Part shown: positions 1 to 64,000 of the stretch, piece after piece | Layout of the letters: each line of letters starts with the position of its first letter | How positions within the stretch are numbered: the stretch's first letter is position 1 | NCBI GenBank assembly: GCA_023150375.1 | Contig: JAKLLA010000018.1 | Location: 92,444-156,443, forward strand | Reading direction: 5' to 3' | DNA from: Burkholderiaceae bacterium | Lineage (GTDB): Bacteria > Pseudomonadota > Gammaproteobacteria > Burkholderiales > Burkholderiaceae_C | DNA length: 64,000 nucleotides | Notes under the pieces: model-generated | Seen by the model: only the letters and a program-made list of their open reading frames with translations | Database searches by the model: none | What the model was told of the DNA's origin: nothing | Translations under genes and position numbers: made by a program

Positions 1-990
1 GACGAGGCCCAGCAGCGGCTGATCGACCTGACCGGACAGACCGACCTGGCCGCTGCGCGCCATCTCGCCGACCTGGGCATCGATCTGCTCGTGGACCTCG
101 AAGGGCTCGGTCCGGCCCGGCGGCCCACCCTGCTCGCGCTGCGCCCGGCCCGCCTGCAGGTCGGCTGGCTGGACCGCGAGGCCGGCCAGCGCCCGCCCTG
201 GCTCGACGCGCTGCTCTGCGAGCGCGGTGACCCGGCCATCCACGCCTACGCCGAACCGGAGCGGCTGCTCGAACTGCCTCGACCGCTGCTCGGCCCGAGG
301 CGCCCGGCCCCCCTGCCCGGCAGCCCGGCCCACGACGCCGGCCGCCGCCGCTGGGGCCTGCCGCTGCGCGCGCCGGTGCTGGCCTGCACCCGACCGCTGG
401 ACGAGTTCGCGCCGGGCCAGTTCGCCAGCTGGATGCGCCTGCTGCAGGCCTGCCCGCCAGCGGTGCTCTGGCTCGGCTCTCGCCCCCCGCTGGCCCGCCA
501 GGCCCTGCAGGCCGCCGCCGCAGCGGCGGGCATCGCCGCGCAGCGCCTGCACTTCGCCCCCTGGCCGGCACGGCCCGAGGCCGACGAAGCCCTCGCCCTG
601 GCCGACCTGCACCTCTCCCCGGGGCCGGCGGGCGATGCCCCGGCCCTGCTCCAGGCGCTCGAAGCCGGGCTGCCCGCGCTGTCGATGCCGGCCGGCCCGC
701 CCACGCAGACCCTCGCACGGCTGAGCGCCGCAGGGCTCGCCCCGGCCGACCTCGGCGCGGTCGGACTGATCGCCCACGATGTCCAGAGCGGCGAACAGAT
801 CGCCCGCCACTGGCTCGGCCACCCGCGCGAACTGCTGACACTGCACCGTCGCCTCGCCCAGGCTGCGGCCCGGTCCCCCCTCTTCGACCTGCCCCGCCAG
901 GTGCGCCAGCTCGAAGCCCTGCTGCAGGAGTTGCTGGAACGCCCCCCTCAGACGCCCGACGCTGCAGCGGCTGCGCCACAGATCACTTGA
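1..990 (+). CDS. GT41 O-GlcNAc-transferase-like protein, C-terminal part (5' truncated by window)
   Basis: The frame is open from base 1, so the listed GTG at 91 is internal and the gene begins outside the window. About 329 residues are visible. The order of blocks follows the C-terminal catalytic part of SPINDLY/OGT-type glycosyltransferases (GT41): an ILVDLNGH-like block (here DLLVDLEGL), then ALRPARLQVGWL, then a WMRLLQACPPAVLWL block, a LADLHLSP block, and SPLFDLPRQVRQLEALL at the end. In the family these transfer GlcNAc or another sugar from a nucleotide donor to Ser/Thr of proteins in the cytoplasm. Several usual consensus residues are replaced (DLEG for DLNG), so activity is uncertain. 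Family assignment is by pattern memory only. Confidence 0.68.
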   Translation, partial: DEAQQRLIDLTGQTDLAAARHLADLGIDLLVDLEGLGPARRPTLLALRPARLQVGWLDREAGQRPPWLDALLCERGDPAIHAYAEPERLLELPRPLLGPRRPAPLPGSPAHDAGRRRWGLPLRAPVLACTRPLDEFAPGQFASWMRLLQACPPAVLWLGSRPPLARQALQAAAAAAGIAAQRLHFAPWPARPEADEALALADLHLSPGPAGDAPALLQALEAGLPALSMPAGPPTQTLARLSAAGLAPADLGAVGLIAHDVQSGEQIARHWLGHPRELLTLHRRLAQAAARSPLFDLPRQVRQLEALLQELLERPPQTPDAAAAAPQIT

Positions 991-1024
991 AGCCCCGTCG
1001 CGCAATGCTATAGTTGCGGACTTC

Positions 1025-1100
1025 GCCGGTGTAGCTCAGTCGGTAGAGCAGCTCATTCGTAATGAGAAGGTCGAGGGTTCGATTCCTTTCACCGGCACCA
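1025..1100 (+). tRNA. tRNA-Thr (anticodon CGT)
   Basis: The 76-nt sequence folds as a complete cloverleaf. The acceptor stem is GCCGGTG/CACCGGC, the D stem GCTC/GAGC, the anticodon loop TTCGTAA, and the T loop TTCGATT, with an encoded CCA end. The anticodon CGT reads ACG (Thr). The 27-43 pair is a G.A mismatch and the T stem contains G.T pairs. It sits between the GT41 gene and the type I restriction operon. tRNA genes are common integration sites, but no integrase or duplicated tRNA 3' end was noticed here. Confidence 0.96.
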
Positions 1101-1107
1101 ATGAAAT

Positions 1108-1148
1108 CAACGGGTTAGCACTCACAAGGTGCTGACCCGTTGTGCTTT
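1108..1148 (+). terminator. Intrinsic-type terminator after tRNA-Thr
   Basis: CAACGGGT-T-AGCAC, a 7-nt loop, then GTGCT-G-ACCCGTTG form a 14-bp stem with one T.G pair, eight bases after the tRNA CCA. The following tract (TGCTTTCT) is only moderately T-rich. Position and stem strength fit termination of the tRNA transcript. Confidence 0.75.
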
Positions 1149-1359
1149 CTGGGCCTCATGCATCCTGCTTGCATCCTGTGGTGCGGGGTGCTGCGACGAG
1201 GCGGCACGTGGATAGAAGGAACCCCAGGTCTGGGTCGTCCCCACCCTGCGTCTCGCAGGAGGTGCGTCACATTCCACAGGGTCTCGATTCAGCGCTGGGT
1301 CTGGGCCGGTGGAAAGCGCACGAAGGTGAAAATGCAACGGACAAGAAGCCCGTTTCTGC
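1149..1359. other. Spacer between tRNA-Thr terminator and hsdM
   Basis: About 210 bp without a convincing gene. The ORFs called across it have no recognisable motifs and run into hsdM in other frames. It should hold the hsdM promoter, but I could not identify a convincing -35/-10 pair. Confidence 0.4.
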
Positions 1360-3201
1360 ATGAACCACCCAGCCCTCTCTTCCTTCATCTGGTCCGTCGC
1401 CGACCTGCTGCGCGGCGACTACAAGCAGTCCGAGTACGGCCGCGTCATCCTGCCATTCACGGTGCTGCGCCGCCTGGACTGCGTGCTGGAAGCCACCAAG
1501 CCCGCCGTGCTGGCCGAGTTCGAGGCCAGGACCCGGGCTGGCCTGAACCCCGAGCCCTTCCTGCTGCGCAAGGCCGGACAGAGCTTCTTCAACACCTCGC
1601 CGCTGGATCTGGTCAAGCTGCTGGGTGACCAGGACCACATCCGGCAGAACCTCTACGCTTACGTCCAGGCTTTCTCGCCGGCGGCGCGCGACATCTTCGA
1701 GCGCTTCGACTTCTACACGCAGGTCGAACGGCTGGCCAAGGCCAATCTGCTGTACCTCGTCACCGAGAAGTTCGCCCACATCGACCTGCATCCCGCGGTC
1801 GTCGACAACGCCAGCATGGGCGCGGTGTTCGAGGAGCTGATTCGCAAGTTCGCGGAAATCAGCAACGAGACCGCCGGGGAGCACTTCACGCCCCGGGAAG
1901 TCATCCGTCTGATGGTGAACCTGCTGTTCATCGAGGACGACGACGTGCTGACCCCCGGCAACGCCGTGGTCCGCACCATCTACGACCCCACGGCGGGCAC
2001 CGGTGGCATGTTGTCCGTCGCCGGGGAGTACCTGGCCGAGCACAACCCCCAGGCGCGCCTGACGATGTTCGGCCAGGAACTCAACGACGAGTCCTACGCC
2101 ATCTGCAAGGCCGACATGCTCATCAAAGGCCAGGACGTGGCCAACATCGTCGCCGGCAACACGCTCAGCGACGACGGCCACGGTGGCCGCAAGTTCGACT
2201 ACATGCTCTCCAACCCGCCCTTTGGCGTGGAATGGAAGAAGGTCGAGAAGGTAGTGCGCCAGGAGCACGAGCAGAAGGGCTTCGACGGCCGCTTCGGCCC
2301 CGGCCTGCCGCGGGTCAGCGATGGCTCGATGCTGTTCCTCATGCACTTGCTGTCCAAGATGCGCCCGGCGCACGAGGGCGGCAGCCGCTTCGGCATCGTG
2401 CTCAACGGTTCACCGCTGTTCACCGGTGGTGCCGGCAGCGGCGAGAGCGAAATCCGCCGCTATCTGCTGGAGAACGACCTGGTGGAGGCCATCGTCGGCC
2501 TGCCCACGGACATGTTCTATAACACCGGCATCGCCACCTATGTGTGGGTGCTGTCCAACCGCAAGCCGGAGGACCGCCGCGGCTACGTCCAGCTCATCGA
2601 CGCCAGCGGCTTCTGGCAGAAGATGCGCAAGAGCCTGGGGAGCAAGCGCCGGGAGATGAGCGACGAGCACATCGCCACCGTCACGCGGCTGTTCGGCGAT
2701 TTCACCGAGGCCGAGTTGGTCACGGTCATCGACGCTGCCGGCCAGGCCCAGGGCGAGCCGGTGCTGGTGACCAACACCGACACCGCACCCACTGCGCCCG
2801 AGGGCGGCCGCCTCAAGCGCGTGCCCATCGCGCGCATCTTCCGCAACGAGGACTTCGGCTACACGACCATCACGGTAGAGCGCCCGCTGCGAGACGAAGC
2901 CGGCCACGTGGTCGTCGGCCTGAAAGGCAAGCAGAAGGGCAAGCCCCAGCCCGACAGCGCGCTGCGCGACACCGAGAACGTGCCGCTGGCCGAGGACATC
3001 GGCGCCTACTTCAAGCGCGAGGTGCTGCCCCATGCGCCCGATGCCTGGATAGACGACGAGAAGAACAAGGTCGGCTACGAGATTCCGTTCAACCGCCACT
3101 TCTATGTGTTCGAGCCGCCGCGCAGCCTGCAGGCCATCGACGAGGAGCTGAAGACCGTCACGGCCAGCATCATGAAGATGCTGGGGGAGCTGGCGGAATG
3201 A
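1360..3201 (+). CDS. hsdM: Type I restriction-modification DNA methyltransferase (M subunit)
   Basis: This 613-residue N6-adenine methyltransferase subunit, together with HsdS, methylates host sites and forms the core of the restriction complex. An HsdM N-terminal helical region ([18 protein letters not shown]...) is followed by the SAM-binding motif [10 protein letters not shown] near residue 208 and the catalytic NPPF motif (SNPPFGVEW) near residue 284. A target-recognition-linked C-terminal tail completes it. Length is typical of the family or slightly long. It is the first gene of an operon and its stop overlaps the hsdS start (ATGA). The ribosome-binding site before the ATG is weak. Confidence 0.96.
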
Positions 3202-4541
3202 GCTTGCCGAGGTATAGGGAGTACAAGGACAGCGGAATTCCGTGGCTCGGCGCTGTTCCGCACCACTGGAAGGTCCAGCGCTTCAAGTGGCTCGTCGAGC
3301 GCAACGACGGGGGCGTTTGGGGCGACGACCCCGACGGGTCGAATGACACCGTGGTTCTGCGCTCCACGGAGCAGACTGTCGATGGGCGCTGGCAGATTGA
3401 AGAGCCCGCGAAGCGGCGGCTTACAGAGAAGGACCGACTCTCAGCGCTGCTCGCAGTCGGGGACTTGCTGCTCACCAAGTCGAGCGGAAGTGCGCTGCAC
3501 ATCGGCAAGACCACGCTGGTAGACGCGCGGGTGGCGGAGTTGAGCGCCTGCTACTCCAACTTTATGCAGCGTATCCGTGTCGGAGCCGGGTTGTCGCCAA
3601 AGGTTGCGTGGTACATCCTGAACAACAGCTTGGCGCGCGATCAGCTAGACCTGCTGTCCAACTCCACGACGGGACTGGCTAATCTCAACGGCACCATCAT
3701 TGGGGACTTGGTGCTGGCTGTCGCACCTCAGGAAGAACAAACCGCCATCGCCGCCTTCCTCGACCGCGAAACCGCCAAGATTGATGCGCTGATTGCCGAG
3801 CAGGAAAAGCTCATCGCCCTGCTGGCCGAAAAGCGCCAAGCCACCATCTCCCACGCCGTCACCAAGGGCCTCGACCCCAGGGCGCCGATGAAGGATTCCG
3901 GGGTGGCGTGGTTGGGGGAGGTGCCGGCGCATTGGGACGTGCGGCCACTGAAACACTTGGTCCAGCTGAAGAGCGGTGGAACACCAAGCAAAGAGAACCC
4001 GGCGTATTGGGACGGTGGTATTCCATGGGCGTCTGCAAAGGACTTGAAGGTCGAGCAGCTTCATGACACTGCCGACCATATCTCTCAGGCAGCAGTTGAC
4101 GACGGAGCCGCGAGCTTGGTACCGCAAGGTGCAGTCTTGGTGGTCGTCCGTGGAATGATTTTGGCTCGCATGTTCCCGGTAGTTGAGGCAACTTGTCCCA
4201 TGGCAATCAATCAAGACCTGAAGGCCGTAGTCCCGAATCGAGGACTGGACACCTCATTTCTTGCGTGGTTGCTGCGAGGCAGCGCTACTGAATCACTGAC
4301 TCGACTAGATGAAGCCGGACATGGAACCAAAGCCTTGCGAATGGATGCATGGACATCCATGTGTCTTCCGATTCCGCCGCAGCCCGAACAGCTGAAGTTG
4401 GCAGAGTTCATTTCGGCGGAGACAGCAAAGCTGGACTCGCTTTGCACAGAAGCCGACAAAGCAGTCACGCTGCTCAAGGAGCGCCGCAGCGCCCTCATCG
4501 CCGCCGCGGTCACTGGCCAAATCGATGTGCGCAACGCCTAA
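3198..4541 (+). CDS. hsdS: Type I restriction-modification specificity subunit
   Basis: This 447-residue HsdS sets DNA sequence specificity. It shows the family's twofold layout. The first half opens with [19 protein letters not shown] and ends with a long helix ([20 protein letters not shown]). The second half opens with the matching [19 protein letters not shown] and ends with a similar helix ([20 protein letters not shown]). The two target-recognition domains differ, so the recognition site should be bipartite and asymmetric. I placed the start at ATG 3198, which overlaps the hsdM stop. The ORF-track start at 2544 is only an open frame inside hsdM. Codon use is less GC-biased than in neighbours, as is common for TRDs. 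Confidence 0.94.
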
Positions 4542-4566
4542 GAACCACAAGACTAGGGAGAAACCC

Positions 4567-6684
4567 ATGAGCCACACGCTCACCGCCAAGGAACAGTCGC
4601 TCGCCAAAATCTTCAGCGACGACTACGTCTTCACCATTCCTGGCTACCAGCGGCCGTATGCCTGGGGCAAAGAGCAGGCGCAGGAACTGCTCGATGACCT
4701 GCTTGGCGCCCTCGCGGCCGCACCACAGCAACTCAGCGACGCCGCGCCGTACTTCCTCGGCAGCATCGTGCTCATCAAGGCCGAAGCGACGCCCGAAGCC
4801 ACCGTGGTGGACGGCCAGCAGCGGCTGACGACGTTGACCCTGCTTCTGTCGGCCATCCGGGCCACAGTCGGTGATGACGAACTTCAGAAGGACATCACCG
4901 GCTGCATCTACGAGAAGGGCAGTCTGGTGAAGGGCACGCAGGCCCGCTACCGCCTGCTGCTGCGCGAACGCGACCGCGACTTCTTCCGCCAGTACGTGCA
5001 GCATGAGAACGGCCTGCAGGCGCTGGCTCAGGTCAACACGGTGCTGCCCGATGCGCAGGGCCGCCTGCGCGCGAACGCCCAGGTATTCATGGAGGGGCTG
5101 GCCAAACTGTCGCAATCGGAGCTGGTGCGACTGGTGCAGTTCGTCATCACGCGCTGCTACCTGGTGACGGTGGCGACGCCCGACCTGGATTCGGCGTACC
5201 GCATCTTCGGCGTGCTCAACAGCCGCGGCCTGGACCTGAGCGCCACCGACATCCTCAAGGCCGAAATCATCGGCGGCATCGCACCGGCGCTGCGCGACGC
5301 CTACACGAAGAAGTGGGAAGACGAAGAAGAGGACCTCGGCCGAGAAGAGTTCGGTGACCTGTTCAGCCACATCCGCATGGTCTACCGCAAGGCCAAGCCC
5401 CAGGGCACGTTGCTGAAGGAATTCAAGGAACACGTCGTGCCGGCCAAACAGCCGCAACAGTTTGTCGACGAAGTGCTGTTGCCAATGGCTCAGGCCTTCA
5501 GCGAGCTGCGTGACGCCGACTACGCCAGCACCCACCACGCCGAGCAGGTGAACGAAACCCTGCGGTGGCTGAACCGCCTGGAGTTCAAGGATTGGGTGCC
5601 CCCGGCCTTGACCTTCTTCGTGCGGCATCGCCAGAAGCCCGAAGCCGTGCTGGGCTTCTTCCGGGACCTGGAGCGGCTGGGTTACTCGATGCTCGCGCGA
5701 AAGACGGGCGTCAATGAGCGCATCGAGCGATTTTCCGCGCTGACCATCGCCGTCGAGTCTGGCGCCGACCTATCCCTGTTGACCTCGCCCCTGCAGCTTT
5801 CGCAGGAGGAGCAGTACCAAACCTACACTGCGTTGAGTGGACCGCTGTACGAGACCCATTCGCCCCGGGCGTTGGCGTTGCTGCTCCTGCGACTGGACCA
5901 CCTGATGTCCGACGGCAGCGCCAGCTACCAGCACGACGTGGTTTCAGTTGAACATGTCATGCCCCAGCAACCTGCGCCGAACAGCCAATGGGCGACCTGG
6001 GTGCCCGACAAGGTGGCACATCAGTTGTGGGTCCATCGCCTCGGCAATCTGGCCCTGCTGAGTCGCAAGAAGAACAGCTCAGCGAGCAACCGCGACTTCG
6101 GCTGGAAGAAGTCGGCCTACTTCACCAAGGGTGGCACGAGCGCGTTTGCGCTGACCACGCAGGTTCTGCAGCACGAGGACTGGACCGTCGATGTCATGCA
6201 ACAGCGTCAGGACGCCTTGCTTGCGAAGCTGGAAGCCCATTGGCGCCTTCAGGACCGCAAGAGCAAGGCGGAGCTTGCCGACGCCCTGCTCGCTGAACTG
6301 GAAGGCGCGGGGAGCGCCGTCCTCTTCGAACTCGAAAACACACGACACGGCCTAGCGGCCATGGCAAGGGAGAACGGCGAAGCTTTCACCGTGCTGGCCG
6401 GGTCGCAAGCCAAGCTCGATTGGTCGGGCCAGCCTCATTCCTACCTTCAGCTGAGAGAGGACCTGCGAAGTTCGGGGGCACTGAAACTGTCCGAAGACGG
6501 AACCCATCTCATCTTTTCCAACGACACGGACTTCAAGAGTCCGAGTGCCGCGTCAGCCACCGTTCTCGGTCGTACAGACAACGGTCGGACAACATGGCGG
6601 CTAAAGGGAACCACCATCACCTATGCAGCCTGGCAGGACAACCTGCCGGGCAATCAGCCTGCAACAGGCCGGGCTGAGGTCTAA
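4567..6684 (+). CDS. GmrSD-like DUF262/DUF1524 protein inside the type I RM operon
   Basis: A 705-residue protein with an N-terminal DUF262 (ParB-like/GmrS) domain showing IPGYQRPYAW and DGQQRLTTLTLL (about residue 81). Its C-terminal DUF1524 (HNH-type/GmrD) region contains EHVMPQQ near residue 460. In GmrSD type IV enzymes these domains bind NTP and cut glucosylated or otherwise modified DNA. Here the gene lies between hsdS and hsdR in the same direction, two bases before hsdR, so it is co-expressed with the type I system. The start is ATG 4567 behind AGGGAG, not the upstream 4525 codon. The domain call is confident; restriction of modified phage DNA is inference. Confidence 0.88.
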   Translation: MSHTLTAKEQSLAKIFSDDYVFTIPGYQRPYAWGKEQAQELLDDLLGALAAAPQQLSDAAPYFLGSIVLIKAEATPEATVVDGQQRLTTLTLLLSAIRATVGDDELQKDITGCIYEKGSLVKGTQARYRLLLRERDRDFFRQYVQHENGLQALAQVNTVLPDAQGRLRANAQVFMEGLAKLSQSELVRLVQFVITRCYLVTVATPDLDSAYRIFGVLNSRGLDLSATDILKAEIIGGIAPALRDAYTKKWEDEEEDLGREEFGDLFSHIRMVYRKAKPQGTLLKEFKEHVVPAKQPQQFVDEVLLPMAQAFSELRDADYASTHHAEQVNETLRWLNRLEFKDWVPPALTFFVRHRQKPEAVLGFFRDLERLGYSMLARKTGVNERIERFSALTIAVESGADLSLLTSPLQLSQEEQYQTYTALSGPLYETHSPRALALLLLRLDHLMSDGSASYQHDVVSVEHVMPQQPAPNSQWATWVPDKVAHQLWVHRLGNLALLSRKKNSSASNRDFGWKKSAYFTKGGTSAFALTTQVLQHEDWTVDVMQQRQDALLAKLEAHWRLQDRKSKAELADALLAELEGAGSAVLFELENTRHGLAAMARENGEAFTVLAGSQAKLDWSGQPHSYLQLREDLRSSGALKLSEDGTHLIFSNDTDFKSPSAASATVLGRTDNGRTTWRLKGTTITYAAWQDNLPGNQPATGRAEV

Positions 6685-6686
6685 GG

Positions 6687-9600
6687 ATGGCGCTGCACCA
6701 GGAAGTTCACTTCGAGGCGGAAATCTGCCAGCACCTGGCAGCGCACGGCTGGCTGTACGCCGAAGGCGACGCCACCCACTTCGACCGCACTCATGGCCTG
6801 TTCACGCCAGACCTCCTGGCTTGGGTGGAAGCGACCCAGCCCGAGAGTTGGCAGCGCCTACACAAGACCCTCGGAGCCGCACTGCCTAAGGTGTTGGCCG
6901 AACGCGTTCGCAAGAACATGAACGAACGCGGCACCTTGGACGTGCTGCGACGTGGCGTTGAGATGCTGGGCTTGAAAGAGCCCCTGTCCCTGGCGCAATT
7001 CAAGCCGGCCCTGGCCATTAATCCCGCCATCCAGGCGCACTACGCGGCCAACCGCCTGCGGGTGGTACGGCAAGTGACTCATTCGCCAAACAACCCGAAG
7101 GCCGAGCTGGACCTGGTGCTGTTCGTCAACGGCATCGCGGTGGCGACCGCCGAGCTCAAGTCCGACTTCACGCAGAGCGTGCACGACGCGGTCGACCAGT
7201 ACCGCTTCGACCGGCACCCGCAGCCCAAGGGCGGCGTGCTGGAGCCACTGCTGGGCTTCCCAGGCGGGGCCTTGGTGCACTTCGCCGTCAGCCAGTCGGA
7301 AGTGATGATGACGACCCGGCTGGCCGGGCCGGCCACGACCTTCCTGCCGTTCAACCGGGGCAACGCCGGTGGCGCCGGCAACGCACCCAATCCGGACGGC
7401 TTCGCTACCGCCTACCTGTGGGAAGAAGTCTGGGCCCGCGAGAGCTGGCTGGACATCCTGCACCGCTACTGCACGGCCAAGCGCGACGACAAGAAGCAGC
7501 TGAAGGCGGTCATCTTCCCCCGCTACCACCAGCTCGACGCCACCCGACGATTGGTGGCCGACGTTCTGGCCAACGGTCCTGGTCAGCGCTACCTGATTCA
7601 GCACTCGGCCGGCTCGGGCAAGACGAACAGTATTGCGTGGACCGCCCACTTCCTGGCCGACCTGCACGACGCCGAACATAAGAAGCTGTTCGACAGCGTT
7701 CTGGTCGTATCGGACCGCAACGTGCTGGATGCCCAGTTGCAGGAAGCCATCTTCGACTTCGAGCGCACGACGGGCGTGGTGGCCAGCATCACCCACGAGC
7801 ACGGCAGCAAGAGCGCGCAGCTCGGCCAGGCGCTGAAGGAAGGCAAGAAAATCATCGTCTGCACCATCCAGACCTTCCCGTTTGCGCTGGCGGCGGTGCA
7901 GGAACTGGCGGCGACCGAAGGCAAACGCTTCGCGGTCATCGCGGATGAGGCGCACAGCTCGCAGAGTGGAGAGGCGGCGGCCAAGCTGAAGCAGTTGCTG
8001 TCGGCGCAGGAATGGGCCGAACTGCAAGACGGCGGTGAGGTCGACACCGAGGCCTTGCTGGCCGCGCAGATGGAAGCCCGTGCCAACGTGAAGGGGCTGA
8101 CCTACGTCGCCTTCACGGCGACACCCAAAGCGAAGACGCTGGAGCTCTTCGGCCGCCCCGGGCCGGACGGGCTACCGATGCCCTTCCATGTCTACTCGAT
8201 GCGCCAGGCCATCGAGGAGGGCTTCATCCTCGACGTGCTGAAGAACTTCACCAGCTACAAGCTGGCCTTCAAGCTCGCGCACGGCGGCCAGGAATACGAC
8301 GAGAAGCAGGTCGAGCGCAGCACCGCAATGAAGGGCATCATGCAGTGGGTCCGGCTGCATCCCTACAACATTGCGCAAAAGGTGCAGCTCGTCGTCGAGC
8401 ACTACCGCGAGAACGTACAACCACTGCTGGCAGGACGTGCCAAGGCCATGGTGGTGGTCGGCAGCCGCAAGGAGGCGGTGCGCTGGCAGAAGGCCATCCG
8501 CGCCTACATCGCGCAGCGCAACTACCCCCTGGGCGTACTGGTGGCCTTCTCGGGCGAGGTGAACGACCCGGAGAGCTACCCGCAGGCGGTCTCCGAAACC
8601 AGCAAGGACTTGAATCCGGGCCTGAAGGGCCGCGACATCCGCGACGCCTTCAACGAGACCGACTACCACCTGCTGCTGGTGGCCAACAAGTTCCAGACGG
8701 GTTTCGACCAACCGCTGCTGTGCGGCATGTACGTCGACAAGATGCTCGGCGGCATCCAGGCCGTGCAGACGCTGTCACGCCTGAACCGTGCTCATCCCGG
8801 CAAGGACACGACCTACATCCTCGACTTCGTCAACGATTCCGCCGACATCCTGAAGGCCTTCAAGACCTACTACGAGACCGCCGAGCTGGAAGCCGCGACC
8901 GACCCGCACCGGGTCTACGACCTGCGCGCCAAGCTCGATGCCACGGGCTACTACGACGACTTCGAGGTGGACCGGGTCGCCAAGGTCGACCTCGACCCTC
9001 AGGGCACCCAGAAGCAGCTCGACGCCGCCATCGCCCCGGTCGCCGACCGGCTTCTGAAGCGCTACAAGTCACTGCAGCAGGAGAAGGCGGCGGCCGAGGT
9101 GGCGGGCGACGACAAGGTGGCCAAGGTCGCCAAGGACGCGCTCGATGCCCTCGTGCTGTTCAAGAACGACATGGGCGCCTATGTGCGCCTGTATGCTTTC
9201 CTGAGCCAGATCTTCGACTACGGCAACACCGACATCGAGAAGCGCTTTCTGTTCTTCAAGCGCCTCCTCCCGCTGCTCGACTTCGGACGCGAACGCGACA
9301 CCGTCGACCTGAGCAAGGTGGTCCTGACGCATCACACGCTGAAGGACCATGGCAAGCAACCCATGGCCTTGAACCAGGACGGCCGCTACAGACTCCCGCC
9401 GATGGACGCGGTGGGCAGTGGCAGCGTGCAGGAAAAGCAGCAGGCCTACCTGGTCGAAATCATCCAGAAGGTGAACGGCCTGTTCGAGGGCGAGCTGACC
9501 GACGACGACCAGCTCGTCTACGTCAACGGCGTGCTCAAGGGCAAGCTGCTGGAGAACGAGACCCTGGTGCAGCAGGCGGCCAGCAACAGCAAGGAACAGT

Positions 9601-9779
9601 TCTCCAGCTCGCCCGACCTGAACCAGGCTCTAATGGACGCCATCATGGATGCCTTCGAGGCACACCAGACCATGAGCACGCAGGCGCTGGGGTCCGAGCG
9701 GGTGCGCGAGGGACTGAAGGGCATTCTGCTGGGACCGGCGCAGTTGTACGAGGCGCTGCGGGCTCGGGCGCCGGGGTGA
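6687..9779 (+). CDS. hsdR: Type I restriction endonuclease R subunit
   Basis: A 1030-residue HsdR, the motor and nuclease subunit that translocates and cuts unmethylated DNA. An N-terminal nuclease domain has the E-x-K motif in AELKSDF (about residue 155). Walker A is QHSAGSGKTNS (about 305-315), and motif II is DEAHSSQ (about 419). It continues with SF2 helicase motifs, including TATPKAKT and KFQTGFDQP, and a coiled C-terminal region that would contact HsdM. It starts two bases after the DUF262 gene stop. All expected motifs are present and the frame is intact, so the type I system looks functional. Confidence 0.95.
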   Translation: MALHQEVHFEAEICQHLAAHGWLYAEGDATHFDRTHGLFTPDLLAWVEATQPESWQRLHKTLGAALPKVLAERVRKNMNERGTLDVLRRGVEMLGLKEPLSLAQFKPALAINPAIQAHYAANRLRVVRQVTHSPNNPKAELDLVLFVNGIAVATAELKSDFTQSVHDAVDQYRFDRHPQPKGGVLEPLLGFPGGALVHFAVSQSEVMMTTRLAGPATTFLPFNRGNAGGAGNAPNPDGFATAYLWEEVWARESWLDILHRYCTAKRDDKKQLKAVIFPRYHQLDATRRLVADVLANGPGQRYLIQHSAGSGKTNSIAWTAHFLADLHDAEHKKLFDSVLVVSDRNVLDAQLQEAIFDFERTTGVVASITHEHGSKSAQLGQALKEGKKIIVCTIQTFPFALAAVQELAATEGKRFAVIADEAHSSQSGEAAAKLKQLLSAQEWAELQDGGEVDTEALLAAQMEARANVKGLTYVAFTATPKAKTLELFGRPGPDGLPMPFHVYSMRQAIEEGFILDVLKNFTSYKLAFKLAHGGQEYDEKQVERSTAMKGIMQWVRLHPYNIAQKVQLVVEHYRENVQPLLAGRAKAMVVVGSRKEAVRWQKAIRAYIAQRNYPLGVLVAFSGEVNDPESYPQAVSETSKDLNPGLKGRDIRDAFNETDYHLLLVANKFQTGFDQPLLCGMYVDKMLGGIQAVQTLSRLNRAHPGKDTTYILDFVNDSADILKAFKTYYETAELEAATDPHRVYDLRAKLDATGYYDDFEVDRVAKVDLDPQGTQKQLDAAIAPVADRLLKRYKSLQQEKAAAEVAGDDKVAKVAKDALDALVLFKNDMGAYVRLYAFLSQIFDYGNTDIEKRFLFFKRLLPLLDFGRERDTVDLSKVVLTHHTLKDHGKQPMALNQDGRYRLPPMDAVGSGSVQEKQQAYLVEIIQKVNGLFEGELTDDDQLVYVNGVLKGKLLENETLVQQAASNSKEQFSSSPDLNQALMDAIMDAFEAHQTMSTQALGSERVREGLKGILLGPAQLYEALRARAPG

Positions 9780-9852
9780 TTCAGGGTAGCGATAATCCAG
9801 TCCCTTGCAGGCAGGCCTGCACTGCACGCGCAGCCCCTCCGAAGGAACGTCG

Positions 9853-10830
9853 ATGTGCTACAGCGCCCAGGTGGTGGCCGACTACAAGCGCTACGTGCAA
9901 CGGTTCGGCGCAGTGATCGACCTGCCAGCCTTCTACGACACCTTCTGGCGCCGCAGCCAGGGCGCCCGGCTGAAGTTTCCGAAGGCCATGGAAGACGCCT
10001 TCCTGGCTGCGCAGACCGGGATCGAGGTCGAGATCCGCGCCCTGATCGAGTCCTGGCGGACCGGACAGGCCGCCCAGCTCGAGCAGATGCTGTTCGCGCA
10101 GAAGAAGCGCCTGGCCGAGGCCGAGCGCAAGCTGCAGACCCGGGTGACTCAGGCGGCGACCGAGAGCCGGCGCATCGCCAGCGACAAGATGGCCTGGGCC
10201 ATGACCAGGCTGGCCGACCTGTGGCGAAGCGAGCCGCAGGCCCGCGACCACCGGATCTTCCCGGGCTGGTACGCCCCGGTGATGGTCTGGGAGGACGGGC
10301 GACGCGTCGTGCGGCCGATGCGCTACCAGTGCCGCCCGGCAGGCAAGCCCGCTACACACGACCAGAAGTTTCCAGGCACCTACAACGCCCGGCGCGACAA
10401 CCTGGAAGGTTTCTGGAAGGGCCAGTTCGGCCACACCCACGGCGTGATGCTGGTGAACGCCTTCTACGAGAACGTGGCGCGCCACCAGGTCGAACATCGC
10501 GAGCTGGCGCCTGGCGAGCGGCCCGAGAACCTGGTACTGGAGTTCCGGCCCCGTCCGGCGCAGGAGATGCTGGTGGCCTGCCTGTGGTCACGCTGGCAGG
10601 CACCAGGCGCGCCAGGAGCGCCGGGCGAGCCGGATCTGCTGTCTTTCGCGGCGATCACCGACGAGCCACCCGAGGAGGTGGCCGCCGCCGGCCACGACCG
10701 CTGCATCGTGCCGATCCGGCCCGAGCTGGTCGACGCCTGGCTGAATCCCGACCCGCAGCGCCTGCGCGCACAGTACGCCATCCTGGACGACCGGCCGCGG
10801 CCGTACTACGCGCATCGGCTGGCGGCATGA
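9853..10830 (+). CDS. Enlarged SRAP (YedK/HMCES-like) protein
   Basis: SRAP proteins protect abasic sites in single-stranded DNA by forming a thiazolidine crosslink through Cys2. I chose ATG 9853 because it puts Cys at position 2 (MCYSAQ); the longer ORF from 9805 would bury it. Other family landmarks follow in order: the YNARRDN block (Asn near 178), AFYEN (Glu near 206) and GHDRC (catalytic His near 281). The protein is 325 residues, against about 220-240 usually. The extra length is a roughly 110-residue Arg/Glu/Gln-rich, probably coiled-coil insertion between Cys2 and the NAR motif. It follows hsdR and converges with the MarR gene. Confidence 0.82.
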   Translation: MCYSAQVVADYKRYVQRFGAVIDLPAFYDTFWRRSQGARLKFPKAMEDAFLAAQTGIEVEIRALIESWRTGQAAQLEQMLFAQKKRLAEAERKLQTRVTQAATESRRIASDKMAWAMTRLADLWRSEPQARDHRIFPGWYAPVMVWEDGRRVVRPMRYQCRPAGKPATHDQKFPGTYNARRDNLEGFWKGQFGHTHGVMLVNAFYENVARHQVEHRELAPGERPENLVLEFRPRPAQEMLVACLWSRWQAPGAPGAPGEPDLLSFAAITDEPPEEVAAAGHDRCIVPIRPELVDAWLNPDPQRLRAQYAILDDRPRPYYAHRLAA

Positions 10831-10879
10831 GGAGGCCGACCGGCCGTGCGCGAGCCGATGGCGACCCACGGGTCGAGCG

Positions 10880-11314
10880 TCAGCCCGACAGGCGGGCCAG
10901 CTCCGCGGTGCGCACCCGGTTGAGCAGCATCTTCAGCTGCGCCAGCTCCTCCACCGTGAGGCAGCCGAAGTACTCCCGCTCGATCTGATCCACCTTGGCT
11001 TCGGCCTGCACCAGCGCCGCGCGACCCGCCGCCGTCGAACTCACCTGGATGACCCGGCGGTTGTTCGGGTCGCTGCGCCGCTCGAGCAGGCCCTTGGTCT
11101 CCATGGCCTTGATGAACTCGCCCATCGACTGGGCCGTCATGTTGGCCCGGCGCGCCAGGTCCGCCGAAGAGACCGGCTCGTGGTGCACGATGAGATTGAG
11201 CACCATGTACTGCCCGGCGGTGATGGCCTCGTCCTGCAGGCCCTGCTCGATGCGGCGGCGCGCCAGCAGTTCGACTTGCTGGATGTAGAAGAAGGCACGT
11301 GCGGTGACCGCCAT
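10880..11314 (-). CDS. MarR-family transcriptional regulator
   Basis: A 144-residue winged-helix regulator with the MarR pattern: SSADLARRANMTAQSMGEFI recognition region, then the KGLLERRSDPNNRRV wing. MarR repressors in hydroxycinnamate loci (CouR, FerC, HcaR) release DNA on binding the aromatic CoA ester. This gene lies 50 bp downstream of an acyl-CoA dehydrogenase in the same direction, so it is probably transcribed from the operator-bearing region near 13250 and autoregulated. It is the only recognised regulator in the catabolic locus. It is the natural candidate to bind the four near-palindromes at 13252, 13314, 57951 and 57988. Ligand and targets are inference. Confidence 0.92.
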   Translation of the reverse strand: MAVTARAFFYIQQVELLARRRIEQGLQDEAITAGQYMVLNLIVHHEPVSSADLARRANMTAQSMGEFIKAMETKGLLERRSDPNNRRVIQVSSTAAGRAALVQAEAKVDQIEREYFGCLTVEELAQLKMLLNRVRTAELARLSG

Positions 11315-11364
11315 GAAATCGCTCCGTTGAACCCCGGCTCAGGCCCCGGGCGACCCATCCCGTT

Positions 11365-13185
<1,821 letters not shown>

Positions 13186-13251
13186 GGATGGAATGTCGAG
13201 GGCTTGCAGGCTCCGGGCGGCGAGCCGATGTCCGGATGGGTTCGAACCATA

Positions 13252-13267
13252 GTAAGTCTACCTTATC
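13252..13267. promoter_or_regulatory. MarR-type operator candidate, left arm site 1
   Basis: GTAAGTCTACCTTATC is an imperfect palindrome matching the consensus TAAGKYNRCCTKAT shared by four sites in this window. It lies 67 bp upstream of the acyl-CoA dehydrogenase start. It is extended by a second inverted repeat, CCTTATCG-6-CGATAGGG. The surrounding AT-rich stretch is unlike the GC-rich flanks. Confidence 0.6.
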
Positions 13268-13313
13268 GTTTACACGATAGGGAAAGCAATGTGTCGGATC
13301 GAGCGATCAGTTA

Positions 13314-13329
13314 GTAAGGTTGCCTTATT
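13314..13329. promoter_or_regulatory. MarR-type operator candidate, left arm site 2
   Basis: GTAAGGTTGCCTTATT contains the perfect inverted repeat TAAGG-TTG-CCTTA. It is 62 bp (about six helical turns) from site 1 and about 90 bp upstream of the CoA ligase start. The 13-mer CCTTATYGTTTAC recurs at both sites as a direct repeat, consistent with two dimers bound on one DNA face. Confidence 0.62.
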
Positions 13330-13415
13330 GTTTACCGGCTCCTGACAACGCACGGCCCCTCCCCGGCCTGCGCGGTCGGGGCTCCTCCCACCCGGCCCCA
13401 ACAGGCCTTGCTGCG

Positions 13416-15296
13416 ATGGCGATGTCGACCGCTCCCTTTCTGCCGCTGCCCTTCCTGCCACGCGATCTGGCGGTGGAGGTGCGCCGCGACGGTGCCATCC
13501 TCATGCGCAGCCGGGTGCCGCTGGGTCCGGTGGAGCCGCATCTGCCGGCCATGCTGCTGCGGCAGGCCCGTGTGCGAGCCGCACAGCCCTGGCTGATGCA
13601 GCGCCGCGGCGATGGCGCGGCCTGGCGCGCACTGAGCTATGGCGAAGCGGCCGAACAGGCCCAGGCTGCCGCACAGTGGCTGCTCGCGCAGGATCGCCCC
13701 GGACGCGCCGTGATGGTGCTCAGCGGCAACAGCCTCGAGCACGCCGTGTTCGAGCTGGCGGCGATGAAAGCGCGCATGCCCTATGTGCCGGTCACGCCTG
13801 CCTACTCGCTGCTCAGCGCCGACCATGCCAAGCTGCGCGCGATGGTCGAGCTGATCGACCCGGCGGTCGTCTTCGTGCAGGAAGCAGCCCGCTTCGAACG
13901 GGCGCTGCGTGCGCTCGGCCTCCGCGATGTGCGCGTGATCCACGTCGAGGCCCCGGTTGCCGGCCTGGCATCGACGCCCTGGTCCGAGGTGACGGCCACG
14001 CCGGTCGGCGAGGCGGTGCAGGCGTCCATCGCCGCGATCGAGCCCGGCACCGTCGCCAAAGTCCTGTTCACCTCCGGTTCCACCGGGGTGCCCAAGGCGG
14101 TGCCGGTGACGCAGCATATGCTCTGCGCCACCACGGCGATGCATGCCCAGACGGTGCAGCGGGACGCCGACACGCCCCCATCGGTGCTGCTGGAGTGGCT
14201 GCCCTGGAGCCATGTGGCCGGCGGCACCGCGATCTTCGACAGCGTGCTGGAGGACGGCGGCACGATGTACCTGGACGACGGCCGCCCGGTACCCGGCGAG
14301 TTCGAGAAGACGCTGCGCAACCTCGAAGAGGTCTCGCCCACCCGCTTCTCCAGCGTGCCGGCCGGCTATGCGATGCTGGCCGACGCGCTGGAGCGCAGCG
14401 AGTCGCTGGGGCACCACTTCTTCCGCCGGCTGCGCCGCCTCACCTCTTCCGGCGCCAAGCTGCCCGACAGCCTGTACCAGCGCCTGCAGGCGCAGGCGGT
14501 GCGCCACCTGGGGCACCGGGTGCCCTTCGTGGCCGGCTACGGCTCCACCGAGACCTGCGCGGCCACCACCGTGATCCATTGGCCCACCGAGCTGCCCGGC
14601 CTGGTCGGCCTGCCCCAGCCGGGCGTGGAGCTCAAGCTGGTGCCGCTGGACGACCAGCGCTACGAGGTGCGGGTGCGCGGCCCCTCGGTGATGTCGGGTT
14701 ACCTGGCGCAGCCCGAGCTGACACGCCAGGCCTTCGACGACGAGGGCTACTACGGCATGGGCGACGCGGTCACCTTCGTCGATCGGGCCCGCCCGGAGGA
14801 AGGGCTGGCCTTCGCCGGGCGGGTGGCCGAGGAGTTCAAGCTGCAGTCCGGCATCTTCGTGCGGGTGGGCAGCCTGCGTGTGGAGCTGGTCGGTGCCCTG
14901 GCGCCGTGGATCACCGACGTCGTCGTCACCGGCGCGGATCGGGCCTGGGTGGGGTTGCTGGCCTGGCCGAACGTCGCCGCCTGCCGCGAACGCTTCGGCG
15001 CGCTGCCGCTGCCCGAACTCCTGCGGCAGCCGGCCCTGCACGAGGCATTGCACCAGGCGCTGCAGCGGCACAACGCAGACCACAGCGGCAGCAGCCGGCG
15101 CATTGCGCGGATGCTGCTGCTGGCCGAGCCGCCGTCGCTGGACGCCGGCGAAATCACCGACAAGGGCTATGTGAACCAGCGCGCCGTGCTGGCGCGCCGC
15201 GCGGCGGACGTCGAGCGGCTCTACGCCGCAACGGTCGGGCCCGATGTCGTGGTGATCGATCCTGCTCACACGCCTTCCCAACGGGAGAACGCATGA
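13416..15296 (+). CDS. Feruloyl-CoA-synthetase-type acid-CoA ligase (left arm)
   Basis: An ATP-dependent acid-CoA ligase of the adenylate-forming superfamily, about 626 residues. It carries the adenylation loop LFTSGSTGVPKA, the motif YGSTETCAAT, and near the end GEITDKGYVNQR, which holds the C-terminal lysine. The N-terminal part (PRDLAVEVRRDG, VLSGNSLEHAV, PAYSLLSADHAKL) follows the feruloyl-CoA synthase subfamily. The likely substrate is therefore a phenylpropanoid or other aromatic acid, though the exact acid is unknown. I use ATG 13416; the ORF-track TTG at 13320 lies inside operator site 2. The stop overlaps the crotonase start (ATGA). It is a paralogue of the ligase at 50330-52189, which I estimate by eye at about half identical. 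Confidence 0.88.
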   Translation: MAMSTAPFLPLPFLPRDLAVEVRRDGAILMRSRVPLGPVEPHLPAMLLRQARVRAAQPWLMQRRGDGAAWRALSYGEAAEQAQAAAQWLLAQDRPGRAVMVLSGNSLEHAVFELAAMKARMPYVPVTPAYSLLSADHAKLRAMVELIDPAVVFVQEAARFERALRALGLRDVRVIHVEAPVAGLASTPWSEVTATPVGEAVQASIAAIEPGTVAKVLFTSGSTGVPKAVPVTQHMLCATTAMHAQTVQRDADTPPSVLLEWLPWSHVAGGTAIFDSVLEDGGTMYLDDGRPVPGEFEKTLRNLEEVSPTRFSSVPAGYAMLADALERSESLGHHFFRRLRRLTSSGAKLPDSLYQRLQAQAVRHLGHRVPFVAGYGSTETCAATTVIHWPTELPGLVGLPQPGVELKLVPLDDQRYEVRVRGPSVMSGYLAQPELTRQAFDDEGYYGMGDAVTFVDRARPEEGLAFAGRVAEEFKLQSGIFVRVGSLRVELVGALAPWITDVVVTGADRAWVGLLAWPNVAACRERFGALPLPELLRQPALHEALHQALQRHNADHSGSSRRIARMLLLAEPPSLDAGEITDKGYVNQRAVLARRAADVERLYAATVGPDVVVIDPAHTPSQRENA

Positions 15297-16108
15297 CGAC
15301 GACGAACGCATCTGCGGCGCCGCAGCGCCTGATCGAGCTGCAGCGCGAGGACGGCATCCTGCTCGTGCAGCTCAACCGGCCCGACAAGCGCAACGCGATC
15401 AACGACGCCCTGATGGCCCAGCTCGAGGAGGTGTTCACCGACGGCCTGGGCGATGCGCGCGTGGTGATCCTGCACGGTGCCGGGGCGCATTTCAGCGCCG
15501 GGCTGGACCTGTTCGAACTGATGAGCCAGCCCAACCCCGACGTGGTGGTCGGCATGCGGCGCTCGCGCCGCTGGCACCGCGCCTTCGACACGATCCAGTT
15601 CGGCGAGGTGCCGGTGATCAGCGTGCTCGAGGGCGGCGTGATCGGCGGCGGCTTCGAGCTGGCCGCGGCCACGCATGTGCGCGTCACCGAGCAGTCGGCC
15701 TTCTTCCAGCTGCCCGAGGGCCAGCGCGGCATCTTCCTGGGCGGCAGCGGCTCGGTGCGCATTCCGCGCCTCATCGGTGCGGGCCGGGTGGTGGAGATGA
15801 TGCTGACCGGCCGCTCGCTCAGCGCTGCCGAGGCCCTGCAGCTGGGCGTGGCGCACTACCTGGTGGACGACGGCGCCGGCCTGGCCAAGGCGCGCGAGCT
15901 GGCGCAGGCCATCGCGCGCAACGCGACGGCCACCAACTACGCCGTCATCAACGGCATCCAGCGCATCAGCGAGATGCCCATGGGCGAAGGCCTCTTCGCC
16001 GAAACGATGGTGACGGTGATGACCAAGGCCGCCGGCACCGGTGCCGGCCAGCGCATCCACGAGTTCTTCGAGGGGCGCCGCCAGCGGTCGGAAGACGCCG
16101 GCCGCTGA
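15293..16108 (+). CDS. Enoyl-CoA hydratase/isomerase (crotonase) family protein
   Basis: A 271-residue crotonase. The oxyanion-hole pattern HFSAGLDL and GGVIGGGFELAAA are present. Both glutamates used by enoyl-CoA hydratases appear to be kept (GGGFELA and LPEGQRG). After CoA ligation and dehydrogenation it could hydrate the enoyl-CoA. A hydratase-lyase role, as in feruloyl-CoA side-chain removal, is an alternative that sequence reading cannot settle. It is translationally coupled to the ligase (ATGA overlap) and precedes the Rieske oxygenase gene. The right arm has no crotonase, so this enzyme may serve both. Confidence 0.9.
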   Translation: MTTTNASAAPQRLIELQREDGILLVQLNRPDKRNAINDALMAQLEEVFTDGLGDARVVILHGAGAHFSAGLDLFELMSQPNPDVVVGMRRSRRWHRAFDTIQFGEVPVISVLEGGVIGGGFELAAATHVRVTEQSAFFQLPEGQRGIFLGGSGSVRIPRLIGAGRVVEMMLTGRSLSAAEALQLGVAHYLVDDGAGLAKARELAQAIARNATATNYAVINGIQRISEMPMGEGLFAETMVTVMTKAAGTGAGQRIHEFFEGRRQRSEDAGR

Positions 16109-16165
16109 CGCCCGCCCCGCGCGGGCCGGATGCCTCGAGTTGCTGCAGAGATCAGGAGACCCCCC

Positions 16166-17383
16166 ATGCTTTCCAAGGAAGACAACGACCTGCTGACCCG
16201 GGTGAGCCACGGCGCGCCGATGGGGCGCATGATGAAGCAGCACTGGTGGATTCCCGCCGCGCTGTCCGACAAGCTCGAGGCGGACGGCAAGCCGCTGCGC
16301 GTGCGCCTGTTCGGCGAGAACTACGTGGCCTTCCGGGCCACCGGCGGCAAGGTGGGCTTCTTCGACGAGGCCTGCCCGCACCGCGGCGCCTCGATGGCCC
16401 TGGCGCGCAACGAGGACAACGCGCTGCGCTGTATCTACCACGGCTGGAAGTTCAGCGTCGAGGGCGTCACCGTGGCCGTGCCCACCCAGCCGGCCAACGA
16501 GGCCGAGTACTGCAAGCATGTACCGCTGAAGCACTACCCGGTGCGCGAGGAGGCCGGCATCGTCTGGGTGTGGCTGGGCGAAGGCGACACGCCGCCCAAG
16601 TTCCCGGAGCTGCCCTTCGTCGGCCTGCCGCGCGAGAACTTCGTGGTCTTCCGCCAGAAAGTCAACGCCAACTGGCTGCAGGGGGTCGAGACGACGATGG
16701 ACTCGGCCCACCTGGGCGTGCTGCACCAGAGCTGGCTCAAGGGCTTCGGTGACATCGAGTTCTCCTCGGCCAACATGGCGCCGGTCTACCACCTGGCGAC
16801 CAAGCCCTTCGGCTTCCGGTATGCCGCCGTGCGCCAGCTGAAGGACGCGCGCGCATACGTGCGCACGAACTCCTTCGTCATGCCCTGGTACGGCATCGTC
16901 TCGCCCAACGACACCGAGGTGAAGGGCGGCAGCATCTTCTTCTCGGTGCCGATCGACGACGAGAACATCTGGTACTGGCAGATGACCTACCGCAGCAGCG
17001 AGAAGCTGGTGCCCAACAAGACGCACCACTTCAGCGATGCCGATTCCTGGCCGCCGCTGCCGCCCGGCCCGCCCGAGGACAACTGGGGCCAGGACCGCGA
17101 GGCGATGAAGAACGGCCACTTCACCGGCTTCACGCAGATGCTGGGCACCGAGGACTTCGCCGTGATCATGAGCATGGGGCCGATCTCCGACCGCACCAAG
17201 GAGTACCTGGGCGCCGGTGACGGCGCGGTGCTGGCGGTGCGCCGCTGCCTGATGTCCGCACTTCGCGAGTTCATCGCCGGTCAGGTGCCGGCGCTGGCCC
17301 GCCACGAGCAGATCGACTACCTGCAGACACCGCCGGTCTCCCGCGTGGTGTCCAGCGAGGCCGAGTGGCGCGCCTTCCTCTGA
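16166..17383 (+). CDS. Rieske non-heme iron oxygenase, alpha subunit (left arm)
   Basis: A 405-residue oxygenase that would hydroxylate or O-demethylate an aromatic acid. The Rieske [2Fe-2S] ligands are in CPHRG and CIYHGW (C-x-H...C-x2-H). The mononuclear iron site follows the D-x2-H-x4-H pattern in ETTMDSAHLGVLH, including the bridging Asp. Length and motifs resemble the phthalate 4,5-dioxygenase/LigX-type alpha-only enzymes. The start at ATG 16166 is chosen for the AGGAG upstream; the 16130 start lacks one. No ferredoxin or reductase gene is in the window, so electrons must come from elsewhere. It is a close paralogue of 49037-50254, with a nearly identical 200-bp internal tract. Confidence 0.93.
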   Translation: MLSKEDNDLLTRVSHGAPMGRMMKQHWWIPAALSDKLEADGKPLRVRLFGENYVAFRATGGKVGFFDEACPHRGASMALARNEDNALRCIYHGWKFSVEGVTVAVPTQPANEAEYCKHVPLKHYPVREEAGIVWVWLGEGDTPPKFPELPFVGLPRENFVVFRQKVNANWLQGVETTMDSAHLGVLHQSWLKGFGDIEFSSANMAPVYHLATKPFGFRYAAVRQLKDARAYVRTNSFVMPWYGIVSPNDTEVKGGSIFFSVPIDDENIWYWQMTYRSSEKLVPNKTHHFSDADSWPPLPPGPPEDNWGQDREAMKNGHFTGFTQMLGTEDFAVIMSMGPISDRTKEYLGAGDGAVLAVRRCLMSALREFIAGQVPALARHEQIDYLQTPPVSRVVSSEAEWRAFL

Positions 17384-17447
17384 CGACGCCCGCCGAACGC
17401 GACCCAAGAACGACCCGAGAACGACCCGAAGCCGCCCAGGAGACCCC

Positions 17448-19061
17448 ATGACCCACCCGAAGTTCGTCCAGCCGCAGTCGATCGTCCTTGCCGTGGGCCT
17501 GCTGGCCGCCGCGGCGGTGCAGGCGCAGTCCAGCGCCGCTGCCCCGCAGCGCGGCGGCACGCTGGTGGTGCCTATCCACGTCGGCGAGCCGCCGACCTAC
17601 GACTGCCACGCCACCAACTCGCCGGCGGCGATGTGGCGCGTCGCCCCGCACTACTCGACCCTGCTGAAGATCGATGCGGACCGCTTCCCGCAGGTCACCG
17701 GCGACCTGGCCAAGAGCTGGACCGAGTCGCCCGACCGCCTGACCTACCGCTTCACGCTGCAGCCCAACATCAAGTTCCACGACGGCTCGACGCTGACCAG
17801 CGCGGATGTCAAGGCCAGCTTCGACCGCCTGCGCAACCCGCCGCCGGGCGTGGTGTCGCTGCGCCAGGGCATGCTCGCCGACATCGCCGACATCGAGACC
17901 CCCGACGACAGCACGGTGGTCTTCAAGTTCAGGCGGCGCCATGCAGCGGCCCTGCAGCTGCTGGCCATGCCCTACGCCTGCATCTACTCGGCCAGGCTGA
18001 TGGCCAGCGATCCGGCGTATCCGGCCAAGCGGGTGATGGGCAGCGGCCCGTTCAAGTTCGTGCGCTACACCCCGGGCTCGGAGTGGGTCGGCGAGCGCTT
18101 TGCCGACTACTTCCAGGCCGGCAAGCCCCACCTGGACGGCATCCGCCTGCTCAGCGTGGCGCCGGTGGCAGCCACCAACGCGCTGCTGGCCGGTCAGGTG
18201 CACTTCACGATGCAGGGCCTCACGCCGCCCGAGGTGGCGCGCATCACCGCCGCACGCGGCGACAAGGTCAAGGTGGTCGGCGGCGGCAAGGCCACCACCT
18301 TCGGCCCCTGGTTCGCCATCAACACGCAGCGCGATGCCGTCAAGGACGAGCGCGTGCGCCGCGCCCTGAACCTGGCGCTGGACCGCTGGGGCGCCTCCAA
18401 GGCGATGGAGCAGATCACGCCGATGTTCCGTGTCGGCGGCCTGGTGCGCCCGGGCTCCACCTTCGCCCGCAGCGACGACGAACTCGCCCGGCTGCCCGGC
18501 TTCGGCCGCGACATCGAGGCCGCCCGCGCCGAGGCGCGCAAGCTGCTGGCCGCAGCCGGCAAGCGCGACCTCAAGCTCACGGTGGTGAACAACCGCGCCT
18601 TCACCTACTTCGGCGTCTACGTGGCCGACCAGCTCTCGAAGATCGGCGTGCAGGTCGAGCACCTGCCGCTGGACACCCCGCAGGTGGCCGCGCGCCGCAC
18701 CTCGGGCGACTACGACCTGATCTTCGACAGCCCGGCCGAGTTCGTCGACGACCCGTCCGTCCAGCTCGCCTACTTCGAGCCCTTCAGCAGCAACCGCGCC
18801 AACCTGGCGCGCGTGGGCGACCCGACCTTCGTGGAGATGTTCCAGGCCCAGCTGCAGGACGTGAACCCGGCCACGCGGGCGAAGAAGGTGCGCGACCTGG
18901 AGGCCTACCTGATGCAGAAGAGCTACGTGATGCCGCTGTTCTGGCAGAGCCGCAAGCGCGTCATCGACGCCGGGCTGCACGGGCTGGAAGGCGACTACCC
19001 GTCCAACTACGTGAAGCTGGACTTCGCCGATCTCTGGCTCGATCCCGCCTCGCGCAAGTGA
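17448..19061 (+). CDS. ABC transporter substrate-binding protein, peptide/SBP family 5
   Basis: A 537-residue periplasmic solute-binding protein of the DppA/OppA type. The N-terminal signal peptide has hydrophobic core SIVLAVGLLAAAAVQA with likely cleavage after AQA. Family motifs include a typical SBP5 opening (RGGTLVVPI) and VMGSGPFKFVRYTPG. A good ribosome-binding site (AGGAG) precedes ATG 17448. It is the first gene of an ABC importer set embedded in the aromatic operon, followed by ATPase and two permeases. The solute is therefore probably an aromatic acid or conjugate rather than a peptide, but that is inference from context. Confidence 0.92.
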   Translation: MTHPKFVQPQSIVLAVGLLAAAAVQAQSSAAAPQRGGTLVVPIHVGEPPTYDCHATNSPAAMWRVAPHYSTLLKIDADRFPQVTGDLAKSWTESPDRLTYRFTLQPNIKFHDGSTLTSADVKASFDRLRNPPPGVVSLRQGMLADIADIETPDDSTVVFKFRRRHAAALQLLAMPYACIYSARLMASDPAYPAKRVMGSGPFKFVRYTPGSEWVGERFADYFQAGKPHLDGIRLLSVAPVAATNALLAGQVHFTMQGLTPPEVARITAARGDKVKVVGGGKATTFGPWFAINTQRDAVKDERVRRALNLALDRWGASKAMEQITPMFRVGGLVRPGSTFARSDDELARLPGFGRDIEAARAEARKLLAAAGKRDLKLTVVNNRAFTYFGVYVADQLSKIGVQVEHLPLDTPQVAARRTSGDYDLIFDSPAEFVDDPSVQLAYFEPFSSNRANLARVGDPTFVEMFQAQLQDVNPATRAKKVRDLEAYLMQKSYVMPLFWQSRKRVIDAGLHGLEGDYPSNYVKLDFADLWLDPASRK

Positions 19062-19138
19062 AGCCGGCTTTCCGGCCCCGCCCCAGTCCCACCCTCGAAC
19101 CCCACTCGGAACCCACCGTGCGTGCCCCGGATCCTGTG

Positions 19139-21221
19139 ATGGAAGACGTCGTCGCCAAGCTCGCCGCCGGCCCGGCTGCGCCCGCCCCGGCCGCCTCCCC
19201 GGAGTCGCCCGTGCTGCGCGTGCGCAACCTCGACGTCGAGTTCCTCACCGAGGCCGGCCGCGTGCCGGCGGTGCGCGGCCTGAGCTACGAGGTGCGCCCC
19301 GGCGAGGTGCTGGCCATCGTGGGCGAATCCGGCTCGGGCAAGTCGGTGAGTTCGCTGGCCGTGATGGGTCTGCTGCCGGGCAATGCCCGCGTGAGCGCCG
19401 CCTCCATCGACTTCGACGGGACCGACCTGCACCGGCTCGACGCCGCCCAGCTGCGCCGCCTGCGCGGACGCGGCCTTCCAGGACCCGATGACGGCGCTGA
19501 ACCCGGTGATGACGGTGGGCCAGCAGCTGGAGGAGCCGCTGCGCCAGCACCTGGGGCTGAACGCCCGGCAGGCCCGCGAGCGCGCGCTCGAGCTGCTGGC
19601 GCTGGTCGGCATCCCGGATGCCCAGGCCCGCATCGAGCAGTATCCGCACCAGTTCTCGGGGGGCATGCGCCAGCGCGTGATGATCGCCATCGGGCTGTCG
19701 TGCAACCCCAAGCTGCTGATCGCCGACGAGCCGACCACCGCGCTGGACGTGACCATCCAGGCGCAGATCCTCACGCTGATGCAGGACCTGTGCCGGCGGC
19801 TGAAGGTCGCGCTGGTCTTCATCACCCACAACCTGGGCGTGGTGGCCCGCTACGCCGACCGGGTGCTGGTGATGTACGGCGGGCGCATGCTCGAGCAAGG
19901 GCCGGCCGGCGCGGTGTTCCGCCAGCCGCGGCACCTGTACACCGCCGGGCTGCTGGCCTCGGTGCCCACGCTGGACGGCGAGCGTCGCGAGCGCCTCGAA
20001 GGCATCGAGGGCACGCCGCCGAACCCGCTGCATCTGCCGCCGGGCTGTGCCTTCGCGCCGCGCTGCGTGCATGCGGTGGAGCGCTGCCGCCAGCCCGGCG
20101 AGGCGGCCCCCACCGACGTCGGTACCTGGTCGGCCTGCTGCCGTGCCGCCGACCTGGCCAGCGGCGCCATCGGCTGGGTCGCCGCCACGGCGCGCCCGCT
20201 CACGCCGGCTGGCGCCGGCCGCCCGGCGCCGGGCCCCGCCGACACCGACGGCACGGCGCTGCTGCGCCTGGAATCGCTCGGGAAGTCCTTCGCGGTCAAG
20301 CGGGGCCTGTTCGGGTCGACCCGCACGATCCGCGCCGTCCAGGACATCAGTCTGAGCATCGCAGCCAACGAGACCGTCGGCGTCGTGGGGGAGTCCGGCT
20401 GCGGCAAGTCCACCCTGGGGCGGCTGCTGCTGCGGCTCGAGGAACCCACCGGCGGTCGGGTGACGTTCCGGGGGCAGGACATCACGCACCTGGGCGACCG
20501 GGCCCTGCGGGGCTTTCGCCGCCACGTGCAGGTGATCTTCCAGGACCCCTACTCCTCGCTCAATCCGCGTCAGCGCATCGGCAGCATCCTGACCGAGCCG
20601 ATGCTCGTGCACGGCCTGGCCCCGGACGCCGCCAGCGCGAAGGCCGAGGCCGCACGCCTGCTGCAGGAGGTCGGCCTCTGGCCCGAACATGCCGATCGCT
20701 ACCCGCACCAGCTCTCCGGCGGACAGCGCCAGCGGGTGGCCATCGCCCGCGCCCTGGCCATGCGCCCGGAGCTGATCGTCTGCGACGAGGCGGTCTCGGC
20801 GCTGGACGTCTCGGTGCAGGCCCAGGTGGTCAACCTGCTGGCCGACCTGCAGCGCAGCCACCGTCTGTCGTACCTGTTCATCGGGCACGACCTGGCGGTG
20901 GTGCGGCAGATCGCCACGCGGGTGGTGGTGATGTACCTCGGCCGCATCGTCGAGATCGCCGAACGCGACGCGTTCTACCGCGAGCCGCTGCATCCCTACT
21001 CGCGTCTGCTGATGGCGGCGGTGCCCTCGCTGGCCGAGGCCGGCACCGGCCGGTTCACCGCACCGGCCGTCCAGGGCGAGCCGCCCAGCCCGCTGGCGCC
21101 GCCCTCGGGCTGCGCCTTCCGTACCCGTTGCCCACGCGCGGCGGCCGAGTGCGCCCAGACCGTGCCGCCGCTGCGCGCGGTCGGTCCGGGCCGCCAGGTG
21201 GCCTGCCTGCGAATCGAGTGA
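19139..21221 (+). pseudogene. Fused double ABC ATPase (DppD-DppF/GsiA type), frameshifted
   Basis: Two ABC domains in one gene, as in GsiA/YejF. The first begins in one frame (VLRVRNLDVEFLTEAG, Walker A GESGSGKSVSS). It continues in another from about 19470 ([13 protein letters not shown], signature QFSGGMRQR, Walker [10 protein letters not shown]). The break lies exactly before the Q-loop. The usual link between the LRGR block and FQDP is about 15 nt, but only GGCC is left, so about 11 nt look deleted. The second domain is intact to the end ([26 protein letters not shown], oligopeptide C-terminal CAFRTRCP). The start could be ATG 19139 or GTG 19118. It is either a real lesion that kills the importer or a sequencing error. 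Confidence 0.8.
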
Positions 21222-21228
21222 GGCCCGC

Positions 21229-22182
21229 ATGATTTCATTCCTCGCCAAACGCGCCGGCCAGTTCCTGTTCACCCTGTGGTGCGTGGCCACGCTGATCTTC
21301 TTCATGCTGCGTGTGCTGCCGGGCGACCCGGTGGAGTTCAAGTACACCAGCGAGGGCGGCACGCTGACCGCCCAGCAGCTGCAGGAGCAGCGCGAGCGCT
21401 TCGGCTACGACCGGCCGCTGCCGGTGCAGTACGCCAGCTGGATCGGCGGGCTGGTGCAGGGCGACCTGGGCACCTCGATCTGGAGCGAGAACCCGATCCG
21501 CGAGGAAATCGGCACGCGCCTGGGCATCACGATCCAGCTGGCCGTGGCGGCGCTGCTGGTGGGGCTGCTGCTGGCGCTGCCGCTGGGGGTGGCCGGCGCG
21601 CTGGCGCGGGGCACCTGGCTGGACCAGCTGATCCGGGTGGCCACCGTCACCGGCCAGTCGGTGCCCAGCTTCTGGCTGGCCATGCTGGTGCTGCTGGCCA
21701 TGCTGGCCACGCTGGGCTGGATCCCCTCCATCGAGGCGGTGTCGTGGCAAGACAAGCCCTGGGACTACCTGGCCCAGCTGCTCGTGCCGGCCGTGGTGGT
21801 GGGCTGGCGGCTGTCCTCGGTGAATGCCCGGCTGCTGCGCTCCTCGCTGATCGAGGTGCTCAACCAGGACTACGTGCGCACCGCCCATGCGAAGGGAGTG
21901 CACCCGGTGCGCGTGGTGTGGCGCCACGCCCTGGGCAACGCCCTGCTGCCCACCGTCACCGTGATCGGCATCGAGTTCGCCGGCCTGCTCGGCGGGCTGG
22001 TGGTGACCGAGCAGGTCTTCAACATCAACGGCATCGGCCGCCTGCTGGTGCAGGCCATCGGCTTCAGCGACCTGGCGCTGATCCAGGGGCTGGTGATGCT
22101 GTTCGCGCTGATCTACGTGACCGTCGGCTTCGCCGTCGACCTGGTGCATGCGCTGCTCGATCCGCGCATCCGCATCCGCTGA
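21229..22182 (+). CDS. ABC transporter permease, DppB type
   Basis: A 317-residue inner-membrane permease. The first membrane helix is at the N-terminus (FLFTLWCVATLIFFMLRVLPGDP). The family GDLGTSIW block follows, then further hydrophobic helices, and the EAA-loop region is DYVRTAHAKGVHPVRVVWRHAL. It starts eight bases after the ATPase gene stop and pairs with the DppC-type permease next to it. Together they form the channel of the importer whose ATPase gene is frameshifted. Confidence 0.93.
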   Translation: MISFLAKRAGQFLFTLWCVATLIFFMLRVLPGDPVEFKYTSEGGTLTAQQLQEQRERFGYDRPLPVQYASWIGGLVQGDLGTSIWSENPIREEIGTRLGITIQLAVAALLVGLLLALPLGVAGALARGTWLDQLIRVATVTGQSVPSFWLAMLVLLAMLATLGWIPSIEAVSWQDKPWDYLAQLLVPAVVVGWRLSSVNARLLRSSLIEVLNQDYVRTAHAKGVHPVRVVWRHALGNALLPTVTVIGIEFAGLLGGLVVTEQVFNINGIGRLLVQAIGFSDLALIQGLVMLFALIYVTVGFAVDLVHALLDPRIRIR

Positions 22183-22200
22183 CCGCCGAGACCCACCGCC

Positions 22201-23115
22201 ATGACACCTTCGTCCATGTCCTACCTGCAGCGCAGCGTGGCCAGCTCGCTGGCGCAGCAGCCCGCCGTGCGTGCGCTGCTGCGCTTCCTGCGCCAGCAGC
22301 CGCTGGGCGCACTCGGCCTGATCGGCATCGTCACGATGCTGGTGGCCGGATCCTTCGCGCCGCAGCTGGCCCCCTACGACCCGCTGGCCGCGCGCTTCGA
22401 CGCCACGCTGCAGCCGCCCAGCGCACAGCACTGGATGGGCACCGACAACTTCGGCCGCGACATCTTCTCGCGCATCCTCTACGGCACACGCCCGGCACTG
22501 CTGCTGGGCATCTCGACCGCGCTGATCGGCTCGCTCATCGGCACCGCGGTGGGCACCACCTCGGCCTATTTCGGCGGCCGGGTGGATGCCGTGCTGCAGC
22601 GTGCCAACGACGTGCTGCTGTCGATCCCGCTGATCGTCGCCGCACTGGTCGTGGTGGCCGTGCTCGGGCGGCGCGAGGTGGCGGGGCTGGACGTGAACCT
22701 GATGATCGCCATCACCCTGCCCTACATCCCGGTGATGGCCCGGGTGATGCGCAGCGCGGCGCTGCCGGTGCGCATGTCGCCGCACATCGACGCGGCGCGC
22801 GCCCTGGGCTTCTCGCACCTGCGCATCATGGCGCGGCACATGCTGCCCAACCTGGTCTCCCCCTGGCTGGTGATGGTGAGTGCCTTCACGGCGCAGACCA
22901 TCCTGCTGGAGGCCTCGCTGTCCTTCCTCGGCGTCGGCGTGCACGAGCCGACGCCGGCCTGGGGCCTGATGCTCTCGGGCGTGAGCGTCGAGACCTTCGT
23001 CTCCGCGCCCTGGGTGGTGCTGTTTCCCGGCCTGGCGATCAGCCTCACCGTCTTCGCCTTCAGCCTGCTCGGCGACGCGCTGCGCGACGCCCTCGACCCC
23101 CGCACCCGCCATTGA
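22201..23115 (+). CDS. ABC transporter permease, DppC type
   Basis: A 304-residue second channel subunit. It has the DppC-type opening (helix, then PYDPLAARF and HWMGTDNFGRDIFSRILYG). The EAA loop is IDAARALGFSHLRIMARHMLPN. The last helix ends at LLGDALRDALDPRT. Both ATG 22201 and ATG 22216 are possible starts. It is the last gene of the transporter set; the extradiol dioxygenase gene follows after 66 bp. Confidence 0.93.
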   Translation: MTPSSMSYLQRSVASSLAQQPAVRALLRFLRQQPLGALGLIGIVTMLVAGSFAPQLAPYDPLAARFDATLQPPSAQHWMGTDNFGRDIFSRILYGTRPALLLGISTALIGSLIGTAVGTTSAYFGGRVDAVLQRANDVLLSIPLIVAALVVVAVLGRREVAGLDVNLMIAITLPYIPVMARVMRSAALPVRMSPHIDAARALGFSHLRIMARHMLPNLVSPWLVMVSAFTAQTILLEASLSFLGVGVHEPTPAWGLMLSGVSVETFVSAPWVVLFPGLAISLTVFAFSLLGDALRDALDPRTRH

Positions 23116-23181
23116 GCCTGGCCGGGCCGGCGTCGACCGGCCCGCCAGCGAACGTCAACCCGTCCCTCCAAGGAGCCTTGC

Positions 23182-24177
23182 ATGGCCCGCATCACGCTCG
23201 GCATCGGCACCTCCCACAGCCCGATCCTGATCCTCAGCGGTGAGAAGTGGGAGCACCGCGCCCGCGACGACCGCCGCAACCCGTCGCTCTACACGCTCGA
23301 CGGCCGCAAGGTCTCCTATGACCAGCTCGTGGCCGAACGCGGCGAGCCTTTCGCGCAGCAGGCCGACCCGGCCCGCTTTCCCGCGCAGGCGGCCCAGGCC
23401 GAAGCCGCGCTGGACCGCCTGGAGGCGATGCTGGTCGAGGCCCGGCCCGACGTGGTGCTGGTGATCGGCGACGACCAGGACGAGCTGTTCGGCTACGACA
23501 ACCTGCCCGCCCTCTCGGTCTACCGCGGCGAGGAGGTCGTGATGAAGGAGCAGCCGCTGCCGCATCCACGCCTGACCTGGACCGACCGCGACTTCTGGGC
23601 CGGCTACGCGATGGACCTGCCGCGGCGCTTCCCGGCCGCGCCGAAGCTGGCCGACGACCTGATCCGCGGGCTGATCCGCCTGGGGGTGGACGTGGCCACC
23701 AGCAACGCGGTGCCCGACCCCGAACGGCGTGCCTTCGGCCACGCCTACGGCTTCGTCTACCAGCGGCTGATGAAGCGGCTGCCCGTGCCGATGCTACCGG
23801 TGCTGCTCAACACCTACTTCCCGCCGAACAACCCGACCTCGGCGCGCTGTTACGACATCGGCAGCGCCATCGCACATGCCCTGGCGGCCTCGCCGATCGA
23901 CGCCGACGTGGCGGTGATCGCCTCGGGCGGCCTGAGCCACTTCCTGTGCGAGGAGGCCTTCGACCGCCGCGTGATGCAGGCCCTGAAGACCCACGACGTG
24001 GCCACGCTGACGCAGATCCCGCAGGAAGCCCTGTGCTCCGGCACCTCCGAGACGCGCAACTGGATCACGATGGCCGGCGCCATCGGCCACCTGCGCTGCG
24101 TGTACGACGAGTACCTCCCGGTCTACCGCACCGCGGCCGGCACCGGCATCGGTCTCGGTTTCGCCGCCTGGCGCTGA
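23182..24177 (+). CDS. Class III extradiol ring-cleavage dioxygenase (LigB superfamily)
   Basis: A 331-residue non-heme Fe(II) dioxygenase of the protocatechuate 4,5-/gallate dioxygenase type, which opens a catechol-type ring next to the hydroxyls. Visible landmarks are the N-terminal GTSHSP block, VIGDDQDELF and ASGGLSHF, which hold the usual metal-binding and acid-base residues. It is a single-chain beta-type protein with no separate LigA-like alpha gene beside it. A good AAGGAG site precedes the ATG. The LigJ-like hydratase next to it supports cleavage to an oxalomesaconate-type product, for example from gallate or protocatechuate. The precise substrate is inference. Confidence 0.86.
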   Translation: MARITLGIGTSHSPILILSGEKWEHRARDDRRNPSLYTLDGRKVSYDQLVAERGEPFAQQADPARFPAQAAQAEAALDRLEAMLVEARPDVVLVIGDDQDELFGYDNLPALSVYRGEEVVMKEQPLPHPRLTWTDRDFWAGYAMDLPRRFPAAPKLADDLIRGLIRLGVDVATSNAVPDPERRAFGHAYGFVYQRLMKRLPVPMLPVLLNTYFPPNNPTSARCYDIGSAIAHALAASPIDADVAVIASGGLSHFLCEEAFDRRVMQALKTHDVATLTQIPQEALCSGTSETRNWITMAGAIGHLRCVYDEYLPVYRTAAGTGIGLGFAAWR

Positions 24178-24220
24178 CGCGCCGGCATCGCCCCTCCACC
24201 CTTCGAAGCGCATACCTCCC

Positions 24221-25219
24221 ATGATCATCGATTGCCACGGCCACGTCAGCCCGCCGGCCGAACTCTGGGTCTACAAGGCCAATCTGCTGTCACACCGGGG
24301 CGCCCACGGCCGGCGCATGCCCGAGGTCAGCGACGCGGCCATCCTGGCTGCGGCCAACCGCCGCGAGATGGCCCCCAAGGGCCACCTGGACATGATGGAT
24401 CAGTTCGGCATCGACCTGCAGATGCTCTCGCCGCGGCCTTTCCAGATGATGCACAGCGCCAAGCCCGCCAAGCTGGTGCACTGGTTCACCGAGGAAACCA
24501 ACAACCTCATCGCCCGCACGGTGGCGCTGATCCCCGGGCGTTTCGTCGGCGTGGCGGGGCTGCCGCAGACGGCGGGTGACCCCATCGAGCAGGTGCTGCC
24601 CGAGCTGGAGCGCTGCGTGAAGATGGGCTTTCGCGGCGTGCTGCTCAACCCCGACCCCTACGAGAACAGCGGCGTGGAGCCGCCGTCGCTGGGCGACCGC
24701 TACTGGTACCCGCTGTACGAGAAGCTCTGCGAGCTGGACGTGCCGATGCACATCCACTCCACCAGCTCGCACTCCGAGCGTGCGCCCTACACGCTGAACT
24801 TCATCAGCGAGGAGACCCTCGCGGTCTACAACCTGGTGCAGTCCAGCGTCTTCAAGGACTTCCCGACGCTCAAGGTGATCTGTTCGCACGGCGGCGGGGC
24901 GATTCCGTACCAGATCGGGCGCTTCCAGTCCGCCTCCAGCCGCCAGGGCGCAAGCTTCCTCGACGGCATGCGCCAGCTCTACTACGACACCGTGCTGTAT
25001 TCGGAGGAAGCGCTGCGCCTGCTCATCAAGACCGTGGGCGCCGACCGCTGCCTGTTCGGCTCGGAGTGCCCGGGCGTGGGCTCGACCATCGACCCCGCGA
25101 CCGGCCGCCAGCGCGACGACCTGCGCCCGGTGATCGAGGGCTTCGACTGGCTGAGCGCCGCCGACAAGCAGCTGATCTTCGAAGGCAACGCCCGCCAGGT
25201 CTTCGGCCTGCCGGCCTGA
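24221..25219 (+). CDS. Amidohydrolase-2 family, LigJ-like 4-oxalomesaconate hydratase
   Basis: A 332-residue metal-dependent TIM-barrel enzyme. It opens with DCHGHVS (metal-binding H-x-H). Later blocks include LSPRPFQMMH, MHIHSTSS, CSHGGGAIPYQIGRF, LFGSECPGVGSTIDP and FEGNARQVF. This succession matches the LigJ branch, which hydrates 4-oxalomesaconate to 4-carboxy-4-hydroxy-2-oxoadipate. It lies directly after the extradiol dioxygenase, as expected for a 4,5-cleavage pathway. The ribosome-binding site is weak. A decarboxylase of the ACMSD kind is the main alternative. Confidence 0.83.
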   Translation: MIIDCHGHVSPPAELWVYKANLLSHRGAHGRRMPEVSDAAILAAANRREMAPKGHLDMMDQFGIDLQMLSPRPFQMMHSAKPAKLVHWFTEETNNLIARTVALIPGRFVGVAGLPQTAGDPIEQVLPELERCVKMGFRGVLLNPDPYENSGVEPPSLGDRYWYPLYEKLCELDVPMHIHSTSSHSERAPYTLNFISEETLAVYNLVQSSVFKDFPTLKVICSHGGGAIPYQIGRFQSASSRQGASFLDGMRQLYYDTVLYSEEALRLLIKTVGADRCLFGSECPGVGSTIDPATGRQRDDLRPVIEGFDWLSAADKQLIFEGNARQVFGLPA

Positions 25220-25243
25220 TCCACCCCACGCACCCGCCCTGCC

Positions 25244-26137
25244 ATGAAGATCGCCCGCTACAACGAGGGTCGCATCGGCGTCGTCGTCGACGCCGAGCAC
25301 CTGGTCGACGTCACCGAACTCGTCGGCGCCGACGCCACCGCCTGGCCGCCCGTCGGCAGCCTGCGGCTCATCGCCGACTTCGAGCGGCTGCGCCCGCGCA
25401 TCGAAGCGGCGCTGCCCGGCCTGCCGCGCATCGCGCTGCGCGATGTCACCCTGCGCACCCCGGTGCCCTGGCCCAACAAGGTGATTGCCTACCCGGTCAA
25501 CTACCACGACCACGGCCGCGAGATGCAGGCCGGCTACCGCGCCGACGTGCAGGGCTTCTTCCTCAAGCCCGCCTCGTCGCTGTCGGGCGCCGGCGAGCCC
25601 GTCGAGCTGCCGATCGTGCCCGGCCGCGAGGTGCACCACGAGTCCGAGCTGGCCATCGTGATCGGCCGGCAGTGCCGCGGCATCGCCCGCGAGGAATGGC
25701 GCGACGTCGTCTTCGGCTACGCCTGCCTGCTCGACATGGTGGTGCGCGGCCGCGAGGAACGGGTCTTCCGCAAGGCCTTCGACACCTTCTGCCCGGTGGG
25801 CCCCTGGATCACCACCGCCGACGAGGTGGGCGACCCCTCGCAGCTGGAGATGAAGCTCTGGGTCAACGGCGAACTCCGGCAGCACGCCAACACCCGCGAC
25901 CTGGTGCTGGACATCCCCGGCATGGTGCAGATGGCCGCGGCGGTGATGACGCTGTACCCCGGCGACATCATCGCCACCGGCACGCCCGCCGGCGTGGGCC
26001 CGGTGAAGGACGGCGACCAGATCCGCATCACGATCGACCACCTGGGGGAGATGAACGTGCCGGTGGTCCAGGGCACGCTGGGCCAGACCCCGGTGTTCGC
26101 CCAGCCCTACACCCCCGACATCGTCAAGCAACGCTGA
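25244..26137 (+). CDS. Fumarylacetoacetate hydrolase (FAH) family protein
   Basis: A 297-residue FAH-fold enzyme. Members hydrolyse acylpyruvates, for example fumarylpyruvate from gentisate, or decarboxylate related diacids. Landmarks are the substrate block NKVIAYPVNYHDHGREM, the metal-binding HHESELAIVIG (E-x-E pattern), the FGYACLLDMVVRGRE region and LYPGDIIATGTPAGVGP. The gentisate-dioxygenase-like cupin follows immediately, so fumarylpyruvate or maleylpyruvate is a plausible substrate. A 2,4-dioxo acid from the CaiB/lyase branch is another. The start has no strong ribosome-binding site. Confidence 0.88.
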   Translation: MKIARYNEGRIGVVVDAEHLVDVTELVGADATAWPPVGSLRLIADFERLRPRIEAALPGLPRIALRDVTLRTPVPWPNKVIAYPVNYHDHGREMQAGYRADVQGFFLKPASSLSGAGEPVELPIVPGREVHHESELAIVIGRQCRGIAREEWRDVVFGYACLLDMVVRGREERVFRKAFDTFCPVGPWITTADEVGDPSQLEMKLWVNGELRQHANTRDLVLDIPGMVQMAAAVMTLYPGDIIATGTPAGVGPVKDGDQIRITIDHLGEMNVPVVQGTLGQTPVFAQPYTPDIVKQR

Positions 26138-26156
26138 CAACGCGCCGGGAGCCCCC

Positions 26157-27095
26157 ATGAAGCCCATGAAGACCCTCGACGAACTCTACGCTGCGATCGA
26201 CGCCCTCAGCATGGAAGGCGGCTGGCACCGCAAGCAGCCTTCGCTCTGGCCCGAGCCGCGCGCCAACTTCCTGCCCGCGCAGTGGCGCTACGCCGACGTC
26301 AAGCCCATCCTCGAGGCCGCCGGCCACCTGGTGGACCACGAGCTGGCCGAGCGCCGCAACCTCACGCTCACCAACCCGCTGCCGGGCAACTGGTACGCCA
26401 CGGTGCGCACGCTGGTGGCGGCCTACCAGTCGATCAAGCCGGGCGAGCACGCCCTGTCGCACCGCCACACGCCCAACGCGCTGCGCATCATCCGCGAAGG
26501 CCATGGCACCTACACGGTGGTCAATGGCACCCGCGTGGAGATGCGCCCCGGCGACGTGCTGCTCACCCCGAGCTGGTGCTGGCACGCCCACGAGGCCCTC
26601 GGCCCGGACGAGTGCTTCTGGGTCGACGTGCTGGACGTGCCGCTGGTGCACCTGCTCGAGCCGATGTTCTTCGAGCGGCACCCGGACCGTTTCGAGCCGG
26701 TGCGCGAGAACGTCGAGGCCTGCCCGCTGGCCTTCCGCTGGGAGGACTCGCTGCGCCGCCTGGACGCGGCCGCCACCGCCCCCGCCCACGGCATGGCCCA
26801 GCGCGAGATCGAGCTCGGCGCGCCGGCCATGAAGACCGTGGCCATCCATGTGCAGCGCATGGCGGCGGGTTTCGCCTCGCCGGAGCATCGCAGCACCGCC
26901 AACGCGGTGTTCACCGTCGTCGAGGGCGCGGGGCGCACCCGGGTGGGCGACCGCGTCTTCGAGTGGGCGCGCGGCGACGTGCTGGCGGTACCCGGCTGGC
27001 AGCCCTACCGGCATGAGGTGAGCGCCGACGCCCACCTGGTGCGGGTGAGCGACGAGCCGGTGATGCGCGCCTTCGACTGGCTGCGCCAGCGTTGA
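26157..27095 (+). CDS. Bicupin ring-cleavage dioxygenase, gentisate 1,2-dioxygenase-like
   Basis: A 312-residue two-cupin protein. The N-terminal cupin holds the iron-ligand pattern (HRHTPNALRII, then WCWHAHEA) and ends with the ECFWVDVLDVPL block usual in gentisate and 1-hydroxy-2-naphthoate dioxygenases. The C-terminal cupin has HRSTANAVFTVVEG and an RGDVLAVPGWQPYRHE block. Length is slightly below the typical 340-370. It would cleave a ring between a carboxyl and an adjacent hydroxyl. It is placed between an FAH hydrolase and an FAD hydroxylase that could make a para-diol. An alternative is a salicylate-type dioxygenase. Confidence 0.84.
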   Translation: MKPMKTLDELYAAIDALSMEGGWHRKQPSLWPEPRANFLPAQWRYADVKPILEAAGHLVDHELAERRNLTLTNPLPGNWYATVRTLVAAYQSIKPGEHALSHRHTPNALRIIREGHGTYTVVNGTRVEMRPGDVLLTPSWCWHAHEALGPDECFWVDVLDVPLVHLLEPMFFERHPDRFEPVRENVEACPLAFRWEDSLRRLDAAATAPAHGMAQREIELGAPAMKTVAIHVQRMAAGFASPEHRSTANAVFTVVEGAGRTRVGDRVFEWARGDVLAVPGWQPYRHEVSADAHLVRVSDEPVMRAFDWLRQR

Positions 27096-27161
27096 TCCGC
27101 AAAGACCACATCGAACCGGAGTGACGGCGCGCAGCCGTCGGACCCCACAAGGAGCAGGACC

Positions 27162-28352
27162 ATGCATGTACTGATCGCCGGCGGCGGCATCGGCGGACTC
27201 GCCGCGGCGGCCGCGCTGCTGCAACGTGGCGTCGACGTCGACGTCTTCGAACAGGCCACCGAACTCAAGGAGGTCGGCGCGGGCATCCAGATCAGCCCGA
27301 ACGGCAACAAGGTGCTGGACGCGATCGGCGTGTTCGAGCGGTTGAAGGCGCTGTCCTTCGACCCCGAGCGCAAGGAGTTCCGTCTGTGGAACACCGGCCG
27401 GCCCTGGCCGATGTTCAGCCTGGGCAAGCAGGCGATCGCCGACTACGGCTACCCCTACCTGACGGTGTACCGCCCCGACCTGCACGAGGCGCTGGCCGAT
27501 CGCGTGCGCGCGCTCGACCCCGACGCCATCCACCTCGGCAGCGGCGTGGCGGGCTGCACGCAGGATGACGAGAGCGTCGAGCTGCACCTGCGCGACGGTC
27601 GTCGGGTGCGCGGCGATGCCCTGATCGGCGCCGACGGCGTACGCTCGGTGGTGCGCAACACCCTCTGGGGGCCCACCGACCCGACCTTCTCCGGCATGGT
27701 GGCCTGGCGCGGCATGATCCCGATGGAGCAGCTGCCCGAGCGCATGCAGGCCTCGGTGGGCACCACCTGGATCGGCCCGGGCGGTCATGCGGTGAGCTAC
27801 CCGCTGCGGCGCGGCAAGTTCATGAACTTCGTGGCCACCATCGAGGGCAAGACCTGGACGGCCGCTGCCGGCTCGGAGGTCGGCACGGTGGAGGAATGCC
27901 TGGCCGACTTCGCCGGCTGGCACGAGGACGTGCAGACCATGATCCGCTGCAGCCCGAAGCTGCTCAAGTGGGCGCTGATGCAGCGCGACCCCATCCCGGC
28001 CTGGACGCAGGGGCGCATCAGCCTGCTGGGCGATGCGGCGCACGCCACGCTGCCCTTCCTGGCGCAGGGCGCGGTGCACTCCATCGAGGACGGCATGGTG
28101 CTGGCGCGCTGCCTGGAAGGCGTGCCGCCCGAGGACGCCCCGGCCGCGCTGGCCCGCTACGAGGCGGCCCGCATCGGGCGCACCAGCCAGATGGTGCGCG
28201 GCGCCACCGCCAACACCGAACGCTTCCACAGCCGCGAGCTGGCCACCGAGGCGTCGGCCGAGCGCTACCTGCAGCGCGAGTGGAGTGCCGCGCCGATCCA
28301 CGACCGCTACCACTGGCTGTACGTCTACGATGCCAACACCGTGGCCATCTGA
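27162..28352 (+). CDS. FAD-dependent aromatic monooxygenase (salicylate/3-hydroxybenzoate hydroxylase type)
   Basis: A 396-residue group A flavin monooxygenase. The dinucleotide motif GGGIGGLAAAAAL is at the N-terminus. The DG motif is in DALIGADGVRSVVR, and the GD motif is LLGDAAHATLPFLAQGA. These are the three standard FAD/NAD(P)H sites. Relatives hydroxylate salicylate, 3-hydroxybenzoate or 6-hydroxynicotinate. Next to a gentisate-dioxygenase-like cupin, ring hydroxylation giving a gentisate-like diol fits well. A strong ribosome-binding site (AAGGAGCAGG) precedes the ATG. Confidence 0.88.
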   Translation: MHVLIAGGGIGGLAAAAALLQRGVDVDVFEQATELKEVGAGIQISPNGNKVLDAIGVFERLKALSFDPERKEFRLWNTGRPWPMFSLGKQAIADYGYPYLTVYRPDLHEALADRVRALDPDAIHLGSGVAGCTQDDESVELHLRDGRRVRGDALIGADGVRSVVRNTLWGPTDPTFSGMVAWRGMIPMEQLPERMQASVGTTWIGPGGHAVSYPLRRGKFMNFVATIEGKTWTAAAGSEVGTVEECLADFAGWHEDVQTMIRCSPKLLKWALMQRDPIPAWTQGRISLLGDAAHATLPFLAQGAVHSIEDGMVLARCLEGVPPEDAPAALARYEAARIGRTSQMVRGATANTERFHSRELATEASAERYLQREWSAAPIHDRYHWLYVYDANTVAI

Positions 28353-28368
28353 CGGCGGGGGCAAGAAC

Positions 28369-29559
28369 GTGTCGACACGACTCCTGGACGGCATCCGGGT
28401 CCTCGACCTCAGCAACGTGCTGGCCGGGCCCTTCTGCGGCTACCAGCTGGCGCTGCTGGGCGCCGACGTGATCAAGGTCGAGTCCCCGGACGGGGGCGAC
28501 CTGGCGCGGCAGCTCGGTGCCGACCCCGCGCTCAACGCGGCCGGCATGGGCGCTTCCTTTCTGGCGCAGAACGCCGACAAGCGCTCGGTGGTGGTGGACC
28601 TCAAGAGCGAGGCGGGGCGGGCGACCTTCCTGCAGCTGGTCGACAGCGCCGACGTGCTGCTGGAGAACTTTCGCCCCGGCGTGATGCGGCGCCTGGGCCT
28701 GGACCACGAAACCCTGCGCGAGCGCCGCCCGGCGCTGGTGTACTGCGCCATCTCCGGCTTCGGCCAGACCGGCCCGTTGTCGCGCTCGCCGGCCTACGAC
28801 CAGATCATCCAGGGCCGCGCCGGGGTCATGAGCGTCACCGGCGACCGCGACAGCGCGCCGCTGCGGGTGGGCTACCCGGTGTGCGACACCTTCGGCGGGC
28901 TGACGGCGGCCTTCGCGATCTGCGCGGCGCTGGTGCAGCGCGCTCGCACCGGCGAGGGGGCCTTCCTCGATGTGTCGATGCTCGATTCGGCCCTGGTCAG
29001 CATGGGCTGGATCGTCTCCAACCTGCTGATCGCCGGGCAGACCCCGGTGCCGATGGGCAACGACAACTTCACCGCCAGCCCGTCGGGCACCTTCGCCACC
29101 GCCCGCGGCCTGCTCAACATCGCCGCCAACAAGCAGGACCAGTACGAGGCGCTGTGCGACACCCTGGGCGCGCCGCAGCTCAAGACCGATCCGCGCTTTG
29201 CCGACCGCGAAAGCCGCAAGCGCCACCGCGCCGAGCTGCGCACCGAGATCGAGCGCCACCTGGCCGAGGCGGATGCCGCCACCTGGGAGGACCAGCTCAA
29301 CGCCGTCGGCGTGCCGGCCGGCCAGGTGCTCGAGGTGGCGCAGGCCCTGAGCCAGGAGCAGCTGCAGGCCCGCCCGCTCGTGGGCGAGGTGCCGCTCGAC
29401 CTGGGCGGGCGCGGCACGCTACAGCTCACCGGCAGCGCCTTCCTGGTCGATGGCCAGCGCTGCCTGCCGCAGGCACCGCCGCCACGGCTGGGGCAGCACA
29501 GTGCCGAGATCCTCGGCGAACTCGACGCGGCGCAGCACTGCGGAGGGCCCCATGGCTGA
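28369..29559 (+). CDS. CaiB/BaiF (class III) CoA-transferase
   Basis: A 396-residue formyl-CoA transferase-fold protein. Its N-terminal block is LLDGIRVLDLSNVLAGPFC, followed by GADVIKVE, NADKRSVVVDLK, LLENFRPGVM and the substrate-loop region AISGFGQTGP. The start is GTG 28369 behind GGCGGGGG; no ATG fits the conserved N-terminus. The stop overlaps the citryl-CoA-lyase-like gene (ATGGCTGA). It would move CoA between short acids. Coupling with a citrate-synthase-fold lyase suggests it activates a citramalate- or citrate-like intermediate for cleavage. Confidence 0.9.
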   Translation: MSTRLLDGIRVLDLSNVLAGPFCGYQLALLGADVIKVESPDGGDLARQLGADPALNAAGMGASFLAQNADKRSVVVDLKSEAGRATFLQLVDSADVLLENFRPGVMRRLGLDHETLRERRPALVYCAISGFGQTGPLSRSPAYDQIIQGRAGVMSVTGDRDSAPLRVGYPVCDTFGGLTAAFAICAALVQRARTGEGAFLDVSMLDSALVSMGWIVSNLLIAGQTPVPMGNDNFTASPSGTFATARGLLNIAANKQDQYEALCDTLGAPQLKTDPRFADRESRKRHRAELRTEIERHLAEADAATWEDQLNAVGVPAGQVLEVAQALSQEQLQARPLVGEVPLDLGGRGTLQLTGSAFLVDGQRCLPQAPPPRLGQHSAEILGELDAAQHCGGPHG

Positions 29560-30370
29560 TCCCATGCAGCAGGCCTCGGACTGGTGGTCCACCGCGATCA
29601 TCGACATCCGCCCCGGCGTGATCCGGCCGCGCGGGCGCCCGATCCAGGACCTGATCGGCCACATCAGCTTCCCGCAGATGATCTGGCTGATGCTGCGCGG
29701 CGAGCTGCCCGATGCGGCGCAGGCCGGGCTGCTCGAGGCCGCGCTGGTGGCGTCGGTGGACCACGGGCCGCAGGCGCCCTCGATCGCCATCGCCCGCATG
29801 GCGGTGACCTGCGGGCAGGGGTTGAACGGCGCGATGGCCTCGGCCATCAACGTGCTCGACGACGTGCACGGCGGCGCGGGCGAGCAGTGCCTGGCGCTGT
29901 ACCGCCGCGTGCTGCAGCTGCAGCACGGGCGCACGCTGGAGGCGGCGGTCGACGCGGCGCTGGACGAGCAGATCCGGCAGCACGGGCGCATCGTGCCCGG
30001 CTTCGGGCACCGCTTCCATCCGGTGGACCCGCGCGCGGTGCGGCTGCTGGCGCTGATCGACGCGGCGCAGGCGGCCGGCACGGTGACGGGCGAACATGCC
30101 GCGGTGGCCCGCGCCGTCGAGGCGGCGCTGCAGCGCCGCACCGGCAAGGCGCTGCCGATGAACATCGACGGCGCCACCGCGGCGCTGTTCGGCGAGCTGG
30201 GCTTCGAGCCGGCGCTGGCGCGCGGGCTGTTCATCCTCTCGCGCTCGGTGGGCATCCTGGCGCACGCCTGGGAGGAATCGACCCAGGGCCGGCGCATCAA
30301 GGGGCCGATGCCGCCGAGCATCCCCTACACCTACACCGGACCGCGCGAGCCCGACGGCCCGACGAAGTGA
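29552..30370 (+). CDS. Citrate synthase-fold protein, citryl-CoA lyase-like
   Basis: A 272-residue short citrate-synthase homologue, well under the roughly 430 residues of real citrate synthase. It keeps the active-site blocks VHGGAGEQC, GFGHRFHPVDPRA and NIDGATAALFGELGF, in the order seen in citryl-CoA lyases. Such enzymes split a citryl-type CoA ester into acetyl-CoA and an oxo acid. The start at ATG 29552 overlaps the CoA-transferase stop, so the two proteins are translationally coupled and should act in sequence. The substrate is unknown. A CoA ester of 4-carboxy-4-hydroxy-2-oxoadipate is a chemically reasonable candidate. Confidence 0.82.
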   Translation: MADPMQQASDWWSTAIIDIRPGVIRPRGRPIQDLIGHISFPQMIWLMLRGELPDAAQAGLLEAALVASVDHGPQAPSIAIARMAVTCGQGLNGAMASAINVLDDVHGGAGEQCLALYRRVLQLQHGRTLEAAVDAALDEQIRQHGRIVPGFGHRFHPVDPRAVRLLALIDAAQAAGTVTGEHAAVARAVEAALQRRTGKALPMNIDGATAALFGELGFEPALARGLFILSRSVGILAHAWEESTQGRRIKGPMPPSIPYTYTGPREPDGPTK

Positions 30371-30379
30371 CCTGCCGCG

Positions 30380-30856
30380 ATGAGCGCCAAACTGCCCCCC
30401 ACCCCGACCGCCGACCTGCTGTGGAGCGACGAGCGCCTGCTCGGCTTCGGCCCGATGGACCGCACCCACGAGGACTTCTATCGCCTGGCCTTCGACCTGC
30501 TGACCTGCCACGACGGCGGTGCCGGCTACGCCGCCGTGGCGCGGCGCGCCATCGCGGCCTTCGAGGCGCATGCCGTCGCGCACTTCGGCGAGGAGGAGCG
30601 CTGGATGCAAGACAGCGGCTTCCCGGCCGCCGGCTGCCATGTCGACGAGCACGCCGCCGTGCTGGCCTCGGTGCGCGAGGTCCGGGCTGCCGTGGACGAA
30701 GGCCGGGCCGGCGCCGACCTGCTGCGCCGCCTGGCCGAACATCTCTTCACCTGGTTCCCGGCGCATGCGGACTACATGGACTCCGCGCTGGCGGCCTGGA
30801 TGTGCAAGCGCACGCTGGGCGGCCAGCCGGTGGTGCTGCGGCGGCAGCGGGACTGA
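30380..30856 (+). CDS. Bacteriohemerythrin
   Basis: A 158-residue four-helix-bundle di-iron protein that binds oxygen reversibly. The ligand pattern is visible: MDRTHEDFY, HAVAHFGEEERWM, HVDEHAAV and WFPAHADYMD supply the five His and two acidic residues. It starts nine bases after the lyase gene and is the last gene of the left-arm operon. Supplying oxygen to the several oxygenases encoded upstream is a sensible role, but inferred. Confidence 0.9.
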   Translation: MSAKLPPTPTADLLWSDERLLGFGPMDRTHEDFYRLAFDLLTCHDGGAGYAAVARRAIAAFEAHAVAHFGEEERWMQDSGFPAAGCHVDEHAAVLASVREVRAAVDEGRAGADLLRRLAEHLFTWFPAHADYMDSALAAWMCKRTLGGQPVVLRRQRD

Positions 30857-30953
30857 GTCCCGCACCCGGCGCCGCTGCGAAGCCGGGCGATCCAAGCGCG
30901 CATCCTCGCTGCGAGACCGGCGACAGGGTTCATTCAGGAAACACCCTCTCAGA

Positions 30954-31137
30954 TCACCCGCACCGGCTCCTGCCGCAGCTCGAAACCGCTGGAGGCCAGC
31001 ATCTTCAGGTTGCCATTGGCGCGGATCTCCACACACGCCCCCACCCGCCACTGGCCAGCAGGTTGGGGTCACTGAGCCGGTCGAAGCCAAGGATGAGTTT
31101 GAGCTGAGGTATGGTGAATCTCCCTGAAGGTGACGAA
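30954..31137 (-). pseudogene. C-terminal remnant of an unrecognised gene, frameshifted
   Basis: On the minus strand a plausible coding stretch (IPQLKLILGFDRLSDPNLLA) continues, after a frame change near 31045, into RVGACVEIRANGNLKMLASS and ends in EPVRVI plus stop at 30954. Each half is short and has no start. The sequence looks like a real protein tail but I do not recognise the family. It lies between the catabolic operon and the IS element and marks the left edge of the defence island. The remaining bases from 30857 to the IS hold only a weak GC hairpin (30865-30887). Confidence 0.45.
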
Positions 31138-31201
31138 GGCGCTTCGGGATGGATGCATCCTCATTCTTGGGCGAGGAGGCACCTGCTGGGGATGGCTCCA
31201 A

Positions 31202-31230
31202 TGTATTGACCCACTAAAAACCTGCACAGG
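31202..31230 (+). repeat. IS3-family left terminal inverted repeat
   Basis: TGTATTGACCCACTAAAAACCTGCACAGG, of which the outer 13 bases and inner 10 bases match the right end; the middle differs and is one base longer. Confidence 0.9.
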
Positions 31231-31254
31231 TGTTACCGTTGAAAGGAAGACACC

Positions 31255-31569
31255 GTGAGCACACTGATGGAAGAAGAGATCAAGCGCTGGACAGCCAAGC
31301 GCAAGACGGCACTGGTGCTGGAGATCATCCAGGGCAAGACGAGCGTGGCGGAGGCGAGCAGGGCCTACGACCTGACGCCCTCGGAGATCGAGGGCTGGGT
31401 GGAAGATGGCCGCAAGGGGATGGAAAACGCCCTGAAGGCCAACCCGCAGGACGTGCGCGAGCAGTACGAGCGGCAGATCAAGGATCTGCAGGAGGCGTAC
31501 GGGGAGGCGATGCTGGAGCTGCGCGCGAGAAAAAAATTGCAGTCCCTGCTGGGCGAGGAAGAGAAGTGA
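31255..31569 (+). CDS. IS3-family transposase OrfA
   Basis: A 104-residue protein starting at GTG 31255. It has a helix-turn-helix region (TSVAEASRAYDLTPSEIEGW) for binding the element ends and a C-terminal leucine-rich helix (YERQIKDLQEAYGEAMLEL). The A7 run near its end allows -1 slippage into OrfB to make the OrfAB fusion transposase. Confidence 0.9.
   Translation: MSTLMEEEIKRWTAKRKTALVLEIIQGKTSVAEASRAYDLTPSEIEGWVEDGRKGMENALKANPQDVREQYERQIKDLQEAYGEAMLELRARKKLQSLLGEEEK
31530..31536 (+). other. Programmed -1 frameshift site (A_AAA_AAA)
   Basis: Seven adenines arranged in the OrfA frame as A AAA AAA, the canonical slippery heptamer of IS3-family elements. Slipping back one base joins OrfA codon ~94 to the OrfB frame, whose open frame already extends upstream of this point. 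Confidence 0.85.
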
Positions 31570-32387
31570 TCGAGACGATCCGCCAGGGACTGCAGGCCGA
31601 AGGCATCACCGTCTCGATCAGCAAGCTGTGCCGGTGGTTCGGGGTGCCGCGGCGCACGGTGTACTACCGAGCGGTCAAGGCCGAACCGAAGCTGCAGGAG
31701 CGGCTGGTGGCGCCGATCAAGGCGATGATCGAGGAGAACCCGTCATTCGGCTACCGGACGGTGGCGTACCTGCTGGGGATGAACAAGAACACGGTGCAGC
31801 GCATCTTCCAGCTCAAGGGCTGGCAGGTGCGCAAACGCCCCGTCGGCTTCAGACCGCGCATCCAGGCGCTGCCCTCGGTGGCGCAGGTGCCCAACGAGCG
31901 CTGGGCCACCGACATGTGCCGGATCTGGGCTGGACGCGACGGCTGGACCACCATGGCGTTGGTGATCGACTGCCACAGCCGGGAGCTGCTCGTCTGGCAT
32001 CTGTCACGCAGCGGTCGCTCCCGGACCGCCGAGTCGGCGCTGGAGCAGGCGCTCATCGCCCGCTTCGGCACGCTCGGCCGGCTGCCGGCGCCGTTCCTGC
32101 TGCGCTCGGACAACGGCCTGGTCTTCACCAGTCGCAGCTTCACCGCGCTGGTCAGGAGCTACGGGCTGCGCCAGGAGTTCATCACCCCGCACAGCCCCGA
32201 GCAGAACGGCCTGGTCGAGCGGGTTATCCGCACGCTCAAGGAGCAGTGCGTGCACCGCCACCGCTTCGAGTCGCTGCAGCACGCCAGCCGTCTGATCGGC
32301 GACTGGATCCATTTCTACAACCACCGGCGCCCTCATCAGGCGCTGTGCATGATGACCCCCGCTGAGGCGTTCGCCGCAGCTGCCTGA
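31566..32387 (+). CDS. IS3-family transposase OrfB (DDE integrase domain)
   Basis: The catalytic part of the transposase, about 273 residues from GTG 31566, which overlaps the OrfA stop. An HTH_21-like start (ISKLCRWFGVPRRTVYYR) precedes an rve integrase domain. The DDE residues sit in RWATDMCRIW, LRSDNGLVF and EQNGLVERVIRTLKEQ, followed by IHFYNHRRPHQAL. The stop abuts the right terminal repeat. In vivo it is probably made mainly as the OrfAB fusion through the A7 slip site. Confidence 0.92.
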   Translation: MIETIRQGLQAEGITVSISKLCRWFGVPRRTVYYRAVKAEPKLQERLVAPIKAMIEENPSFGYRTVAYLLGMNKNTVQRIFQLKGWQVRKRPVGFRPRIQALPSVAQVPNERWATDMCRIWAGRDGWTTMALVIDCHSRELLVWHLSRSGRSRTAESALEQALIARFGTLGRLPAPFLLRSDNGLVFTSRSFTALVRSYGLRQEFITPHSPEQNGLVERVIRTLKEQCVHRHRFESLQHASRLIGDWIHFYNHRRPHQALCMMTPAEAFAAAA

Positions 32388-32415
32388 CCTGTGCAGGTTC
32401 TGGTGGGTCAATACA
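32388..32415 (-). repeat. IS3-family right terminal inverted repeat
   Basis: Reads TGTATTGACCCACCAGAACCTGCACAGG on the minus strand; it pairs with the left end apart from the central few bases. CCAA follows directly as the right copy of the target duplication. Confidence 0.9.
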
Positions 32416-32543
32416 CCAAAGGGATCGGGTGGGACTGTTGCGCAGGGGGAGACCCAATTGGGGGGTAGTCATGGCCATGCGCAAAGGTCATTCATTAGTC
32501 TTAGCTCGTGCCCCCCCAGAAGAACACCAGTTGCTCGATCTGG

Positions 32544-35539
32544 TCAGCCGCCCGCCGCCGACATCACGTCACTGAGCGACCGCGCCACCAGGTAGCGCGC
32601 CGGGTTGTCGCCGACAGCCAGCGCCTTGAAGTGCGCCTTGACCACGAAGTAAAGGCGCCGGGTGCCGTCCTTGTTCACCAGCACGGCCCAGTCGGGGTTG
32701 TAGTTGCCCAGCGGGGTGGGCACCTTGAACCAGCCGGGCAGCTTGGCGTACAGCACCACGTCGTCGTCCTTCTCCAGGGCGTCGGCGAAGTCGCGCTCGG
32801 TGGCCGAGTCGTAGACCACGTGCTCGTAGATCGAGCGCTTGGTGTCGCGCAGCATGTTGGTCAGGTAGCCGGTCAGCTCCTCGGTCTCGAACAGCTCCTG
32901 GGCCCAGACGGCGTCGTCGCCCAGGCGCTGGTAGCGGATGCCGTCCACCAGAGCCATGCGCTTGCAGCGGTTGATGATTTCGGCCGCCTGCTCGATGAAC
33001 TGCTGCGGGTTGCGCTTGAAGTCGTCCAGGCGCTCGCACTCGGTCAGGATCTTGACCAGGGTGCGCCGCGTCAGCTGCGTGCGGTCCTGCAGGTCGGTCA
33101 GCAGGTCGGGCAGCTCGATGTCGGCCTCGTCCAGCGTCACGGTGTAGGCGCCTTCCTTCTCGCGCGCCTCCACGCCGGCCTTGCCGATGCCAATCTCCGC
33201 CTTGCGCCACTGCAGCCGGGCACGGGCGATGTGCAGGTCACGGTTCAGCGCAGCCTTGCAGTCGCGGATGAGCTTGTCGTTGTCGAACTGCACCCGGTAC
33301 GTGGTCTTGTGCTTGATGCGGTCCCACAGCGCCTTGAAGTCCTCGCTCAGCGTCACGGCCTTGCCGTCGGCGCCCTTACGCAGCGGCACGGTCTCGCGGT
33401 CGTCGCGGTTCTTCACCTCGACGCGGCCGGTCACCTTGCGCAGCAACTCGGCCACCTGCGCCCGGTACGGCTCGAAGGCCTCGGGCAACGCCAGCTTGCC
33501 GTCCTTCAGGGCGACCTTCAGCGAGTCCTGCACTTTGCCCTTGGCGTCGATGTGTCCGGCAGCGCGCAGGTGGTCCCACAGGGCCTTGGACTGGTCCACG
33601 CCCAGGGGGGTCACCTTGCCGTCGCCCGTGGTGATGGCGATGGTGGCGAACTGGTGCTGCTCGACGATGCCGAAGCGGATGCCCGTGTCGGCCTCGATCT
33701 CCTTCTGCAGCTGGTCGGCGAACTCCTGGTACGACTCGGTGGCAATCACCGTCAGCCGGTTCACGTCGTGCCCGTAGACGCGCTGCCCATCCTGGTTGAC
33801 GCACAGGCGCAGGCCTCGGCCCAGGGTCTGGCGGCGCTCGCGCTCGCTGCCCATCTCGCGCAGAGCGCAGATCTGGAAGACGTTGGGGTTGTCCCAGCCC
33901 TCCTTCAGGGCCGAGTGGGAGAAGATGAACTTCAGCGGCGTGCCGAAGCTGAGCAGCTTTTCCTTCTCCTTCATGATGAGGTTGTAGCCGCGCTCGGCGT
34001 CGGCGCGGCTGGTCTCGTTCTTCAGGCCGCCTTCCTTGTCCAGCTCGGGGTCCGCCCAGCGGCCCTTCTTGTCGATGGAGAAATAGCCGTCGTGCACGGC
34101 GGCTGCTTCCTGCGCCAGGTCCACCTCGCCGAACAGGCTCTGGAAGGCCGGCAGCTTGGCCGCGCGCCGGTACTCTTCCTCGAAGATGCGGGCGTAGTCC
34201 CCCTTCACCGGGTTGCCGTCCTTGTCGTACTGACGGTAGCGCGCCACCGACTCGATGAAGAACAGCGACAGCACCTTGATGCCCTTGGGCCGAAGCAGCT
34301 TCTCCTTCTCCAGGTGCTCCTTGATGGTCCGCCGGATCATCTCGCGCTGCACGGCCAGGGCATCCACCTCGCCGTGGGCTTGCCCCTGGGCCAAGAAAGT
34401 TTCGCCGCCCGGGTAGCGAAGCTCCACGTACTCGGCCCCTTTGGCCGTGTTGACCTCGCCGATGCGGTACCCGGCATAGACGGCACGACGGGTGAGCTGC
34501 TGCAGGTCGTCGCCGTCGCTGACGGTCAGTACGTCGGTGGAGACCTTGCCATTGGCCCCGCTACCTGACTGGGCGTGCACCTCCACCTTGGCAAAGATGC
34601 CCTTCTTGGTGCTCACCTCCAACAGGCGCACGTAGGGCTTGTTGAAGGCGTCCTCGACGGTGGCCGCTGCCACCTCGATCTGCTTGACCAGCTTGCGCTC
34701 ATAGGCGTCAACCGCATCCAGCCTGAAGACCATGTGGTGTTTGTGCGCGTGGGTCGCGGAGTAGCGCAGCGTGCACAGCGGGTTCATCGCGTCCAGCGCA
34801 GCCTTGCCGGCGCCCTTGAGGCCGCCATCCACGCTCTGCGGCTCGTCCACGATGACGATGGGCTTGACAGCGCGGACCAGCTGAATCGGCGCGCCGACGG
34901 TGAATTCTTTCGACGGTGCCACGCCATCCAGCGTCAGGTCGGTCTTTTCGCTGTACTGGTAGAGGTTGTTGACCTCCTTCTTGTTGATGGCGCCCACCGT
35001 GACGACCATGATCTGCACATGTGCGCTGGTGGCGAAGTTGCGCACCTGCCCCAGGTCGCTGGAGTCGTACAGGAAGAAGTCCACCGGCACGCCGGCATAC
35101 ATGCTCTTGAAGTGCTCCTCGGTGATCTGCAGCGACTTGTAGACGCCTTCCTTGATGGCCACCGACGGCACCACGATGACGAACTTGGTGAAGCCGTGTT
35201 CAGCTCGAAGATCGTGCGCAGGTAGACGTAGGTCTTACCGGTTCCGGTCTCCATCTCGACCGTGAAGTTGTAGTCGCCCTTCGCCAACTGCCCGCTGGGC
35301 GGCAGGCCGTGCCGCATCTGGACAGCCTGCAGGTTCTCCAGCAGTTGTTCCTCTTGCAGCGTCAGCTTGTTGCCCAGGCCAAGCTCGGTGTCGGCCATGC
35401 CCAGCGTCATCTGCTGCGTGGGGGCCTTCATGGTGACCGTGAACTCGGTCCGGCAGACCTCCTGGCCACGGAACAAGTCGCAGACCGACTCGATGGCCTG
35501 CAGTTGGTAGTCGAGATTAGGCTCGAAGTGAAGTTTCAT
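32544..35539 (-). pseudogene. res: Type III restriction endonuclease (Res), frameshifted and lacking its nuclease motif
   Basis: Res supplies the SF2 translocase and nuclease of type III systems. The N-terminal 115 residues (FEPNLDYQLQAIESV, Walker A ETGTGKTYVYL) are in one frame. From about 35195 the protein continues in another (VPSVAIKEGV, motif II VDEPQSVDG, ATHAHKHHM). Near the C-terminus the usual YFVVETKG...(A)HF nuclease segment is contracted to LYFVVKAHFKAL, so the catalytic E-x-K is absent by an in-frame loss of about 20 residues. The first lesion prevents full-length translation; the second would leave any product without cleavage. Mod upstream is intact. The last 128 bp up to the IS contain nothing recognisable. 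Confidence 0.86.
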
Positions 35540-35549
35540 CGCGTCAACC

Positions 35550-37454
35550 TCACAGGCTTCGCACGTTGACGATGCCGTTCTGCTCCAGGATCGCGGCCAT
35601 GTTGGTCTTGGCCACGTCGTCCGCGAAGGCGCTGTCCCGGAACACGCAGGTCGTGTCGCCAGCCGGTGCGAGCTCCTTCCGCCAAGCCACGATGCCTTGT
35701 GCCAAGGCCTCGACCTCGTTCGCCCCGATGCTCGGCTCCAGGCAGGTCATCAGCACCCCACCGGCCACGCTCTGAACCGCCTTTCCGGCGATCTGCTTGG
35801 TGGTCGACGGCACGCAAAGGTCCAGGCCCAGCTTCAGCAGCAGCTCGTTCAGCACGTCGGCAGGCGTACGGCCCTCGACGATGTGTTCGGTGTGGTCGAA
35901 CAGGGACGCCTTCAGGTCGGCAGGCTTGGGGGACCAGGCCGCGATGTTGGACGTGTCGAGCCGGTAGCAACGGAAGCCCACGTCCCCCGCGAACATCGGA
36001 TCCGCCTTCTTGTGACGATTGCCTGCACCGCGCACCCGTGCCTTGGTCACGTCTGCAATGGTCTTCCATCCGGCGGCCTCTGCGCCCTCCAACGGCTCGG
36101 GTAGCTGCACGAGGATGCAGCGCCGGTTGCCGCCGTCCTCGGCGTTCTGGGCGAACAGGGCATCCATCGTTGTCCCCGTACCGGCAAAGAAGTCCAGCAC
36201 CAGGTCGTTGCCGTTGGGCGTTGTGCCGAGCTGGAGAATCCGTCGCATCAACCGGGTAGGCTTGGGCGTGTCGAACACCACGTCGGAGTTGGGAAACTCC
36301 ACGGCAGCCAGCAGTTCCTTCTTGGCTTCCTGCGTGTGTCCGACCTCGTCGTAAGTCCAGAGGGTCTGTGGCACACGCCCATCCTTCACCTCGGAGAGAA
36401 AGCGCTTGATGGCCGGCACGTTGTTGCCATCAGTCCCCCACCAGATGCGGTTGTCGCGATCCAGTTCGTCGAACTTGGGCTTTGAGACTCGCCAGTAGGT
36501 TCCGGGTGGCGGACCTGCCAACTGCCTACCCGATGGGCAGGCAATCGGATATGTCCCTTCACCATAGTAGTTGCGTGCGGACAAATCGCCGGCCTTCCAG
36601 GGGCCACGCGGATCGTTATCCGGGTTGGAGTAGCGGGCCTCCATCTCCTCTGTGCGGGGCAGCAGCCGTGGTGTCCACACGTCAGCGCTCTTGGCGTAGA
36701 CCACGATGTAGTCGTGGTCCTCCGAGAAGTGTCGGGCCGAGTTCTTGGGCGAGTAGACCTTCTGCCAGATGACCGTTGCGATGAAGTTCTCCTCCCCGAA
36801 GATCTCGTTCATCACGGCGCGCAGGTTGTGCACCTCATGGTCGGCGATGCTGACGAAGATGGCGCCGTCCTGCCGCAACAGGCTGTGCGCCAGCTTCAGG
36901 CGCGGGTACAGCATGTTCAGCCAGTCGGTGTGGAAGCGCCCGCTGGCCTCGGTGTGCGAGCTGATGCGGCGTCCACCCTCGGCTTGGCCCGTCAACTCCA
37001 GGTAGTTCTGGATGCTGTCGTGGAAGTTGTCCGGGTAGACGAAGTCCTTGCCGGTGTTGTACGGCGGGTCGATGGTGATCAGCTTGACCTTGTTGGCGTA
37101 GCTCTTCTGCAGCAGCTTCAGCACTTCCAGGTTGTCGCCTTCGATCAGCACGTGCTGGGTCGTATCCCAGTCGACGCTTTCGGTCGGCACCGGACGCAAC
37201 GTGCCTGTCGTCGGCGACAGGGCAAGTTGTCGCGCCTGCCGCTTGCCATGCCAGTTCAAGCCGAAGCGCTCGTCGGCATCCGTGATGGTCGCGTCACCGA
37301 CCAGGGCTTTCAGCACATCCACATTGACGGCCTGGCCGTTCGGCCCTTCGGTCACCAGCTCCGGAAACAGGGCCTTGAGCTGAGCCAGGTTGCCGGCCGC
37401 CAGATTGGCGGATTGGGCCTCCGGGCTGGCCGCTTCGATCTTCTTCATCGTCAT
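35550..37454 (-). CDS. mod: Type III DNA methyltransferase (Mod)
   Basis: A 634-residue beta-class adenine methyltransferase. The catalytic DPPYNTGKDFVY motif is near residue 129 and the SAM-binding DFFAGTGTTMDAL motif near residue 430, in the order typical of Mod. A variable central target-recognition region lies between them. I start at ATG 37454 because GGAGG precedes it; the ORF-track start is 27 bases upstream without such a site. It lies 27 bp after rloB and 10 bp before res. Because Res is broken, Mod may now act as an orphan methylase affecting host gene expression or protecting from other systems. Confidence 0.94.
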   Translation of the reverse strand: MTMKKIEAASPEAQSANLAAGNLAQLKALFPELVTEGPNGQAVNVDVLKALVGDATITDADERFGLNWHGKRQARQLALSPTTGTLRPVPTESVDWDTTQHVLIEGDNLEVLKLLQKSYANKVKLITIDPPYNTGKDFVYPDNFHDSIQNYLELTGQAEGGRRISSHTEASGRFHTDWLNMLYPRLKLAHSLLRQDGAIFVSIADHEVHNLRAVMNEIFGEENFIATVIWQKVYSPKNSARHFSEDHDYIVVYAKSADVWTPRLLPRTEEMEARYSNPDNDPRGPWKAGDLSARNYYGEGTYPIACPSGRQLAGPPPGTYWRVSKPKFDELDRDNRIWWGTDGNNVPAIKRFLSEVKDGRVPQTLWTYDEVGHTQEAKKELLAAVEFPNSDVVFDTPKPTRLMRRILQLGTTPNGNDLVLDFFAGTGTTMDALFAQNAEDGGNRRCILVQLPEPLEGAEAAGWKTIADVTKARVRGAGNRHKKADPMFAGDVGFRCYRLDTSNIAAWSPKPADLKASLFDHTEHIVEGRTPADVLNELLLKLGLDLCVPSTTKQIAGKAVQSVAGGVLMTCLEPSIGANEVEALAQGIVAWRKELAPAGDTTCVFRDSAFADDVAKTNMAAILEQNGIVNVRSL

Positions 37455-37481
37455 GTGTTTCCTCCCTGCAAGCGCAGGCAA

Positions 37482-38159
37482 TCAGTCTTTCAGGTGCACG
37501 AGTCGCGAGACGAGTTCGTGCATCGCTGTGTAGGGTTGGGTGCCATCAAAAGCGTTGGTGATTTCGGCCAGACGCTGCGCACGTGCCGTGGCGTCGTTCA
37601 ATCGGGCCTGCGTGGCTTGCCAATGGCCGCCGCCACCCTTCTCGTAGCCGGGCAGGTGGACTTTCAGCCGCTCCAGCGCCTCATGCCGGTGCAATGGGGC
37701 GTGCACGTCTTCGAAGTGCAGCAGCAGCCAAAGCTCGAAGCACGGCACCGAGGCCATGGCCTCCACTGGCACCGCTACCCCGTTGTCATTGCGAAGCTTG
37801 CCGCTCTGCGCGGCAGCCTGTGCAAGCGCTGCGTGGTAGCTCTTGTGCTCGTCGCGGTCGAAGACCACGATGATCCGGTCAAATTCACGGGGGTGGAGGC
37901 CGCGCTCCCGGTCGCCGTTCTTGAAGACGGTCAGGGCGTAATCGAGTACCTGCTGCGGCTCGGTCCCGAACTGGCTGTGAAGCACCTGAACATGCGCCGT
38001 TGCCAGCCGGTAGGCACGCTGAATCTCGCACAGATACTGCGGTTCGGTCTTCTCGCCTTCGCAGACGATCAGCAGCCGCTCATAGGGCTGCCGCACGGCC
38101 GCACGCCGCTTCAGGTTTCGCGCGGCCTGCCGGTGTTTGGGCTGGTTGTCCTTCCCCAT
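37482..38159 (-). CDS. rloB: RloB-domain protein (Toprim-like, AbiLii-like)
   Basis: A 225-residue RloB-family protein. The Toprim-like acidic pattern is visible as IVCEGEKTEPQY and IIVVFDRDEH, with a further PCFELWLLLHF block. In AbiL-type abortive infection and in Rlo loci such a protein partners with an AAA ATPase. Toprim nucleases often cut tRNA or DNA once activated by the ATPase. Its start is four bases after the rloA stop. It is followed after 27 bp by mod. Activity as an RNase or DNase effector is inference. Confidence 0.85.
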   Translation of the reverse strand: MGKDNQPKHRQAARNLKRRAAVRQPYERLLIVCEGEKTEPQYLCEIQRAYRLATAHVQVLHSQFGTEPQQVLDYALTVFKNGDRERGLHPREFDRIIVVFDRDEHKSYHAALAQAAAQSGKLRNDNGVAVPVEAMASVPCFELWLLLHFEDVHAPLHRHEALERLKVHLPGYEKGGGGHWQATQARLNDATARAQRLAEITNAFDGTQPYTAMHELVSRLVHLKD

Positions 38160-38163
38160 CGCT

Positions 38164-39432
38164 TCAATGCACCCCAGCCTTGGCTGGCGCAGGCCAATCG
38201 CTGAAGAAGGGCAGGGCGCCGTAGCGGCCGGCCAAGTAGCCGCGCTCCCAGGCCTCTTGCTTGCGTGGGCTGAAGTCGGTCAGCGGGTACAGGCGAGTGG
38301 CCTGGTCGGCATCCTTTTCGGTAAACCAGATCTGGTCTCGCCGGAAGAGGGTGTGGTCCAGCAGCGAGGTGTCATGGGTGCTGAAGATCAGCTGCGCGCC
38401 GTTGGGATTGAGCTCGGGCGTCTGGAACATGGTGACGAGGCGCCGCACCAGCAGGGTGTGCAAGCTGCTGTCCAGTTCATCCACCACCAGCACGCGTCCA
38501 TCACGCAGGCAATCCAGTACCGGCGCGATCAGGCCATACAGGCGCTGCGTGCCTTCGGACTCATCATGCAACTCGAACTTGGCGGAGCCCTTGGGCGTGC
38601 TGTGTTCGAACACGGGCATCAAGAACTCACGCTCCTCCTGGCTGGCTTGTAGGCCGCTGGCGCTCATCACCCACTGGGCCTGCATGCCCTTGCGGGGGAC
38701 TGCCTGAACGTCGGCGATGGAGATGTCGGCGGCGGACAGGAACTCGCGGATCGAGGCCCGTCCTTGCTCCGTCGCCAGCAGCGCCGTAGTGAAGTCAGGC
38801 AGCACAGTGGCACCGGCCGGCAGGAACGTGATGCTCCGGACGATCCAGTTGAACACCGGGCTGAGCTGTTCGCTGTTGAGCTGTGCGGCCATGGACAAGA
38901 ACAACGCGTTTGGGCGCGTGCTCTCCTGCCACAGCTTGCGAGGGCCAGTCAGGTAGGTGCTGAACTCGTAGTCGTACCCGTCGCCATCGATGTGTTGCCG
39001 GCTGAACAGCTGGGTGGGCTTGCTGCTTCGATAGACCAGCAGCGACTCGCTGACGATGCGCTGTGGCGTCATCGCGAACGCGTACTGGTGGCGCACGCCC
39101 GACAGCAGGAAGGTGATCTCGAACTCGGTGGGCTGGTGGGCCGTGGCCGGGTCCAGCTTGAAGGGCTGCACGTTGTAGGTTTGGCCCGGCTGGATGACCG
39201 TGGCCGACTCGGCCACCACGGCGCGCATGTAGTCCAACGCGCGCAGCAAGCTGGACTTGCCACTGGCGTTGGGCCCGTAGACCACCACAGTGCGCAAGGC
39301 ATGGGGCGCTGACTTCAGCCCGGTGGATGCCAGGTGCGTTGTAGCCAGTTCCTTGTCGCCAGACGCAATCAGGTTCAGGGCCTGCTCGTCGCGGATTGAA
39401 CGGAAGTTCCGAACCCGAAATTCAAGCAACAT
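38164..39432 (-). CDS. rloA: RloA-like AAA/ABC-type ATPase (AbiLi-like)
   Basis: A 422-residue SMC/ABC-type ATPase. It opens FRVRNFRSIRDEQALNL, Walker A is YGPNASGKSSLLRAL, and Walker B is VLVVDELDSSLHTLLVRR followed by LIFSTHDTSLLD. It is the sensor/ATPase half of the RloA/RloB (AbiL-like) pair. The start at ATG 39432 is supported by AAGGAG eight bases upstream; ATG 39462 lacks a good site. A 138-bp AT-richer gap separates it from the DUF4391 gene, so the rlo pair may have its own promoter (a TTGACG hexamer is present, the -10 is unclear). Confidence 0.88.
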   Translation of the reverse strand: MLLEFRVRNFRSIRDEQALNLIASGDKELATTHLASTGLKSAPHALRTVVVYGPNASGKSSLLRALDYMRAVVAESATVIQPGQTYNVQPFKLDPATAHQPTEFEITFLLSGVRHQYAFAMTPQRIVSESLLVYRSSKPTQLFSRQHIDGDGYDYEFSTYLTGPRKLWQESTRPNALFLSMAAQLNSEQLSPVFNWIVRSITFLPAGATVLPDFTTALLATEQGRASIREFLSAADISIADVQAVPRKGMQAQWVMSASGLQASQEEREFLMPVFEHSTPKGSAKFELHDESEGTQRLYGLIAPVLDCLRDGRVLVVDELDSSLHTLLVRRLVTMFQTPELNPNGAQLIFSTHDTSLLDHTLFRRDQIWFTEKDADQATRLYPLTDFSPRKQEAWERGYLAGRYGALPFFSDWPAPAKAGVH

Positions 39433-39570
39433 GACCCATCTCCTTATGAACAAGGAGTTCATTCTTGCAGAAAATGTTCAAGATAGGCGTCAATATTCGG
39501 TGAAGAATTGTGGATATTCCCCCTGGCAACACTGCGGGTTCAACCCCGAGTCCGCGCCATCGCGGTGCGT

Positions 39571-40410
39571 TCATAGCTGCGCACGGGCCACTCTCAGGCG
39601 GGCATCCAGCCGTTGTAGTTCCAGATTCAGGTCCACCTGCTTGGCGATCTGTCGTTCCTTGGCGGCCAGGCTTCGCAGGCGTGCCGCTTCTTGTTCCAGT
39701 CGTTGGCAGGCTCGCAGCGCGTCACGCTGGGCAGCGGCTGCGGTGGGGCCACTCGGCAGACGGAAGTTGCCGGTCAGGCGTGCGGCTTCTGCAGCGGTGA
39801 GGCAGTCCATCCAGCTCTGGTACAGAGCCATCAGGTCGTGATGCGGCCGGCGGTCCAGGGCCATCGCCTCCAGCAACGGGCCCGCGACGGATGCAGTGCC
39901 GGTGTTGGGGCCAAGCAGTTCGGAGCGAACCAACTCCCCGTCGAGCACCACCTTGCCCGCCTCGTTCTGAGCAGCACGCTTGTGGGCCAGGCTGAGGGCG
40001 AGCTGCGCCGGGGGCCGTGGCGGTCCGTCATCGGGCGTTGCGGTGGCACGCGGCACCAGCGTCTGGATCAGCAGCACAGGGTAGGGCACCGCCCGGTGCA
40101 CAAGCTCGGCCAACCGCAGCCACTGCGATGCCTTGCCATGCGTGGCACGCACCTGCACGCTCAGCACGGCCACTTCCAGGACCTCGCGCCCGTCGGCGCG
40201 GTGTTCCGGGATTGCTACGGTGCCGGGCTTCAGCGCAGCGATCCACTGCAGCTCCTCGATGCCGTCGGTCAGCAGGCGCCGGTCGGCCGCCGTCGGCGCG
40301 CCGTGCTCGGCCAGCATCTTCTTGGGCACGCGCTGGTCCACCCTTGCGCGCTCGGGCAAGGCCAGCGCCTTGACCACGTCGTCGGCGGTGAGGTGGGGCG
40401 TCGCCTTCAT
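39571..40410 (-). CDS. DUF4391 domain protein
   Basis: A 279-residue protein that I assign to DUF4391 from its layout: an N-terminal helical part with ALALPERARVDQRVPKKMLAEHG, a central conserved EVAVLSVQVR strand region, and a long Arg/Glu-rich C-terminal helix likely to be a coiled coil. No enzymatic motif is evident. Such genes recur beside SNF2 helicases and type III-like methylases in defence loci. Its ATG overlaps the stop of the DUF262 gene (ATGA), so it belongs to the helicase unit. It is probably a structural or adaptor subunit, which is inference. Confidence 0.72.
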   Translation of the reverse strand: MKATPHLTADDVVKALALPERARVDQRVPKKMLAEHGAPTAADRRLLTDGIEELQWIAALKPGTVAIPEHRADGREVLEVAVLSVQVRATHGKASQWLRLAELVHRAVPYPVLLIQTLVPRATATPDDGPPRPPAQLALSLAHKRAAQNEAGKVVLDGELVRSELLGPNTGTASVAGPLLEAMALDRRPHHDLMALYQSWMDCLTAAEAARLTGNFRLPSGPTAAAAQRDALRACQRLEQEAARLRSLAAKERQIAKQVDLNLELQRLDARLRVARAQL

Positions 40411-42194
40411 GGGGTCAGCGGTGCGCCGAAGGCCTTGACGGTGTCCTCGCTGTCGCGGCCCGACACGGTCTTGCCGGTGGCAGCCTCGATGAGGGTCAGC
40501 AATGCGCCGGCACGCAGGCGGATGAAGGCGTCAAAGTCGTCTGCGCGCAGTGCGGCCACCGGAATGACGTGCGAGGCCAGGAACTCGTCCAGGCTGGTCG
40601 GCGGCACCTGCTTGGCTTTCTGGATCCGGCCCAGGTAGACGCTGGGGGCGTCACCGCTGATGAAGCGGTTGGTGCCAGCGGCCAGCGGCGCCTTGTTGAT
40701 CACGCTGTTCCACTTGTCCTTGGGCAGCTTCTGCCTCTCGCACCACGCACGCGGGAAGATGTGGTGGATGTCGATGGCGTTGTTGAAGTAGGTGTTCAGG
40801 TCGATGGGCGTGCCGCTGACGAAGTCGCGCCCGCCGTGCTTCATCAGCAGGGCGGCCAGGCCTTTGTAGGCCGCTGCCAGTCGGCTCTGCAGTGACAGCA
40901 GGCGGGTGGGCGCGAAGTTGGCGTCGCGCACCGTGCGCGGTTCGGTGCCGCCGTCCACCCAAGCCACCACGTCCTGCATGTCCATCGCGAAGCGCGTCTC
41001 ATTGGCGCCGCCGTACAGCTCGCCCAGCACGCCGCTCCAATACCAACGCAACAGGCTCTGCTTGATGCCGTGCAGGGTTGTCCGTTCGCCCAGGTGGGCG
41101 CAGATCGCGGCCAGCGGGATCAGCTGCGTGGCATAGGGCAGGCTGCGCTCGTCGAAGATCTTCTCCTCGGCCAGCAGCTCGGCAGCGCGCTTGAAGCCCA
41201 GCTCCAGGGCCGCCTCCAGCGCTTTGAAGTCGGCCAGATCCAGCTTCAGCACGTCGGCACGCTTGCAGCTCACCGCCGTCTTCTGAGCCAGGTGCCGCCG
41301 GTAGCTGGCCAGCAGCGTGACGGCAGTCAGGAAGCTCGTGCCGTCCACGGCCTCCAGCACGTCGTGCTTGGCGGTCAGCCGTTCGCGCCGGGCGTCCCAG
41401 TCATCGCGCAGGTTGAACTCGTCCGCTGCAAAGGTGGCGGTCATCAGCTCGAACACGGTCAGCGTGACGCCGCCGGTGTTGACCTTCTCGAAGACCTGGC
41501 AAACGGCCTCCCGTGGCGTGTCCTGGGTCAGCTCGATGGCCGGTACCTTGAACTGCTGGAAGCGCAGCCAGATCTCGTTGCGGAACTTCTGCATGAACTG
41601 CATGGCTTCCGCGCCGAACTGGTGGTGGGCACTGAAGCCGCTCTCCCAGGTCATGAAGCCCTGGATGTCGAACAGCAGCGCCACCGGGAACAAGCGCTGG
41701 GTGTACTGCAGCTCAGGCGTGCTCACGTCGAGGTCGACCTTGCGGCCGAAGTCCGAGGTGACCTGCAGCGACTCGGGGACCGAGATGACGGCCTCCTCGC
41801 GGTCGGCGTGCGGATCCAGGCACTTGGCCATGTCCAGGAAGTAGAGCCGGCGGATGTCGGCACCCTTCTCGGTGCGCGTGGGCACGGGCTGGCCGCTGCG
41901 CAATGACAGGTACATCGAGGTCAGGCGTTGCTGGCCGTCCAGCACCAGGGTCTTGGGCTTGGGCGCGGGCTGCAGTTGCACGCCGGCGAACAGCCGGGGC
42001 TTGAACGGCACGCCACCGGCCTCCAGGAACATCACGGCGCCGATGGGGTACGACAGGGACAGACTCGCGATCAGCGACCGGATGTGGTTGTCATCCCAGA
42101 CCCAGCCGCGCTGGAAGTCGGGCAGCTGAATCTGACCGGCAGCGATGCCGTCGAGAACGTCCTTCAGTGCGGGTTCTGCGGTGCGAAAGCTCAT
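40407..42194 (-). CDS. DUF262 protein with C-terminal HNH-type motif
   Basis: A 595-residue protein. The N-terminal DUF262 domain has LPDFQRGWVWDDNHIRSLI and VLDGQQRLTSMYL. The C-terminal part has IDIHHIFPRAWC followed by NSVINKAPL and N-x-I, a DUF1524-like HNH nuclease pattern. It is a second GmrSD-type protein in this window and clearly distinct from the one at 4567. I place the start at ATG 42194; the 42248 codon overlaps the upstream gene. The gap to the SF1 helicase is 16 bp, and the stop overlaps DUF4391. A nucleotide-dependent nuclease role is inferred from the family. Confidence 0.87.
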   Translation of the reverse strand: MSFRTAEPALKDVLDGIAAGQIQLPDFQRGWVWDDNHIRSLIASLSLSYPIGAVMFLEAGGVPFKPRLFAGVQLQPAPKPKTLVLDGQQRLTSMYLSLRSGQPVPTRTEKGADIRRLYFLDMAKCLDPHADREEAVISVPESLQVTSDFGRKVDLDVSTPELQYTQRLFPVALLFDIQGFMTWESGFSAHHQFGAEAMQFMQKFRNEIWLRFQQFKVPAIELTQDTPREAVCQVFEKVNTGGVTLTVFELMTATFAADEFNLRDDWDARRERLTAKHDVLEAVDGTSFLTAVTLLASYRRHLAQKTAVSCKRADVLKLDLADFKALEAALELGFKRAAELLAEEKIFDERSLPYATQLIPLAAICAHLGERTTLHGIKQSLLRWYWSGVLGELYGGANETRFAMDMQDVVAWVDGGTEPRTVRDANFAPTRLLSLQSRLAAAYKGLAALLMKHGGRDFVSGTPIDLNTYFNNAIDIHHIFPRAWCERQKLPKDKWNSVINKAPLAAGTNRFISGDAPSVYLGRIQKAKQVPPTSLDEFLASHVIPVAALRADDFDAFIRLRAGALLTLIEAATGKTVSGRDSEDTVKAFGAPLTP

Positions 42195-42210
42195 GGTGTC
42201 AGCCTCGCCA

Positions 42211-44901
42211 TCACGCCTGTTCGGACTGGGCGGTGTCCCAGGTCGCACCGAAGTGCTTGCGCAGCGGCTCCAGCGCGAGCGGCAAGGCAGCGCTGCAGGT
42301 CACGCCCAGGTACTGGGCGGCGCGAGTGGCGCCGACATACAGGAACTTGTCGAACAACTCCGGGCGGGCAGCGGCCAGTTGGTCGATGCCCACGAAGAAG
42401 ACGGCCTCGAACTCCAGCCCCTTGATGTGCTGAACATCGAAGACCCGGACGTTGCTCTCCTGCCCGACGGCCTGGCCTTCGCGGCAAGCGACCACCTGAA
42501 TGTTCTGGTTGGCGAGCGCGTGGTTCAGCGCGTTGGCCACGGGTTCTACCTCGGCTTCCGAGTTGACGAAGATCGCCGTGGACGGTAGTCGTCCGTCGAG
42601 GAACCGGTCGATCCACTGAATCCTCGCAGCCAGCCAGCCCACGGCGTCTTCAAGGGATGCGCACTCCAGAAGCACCGGGGGTTCGCCCTCGTTGTTGACC
42701 TCGGTGGGCAAGGTGGCCTCTTGGTCGGAGCCCCCGACACACGCGATGATGTCCCGGGCCAGCTCGTTGAGCTGGCGACTCTGGCGGTAGGAGACCGTGA
42801 CACGCCGGATGTCGAAGTCCGCGAAGACCCACTGCAGCTCGTCGGCAGAGCGCGCCCCCCAGGTGGTCAGCCGCTGGTTGAAGTCGCCGCAGGCAAAGAA
42901 CGACCGCAAGCGCGGGTGCGCCAGTGCCGCCATGCAGGCCAGTTGGATCGGCGAGAAGTCGGTGGCCTCATCGACGACGACCTGGCTGCGCAGGGCGCCC
43001 AGCACGGGCTTCAGCGACGCCCAGGCGGGGCTGTCGATGTCACGCATCACTGTGGGCCGCTGCAGCAGTTCGCCAGCCGACCGGAGGATCGCCAGCAGGA
43101 CGAGATCCAACTCAAGCGGGTTCAGCTCACGGGCCTCGAAGCCCGTTTTCGCATACCACCGGCCCTCGTCCTGGCGAACCTTCCGGAAGGCGCGGTAGCG
43201 CTTCTGGATGCCATCCACGTAGCGCTTGACCGGGTTCACGAATCGCCGGGCATGGGCCTGGAGCAGCAGGCTTGTACCCAGGGCGCTCAGCTCGGCGGGC
43301 GCCAGCGTGCGGTCGCCCAGCCACTCGATGACCTTGCCGTTGCGGGTGGTCTTGTTGGGGGATCGCTTGGCTGCGGCATTGCGGGCCTGCGTGCGGACCG
43401 CTTGCATGTAGGCGTTGATGGCGGCCCCAGGGCCGACCTTGGGCGCCGCCACGTCCTCGTCGTCCTCGGTGTCCTGGTCATCGTCGGCATCGGTGTCGGC
43501 AGCTTGCTGCAGGCTTTCGATGAACTTCGCCAGCTCGCTGACCAAGCCCCGATTGCGGGCGAGTTGTGCGTTCAGCGCGGCTTTGATGGTGGCGTCGGTC
43601 TCGTCCTTGAGGCGCGCCACGAACGCCTGTATGGCGGGAAGCTCGCCTGCCAATGTTGTGAACGTGGACGGCCACGGGCCATTTTCTTTGAGGGTGGCTT
43701 GCAGGCGTTTCCCCAGTTGCTGCGCCGTCGCCAGCCCGGCGCCCGCCAGCGCCTGCGCGCTGTCCATGAGCTCGGCCCGGTACGCGGCGCCTTGCCAGGC
43801 TTGAAAGTCATCGAACCAAGCGATCGGCTGGGTCACGGCCGTCGGCTGCAGGCTGTTCACTTCCTTGAGGACGAAAGTTCCGCCGCCAGTGGCGGTCCGC
43901 AGGACGCCGAAGGTCTGCCTGGCCAGGTCGCGACGGTGGTCGGCCCAGGTGCGGATGTTCTGGTCTGGTGCTGGGATACCTTCCCGGGCAAAGGCCTCCT
44001 TCAGGTACTGCTTCAACAGCTCCGTCGGCGTGAACATCAGCCAGCTCTTCCCGTGCGGCACCTGCTGACTCTGGGCGAGTTCCTCAGCGACGCGCTGCTC
44101 GTCTTCGTCCAGAAACTGGGCGTCAAGCTTTTGCCCGAGGCGACGGATCAGCGTTGTCGTCTTGCCGGTGCCGGGGGGGCCAAGCAACAGGACACGGCGA
44201 TTGAGTGGCAGGCGGAAGATCTCGTCCTGGAACTGGTCCAGCACCGGCTGGTCGCGCAGACCCATCTTGGTGATGACGCTGCGCTTCATGCCCTCGATGA
44301 CGTTCTGGCTGGCCTCGGCGCTCGCCAGCAACTGGGCGACCAGGTCCTCGACGGGTTCTGCCAGCTCTGGGTGTCGCTCCAGCAGCTTGCGCAGCGATTC
44401 GATGGTGACCGTTGGCGCATCTTCCGACTGCACGACCGTGTAGGCGTCCCAAGATCCGGCCAGGGGCGACGGGCGTAGCTGTGCTCGCTCGACGACGATC
44501 AACGCCTTGCCATCGGGGCGGACGTACTCCTCGCCGACCGGCAAGGACGCCAGGCGACCAACTGGCGCGCGATAGCTGACCAAGCCCAGGTTGGCGAGGC
44601 CTTGCTCGGCGCGGCAGAAGTAGTAGGCGGTGCGGTGCCCGTCGTCGTCTTCAGCGATGACCCGGGCGATGGCTGGCTCGCTGGCCAGCTTGCGATACGC
44701 GGACTCGTTGGCCTGGTTGACTTCGTCGAGCGCTCGCGCGGCGCGATCCGAGTTCAGCGTGTTCCCGCCGGTGGCGAGCGCGTCTATGCCGAGACGGCGC
44801 GGGTTGGCCAGCCACTGGCGGGCTGTGCTTGCCACGGTGTCGAGCTTGTCGACGACATCCTTTGCCAGCGGCTTAAGGCGTTGGCTGTGCTCCATGCTCA
44901 T
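42211..44901 (-). CDS. SF1 (UvrD/Rep-like) helicase
   Basis: An 896-residue superfamily 1 helicase. Walker A is LLGPPGTGKTTTLIRRL (about 240), motif II is VVVDEATDFSPIQ, then FFACGDFNQRL, SYRQSRQLN, IKGLEFEAVFFVG and YVGATRAAQYLGV. A long insertion between motifs Ia and II includes an acidic linker (DTDADDDQDTEDDEDV). The N-terminal 200 residues do not match a helicase domain and are unrecognised. The start is ATG 44901 behind GGGAG, 29 bp inside the SNF2 gene, so the two are translationally coupled. It presumably unwinds or translocates on foreign DNA with its partners. Confidence 0.86.
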   Translation of the reverse strand: MSMEHSQRLKPLAKDVVDKLDTVASTARQWLANPRRLGIDALATGGNTLNSDRAARALDEVNQANESAYRKLASEPAIARVIAEDDDGHRTAYYFCRAEQGLANLGLVSYRAPVGRLASLPVGEEYVRPDGKALIVVERAQLRPSPLAGSWDAYTVVQSEDAPTVTIESLRKLLERHPELAEPVEDLVAQLLASAEASQNVIEGMKRSVITKMGLRDQPVLDQFQDEIFRLPLNRRVLLLGPPGTGKTTTLIRRLGQKLDAQFLDEDEQRVAEELAQSQQVPHGKSWLMFTPTELLKQYLKEAFAREGIPAPDQNIRTWADHRRDLARQTFGVLRTATGGGTFVLKEVNSLQPTAVTQPIAWFDDFQAWQGAAYRAELMDSAQALAGAGLATAQQLGKRLQATLKENGPWPSTFTTLAGELPAIQAFVARLKDETDATIKAALNAQLARNRGLVSELAKFIESLQQAADTDADDDQDTEDDEDVAAPKVGPGAAINAYMQAVRTQARNAAAKRSPNKTTRNGKVIEWLGDRTLAPAELSALGTSLLLQAHARRFVNPVKRYVDGIQKRYRAFRKVRQDEGRWYAKTGFEARELNPLELDLVLLAILRSAGELLQRPTVMRDIDSPAWASLKPVLGALRSQVVVDEATDFSPIQLACMAALAHPRLRSFFACGDFNQRLTTWGARSADELQWVFADFDIRRVTVSYRQSRQLNELARDIIACVGGSDQEATLPTEVNNEGEPPVLLECASLEDAVGWLAARIQWIDRFLDGRLPSTAIFVNSEAEVEPVANALNHALANQNIQVVACREGQAVGQESNVRVFDVQHIKGLEFEAVFFVGIDQLAAARPELFDKFLYVGATRAAQYLGVTCSAALPLALEPLRKHFGATWDTAQSEQA

Positions 44902-47900
44902 GCGTTGCTCCCTTTGTGTTTTGGGTGGGCAGTACCACCATGAATGCCAGCACCTCGAAGTCACCGGCCCCGGCGAACTCGCCCTTCATGGCGTGCGTGC
45001 CGCCGGGCGAGAACAAGCTGGCGACGGCGCGCTCTTCGGCCTTTCCGACCACTGAAGCCACGGCCGAGGCCAGCAGCTTCTGGGCGTGCCGCATGTCCTC
45101 GCCTTGGCGGGTCAGCTTGTCGTGGCGGCTGCTGGCGCCCAGGTCGGGCAGCTCGCGGCCCAGCGCCAGGCGCTTGAGGCGGTCCAGGATGCGCTTGGCC
45201 TGAGGGTAGGCGAGCACCGTGGTGCCGTCGTCGCCCACATGGGCCAGGTAGATCGGCGCCAGTGGGTAGTCGCCGGATCCGGCGCCGGCTGGGGCCTTGC
45301 TTCCGCCAGCGCCCTCGGCCCGCAGGCAGAAGATGATGCCGGGCTCGATGTCGGCGTCGATGCTGCTCGTGACGGCGTACGCGCCCAGCGGCATGCCCTC
45401 CAGCACCGCCGGATGGTCGCGAAGGAACTGCGCGAGGTCGATGCGGAAGTCGGTCAGCGTCAGGTCGGTGATCGAGACCCCGCTGCTCAGGTCTTCCATG
45501 TCGATGACGGAGTCCTGCAGCTTCAAGAGCTGCTTGCGGCGGTACTCCAGGTCGTTCATCGGGTCGCCGGACTGTTGCTCGATGAGGTTCTCCTCACCGG
45601 TGGCTGACACGTCCAGCAGCACCATGCGCCCGCTGACGCGCTGCTCCAGGTTGATGTACTCGTCGAGCGCGATGTTCGGCCAGAAGTTGACCAGTTGGAT
45701 GCTGCGGTTGGGCGAGCCGATGCGGTCGATTCGGCCGAAGCGCTGGATGATGCGGACCGGGTTCCAGTGGATGTCGTAGTTGATGAGCCAGTCGCAGTCC
45801 TGCAGGTTCTGACCTTCAGAGATGCAGTCGGTCGCGATCAGCAGGTCAATCTCGCCTTCACCGGCCATGTCGGCCGGGCGCTCCTTGGCGCGGGGCGCGA
45901 AGGCCGACAGCACGCTGCTCATGCTCTTGCGCAGGCCCGGCAGAGTGGTCTGGATGCCGGCGCTGCCGGTGACCAGGGCGGCGTCGATGCCCAGCGTGGC
46001 CTTGGCCCAGGGCGCCAGGTTGGCGTAGAGGTACTGGGCGGTGTCCGAGAACGCAGTGAAGACGATGATCTTGCGGTTGCCGTCGTTGATGGGGTGGCGG
46101 CACTTGTCCTCGACCATCTCGCGCAGCTTGGCCAGCTTGGCGTCACGTGCGGCATCCACCTGCTGGGCGGCGGTCAGCAGCGTGTCCAGGCGGTTGCGGT
46201 CCTCCACCAGGTCCTGACGCCACCGGATGCGGTCCACGTCGCCCAGCAGCACCTTCACCTTGCGGCCGACCAGCAGCGCCTCGAAGGCCGGGTCGTCGAT
46301 GTCCACGTCGGCGATGTCCAGCTCTTCGATGCCGTCCCCGTTGGTGGCCTGGCCGGCATGCTGCTCGATCTGCGCGAGCACCGCCTCCACGTCGCGGAGT
46401 TGCCGCTGCAGCGTCAGCGCGAACGACGATACGGCGCTCTCCATGCGCTTGAGCACGTTCACCCGCAGCAGGTGGATGAGGCTTTCCTCGCGGTCGGCCT
46501 GACGGAAGAAGCTCTCGCCGCCCCGGATCTCGGTGCTGTACTTGGCGTCGTAGGCAGCCTGCTTGTGCGGCAGCACGTAGCGCAGCGGCGCGTAGGCGGC
46601 CAGGTTCAGGCGCCGGATCTCCAGGTTGATGTCCTTGATGGCGCGGAACTGGCCCGCCCGGTCCACGTCGGCCTTGATGTTGATGGGCGGCCGGCGGTCC
46701 GGAAAGCGGCCGGTCTCCTGCGTGCCGTAGTACTTCTGGATGTGCCGGCGCGACCGCGCGATCGTCAGGTGGTCCAGGAGCGTGAAGTAGTCGAAGCCCA
46801 GCATCTCGACCAGACGGCTGGGCGTGCGCTCGCGCTCTTCCAGGCCGAGCCAGCGGTTGAACTGGATCTGCGCCTTGCGCGTGGTCTGCTGGATGCTGTC
46901 GATGCCGTAGTCGGCCAGCGCGGTGTCGTCGCCTTCGGTGGCGAACGCGATTTGGTTGCGCAGGTCGGTCAGCCGGTTGTTCACCGGCGTGGCCGACAGC
47001 ATCAGCACCCGGGTCTTGACCCCTTCCCGGATGATCTTGCGCATCAGTCGGTCGTAGCGTGTCTCGGTGCCTTGCCGGGGCGACTTCTTGTTGCGGAAGT
47101 TGTGGCTCTCGTCGATGACGACCAGGTCGTAGTTGCCCCAGTTCACATGGGACAGGTCGATGTCGCCCGAGTGGCCGCCGTCGCGCGACAGGTCGGTGTG
47201 GTTCAACACGTCGTAGTTGAACCGGTCCGCCGCCAGGATGTTGCGCTTGTCGTTGGCCTTGTAGAGGGTCCAGTTGTCGCGCAGGCGCTTGGGGGCCAGG
47301 ACCAGCACGCGGTCGTTGCGCAGCTCGTGGTACTTGATGACGGCCAGGGCCTCGAAGGTCTTACCGAGGCCTACGCTGTCCGCGATGATGCAGCCGCCAA
47401 AGCGCGCCAGCTTGTCGATGGCGCCGACCACGCCATCCCGCTGGAACTTGAAGAGCTTCTTCCAGACCACCGTGTTGCGGATGCCGGTGGCCGACTTGAC
47501 GATGCGCTCTTCGTCCAGCGCATCTTCCCGCCCGCCGAACAAGTGGTTCAGCATCAGCGCGTAGATCGCGAACGGCGCCCGGTGCTCGCCGATGGACTTG
47601 AGTTGGTCGAGCAAGGCCTGGCGCGCGGCGTCCGCCGACTCAGTGGCCGACGGCAGCGTCTTCCACTGCTGATCGAACCACTGGGCAAGCATCGCGGCCT
47701 CGGCGGAGCTCTCTGAGGCTTGCGTCAGGCTCAGGGGGTTGCCGGGCGTCAGCCCCAGCCCCTCCGTGCTCATGGCCACCGAACCCATGACGACTTGCTC
47801 GGGGGTGCCCTGCGCGTTGCGCAGCACGGCCGTGCCTTGCGGGATCCGGCCGGGTGCACGCCGTACCTCCACCTGGCCCTGTAGCCAAGCAGCGCACTGA

Positions 47901-48151
47901 TTGGCCAGCCACCGGGTCTGCAGCCGATTGCGGGCTGCACGGTCGCCTTCACCGCCCTGAATCTCCAGGTCCTGGCCTTCGCCCGGCAGGATGAGCTGGG
48001 TGCTGTTCACGCGGGCCAGCGCATCGCGCAGCTCGGCGTAGGCATGCAACGAAAAGGTCGGCGTCATGAACGCCAGCAACTGGCCCGTCTTCAGGTGGGG
48101 GCGCAGTAGGTCGATGGCGCGGTCAGCGCCTCGGTTCTGTACCAGCTTCAT
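44873..48151 (-). CDS. SNF2-type helicase with N-terminal PLD-like region
   Basis: A 1092-residue SF2 protein. The first 150 residues (LLAFMTPTFSLHAYAELRDAL) look like the phospholipase-D-like region often fused to such helicases, though I see no complete HKD motif. Helicase motifs follow: IIADSVGLGKTFEALAVI (Walker A), VVIDESHNFRNK (DESH), LSATPVNNRL, then a C-terminal lobe with KIIVFTAFSDTAQYL, TDCISEGQNLQDC and QRFGRIDRIGS. It is the large translocase of the island. Its ATG overlaps the stop of a small upstream ORF (ATGA) and its end overlaps the SF1 helicase start. Confidence 0.9.
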   Translation of the reverse strand: MKLVQNRGADRAIDLLRPHLKTGQLLAFMTPTFSLHAYAELRDALARVNSTQLILPGEGQDLEIQGGEGDRAARNRLQTRWLANQCAAWLQGQVEVRRAPGRIPQGTAVLRNAQGTPEQVVMGSVAMSTEGLGLTPGNPLSLTQASESSAEAAMLAQWFDQQWKTLPSATESADAARQALLDQLKSIGEHRAPFAIYALMLNHLFGGREDALDEERIVKSATGIRNTVVWKKLFKFQRDGVVGAIDKLARFGGCIIADSVGLGKTFEALAVIKYHELRNDRVLVLAPKRLRDNWTLYKANDKRNILAADRFNYDVLNHTDLSRDGGHSGDIDLSHVNWGNYDLVVIDESHNFRNKKSPRQGTETRYDRLMRKIIREGVKTRVLMLSATPVNNRLTDLRNQIAFATEGDDTALADYGIDSIQQTTRKAQIQFNRWLGLEERERTPSRLVEMLGFDYFTLLDHLTIARSRRHIQKYYGTQETGRFPDRRPPINIKADVDRAGQFRAIKDINLEIRRLNLAAYAPLRYVLPHKQAAYDAKYSTEIRGGESFFRQADREESLIHLLRVNVLKRMESAVSSFALTLQRQLRDVEAVLAQIEQHAGQATNGDGIEELDIADVDIDDPAFEALLVGRKVKVLLGDVDRIRWRQDLVEDRNRLDTLLTAAQQVDAARDAKLAKLREMVEDKCRHPINDGNRKIIVFTAFSDTAQYLYANLAPWAKATLGIDAALVTGSAGIQTTLPGLRKSMSSVLSAFAPRAKERPADMAGEGEIDLLIATDCISEGQNLQDCDWLINYDIHWNPVRIIQRFGRIDRIGSPNRSIQLVNFWPNIALDEYINLEQRVSGRMVLLDVSATGEENLIEQQSGDPMNDLEYRRKQLLKLQDSVIDMEDLSSGVSITDLTLTDFRIDLAQFLRDHPAVLEGMPLGAYAVTSSIDADIEPGIIFCLRAEGAGGSKAPAGAGSGDYPLAPIYLAHVGDDGTTVLAYPQAKRILDRLKRLALGRELPDLGASSRHDKLTRQGEDMRHAQKLLASAVASVVGKAEERAVASLFSPGGTHAMKGEFAGAGDFEVLAFMVVLPTQNTKGATHEHGAQPTP

Positions 48152-48462
48152 CGTGCGCGTTCAACCTCCACGGCCGCGCCGACCGCCGGGGCGGCCGGGG
48201 CGGCCGGGGCCGCGGTCCAACCGCTGCTCTCCGAACGGTCAATGCACCATCCAACGGATGCGCAATAGGGGGTGAGATCAGTGACCTCAAGAGAACCAGC
48301 AACCCCCTTGACGCTCATGATTTCTCCCGACTTTCGGGCCATAGGAACTTGCAATACTGATCCTTTAGGGTCGAGTTTAGGCCAGTCCAACACGAGAATT
48401 TGCATCGGACTCAAGAGTAGCTGGATCACCTCAAGTACTTCTGCACATTGGGCAGTCAACAC
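48148..48462 (-). CDS. Hypothetical small protein coupled to the SNF2 helicase gene
   Basis: A 104-residue ORF from GTG 48462. I do not recognise it. It has a hydrophobic N-terminal stretch (VIQLLLSPMQILVLDWP) and a low-complexity Ala/Pro tail coded by a CGGCCGGGG repeat. Its stop overlaps the SNF2 start (ATGA), which favours translation. Against it, the start is GTG with no clear ribosome-binding site, the frame begins inside the end of a decayed gene, and the base composition is lower in GC than the neighbours. This region must also carry the island promoter, so it may be a leader rather than a gene. Confidence 0.38.
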   Translation of the reverse strand: MLTAQCAEVLEVIQLLLSPMQILVLDWPKLDPKGSVLQVPMARKSGEIMSVKGVAGSLEVTDLTPYCASVGWCIDRSESSGWTAAPAAPAAPAVGAAVEVERAR

Positions 48463-48925
48463 CTCAACCCAAACTGCCGATCCCGCGCCTTGCTCTTCTG
48501 ATCACGGATCCAGTCCTGCATCTGCCCGGTCTGGGGCTGACGGGCCATGTTTTCGAGCTGGGTGATGCGGGCATCCAGCGCCTTGCATTCGGCGGCCTTG
48601 CCCTGGCCGGTGGCTTGGACCACCTAGCCGTCCACCACCACGGTGTGGGTGGAATGTTGGGTCACGCTGCCCTGCGGCACCGGTGCTGGGGCCTGGTAGA
48701 GGCCGGCGGCGCGGGCACGGACTCGATGCGGTCGAGGAGTGCGCCGTGCTCGCGGCAGTGGGCGCTGGACCGGAAGGTGTCGCCGAAGCTGGCCGCGTCG
48801 CGGGCCGCTGCGATCTCGCAGCGCGAGTCGGCCCCGGCGCCGCCCACCGCCGAGAAGCGGCGCAGCAGCTGGGCCCTCAGCCGCAGGCCGATGTGGCAGC
48901 CCGGCCCGGCTCGTCCGTCGAGGGT
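48456..48925 (-). pseudogene. Decayed hypothetical gene at the right edge of the defence island
   Basis: On the minus strand a coding-like stretch without start (LLRRFSAVGGAGADSRCEIA, SSAHCREHGALLDRIES) changes frame near 48715. It then runs through a TAG stop after THTVVVDG and ends GKAAECKALDARITQLENMA ... FGLRC stop at 48456. The C-terminal block resembles small Burkholderiales periplasmic hypotheticals, but I cannot name the family. The remaining bases up to the Rieske gene stop at 49037 hold nothing recognisable. Confidence 0.55.
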
Positions 48926-49036
48926 TTAGAGCGCGACGGCATGGACCTGTGGGGCCAGCCGGGTGATAGAGCGCACGCGCAGCATGGACGGCGCACTTAT
49001 CGATGGAGGTCTTCTTGCAAGGGTTTGGGCTGCGGC

Positions 49037-50254
49037 TCAGAGCATCTCTCTCCAGCGCGCCTCGCCGTCGAAGACGGCCGCGACGGGCCGGATGCGCTCG
49101 TAGGGGATGGCCTCGTGGTTGGCCAGGGCCGGGGTGCGGTTCTGCATGAACTCGCGCACCGCGGCCAGCAGGCAGCGCCGCACCGCCAGAACCGCACCGT
49201 CGCCAGCGCCCAGGTACTCCTTGCTGCGGTCGACGATCGGACCCATGCTCATGATCACCGCGAAGTCCTCGGTGCCCAGCGCCTGGGTAAAGCCGGTGAA
49301 GTGGCCGTTCTTCATGGCCTCGCGGTCCTGGCCCCAGTTGTCCTCGGGCGGGCCCGGCGGCAGCGGCGGCCAGGACTCGGGGCGGGTGTCCGACACCTGC
49401 TGGGTGATCTCCACCGGCTGGTCGAAGTCGTAGACGATGTTCCAGTAGCACAGGTGCTCGTCGTCCACCGGCACGGCGAAGAAGAAGTTGCCGCCGCGCG
49501 ACTGGCTGCGCCCGGGCGCCACCACGCCGTACCAGGGCAGCACGAAGGAGTTGGTCCGCACGTACGAGCTGCCGTCGGCGAGCGCGCGCACCGAGGCGTA
49601 GCGGAAGCCGTAGGGCTTCTGCTCGACGTGGTAGACCGGCGCCATGTTGGCCGACGACAGGCGGATGTCGCCCACGCTGGAGAGCCAGCTCTGGTGCAGC
49701 ATGCCGAGGTGGGCCGAGTCCATCGTCGTCTCCACGCCCTGCAGCCAGTTGGCGGGCACCGTCTGGCACACCGCCACCACATGGCCGGGCGGCAGGCCGC
49801 AGAACTCGAAGTTCTGGAACTTCGGCGGCGTGTCGCCCTCGCCGAGCCACACCCAGTAGATGCCGCCCTCCTCGCGCACGGGGTAGTGCTCGAGCGGCAC
49901 GTGCTTGCAGTACTCGGCCTCGTTGGCCGGCTGGGTGGGCACGGCCACGGTGACGCCCTCGACGCTGAACTTCCAGCCGTGGTAGATGCAGCGCAGCGCG
50001 TTGTCCTCGTTGCGCGCCAGGGCCATCGAGGCGCCGCGGTGCGGGCAGGCCTCGTCGAAGAAGCCCACCTTGCCGCCGGTGGCGCGGAAGGCCACGTAGT
50101 TGCGGCCCAGCAGGCGCACCCGCCTGGGCTTGCCGTCGGCTTCCAGCTGGGCCGACAGGCCGGCGGGGATCCACCAGTGCTGGCGGATCATGCGCCCCAT
50201 CGGGGCATCGCCGCTGACGCGGGTGAGCAGCTCGTTGTCTTCACGGGACAGCAT
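49037..50254 (-). CDS. Rieske non-heme iron oxygenase, alpha subunit (right arm)
   Basis: A 405-residue paralogue of the oxygenase at 16166. The Rieske motifs CPHRG and CIYHGW and the iron site ETTMDSAHLGMLH are intact. Protein identity is near complete over residues 50-120 and high around ESWPPLPPGPPEDNWGQ, but much lower elsewhere. The two enzymes may therefore share electron partner and fold but differ in substrate pocket. AGGAG precedes ATG 50254. It is the last gene of the right-arm operon. No reductase is nearby. Confidence 0.93.
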   Translation of the reverse strand: MLSREDNELLTRVSGDAPMGRMIRQHWWIPAGLSAQLEADGKPRRVRLLGRNYVAFRATGGKVGFFDEACPHRGASMALARNEDNALRCIYHGWKFSVEGVTVAVPTQPANEAEYCKHVPLEHYPVREEGGIYWVWLGEGDTPPKFQNFEFCGLPPGHVVAVCQTVPANWLQGVETTMDSAHLGMLHQSWLSSVGDIRLSSANMAPVYHVEQKPYGFRYASVRALADGSSYVRTNSFVLPWYGVVAPGRSQSRGGNFFFAVPVDDEHLCYWNIVYDFDQPVEITQQVSDTRPESWPPLPPGPPEDNWGQDREAMKNGHFTGFTQALGTEDFAVIMSMGPIVDRSKEYLGAGDGAVLAVRRCLLAAVREFMQNRTPALANHEAIPYERIRPVAAVFDGEARWREML

Positions 50255-50329
50255 CGGGGTTCTCCTGGGCAGAGTGGGAGCAGGGAACGAACGGAGGGGG
50301 ACCGGAGGGCGAACGGGCCGACCGGTGGC

Positions 50330-52189
50330 TCAGGCCATCACGATCACCTCGGCGTCCGGCCGTTCGGCAAACAGGCGCGCCACCTCGGCGGACCGGCGCG
50401 TCAGCACCAGCCGCTGGTTGACGTAGCCCTTGTCGGTGATCTCGCCGGCGCCGATGTCGGGCGGCTGCGTCAGCAGCAGCAGGCGGTGCACCTGGCGGCT
50501 GCTGCCGCCGGCTGCACGGTTGTGCGCCTCGAAGGCGGCGCGCAGCGTCTCGCGCAGCCCGGGATCGGCAACGAGGTCTGCCAGCGAGGCGTCGGGCCGA
50601 CCGAGCCGGGCGCGGCAGGCCGCCGGGTTCGGCCAGGCCAGCAGCGCCACGAAGGGCTGGTCGGCACCGGCCACCACCACGTCGTTGAGCAGCCCCTGCG
50701 CCGCCTCGATGCAGTCCACCCGCAGCGCACCGACGCGCACGAAGATGCCGGACTGCAGCTTGAATTCCTCGGTCACCCGGCCGCTGAAGAACAGGCCGGC
50801 CTCGGGCCGATCGGGGTCGGCGAACTGCACCGCGTCGCCCATGCGGAAGAAGCCTTCCTCGTCGAAGGCCTCGGCCGTGGCCTGCGGTTGATTCAGGTAG
50901 CCCGGTGTCACGCAGGCGCTGCGCACCCGGATCTCGTAGCGCTGGTCGTCCATCGGCAGCAGCTTCACCGTCACGCCCGGGTGCGGCAGGCCGATCACGC
51001 CGGCGCTGTCGGCGCACCAGTGCGTCACCGTCACGGCCGCGGCGGTCTCGGTGGAACCGAAGGCCGAGACGAAGGGGATGCGTGCGCCGATGCTGCGCAC
51101 CGCGGCGGCCTGGATGCGGTCGAACACCGAATCCGGCAGGCGCGCGCCGGCATAGTTGGTGCGGCGCAGGCGGCGGAAGAAGGCGTCGGCCAGCATCGGG
51201 TCCGCCTCCATCGCCTCGGCCAGCATGGTGTAGCCCAGCGGCACGCTGATGAAGTTGGTGGGTGACACCTCGCGCAGGTTGCGCAGCGTTTCGTCGAACA
51301 GGCCCGGCACCGGCTTGCCGTCGTCGATCCAGAGCTCGCCGCCTTCGGCCAGTGCCACGCCGAACATGATGTTGCCGCTGGCCACATGGCTCCAGGGCAT
51401 CCAGTCCAGCAGCACGCTGGGCGGCGTGCCGGGCGGGTCGAGCACCACCTGCCGGTGCATGGTGATGCTGATCGTCAGCATGCCGTGGGTGATCGTCGCC
51501 GCCTTGGGCAGGCCGGTGGAGCCGGAGGTGAAGAGGTACTTGGCCACCGTCTCCGGCCGGATCGCCGCCACCGAGTCGGCCACCGCCGGCCCGGGACGCA
51601 CGGCCAGCCAGTCGGGCCAGTGCGCCGTCGCCAGATCCTCCGGACCCGACTCGACCACCACACGCACCCCATCGGCCGGCAGGCGCAGGCCACGCAGCGC
51701 GCGCTCGAAATGCCGGCCATCCTGCGCGAACACCACCGCCGGCTGCAGCAGGTCCACCATGCCCTGCAGCTTGGCCAGGTCCTGCGTCAGCAGCGAATAG
51801 GCAGGCGTGATGGGTACATAGGGCATGCGCGCCTGCATGGCCGCCAGCTCCAGCACGCCATGCTCGATCGAGTTGCCACTGAGCACCGCGACGCAGCGCC
51901 CGGGCCGGTCCAGGTCGAGCAGGGCCTGCGTCACCGCATCGACCTGGCGCAGCGCCTCGCCGTAGTGCAGCTGCCGCCACTGCCGCTGCGGGCCGTGGCG
52001 CTGCGACAGCCACAGGGCGTCCGGTCGGCTGCGGCCATGCCGGCGCAGCAGCCCCGGCAGGTGCGGCTCGACTTCGCCCAGCGGCACGCGGCTGCTCAGC
52101 AGCAGCGTGCCGTCGTCGCGCCGCTGCAGCGCGAGGTCGCGCGGCATGAAGGGCAGGTCGCGAAAAGGTACGTCGGTCAGCACCGTCAC
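50330..52189 (-). CDS. Feruloyl-CoA-synthetase-type acid-CoA ligase (right arm)
   Basis: A 619-residue adenylate-forming ligase, paralogue of 13416-15296. The adenylation loop is YLFTSGSTGLPKAA, with FGSTETAAAVT and the C-terminal GEITDKGYVNQRLVL. The N-terminal PRDLALQRRDDG and VLSGNSIEHGV blocks follow the feruloyl-CoA synthase subfamily. The start is GTG 52189, with GGAGG upstream. It lies 18 bp after the acyl-CoA dehydrogenase stop and 75 bp before the Rieske gene. A second ligase with a different acid specificity is likely. Confidence 0.9.
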   Translation of the reverse strand: MTVLTDVPFRDLPFMPRDLALQRRDDGTLLLSSRVPLGEVEPHLPGLLRRHGRSRPDALWLSQRHGPQRQWRQLHYGEALRQVDAVTQALLDLDRPGRCVAVLSGNSIEHGVLELAAMQARMPYVPITPAYSLLTQDLAKLQGMVDLLQPAVVFAQDGRHFERALRGLRLPADGVRVVVESGPEDLATAHWPDWLAVRPGPAVADSVAAIRPETVAKYLFTSGSTGLPKAATITHGMLTISITMHRQVVLDPPGTPPSVLLDWMPWSHVASGNIMFGVALAEGGELWIDDGKPVPGLFDETLRNLREVSPTNFISVPLGYTMLAEAMEADPMLADAFFRRLRRTNYAGARLPDSVFDRIQAAAVRSIGARIPFVSAFGSTETAAAVTVTHWCADSAGVIGLPHPGVTVKLLPMDDQRYEIRVRSACVTPGYLNQPQATAEAFDEEGFFRMGDAVQFADPDRPEAGLFFSGRVTEEFKLQSGIFVRVGALRVDCIEAAQGLLNDVVVAGADQPFVALLAWPNPAACRARLGRPDASLADLVADPGLRETLRAAFEAHNRAAGGSSRQVHRLLLLTQPPDIGAGEITDKGYVNQRLVLTRRSAEVARLFAERPDAEVIVMA

Positions 52190-52207
52190 CGGGCCCTCCG
52201 CATGAAG

Positions 52208-53992
<1,785 letters not shown>

Positions 53993-54001
53993 GACGCCCC
54001 C

Positions 54002-55693
54002 TCAGTCTGCGCCGGGCACGAAGCGGCCGCCTTCGCGCGCCAGCCGCTCCAGCAGCGCGGCAGGGCGGAAGCGCTCGCCGAAGCGCTCCTGCAGCTCGCC
54101 CAGGCGGCGCAGCACCCAGGCGGCGCCCAGCCGGTCGGCGTGGTACATCGGGCCGCCGCGCCAGGCCGGCCAGCCGAAGCCGCGCTGCCAGACCACGTCG
54201 ATGTCGCTGGCCCGGTCGACGATGCCCTCCTCGACCAGCTTGGCGCCCTCGTTGAGCATCGGCAGCAGGAGCCGGTCGCGCACTTCGTCGTCGCCGATCG
54301 CCCGGCGCTCGATGCCGAGTTCGCGCGAGGCCTGTTCGATCAGCGCGGTGACTTCCGGGTCGGGGATCGGCCGGCGCTTGCCCGGATCGTAGCGGTAGAA
54401 GCCCTTGCCGGTCTTCTGGCCCAGCCGCCCGGCCGCCACCAGGCCGGCCAGGATGGGGTCGTGCTGGCCACGCTCCTGGCGCACCCGGTGGACCAGCTCG
54501 ATGCCGCCGGCCATGTCGGCCAGTTCGTAGCTGCCCATGGGCAGGCCGAACTCGGTGAGCACCCGGTCGATCTGCTGCGGCAGCGCGCCTTCGAGCAGCA
54601 GCCGGTCGGCTTCCTGGTCACGCGCGATGAGCAGCCGGTTGCCGACGAAGCCATGGCACACGCCCACCACCACCGCCGTCTTGCGCAGCCGGCTGCCGAT
54701 GCGCTGGGCCGCCGCGACCACCTCGGGCCGGGTGCGCGGGCCACGCACCACCTCGAGCAGCGGCATCACATGCGCCGGGCTGAAGAAGTGCAGGCCGACC
54801 ACCTGGCCGGGCCGGCTGGTGGCGTCCGCGATGCGGTCGATGTCCAGCGCCGAGGTGTTGCTGCCGAGGATGGCGTGGGCCGGCGCATGGCGGTCGATCT
54901 GCGCAAAGATCTCCTGCTTGAGCGCGAGCTGCTCCCACACTGCCTCGATCACCAGGTCGGCCTGGGCGACATCCTCGACACGTGTGCTCAGGTGCAGCGC
55001 CGCACGGCGTGCAGCGGCATCCTCCGCGCTGAGTCGGCCACGCTTGACCATGGCGTCGAAGTGGTTCCCCACCGTCTGGCGGGCCGATTCGAGCACGGCC
55101 TCGCTGCGGTCGATCAGCGTCACCGGCAGGCCCGCCGCGAGCAGCGCGGTGGTGATGCCCGAGCCCATGCTGCCGGCGCCCACCACCGCCGCCTGCCGCA
55201 GCGGCGGGGCATCGTCGTCGGCGCTGATGCCATTGGCTGCCGCGCGCAGCGCCTGCGCCGCATAGGCGCGGGCGCGGTTGGCCTCGGGGGTCGTGAAGGT
55301 GGCCGCCGGCACGCCTTCGGCCCCTTCGCTGACGTGCAGCTCGACCGGGTCGCCGATGCGCAGGCCGAAGACATCGGCATCGATGACCGAGGTGGTGATG
55401 CGCGGCCCCTCGGGCAGCTCGACCACCGCAACCGCCGTGGGCCGCTTCGCGCCGCGCACGATCGAGAACGAATAGACCGTGCCGACGCCGCGGGTGGTCA
55501 GCCACTCGGTGGGCGCATGGCCGCAGAACGGGCAGTGTTCGCGCGGGTAGAAGTGCGCCGATCCGCAGGCGCTGCAGTGCTTGATCAGCAGCCGCCCTTC
55601 GGCCAGGGCTTCCAGGTAGGGCGCGGCCGCGGGAAAGCGCTGCGCCGGGGTGAGCGTGGGGGACGGGGCGTGGACAGGAGAGGGTCGTGCCAT
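54002..55693 (-). CDS. DUF35 (Zn ribbon + OB fold) fused to 3-hydroxyacyl-CoA dehydrogenase
   Basis: A 563-residue fusion. Residues 1-135 are a DUF35 unit: a zinc ribbon with Cys at 40, 43, 54 and 57 (CSACGSAHFYPREHCPFCG), then an OB fold (GTVYSFSIVRGAKRP...). From about 165 a 3-hydroxyacyl-CoA dehydrogenase begins, with Rossmann motif VVGAGSMGSGI, LGSNTSALDI, GLHFFSPAHVMPLLEVV, HGFVGNRLL and two C-terminal 3HCDH domains. DUF35 proteins normally accompany thiolase- or aldolase-type partners as separate chains. The thiolase-like gene is 4 bp upstream in the same operon, so the fusion may dock the dehydrogenase to it and channel a 3-oxoacyl-CoA. GGAG precedes the ATG. Confidence 0.9.
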   Translation of the reverse strand: MARPSPVHAPSPTLTPAQRFPAAAPYLEALAEGRLLIKHCSACGSAHFYPREHCPFCGHAPTEWLTTRGVGTVYSFSIVRGAKRPTAVAVVELPEGPRITTSVIDADVFGLRIGDPVELHVSEGAEGVPAATFTTPEANRARAYAAQALRAAANGISADDDAPPLRQAAVVGAGSMGSGITTALLAAGLPVTLIDRSEAVLESARQTVGNHFDAMVKRGRLSAEDAAARRAALHLSTRVEDVAQADLVIEAVWEQLALKQEIFAQIDRHAPAHAILGSNTSALDIDRIADATSRPGQVVGLHFFSPAHVMPLLEVVRGPRTRPEVVAAAQRIGSRLRKTAVVVGVCHGFVGNRLLIARDQEADRLLLEGALPQQIDRVLTEFGLPMGSYELADMAGGIELVHRVRQERGQHDPILAGLVAAGRLGQKTGKGFYRYDPGKRRPIPDPEVTALIEQASRELGIERRAIGDDEVRDRLLLPMLNEGAKLVEEGIVDRASDIDVVWQRGFGWPAWRGGPMYHADRLGAAWVLRRLGELQERFGERFRPAALLERLAREGGRFVPGAD

Positions 55694-55697
55694 GGTG

Positions 55698-56867
55698 TCA
55701 CTCCGCGGCCAGGATCAGCGTGCCCGAGGCGTGGTAGCCCGCCAGCGAGCCGCCGGTGCCGTGGGCCAGCACGATGTCGTGGTTCTTCACCTGCACGGCC
55801 GGATGGGCTTCGCCGCGGCACTGCCGCACCGCTTCGAGGATCTTGGTCATGCCGCCCTTGTTGCCGGGGTGGTTGTTGCACAGGCCGCCGCCGTCGGTGT
55901 TGAAGGGCAGCCGCCCGACGCCCGAGATGAGGTTGCCGTCGGCGACGAAGCGCCCGCCCTCGCCCTTCTTGCAGAAGCCCAGGTCCTCCAGCTGCAGGAT
56001 CACCGTGATCGTGAAGCTGTCGTACAGCGAGGCGTACCGGATGTCGGCCGGTGTGACGCCGGCTTCCGCGAAGGCGGTGGCGCCCGAGCGCACCCCGGCG
56101 GAATACGTCAGGTCGATGCGGCCGCCGTCGGCATGCTTGAAGGCCTCGCCGGCGCCGATCACCTTCACCCGCGGGCGCTTCAGCGACCTGGCGATCTCCG
56201 GCCGCGCCACCACCACCGCGCCGCCGCCGTCGGTCATCACGCAGCAGTCCAGCCGGTGCAGCGGGTCGGCCACCATCGGCGAGTCCAGCACGTCCTGCAC
56301 CGTCAGCACCTTGCGCATCAAGGCGTGCGGGTTGTGCTGCGCATGGTGCGAGGCGGCCACCTTCACCCAGGCCAGCTGCTCGCTGGTGGTGCCGAACTCG
56401 TGCATGTGCCGGCGCGCGACCATCGCGTAGCCGTACATCGGCACGGGTACCGTGCCGGCGTAGTACGGGCGGTCCGGCATGCGGCTGAAGTCGATGCCCG
56501 CCAGCGAGGTGCCGGCATGGGCCGCCAGCGGGCGGTCGGCCAGCGTCACCAGCGCCACGTTGCACTGGCCGGCGGCGATCGCCCGCATCGCATGGTTCAC
56601 ATGCAGCAGGTAGGACGAACCGCCGGTCTCGGTGCTGTCGAGGTAGCGCAGATGCCGCAGGCCGAGGTACTCGGCCATCGACATGCCGCCGATGCCCGGG
56701 GCGTCGGCGGCGCAGAAGTAGCCGTCGACATCGTCCAGGCCCAGGCCCGCGTCGGCCAGCGCGCCGCGGGCCACGTCGGCATGCAGCTGCGCCGCGGTCA
56801 GACCGTCGGCCCGGCGGACCGGGTGCTCGTGGATGCCTACGATGTAGGCCTTGCCGTTCACACTCAT
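55698..56867 (-). CDS. Thiolase-like (SCP2/Ltp2-type) protein without the usual nucleophilic Cys
   Basis: A 389-residue thiolase-fold protein, from ATG 56867 (the 57104 start belongs to a shadow frame). The C-terminal blocks CNNHPGNKGGMTK and AHGTGGSLAGYHASG are present. At the position of the nucleophilic Cys of true thiolases (C-A-S-G type) it has STETGGSS (residues 78-85). Cys-less thiolase-fold proteins such as Ltp2 act as aldolases and need a DUF35 partner. The next gene encodes a DUF35 domain, so a retro-aldol or related C-C cleavage is as likely as thiolysis. It lies 11 bp after the TctC-type gene. Confidence 0.85.
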   Translation of the reverse strand: MSVNGKAYIVGIHEHPVRRADGLTAAQLHADVARGALADAGLGLDDVDGYFCAADAPGIGGMSMAEYLGLRHLRYLDSTETGGSSYLLHVNHAMRAIAAGQCNVALVTLADRPLAAHAGTSLAGIDFSRMPDRPYYAGTVPVPMYGYAMVARRHMHEFGTTSEQLAWVKVAASHHAQHNPHALMRKVLTVQDVLDSPMVADPLHRLDCCVMTDGGGAVVVARPEIARSLKRPRVKVIGAGEAFKHADGGRIDLTYSAGVRSGATAFAEAGVTPADIRYASLYDSFTITVILQLEDLGFCKKGEGGRFVADGNLISGVGRLPFNTDGGGLCNNHPGNKGGMTKILEAVRQCRGEAHPAVQVKNHDIVLAHGTGGSLAGYHASGTLILAAE

Positions 56868-56878
56868 GGGAGGACTCT

Positions 56879-57865
56879 TCACGCGTCCGGCTTGAAGCCG
56901 GTCTTGCGCACCCGATCGGGCCAGGCGGCGTGGTTGTCGCGCATGGCCTTGGCGAAGTCGGCCTGCGTGCTCGTGTCCGCCTCGATCGCCAGCTTGTTCA
57001 GCACCTCGACGGTCTCCGGCTGCGCGATGGCCGTGCGGATGGCCCCGTGGGCGCGTGCGACCGTGGCTTCCGACGCGCCGCGCGGCATCCACACGCCGTA
57101 CCACTCGGCCGACTCCATGAAGGAGAAGCCCTGCTCGCCGAAAGTCGGCACCTCCTGCGCGAAGCGCGACCGCCGGGCGCCGGAGGTGGCCAGCAGGCGC
57201 ATGCGGCCGCTGGCGCGGTGCGGCAGCGAGTCGCCCACCGGCGAGTACATCGCCGGAATCTGCCCGCCCAGCAGGTCCTGCACCCCGGGTGCCGAGCCGC
57301 GATACGGGATGTGATTCAGCGCCACCCCGGACTCCCGGGACAGCAGCCGGACGAAGAACTCCTGCGGGCTGCCGGCGCCGGGAGAGCCGAAATTGGCGCG
57401 CGCGGGGTTGGCCTTCACCCAGTCCAGGAAGTCACGCACGGTCCTGACCGTCTCGGGCACCGCCGGGCCGACGGCAAAGCCGTACTGGACCGTTCCGCAG
57501 CCGGCGACGGCCACACCGTCCTCGAACTTGAAGGGCGTGTTCTTCGGATCGACGTGCGGCTGCAGCGTGATGACGGTCTCGGGCTGCAGGATGACGACGC
57601 TGCCATCGGTCGCGCCGCGACGCATCTCGTCGAAGGCCAGACGCCCCCCCGCGCCCACCTTGTTCTCCACGATCACCTGCCGGGCGTAGCCGACGGTCCG
57701 CAGGCCCTCGGCCAGCCGCCGGGCGGCGGCATCGGTGGTCCCGCCGGCCGGAAAGCCGCAGAGGATCCTGGCGATCTCCAGGGGCCCCTGAGCCCGCAGT
57801 GGCGCGGAGGTCGCTGCGGCCAGCGCAGCCATCCCACCGACGACTTGTCGACGTGTCACGTTCAT
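56879..57865 (-). CDS. Tripartite tricarboxylate-type (TctC/Bug) solute-binding protein
   Basis: A 328-residue periplasmic binding protein of the Bug/TctC family, abundant in Burkholderiales. The start is ATG 57865 behind AAGGAG. The N-terminus is a twin-arginine-type signal (TRRQVVGGMAALAAATSAPLRAQ). Family blocks include FPAGGTTDAAARRLAE, VENKVGAGGRLAFDEM, NFGSPGAGSPQEFF and HIPYRGSAPGVQDLLGGQI. No TctA or TctB membrane partner is present. It is the first gene of the right-arm operon, directly downstream of two operator-like sites, and probably captures the aromatic acid or senses it. Confidence 0.92.
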   Translation of the reverse strand: MNVTRRQVVGGMAALAAATSAPLRAQGPLEIARILCGFPAGGTTDAAARRLAEGLRTVGYARQVIVENKVGAGGRLAFDEMRRGATDGSVVILQPETVITLQPHVDPKNTPFKFEDGVAVAGCGTVQYGFAVGPAVPETVRTVRDFLDWVKANPARANFGSPGAGSPQEFFVRLLSRESGVALNHIPYRGSAPGVQDLLGGQIPAMYSPVGDSLPHRASGRMRLLATSGARRSRFAQEVPTFGEQGFSFMESAEWYGVWMPRGASEATVARAHGAIRTAIAQPETVEVLNKLAIEADTSTQADFAKAMRDNHAAWPDRVRKTGFKPDA

Positions 57866-57950
57866 GCCTGTCTCCTTCACTGATGGCCTCGCGCCGCGCC
57901 CTTCGGGTCTCGACGGTCTGCTTGCCATCCGGCAAGCGACAAGCATGTTT

Positions 57951-57966
57951 ATAAGTCGACCTGATC
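57951..57966. promoter_or_regulatory. MarR-type operator candidate, right arm site 3
   Basis: ATAAGTCGACCTGATC matches left-arm site 1 (GTAAGTCTACCTTATC) at 13 of 16 positions. On the minus strand it adjoins TTATAA, a possible -10 element of the operon that starts with the TctC-type gene. Confidence 0.58.
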
Positions 57967-57987
57967 TTTTTTTTATCGGTGAAAATA

Positions 57988-58003
57988 CTAAGGTAACCTG
58001 ATA
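57988..58003. promoter_or_regulatory. MarR-type operator candidate, right arm site 4
   Basis: CTAAGGTAACCTGATA, with the perfect core AGGT-A-ACCT, again fits TAAGKYNRCCTKAT. It is 37 bp from site 3 in the 171-bp gap between the dnaE2 stop and the TctC-type gene. Confidence 0.58.
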
Positions 58004-58036
58004 TGAAGCCATCCTGTCCGGGCCCGGGCCCGGCTC

Positions 58037-61000
58037 TCAGCGGAAGTCCCGGCTCGCCCCCACCGCCAGCCCGCCCAGCAGCGGCGTCAGGTCCTCGACG
58101 TGCGCGGCGATCAGGTTGCGCAGTTCGCCCTCGCGCTGCCAGGTGCCCTTCACGCCCAGCAGCTGCGCACGCAGCAGCGGCCCGCGCAGCCGCTCCTTGA
58201 CCTTGGGCCAGACGATCACCTGCACGTTGCCGGTCTCGTCCTCCAGCGAGACGAACATCACCCCGTGCGCCGTCTGCGGCTGCTGGCGCACCGTGACGAT
58301 GCCGCAGGCCCGGGCCAGGCTGCCGTGGCGGCGGTGGTGCAGCTCCATCGCCGTGTTCCAGCCCAGCCTGGCCAGCGTGGGCCGCAGGATCGCCAGCGGG
58401 TGCCGGCGCAGCGTCAGGCCGGTGGCGGCGTAGTCCCAGACCACCTCCTCGCCCTCTGGTGCCTCGGGCAGCTCCAGCACCGCCTCGTCCACCGGCGCCT
58501 CGCGCAGCAGCAGCGGCGCCGGGCGCAGGGCCGAGGCCTCCCAGACCTGCTGGCGGCGGTGCCCGGCCAGGCTGAGCAGCGCATCGGCGGCGGCCAGGTG
58601 GTTCATCTCATGCTGCTCCAGGACAGCGCGCCGGGCCAGGTCCTCGGCGCTGTCGAAGGGCGCGCAGCGGCGTGCGGCGACGATGCGCTGCCCCGCCGCG
58701 GCCGTCAGCCCCCCGATCATCCGCAGGCCCAGGCGCACCGCCGGCGGCCCCGGCAGGCCCTCGAGCGTGCAGTCCCAGTGGCTGTGCATCACGTCGACGC
58801 GGCGCACCTCCACGCCATGCCGCTTGGCGTCCTGCACCAGCTGGCTGGGGCTGTAGAACCCGAGCGGCTGGCTGTTCAGCATGGCCGCCAGGAACTCCGC
58901 CGGGTGGTGGCACTTGAGCCAGCAGCTCGCGTAGACCAGCAGCGCGAAGGAGGCCGCATGGCTCTCCGGGAAGCCGTACTCCGAAAAGCCCTTGATCTGC
59001 TCGAAGATCGCCTCGGCGAAGGCCCGCTCGTAGCCCCGCTGGGTCATGCCGTCGACGATCCTGGCGTGGTACTGCTGCAGCCCGCCCTTGCGCTTCCAGG
59101 CCGCCATCGCCCGGCGCAGCTGGTCGGCCTCGCCGGGCGTGAAGCCGGCCGCCAGGATGGCCACCTGCATCACCTGCTCCTGGAACACCGGCACGCCCAG
59201 CGTGCGGCCCAGCGCCGCCTTCAGGGCCTGGCTCGGGAAGGTCACCGGCTCCTTGCCCTGGCGGCGGTTCAGGTAGGGGTGCACCATGCCGCCCTGGATC
59301 GGCCCCGGGCGCACGATGGCCACCTCGATCACCAGGTCGTAGAAGCAGCGCGGCTTCAGGCGCGGCAGCATGCTCATCTGCGCCCGGCTCTCGATCTGGA
59401 ACACGCCCACCGTGTCGGCCCGGCAGATCATGTCGTAGGTGGTGCGGTCCTCGGCCGGGATGTCCTGCAGGCCGAAGGCATGGCCCAGGCGCTGGCCGAC
59501 GAAGTCCAGGCTCTTGCGGATCGCGGTCAGCATGCCCAGGGCCAGCACGTCGACCTTGAGCAGGCCCAGCGCGTCGATGTCGTCCTTGTCCCACTGGATC
59601 ACGGTGCGCTCGGGCATCGCGGCGTTCTCGATGGGCACCAGGCGCGACAGCGGCCCTTGCGTCAGCACGAAGCCGCCCGGGTGCTGGCTCAGGTGGCGCG
59701 GAAAGCCGACCAGCTGCCGGGTGAGTTCCATCAGCTGGCGGATCGCCAGGTCGTCCAGCGACAGCCCCAGCTCCTGCACCCGGTCGGCGCGCACCCCGCC
59801 GCCGTCCCAGGCGCTGTGGTTCTTCGCCAGGGCGTCGACCAGCCCGGCGTCGAGCCCGAGGGCCTTGCCCACGTCGCGGATGGCCGAGCGGGGCCGGTAG
59901 CTGATCGCCACCGCGGTCAGGGCGGCACGGCTGCGGCCGTACTTGTCGTAGAGGTACTGGATCACCTCCTCGCGCCGCTCGTGCTCGAAGTCCACGTCGA
60001 TGTCGGGCGGCTCGTTGCGCTCGCGGCTGATGAAGCGCTCGAAGAGCACCGCCATGCGCGCCGGGTCCACCTCGGTGACGCCCAGGCAGTAGCAGACCAC
60101 CGAGTTGGCCGCCGAGCCCCGCCCCTGGCAGAGGATGTGGCGCGAGCGCGCGAAGGCGACGATGTCGTGGACGGTCAGGAAGTAGTGCTCGTAGCGCAGC
60201 TCGGCGATCAGCGCCAGCTCGTGCTCGATCTGCGCGGCCACCGCCGCCGGAATGCCCCCAGGCCAGCGCCGCCCGGCGCCCTCATGGGTGAGCCGGCGCA
60301 GGTGGGAGGCCGGGGTCTCGCCCGCAGGCACCACCTCGGCCGGGTACTGGTAGCGCAGCTCGTCGAGCGAGAAGGCGCAGCGCCCGGCCACCTGCAGCGT
60401 CTGGGCCAGCAGGTCGGCCGGGTAGGTCTGCGCCAGGCGCAGCCGGGTGCGCAGGTGCTGCTCGGCATTGCCCTGCAGCGCCAGGCCGCATTCGGTCAGC
60501 GGCCGGCCCAGCCGGGTGGCCGTCAGCACGTCGTGCAGGGCCTTGCGCGAGCGCACGTGCATCTGCACATCGCCCAGTGCCACCAGCGGGATGGCCGAGA
60601 GCTCGCCGGCCTCGCGCAGGCGGTGCAGCCAGACCTCGTCGTCGAGCCGGCGCAGCAGCGACACGCCCAGCCAGCAGCGCCCGGTGAAGTGGGTCAGCAG
60701 CCAGCGCGCCAGATCGAGCAGCTGCGCGGGCGAGGCCCCCCGCTGCGGCGCGGCCAGCACCAGGCAGTCCTGCAGCGCCTGCGCGCGGATGGCGGCGCGG
60801 TCGAGGGTGTAGCGGCCCTTGGCGGCGCTGCGGCGCAGGCGGGTGATGAACTCGCAGAGGTTGCCGTAGCCGTTCAGGTTGCAGGCCAGCAGGATCAGGT
60901 CGAAGGCGCCCTGGTCGCCCCCCTCGGCCGGCACCGCGAAGCGGCTGCCCACGATCAGCGGCAGGCCGACCTTCTTCGCGGCCACATGGGCGCGCACCAC

Positions 61001-61171
61001 GCCGGCCACCGAGCACTCGTCGGTCAGCGCCAGCGCGGCATAGCCCAGCCGGGCGGCGCGCTCGACCAGCTCCTCGGGCTGGCTGGCGCCCTGCAGGAAG
61101 GAGAAACTGGACAGGCACTGCAGCTCGGCATAGGCCGGGACGACGGCAGCGGACTCGACGGGCTCGGCCAT
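58037..61171 (-). CDS. dnaE2: Error-prone DNA polymerase DnaE2 (ImuC)
   Basis: A 1044-residue C-family polymerase that carries out SOS-induced translesion synthesis with ImuA and ImuB. The N-terminal PHP domain opens AELQCLSSFSFLQGASQPEEL. The palm has PPDIDVDFEHERREEVI and IDALGLLKVDVLAL, supplying the catalytic aspartates. HhH and C-terminal OB regions follow (VMFVSLEDETGNVQVIVW). Length and lack of the replicative DnaE tail match DnaE2. It is the last gene of the imu operon, 21 bp after imuB. Its long antisense ORF (1550 aa) is a composition artefact. Confidence 0.95.
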   Translation of the reverse strand: MAEPVESAAVVPAYAELQCLSSFSFLQGASQPEELVERAARLGYAALALTDECSVAGVVRAHVAAKKVGLPLIVGSRFAVPAEGGDQGAFDLILLACNLNGYGNLCEFITRLRRSAAKGRYTLDRAAIRAQALQDCLVLAAPQRGASPAQLLDLARWLLTHFTGRCWLGVSLLRRLDDEVWLHRLREAGELSAIPLVALGDVQMHVRSRKALHDVLTATRLGRPLTECGLALQGNAEQHLRTRLRLAQTYPADLLAQTLQVAGRCAFSLDELRYQYPAEVVPAGETPASHLRRLTHEGAGRRWPGGIPAAVAAQIEHELALIAELRYEHYFLTVHDIVAFARSRHILCQGRGSAANSVVCYCLGVTEVDPARMAVLFERFISRERNEPPDIDVDFEHERREEVIQYLYDKYGRSRAALTAVAISYRPRSAIRDVGKALGLDAGLVDALAKNHSAWDGGGVRADRVQELGLSLDDLAIRQLMELTRQLVGFPRHLSQHPGGFVLTQGPLSRLVPIENAAMPERTVIQWDKDDIDALGLLKVDVLALGMLTAIRKSLDFVGQRLGHAFGLQDIPAEDRTTYDMICRADTVGVFQIESRAQMSMLPRLKPRCFYDLVIEVAIVRPGPIQGGMVHPYLNRRQGKEPVTFPSQALKAALGRTLGVPVFQEQVMQVAILAAGFTPGEADQLRRAMAAWKRKGGLQQYHARIVDGMTQRGYERAFAEAIFEQIKGFSEYGFPESHAASFALLVYASCWLKCHHPAEFLAAMLNSQPLGFYSPSQLVQDAKRHGVEVRRVDVMHSHWDCTLEGLPGPPAVRLGLRMIGGLTAAAGQRIVAARRCAPFDSAEDLARRAVLEQHEMNHLAAADALLSLAGHRRQQVWEASALRPAPLLLREAPVDEAVLELPEAPEGEEVVWDYAATGLTLRRHPLAILRPTLARLGWNTAMELHHRRHGSLARACGIVTVRQQPQTAHGVMFVSLEDETGNVQVIVWPKVKERLRGPLLRAQLLGVKGTWQREGELRNLIAAHVEDLTPLLGGLAVGASRDFR

Positions 61172-61192
61172 GGACCCCCTCTCACCCCGATT

Positions 61193-62581
61193 TCAGGCGA
61201 ACACGCCGTGCAGGTACCAGGCGGTCCGGTCGTTGGCCAGACGCTCCTGGAAGATCCACAGCACCCCGGCGTGCTCGCTCAGCGCCACCCAGTAGTCGCG
61301 CTGCACATGGGCGGTGCGGGCCTGCGCGCCCTCGCCCAGGCGGTGCCACCAGCCACCCTCGACGCGGTGCGGGCCGGTGAGCAGCTGCAGCGGGCCCTGG
61401 TAGATCGGGCGCGGCCCCTGGGTGGCCAGCTCGAGCGGCTCGGGCAGCAGCCAGGTCGGCTGCGGCAGCCCCGCCTCGCCGGCCGGCGGCTGGGCGCCGG
61501 CCGCGGCAGGCCGCCCCGGCCCCGTGTCCACCCACCGGCCCGGCGCATGGGGCTGCCACTGCTGCATCCACTCCGGCCGGTGGTCGTCCAGGCACAGCGG
61601 GCGACGCACCCGCTCGGGCCCGAGCCGCGCGGCAATGCGCTCGAGCACCTGCGGCAGCGACTCCTGCGGCGCCGCCTCCTCGGGCAGCAGCGAGGCGCTG
61701 CGCCCGTCGAGCGGGCACACCTCCAGCGCCACCAGCGCGAGTTCGCCGACCGGGGCCTGCAGGTGCAGCCGGGCCAGGTGCTCGCCCAGCAGGCGGCCGA
61801 GGTGCGCCACGTCGCGGGTGGGCTCGGCGGTGCGCAGGGTGAGCTCGCCGCCCGCGCCGGCCTCGCGGGCGCGCATCGCATCGTGCGCCCAGTGCAGCGT
61901 GAAGGCGCGCACCCCGCTGTGGCGCGCGGCCAGCCAGCCGCACAGCGACAGCAGCAGGCGCCGGGCGCCGAACAGCAGCGCCGGTGCCGCCTCGACCCGC
62001 GAAGGCAGCTCCAGTCGGGCCGAGAAGGTCTCGGGCAGCTCCACCCAGGCGTAGGTCTCGGGCTGCAGGCCGTAGGCACGGTCCAGGGCGTCGAGCAGCG
62101 CCTTGCCGAAGCGCCGGCTGATCCCGCCCCGGGGCAGGCGGCGCACATCGCCCAGGCGACGGCAGCCCAGCCGGGCCAGCGTGCCGGCGTGCGGGCGCAG
62201 CGCCGTGAGCACGGCCATCGGCAGCGCATCCAGCGTGGCCTCCAGCGGCGGCCGCAGGCCGTTCCCGGGGCTGGTCCCGAAACCGTTCTCGACACCGTTC
62301 CCGGAGCCCGCCCGCGCCAGCGCCAGCGCGGCCAGGCCGGTGCGCGACCAGGCCAGCGCGGCGACGCCCAGCTCGTGCCCCTCCTGCACGATGCGCTCGC
62401 GCAGCGCCCGCCCGCCGCCGAACAGGCGCAGGCTGGCCCGGACCTCGAGCAGCACCGCCTCCTCGCACAGGGCCACCCGGGGCGTGAACTGCAGCGCCCA
62501 GGTCGCCACGCTGCGCAGCGCCTCAGCGCTGGGCAGCGGCGCTTCGGGCGCGGGCGGCAGGCGCAGGGCGGCCCAGAGCAT
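61193..62581 (-). CDS. imuB: ImuB, inactive Y-family polymerase-like mutasome protein
   Basis: A 462-residue Y-family-like protein. The N-terminal segment VALCEEAVLLEVRASLRLFGG sits where active polymerases carry acidic catalytic residues, which are missing, as known for ImuB. The LARLGCRRLGDVRRLPRGG helix-hairpin region and the C-terminal HVQRDYWVALSEHAGVLWIF block are typical. It links DnaE2 to the sliding clamp. Its start lies 59 bp inside imuA, so the two are translationally coupled. Confidence 0.92.
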   Translation of the reverse strand: MLWAALRLPPAPEAPLPSAEALRSVATWALQFTPRVALCEEAVLLEVRASLRLFGGGRALRERIVQEGHELGVAALAWSRTGLAALALARAGSGNGVENGFGTSPGNGLRPPLEATLDALPMAVLTALRPHAGTLARLGCRRLGDVRRLPRGGISRRFGKALLDALDRAYGLQPETYAWVELPETFSARLELPSRVEAAPALLFGARRLLLSLCGWLAARHSGVRAFTLHWAHDAMRAREAGAGGELTLRTAEPTRDVAHLGRLLGEHLARLHLQAPVGELALVALEVCPLDGRSASLLPEEAAPQESLPQVLERIAARLGPERVRRPLCLDDHRPEWMQQWQPHAPGRWVDTGPGRPAAAGAQPPAGEAGLPQPTWLLPEPLELATQGPRPIYQGPLQLLTGPHRVEGGWWHRLGEGAQARTAHVQRDYWVALSEHAGVLWIFQERLANDRTAWYLHGVFA

Positions 62582-63458
62582 GGCCGGCAGCCTCCGGAGT
62601 CGACGCGGGCCACGGCGCCGGGGCCGGCCCGGCCTCGCGCCCAGGGCGCCAGCGGTCCGGCCGACGGGTGCGCGGGGTCAGCACCGCAGCCAGGCCACCG
62701 GGCACGGAGTCGAGCGTCAGTACCCCCTCGTGCACCGGCCCGCGGCGCTTGAGCAGCCGCAGCTGCAGCGTCCAGTCGGGGCCGAAGCCGGCCAGCAGGC
62801 GCAGCGGCGCGGCCGACGACTCATGCTGCGCCGCCGCAGGGCGGAACAGGAAGACCGGCGCTTCCAGCCCCAGCGCTGCCACCTGCAGCCGGCGGATCTG
62901 CTCCGGCCGCGCCTGCGGCAGCCAGGCCAGCACGGCCCCGCAGGCGCCGGACTTGATCAGCTGCTCGGCGCACCAGAGGCGCTGGACCGGCGCCTCGGCC
63001 TGGATCCAGACCAGCTGAGTGGCCTCGAGGCCCAGATGCCGCAGCCCCGGCAGATGCGGAACGCGCGGCGGCCCGATCAGCACCACCGGCCGCCCCGAGG
63101 CCGCGGTCGCGGCCAGCGAGGGGCCGACCAGGCGCCACTCCAGCACGGCCGGCTGGGCGCCGAGCAGCTCGGTCAGCGCCCCGCAGGGCCAGCCGCCACC
63201 GGGCAGCTCGGCGTCCAGCGCGGCGAACCCGCTGGGCAGCACCCGGCCGGCCTGCAGGCCCAGGTCGCAGCCGCGCCAGACGGCCTGCCCGAGGTCGGAC
63301 GGCACCTCGGACGACACCTCGGACGAGGACTCGACCGACGCGGCGCCGACCGGCAGCGAACGCCGGGCGCGGGAACGGGAGGAAGATCGGTGCGGGGGCA
63401 CAACCCCCGGGGCCGGCAGCGCGTCGTCGCCCTCGGCCCATCGCAGGACGGCAGACAT
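62523..63458 (-). CDS. imuA: ImuA, RecA-like translesion synthesis protein
   Basis: A 311-residue ImuA (SulA/RecA-related). It shows VLPSGFAALDAELPGGGWPCGALTELLG, the start of a RecA-like fold, then VVLIGPPRVPHLPGL and LVWIQAEAPVQRLWCAEQLI. The start is ATG 63458, just downstream of a LexA box; the upstream extension to 63755 is rejected because it would read through the operator. A Ser/Arg-rich N-terminal segment (about 20-60) is less conserved. It is the first gene of the mutasome operon. Confidence 0.9.
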   Translation of the reverse strand: MSAVLRWAEGDDALPAPGVVPPHRSSSRSRARRSLPVGAASVESSSEVSSEVPSDLGQAVWRGCDLGLQAGRVLPSGFAALDAELPGGGWPCGALTELLGAQPAVLEWRLVGPSLAATAASGRPVVLIGPPRVPHLPGLRHLGLEATQLVWIQAEAPVQRLWCAEQLIKSGACGAVLAWLPQARPEQIRRLQVAALGLEAPVFLFRPAAAQHESSAAPLRLLAGFGPDWTLQLRLLKRRGPVHEGVLTLDSVPGGLAAVLTPRTRRPDRWRPGREAGPAPAPWPASTPEAAGHALGRPAPAARARSAAAQR

Positions 63459-63471
63459 GGCTGATCTCGTG

Positions 63472-63487
63472 CTGTATGGATATACAG
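63472..63487. promoter_or_regulatory. LexA (SOS) box of the imuA-imuB-dnaE2 operon
   Basis: CTGTATGGATATACAG is a full CTGT-N8-ACAG match with near-perfect palindromy. It lies 14 bp upstream of the imuA start, and on the minus strand it sits downstream of a TTGGCA hexamer that could be the -35. LexA binding here should repress the mutasome until DNA damage. Confidence 0.92.
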
Positions 63488-63770
63488 TATTGCACCGACC
63501 ACCGTCGCTTGCCAAGAGGCGGCCCTTCCGTGCGCCGCATCGCGACGGATCGCAGCCGGCGATGCCGCGGCGTCCTGCCGTCGGTCGACCGAGGTGGCGC
63601 AGGTCCCTCCTGAACATCCGCCGACTCGTCTCGAGATGTGCCCCTAGGTGACAGATCGGCTTCGGGCCGCGCCGGTAGAATTTCCTGGTTTGCAAGCGGT
63701 GCAGACGCTCGACATGCTGCCGCCCACCGGTCCCGACGCAGCGGCAATGCCGCAACGAGAAAGAATCCGC
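63488..63770. other. Divergent intergenic region between imuA and ETF-QO
   Basis: No gene is supported in these 283 bp; the ORFs called here are extensions of shadow frames. It should hold both promoters. A TAGAAT hexamer at 63676-63681 may be the -10 of the rightward ETF-QO gene, but no good -35 stands at the right distance. Confidence 0.4.
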
Positions 63771-64000
63771 ATGACCCCCCAGGAGATCCTCGAACAGTAC
63801 GGCCCGCGCGAGTCGATGGACTACGACGTGGTGATCGTGGGTGCCGGCCCGGCCGGCCTAGCCACGGCCATCCGGCTCAAGCAGCTGGCCGCCGACCAGG
63901 GCGGCGAGATCAACGTGGTGGTGCTCGAGAAGGGCTCCGAGCCGGGTGCGCACATCCTCTCGGGCGCGGTGATGGACCCGCGCGCGATGAACGAGCTCTT
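63771..64000 (+). CDS. Electron transfer flavoprotein-ubiquinone oxidoreductase, N-terminal part (3' truncated by window)
   Basis: The first 76 codons are visible from ATG 63771. MDYDVVIVGAGPAGLATAIRL is the FAD-binding motif, followed by VVVLEKGSEPGAHILSGAVMDPRAMNEL, which is characteristic of ETF-QO. The enzyme passes electrons from ETF to ubiquinone in the inner membrane and so drains the acyl-CoA dehydrogenases encoded at 11365 and 52208. GAGAAAG precedes the start. It is absent from the ORF track because it runs off the window. Confidence 0.9.
   Translation, partial: MTPQEILEQYGPRESMDYDVVIVGAGPAGLATAIRLKQLAADQGGEINVVVLEKGSEPGAHILSGAVMDPRAMNEL

Follow-up and report, generated by a model that had tools for sequence, protein, structure and literature searches.

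Two putative operators in front of the right-arm operon, sites 3 and 4, very probably belong to the MarR-family regulator encoded at 10880-11314, which would thereby control its own operon, the left arm (13416-30856) and the right arm (57865-49037). This assignment was drawn from comparisons of the window, that is, the whole stretch of 64,000 nucleotides that we analyzed, with the genome of its source and with related loci. Operator-type sites occur at the promoters of both arms, and one candidate regulator is present. The initial annotation had proposed that this one MarR protein joins both arms into a single regulon. Our results support that proposal through the restriction of the sites to these places in the genome, the presence of a single MarR of this subfamily, the conservation of the operator together with the MarR, and the gene order of relatives.

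Putative operator sites at the two promoters

The putative operator has a palindromic core of 13 bp, TAAGGTNACCTTA, and the four sites are variants of it. Site 1 (13253-13265, TAAGTCTACCTTA) and site 2 (13315-13327, TAAGGTTGCCTTA) are 62 bp apart in the divergent promoter at 13253-13327. Site 3 (57952-57964, TAAGTCGACCTGA) and site 4 (57989-58001, TAAGGTAACCTGA) are 37 bp apart, upstream of the TctC-thiolase operon. The longer strings at this right promoter are ATAAGTCGACCTGATC from position 57951 and CTAAGGTAACCTGATA from position 57988. The sequence readout confirmed the earlier count that site 3 is identical to site 1 (GTAAGTCTACCTTATC) at 13 of 16 bases. The claim that the same operator recurs about 45 kb away, at the right-arm promoter (57951-58003), also held when examined by reading the sequence, by a genome scan and by a matrix made from relatives only.

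The search pattern TAAGKYNRCCTKAT was derived from the four sites themselves and is therefore a fitted pattern. Its exact matches in the window were four, namely the four named sites. When up to two mismatches were allowed, the window contained 10 matches as compared with 2.75 expected, and none of 100 shuffles reached 10. Because the pattern had been fitted to the sites, we carried out further tests with a genome scan and an independent matrix. An exact scan of the 4.63-Mb genome (43 contigs) with the core pattern, which is the consensus of the four sites, found only these four places, and the reversed control pattern gave 1 match in the same scan.

The weight matrix was trained on 16 operator sites of eight relatives, and the sequence of the window was excluded from the training. 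The genome-wide test consisted of the pattern scans and a simulation, and the matrix itself served to rank the sites within the window. With the 23-bp form of this matrix, sites 1 to 4 took ranks 1 to 4 in the window. Their scores were 29.9, 23.6, 23.2 and 15.3 bits, and the next best score in the window was 4.4. The other two-mismatch matches in the genome scored from -14.6 to 6.8 bits, as compared with about 15.3-29.9 bits for the four sites. In 20 Mb of simulated DNA, no score was equal to that of site 1, 2 or 4. For site 3, the 23-bp matrix gave an expectation of 0.23 equal scores per 4.63 Mb of simulated DNA; by the 13-bp core alone this site was not significant, about one such match being expected per 64 kb. 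We consider site 3 credible because of its flanks and its distance of 37 bp from site 4.

The two promoters are not the same in every respect. Both right-arm sites possess the weaker half CCTGA where the left sites possess CCTTA. Since this half is weaker, repression of the right arm is predicted to be weaker, and the arms may be unequally repressed. In addition, a TAGGG-N(5-8)-ATG element lies at 13270-13300, between the paired left operators. It occurs in some form in several relatives (for example, TAGGGTTTGTACTATGTGGA) and is absent from the right-arm promoter. This element may possibly be a promoter element or the site of a second regulator; as it is missing at the right arm, the arms may differ in their activation. 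The sequence beside the sites was also searched for consensus sigma-70 promoters, and none was detected.

Gene content and separation of the arms

The MarR gene (minus strand, 144 amino acids) is the last gene of its operon, behind acyl-CoA dehydrogenase 1 (AcylDH1; 11365-13185, minus strand), which was assigned by Pfam and matches the cluster copies of the relatives at 64-71%. On the other side of the divergent promoter, the left arm runs on the plus strand. It begins with a feruloyl-CoA-synthetase-like acyl-CoA ligase (13416-15296), which scored 830 bits with NCBIfam PRK12582 against a cut-off of 777. We take this model to represent feruloyl-CoA synthetases, and the model itself is titled only "acyl-CoA synthetase". 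Then follow an enoyl-CoA hydratase (ECH; 15293-16108, Pfam ECH_1), a LigXa-type Rieske oxygenase (Rieske oxygenase 1; 16130-17383, Pfam Rieske and LigXa_C), and an ABC importer of the peptide/nickel type with a binding protein, ATPases and two permeases (17448-23115). Within the importer, at 19118-21221, the first ATPase seems to start in a different frame from its continuation near 19470-19490, which may reflect a frameshift or an assembly error.

The next gene encodes a LigB-type extradiol dioxygenase (23182-24177), whose assignment is based on Pfam LigB; no related solved structure was found for it. It is followed by a gene for a LigY-like meta-cleavage-compound hydrolase (24221-25219). Its product is an amidohydrolase, and the homology to LigY spans the full length (residues 1-330, PDB 6e6i/5vn5, E=1.5e-154). 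The remainder of the left arm (25244-30856) encodes an FAH hydrolase, a gentisate-dioxygenase-like cupin, an FAD monooxygenase, a CoA transferase, a citryl-CoA-lyase-like protein and a hemerythrin.

The right arm lies on the minus strand in the order TctC-thiolase-HCDH-AcylDH2-ligase2-Rieske2. The first gene encodes a TctC-type solute-binding protein (56879-57865), and the second a thiolase (55698-56870) that matches the relatives' cluster copies at 75-80%. The third product (HCDH; 54002-55693) is a fusion of DUF35(ChsH2) with 3-hydroxyacyl-CoA dehydrogenase. Then come acyl-CoA dehydrogenase 2 (AcylDH2; 52208-53992), matching AcylDH1 at 61%, acyl-CoA ligase 2 (50330-52189), which is over the PRK12582 cut-off with 801 bits, and LigXa-type Rieske oxygenase 2 (49037-50254), matching Rieske oxygenase 1 at 73%. 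In agreement with the initial annotation, we found no recognizable regulator among the genes of the right arm.

The arms are separated by a block of about 18 kb of foreign genes (31230-48462), which contains an IS3-type transposase and defence genes for type III restriction-modification, AbiL/RloB, GmrSD_N and helicases. The type III restriction (Res) region at 32544-35539 consists of two overlapping frames (32544-35174 and 34934-35539), a possible frameshift. At 1360-9779, to the left of the MarR gene, there are type I restriction-modification genes into which a GmrSD gene is inserted, and thus defence genes flank the left arm on both sides. The present arrangement of the arms may come from the splitting of one ancestral locus, or from the retention of a sister operon and the loss of the copies on the left. 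In the DnaE2 neighbourhoods of four congeners we did not see an empty insertion site. DnaE2 and its upstream genes align in these congeners, and the far side had no match to the window or to the contig over 60 kb leftward.

Both gene blocks together look like one pathway degrading a plant (lignin-type) aromatic acid. The substrate of LigY is the ring-cleavage product of a 5,5'-biaryl (DDVA). The combination of a LigY homologue, LigXa-type Rieske oxygenases and a LigB-type dioxygenase with ligases, ECH, DUF35-HCDH and thiolase makes a 5,5'-linked phenylpropanoid acid the simplest substrate. Judging from these gene families, the substrate is probably a LigY-type 5,5'-biaryl phenylpropanoid acid whose side chains are of the C3 type; 5,5'-dehydrodiferulate would be an example. 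Hydroxycinnamates or related acids had been named earlier as candidates. The simple hydroxycinnamate was rejected as incomplete, because it leaves the LigY homologue in the left arm unexplained.

One candidate MarR regulator and its relatives

The product of the MarR gene has a winged helix-turn-helix domain (Pfam MarR, 52.5 bits, cut-off 24.6; E=4.7e-14) with the recognition helix MTAQSMGEFIKAME. This helix, MTAQSMGEF, is nearly invariant among relatives, even in members of 40% identity. Relatives with 53-64% identity have a sporadic distribution and were seen in Paraburkholderia, Hydrogenophaga pseudoflava and a Comamonadaceae MAG. The regulator was present in 6 of 144 Paraburkholderia genomes, and a seventh carried it at 44% identity. 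Neither 299 other genomes sampled from the source's own family nor plasmid records, searched at E 1e-20, gave a relative. In the source genome this protein is the sole member of the subfamily. The next nearest MarR proteins are only 26-28% identical, and therefore there is one obvious candidate regulator.

The site pair was present in the divergent thiolase/ligase promoter of every relative with an intact locus. In the six relatives read at length (G300, G301, G303, G305, G306 and G314), thiolase and ligase are separated by the pair of TAAGGT sites; thiolase-HCDH-AcylDH is on one side of the divergent promoter and ligase-ECH-Rieske on the other. LigB and LigY follow further along, and then FAH, cupin and FAD monooxygenase in most of them. 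Two more loci (L019 and L021) showed the same pair between thiolase and ligase over the part of the locus that was read. The spacing of the two sites in Hydrogenophaga is 62 bp, as at the left promoter of the window. Eight further sites in relatives, which had been kept out of the training set, scored 16-37 bits; they belong to additional promoters of these loci, among them those of further ligase and MarR genes. The palindrome was found in 7/7 of the Paraburkholderia genomes bearing the MarR as compared with 22/137 of those without it (Fisher p=7e-6).

In one relative (G445, MarR 44% identical), the ligase is relocated and its own promoter has the site pair, and the thiolase promoter has one site. 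This genome has a single MarR, and sites occur at four promoters across 28 kb; it is a separate, independent case in which a single MarR of this kind has several dispersed promoters. In the window, AcylDH1-MarR directly adjoins the left promoter, and the thiolase and HCDH are absent there and present in the right arm. That is, the genes adjoining the MarR-controlled promoter in relatives are right-arm genes here, and the shared operator therefore most likely keeps the split pathway under one regulator. Separately, we observed that G303 (L046) and G306 (L049/L050) each carry a pair of MarR paralogues whose recognition helices are the same; each paralogue is near its own ligase and site, and cross-talk between them is possible.

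We propose that the MarR protein would bind the two sites at 13253-13327 and the two at the right promoter, and that without substrate it would repress all three transcripts (AcylDH1-MarR, the left arm and the right arm). After uptake of the aromatic acid, the feruloyl-CoA-synthetase-like ligases would activate it. Either the acid itself or, more probably, the CoA thioester formed from it would then release the repressor, and both arms would be induced jointly. The left arm would supply the ligase, ECH, Rieske oxygenase, ring-cleavage dioxygenase and LigY hydrolase, and the right arm DUF35-HCDH and thiolase, completing the shortening of the side chain, so that each arm would need the other. 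A repressor role, with release by an early compound of the pathway, often a CoA thioester, is expected by analogy with CouR, FerC, DdvR and DesR.

A different history would be a separate acquisition of the right arm together with a sister MarR, since lost; the decaying sites of this arm would then be bound by the remaining MarR weakly or not at all, the arms being independent in practice. The right-arm HCDH matches the relatives' cluster copies at 54-56%, as compared with 59-94% among the relatives themselves, and ligase 2 matches them at 50-58%. As these two proteins are divergent, the right arm may have a separate origin and may act on a related but different substrate. The CCTGA halves with their lower scores, and the presence in G303 and G306 of an additional MarR next to an additional ligase that has a site of its own, would also fit. 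However, site 4 retains a perfect TAAGGT half and a score of 20.3 of 27 bits. The left arm without thiolase and HCDH would be expected to place joint expression under selection, and the sister MarRs of relatives keep the same helix and site, so that cross-binding would be likely. We therefore regard independent arms as unlikely.

The binding of MarR to the sites is a prediction, and other, distant MarR proteins are encoded in the genome, one of which, or another transcription factor, might bind real operators here. We consider this very improbable, because the palindrome and this MarR occur together across genera while the remaining genome differs, and because sites lie upstream of the MarR gene or its operon in the window, G303, G306, G305 and G445. 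Chance resemblance of the right-arm sites, for which the weak core of site 3 might speak, was rejected as scarcely credible from the genome scan with its four exclusive matches, the relatives-only matrix and the co-occurrence of palindrome and MarR, since two sites share one intergenic region and site 4 was unequalled in simulated genomes. Control of both arms by the MarR protein at 10880 is thus our preferred reading.

Comparison with known systems

The system resembles CouR of Rhodococcus jostii (PMC4737184) and FerC of Sphingobium SYK-6 (PMC5487221) in that the MarR gene belongs to a ligase/hydratase cluster, in that several promoters, one of them divergent, have inverted-repeat operators, and in that the pathway begins with CoA activation. 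The operators differ, since the CouR box is cATTGA-N5-TCAATg (PMC4737184) and the operator here is TAAGGTNACCTTA. In contrast to both systems, the putative regulon here is split by the foreign genes and includes biaryl ring-cleavage genes. A literature search found no paper printing these operator strings. DesR of SYK-6 is likewise one MarR that binds similar inverted repeats, which lie upstream of its own gene and of several genes for aromatic catabolism; however, the DesR operator is GTTTGTGTMACATAC, its effectors are vanillate and syringate, and there is no CoA step (PMC6888825).

In gene content, the window is like the DdvR/DDVA genes of SYK-6, in which a MarR-type repressor acts on a cluster of Rieske O-demethylase, LigZ-type dioxygenase and LigY (PMC6874591). 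The LigY homologue is matched at full length, and the Rieske oxygenase matches LigXa_C (Pfam, 4.8e-32), whereas the dioxygenase matches Pfam LigB only. The window differs in adding ligases and a full set for side-chain beta-oxidation, and in having an ABC importer and TctC instead of DdvK/DdvT. The zinc-ribbon/OB DUF35 domain of ChsH2 type in HCDH, adjoining a Thiolase_C_1-type thiolase, is reminiscent of the benzoylsuccinyl-CoA thiolase BbsAB, which acts on an aromatic beta-ketoacyl-CoA. The unusual difference is that this BbsA-like part is joined to the dehydrogenase, and the NCBIfam BbsA and BbsB models scored far below their cut-offs on the window proteins.

The greater interest of the system lies in its likely substrate. 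The system offers a candidate gene set for breaking down 5,5' dimers of lignin and cell walls with their side chains retained. As a tentative idea, the genes might encode an undescribed pathway in which 5,5'-linked phenylpropanoid dimers undergo CoA activation and beta-oxidation to a DDVA-like biaryl, which LigXa/LigZ/LigY-type enzymes would open, the paired enzymes serving both rings, or both side chains, of a single dimer. If this is true, the action of paired ligases, dehydrogenases and Rieske oxygenases on one dimer would account for the need of an operator common to the two arms. Our literature search found no paper joining LigY/LigZ with diferulate and thiolase.

The analysis also gives a precise operator, TAAGGTNACCTTA, for an uncharacterized MarR subfamily in Burkholderiales, and this shared operator apparently holds the pathway together after the defence island separated its genes. 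We think that the system belongs with the known MarR regulons of the CouR/FerC/DdvR kind, and the comparative evidence speaks well for a single regulon.
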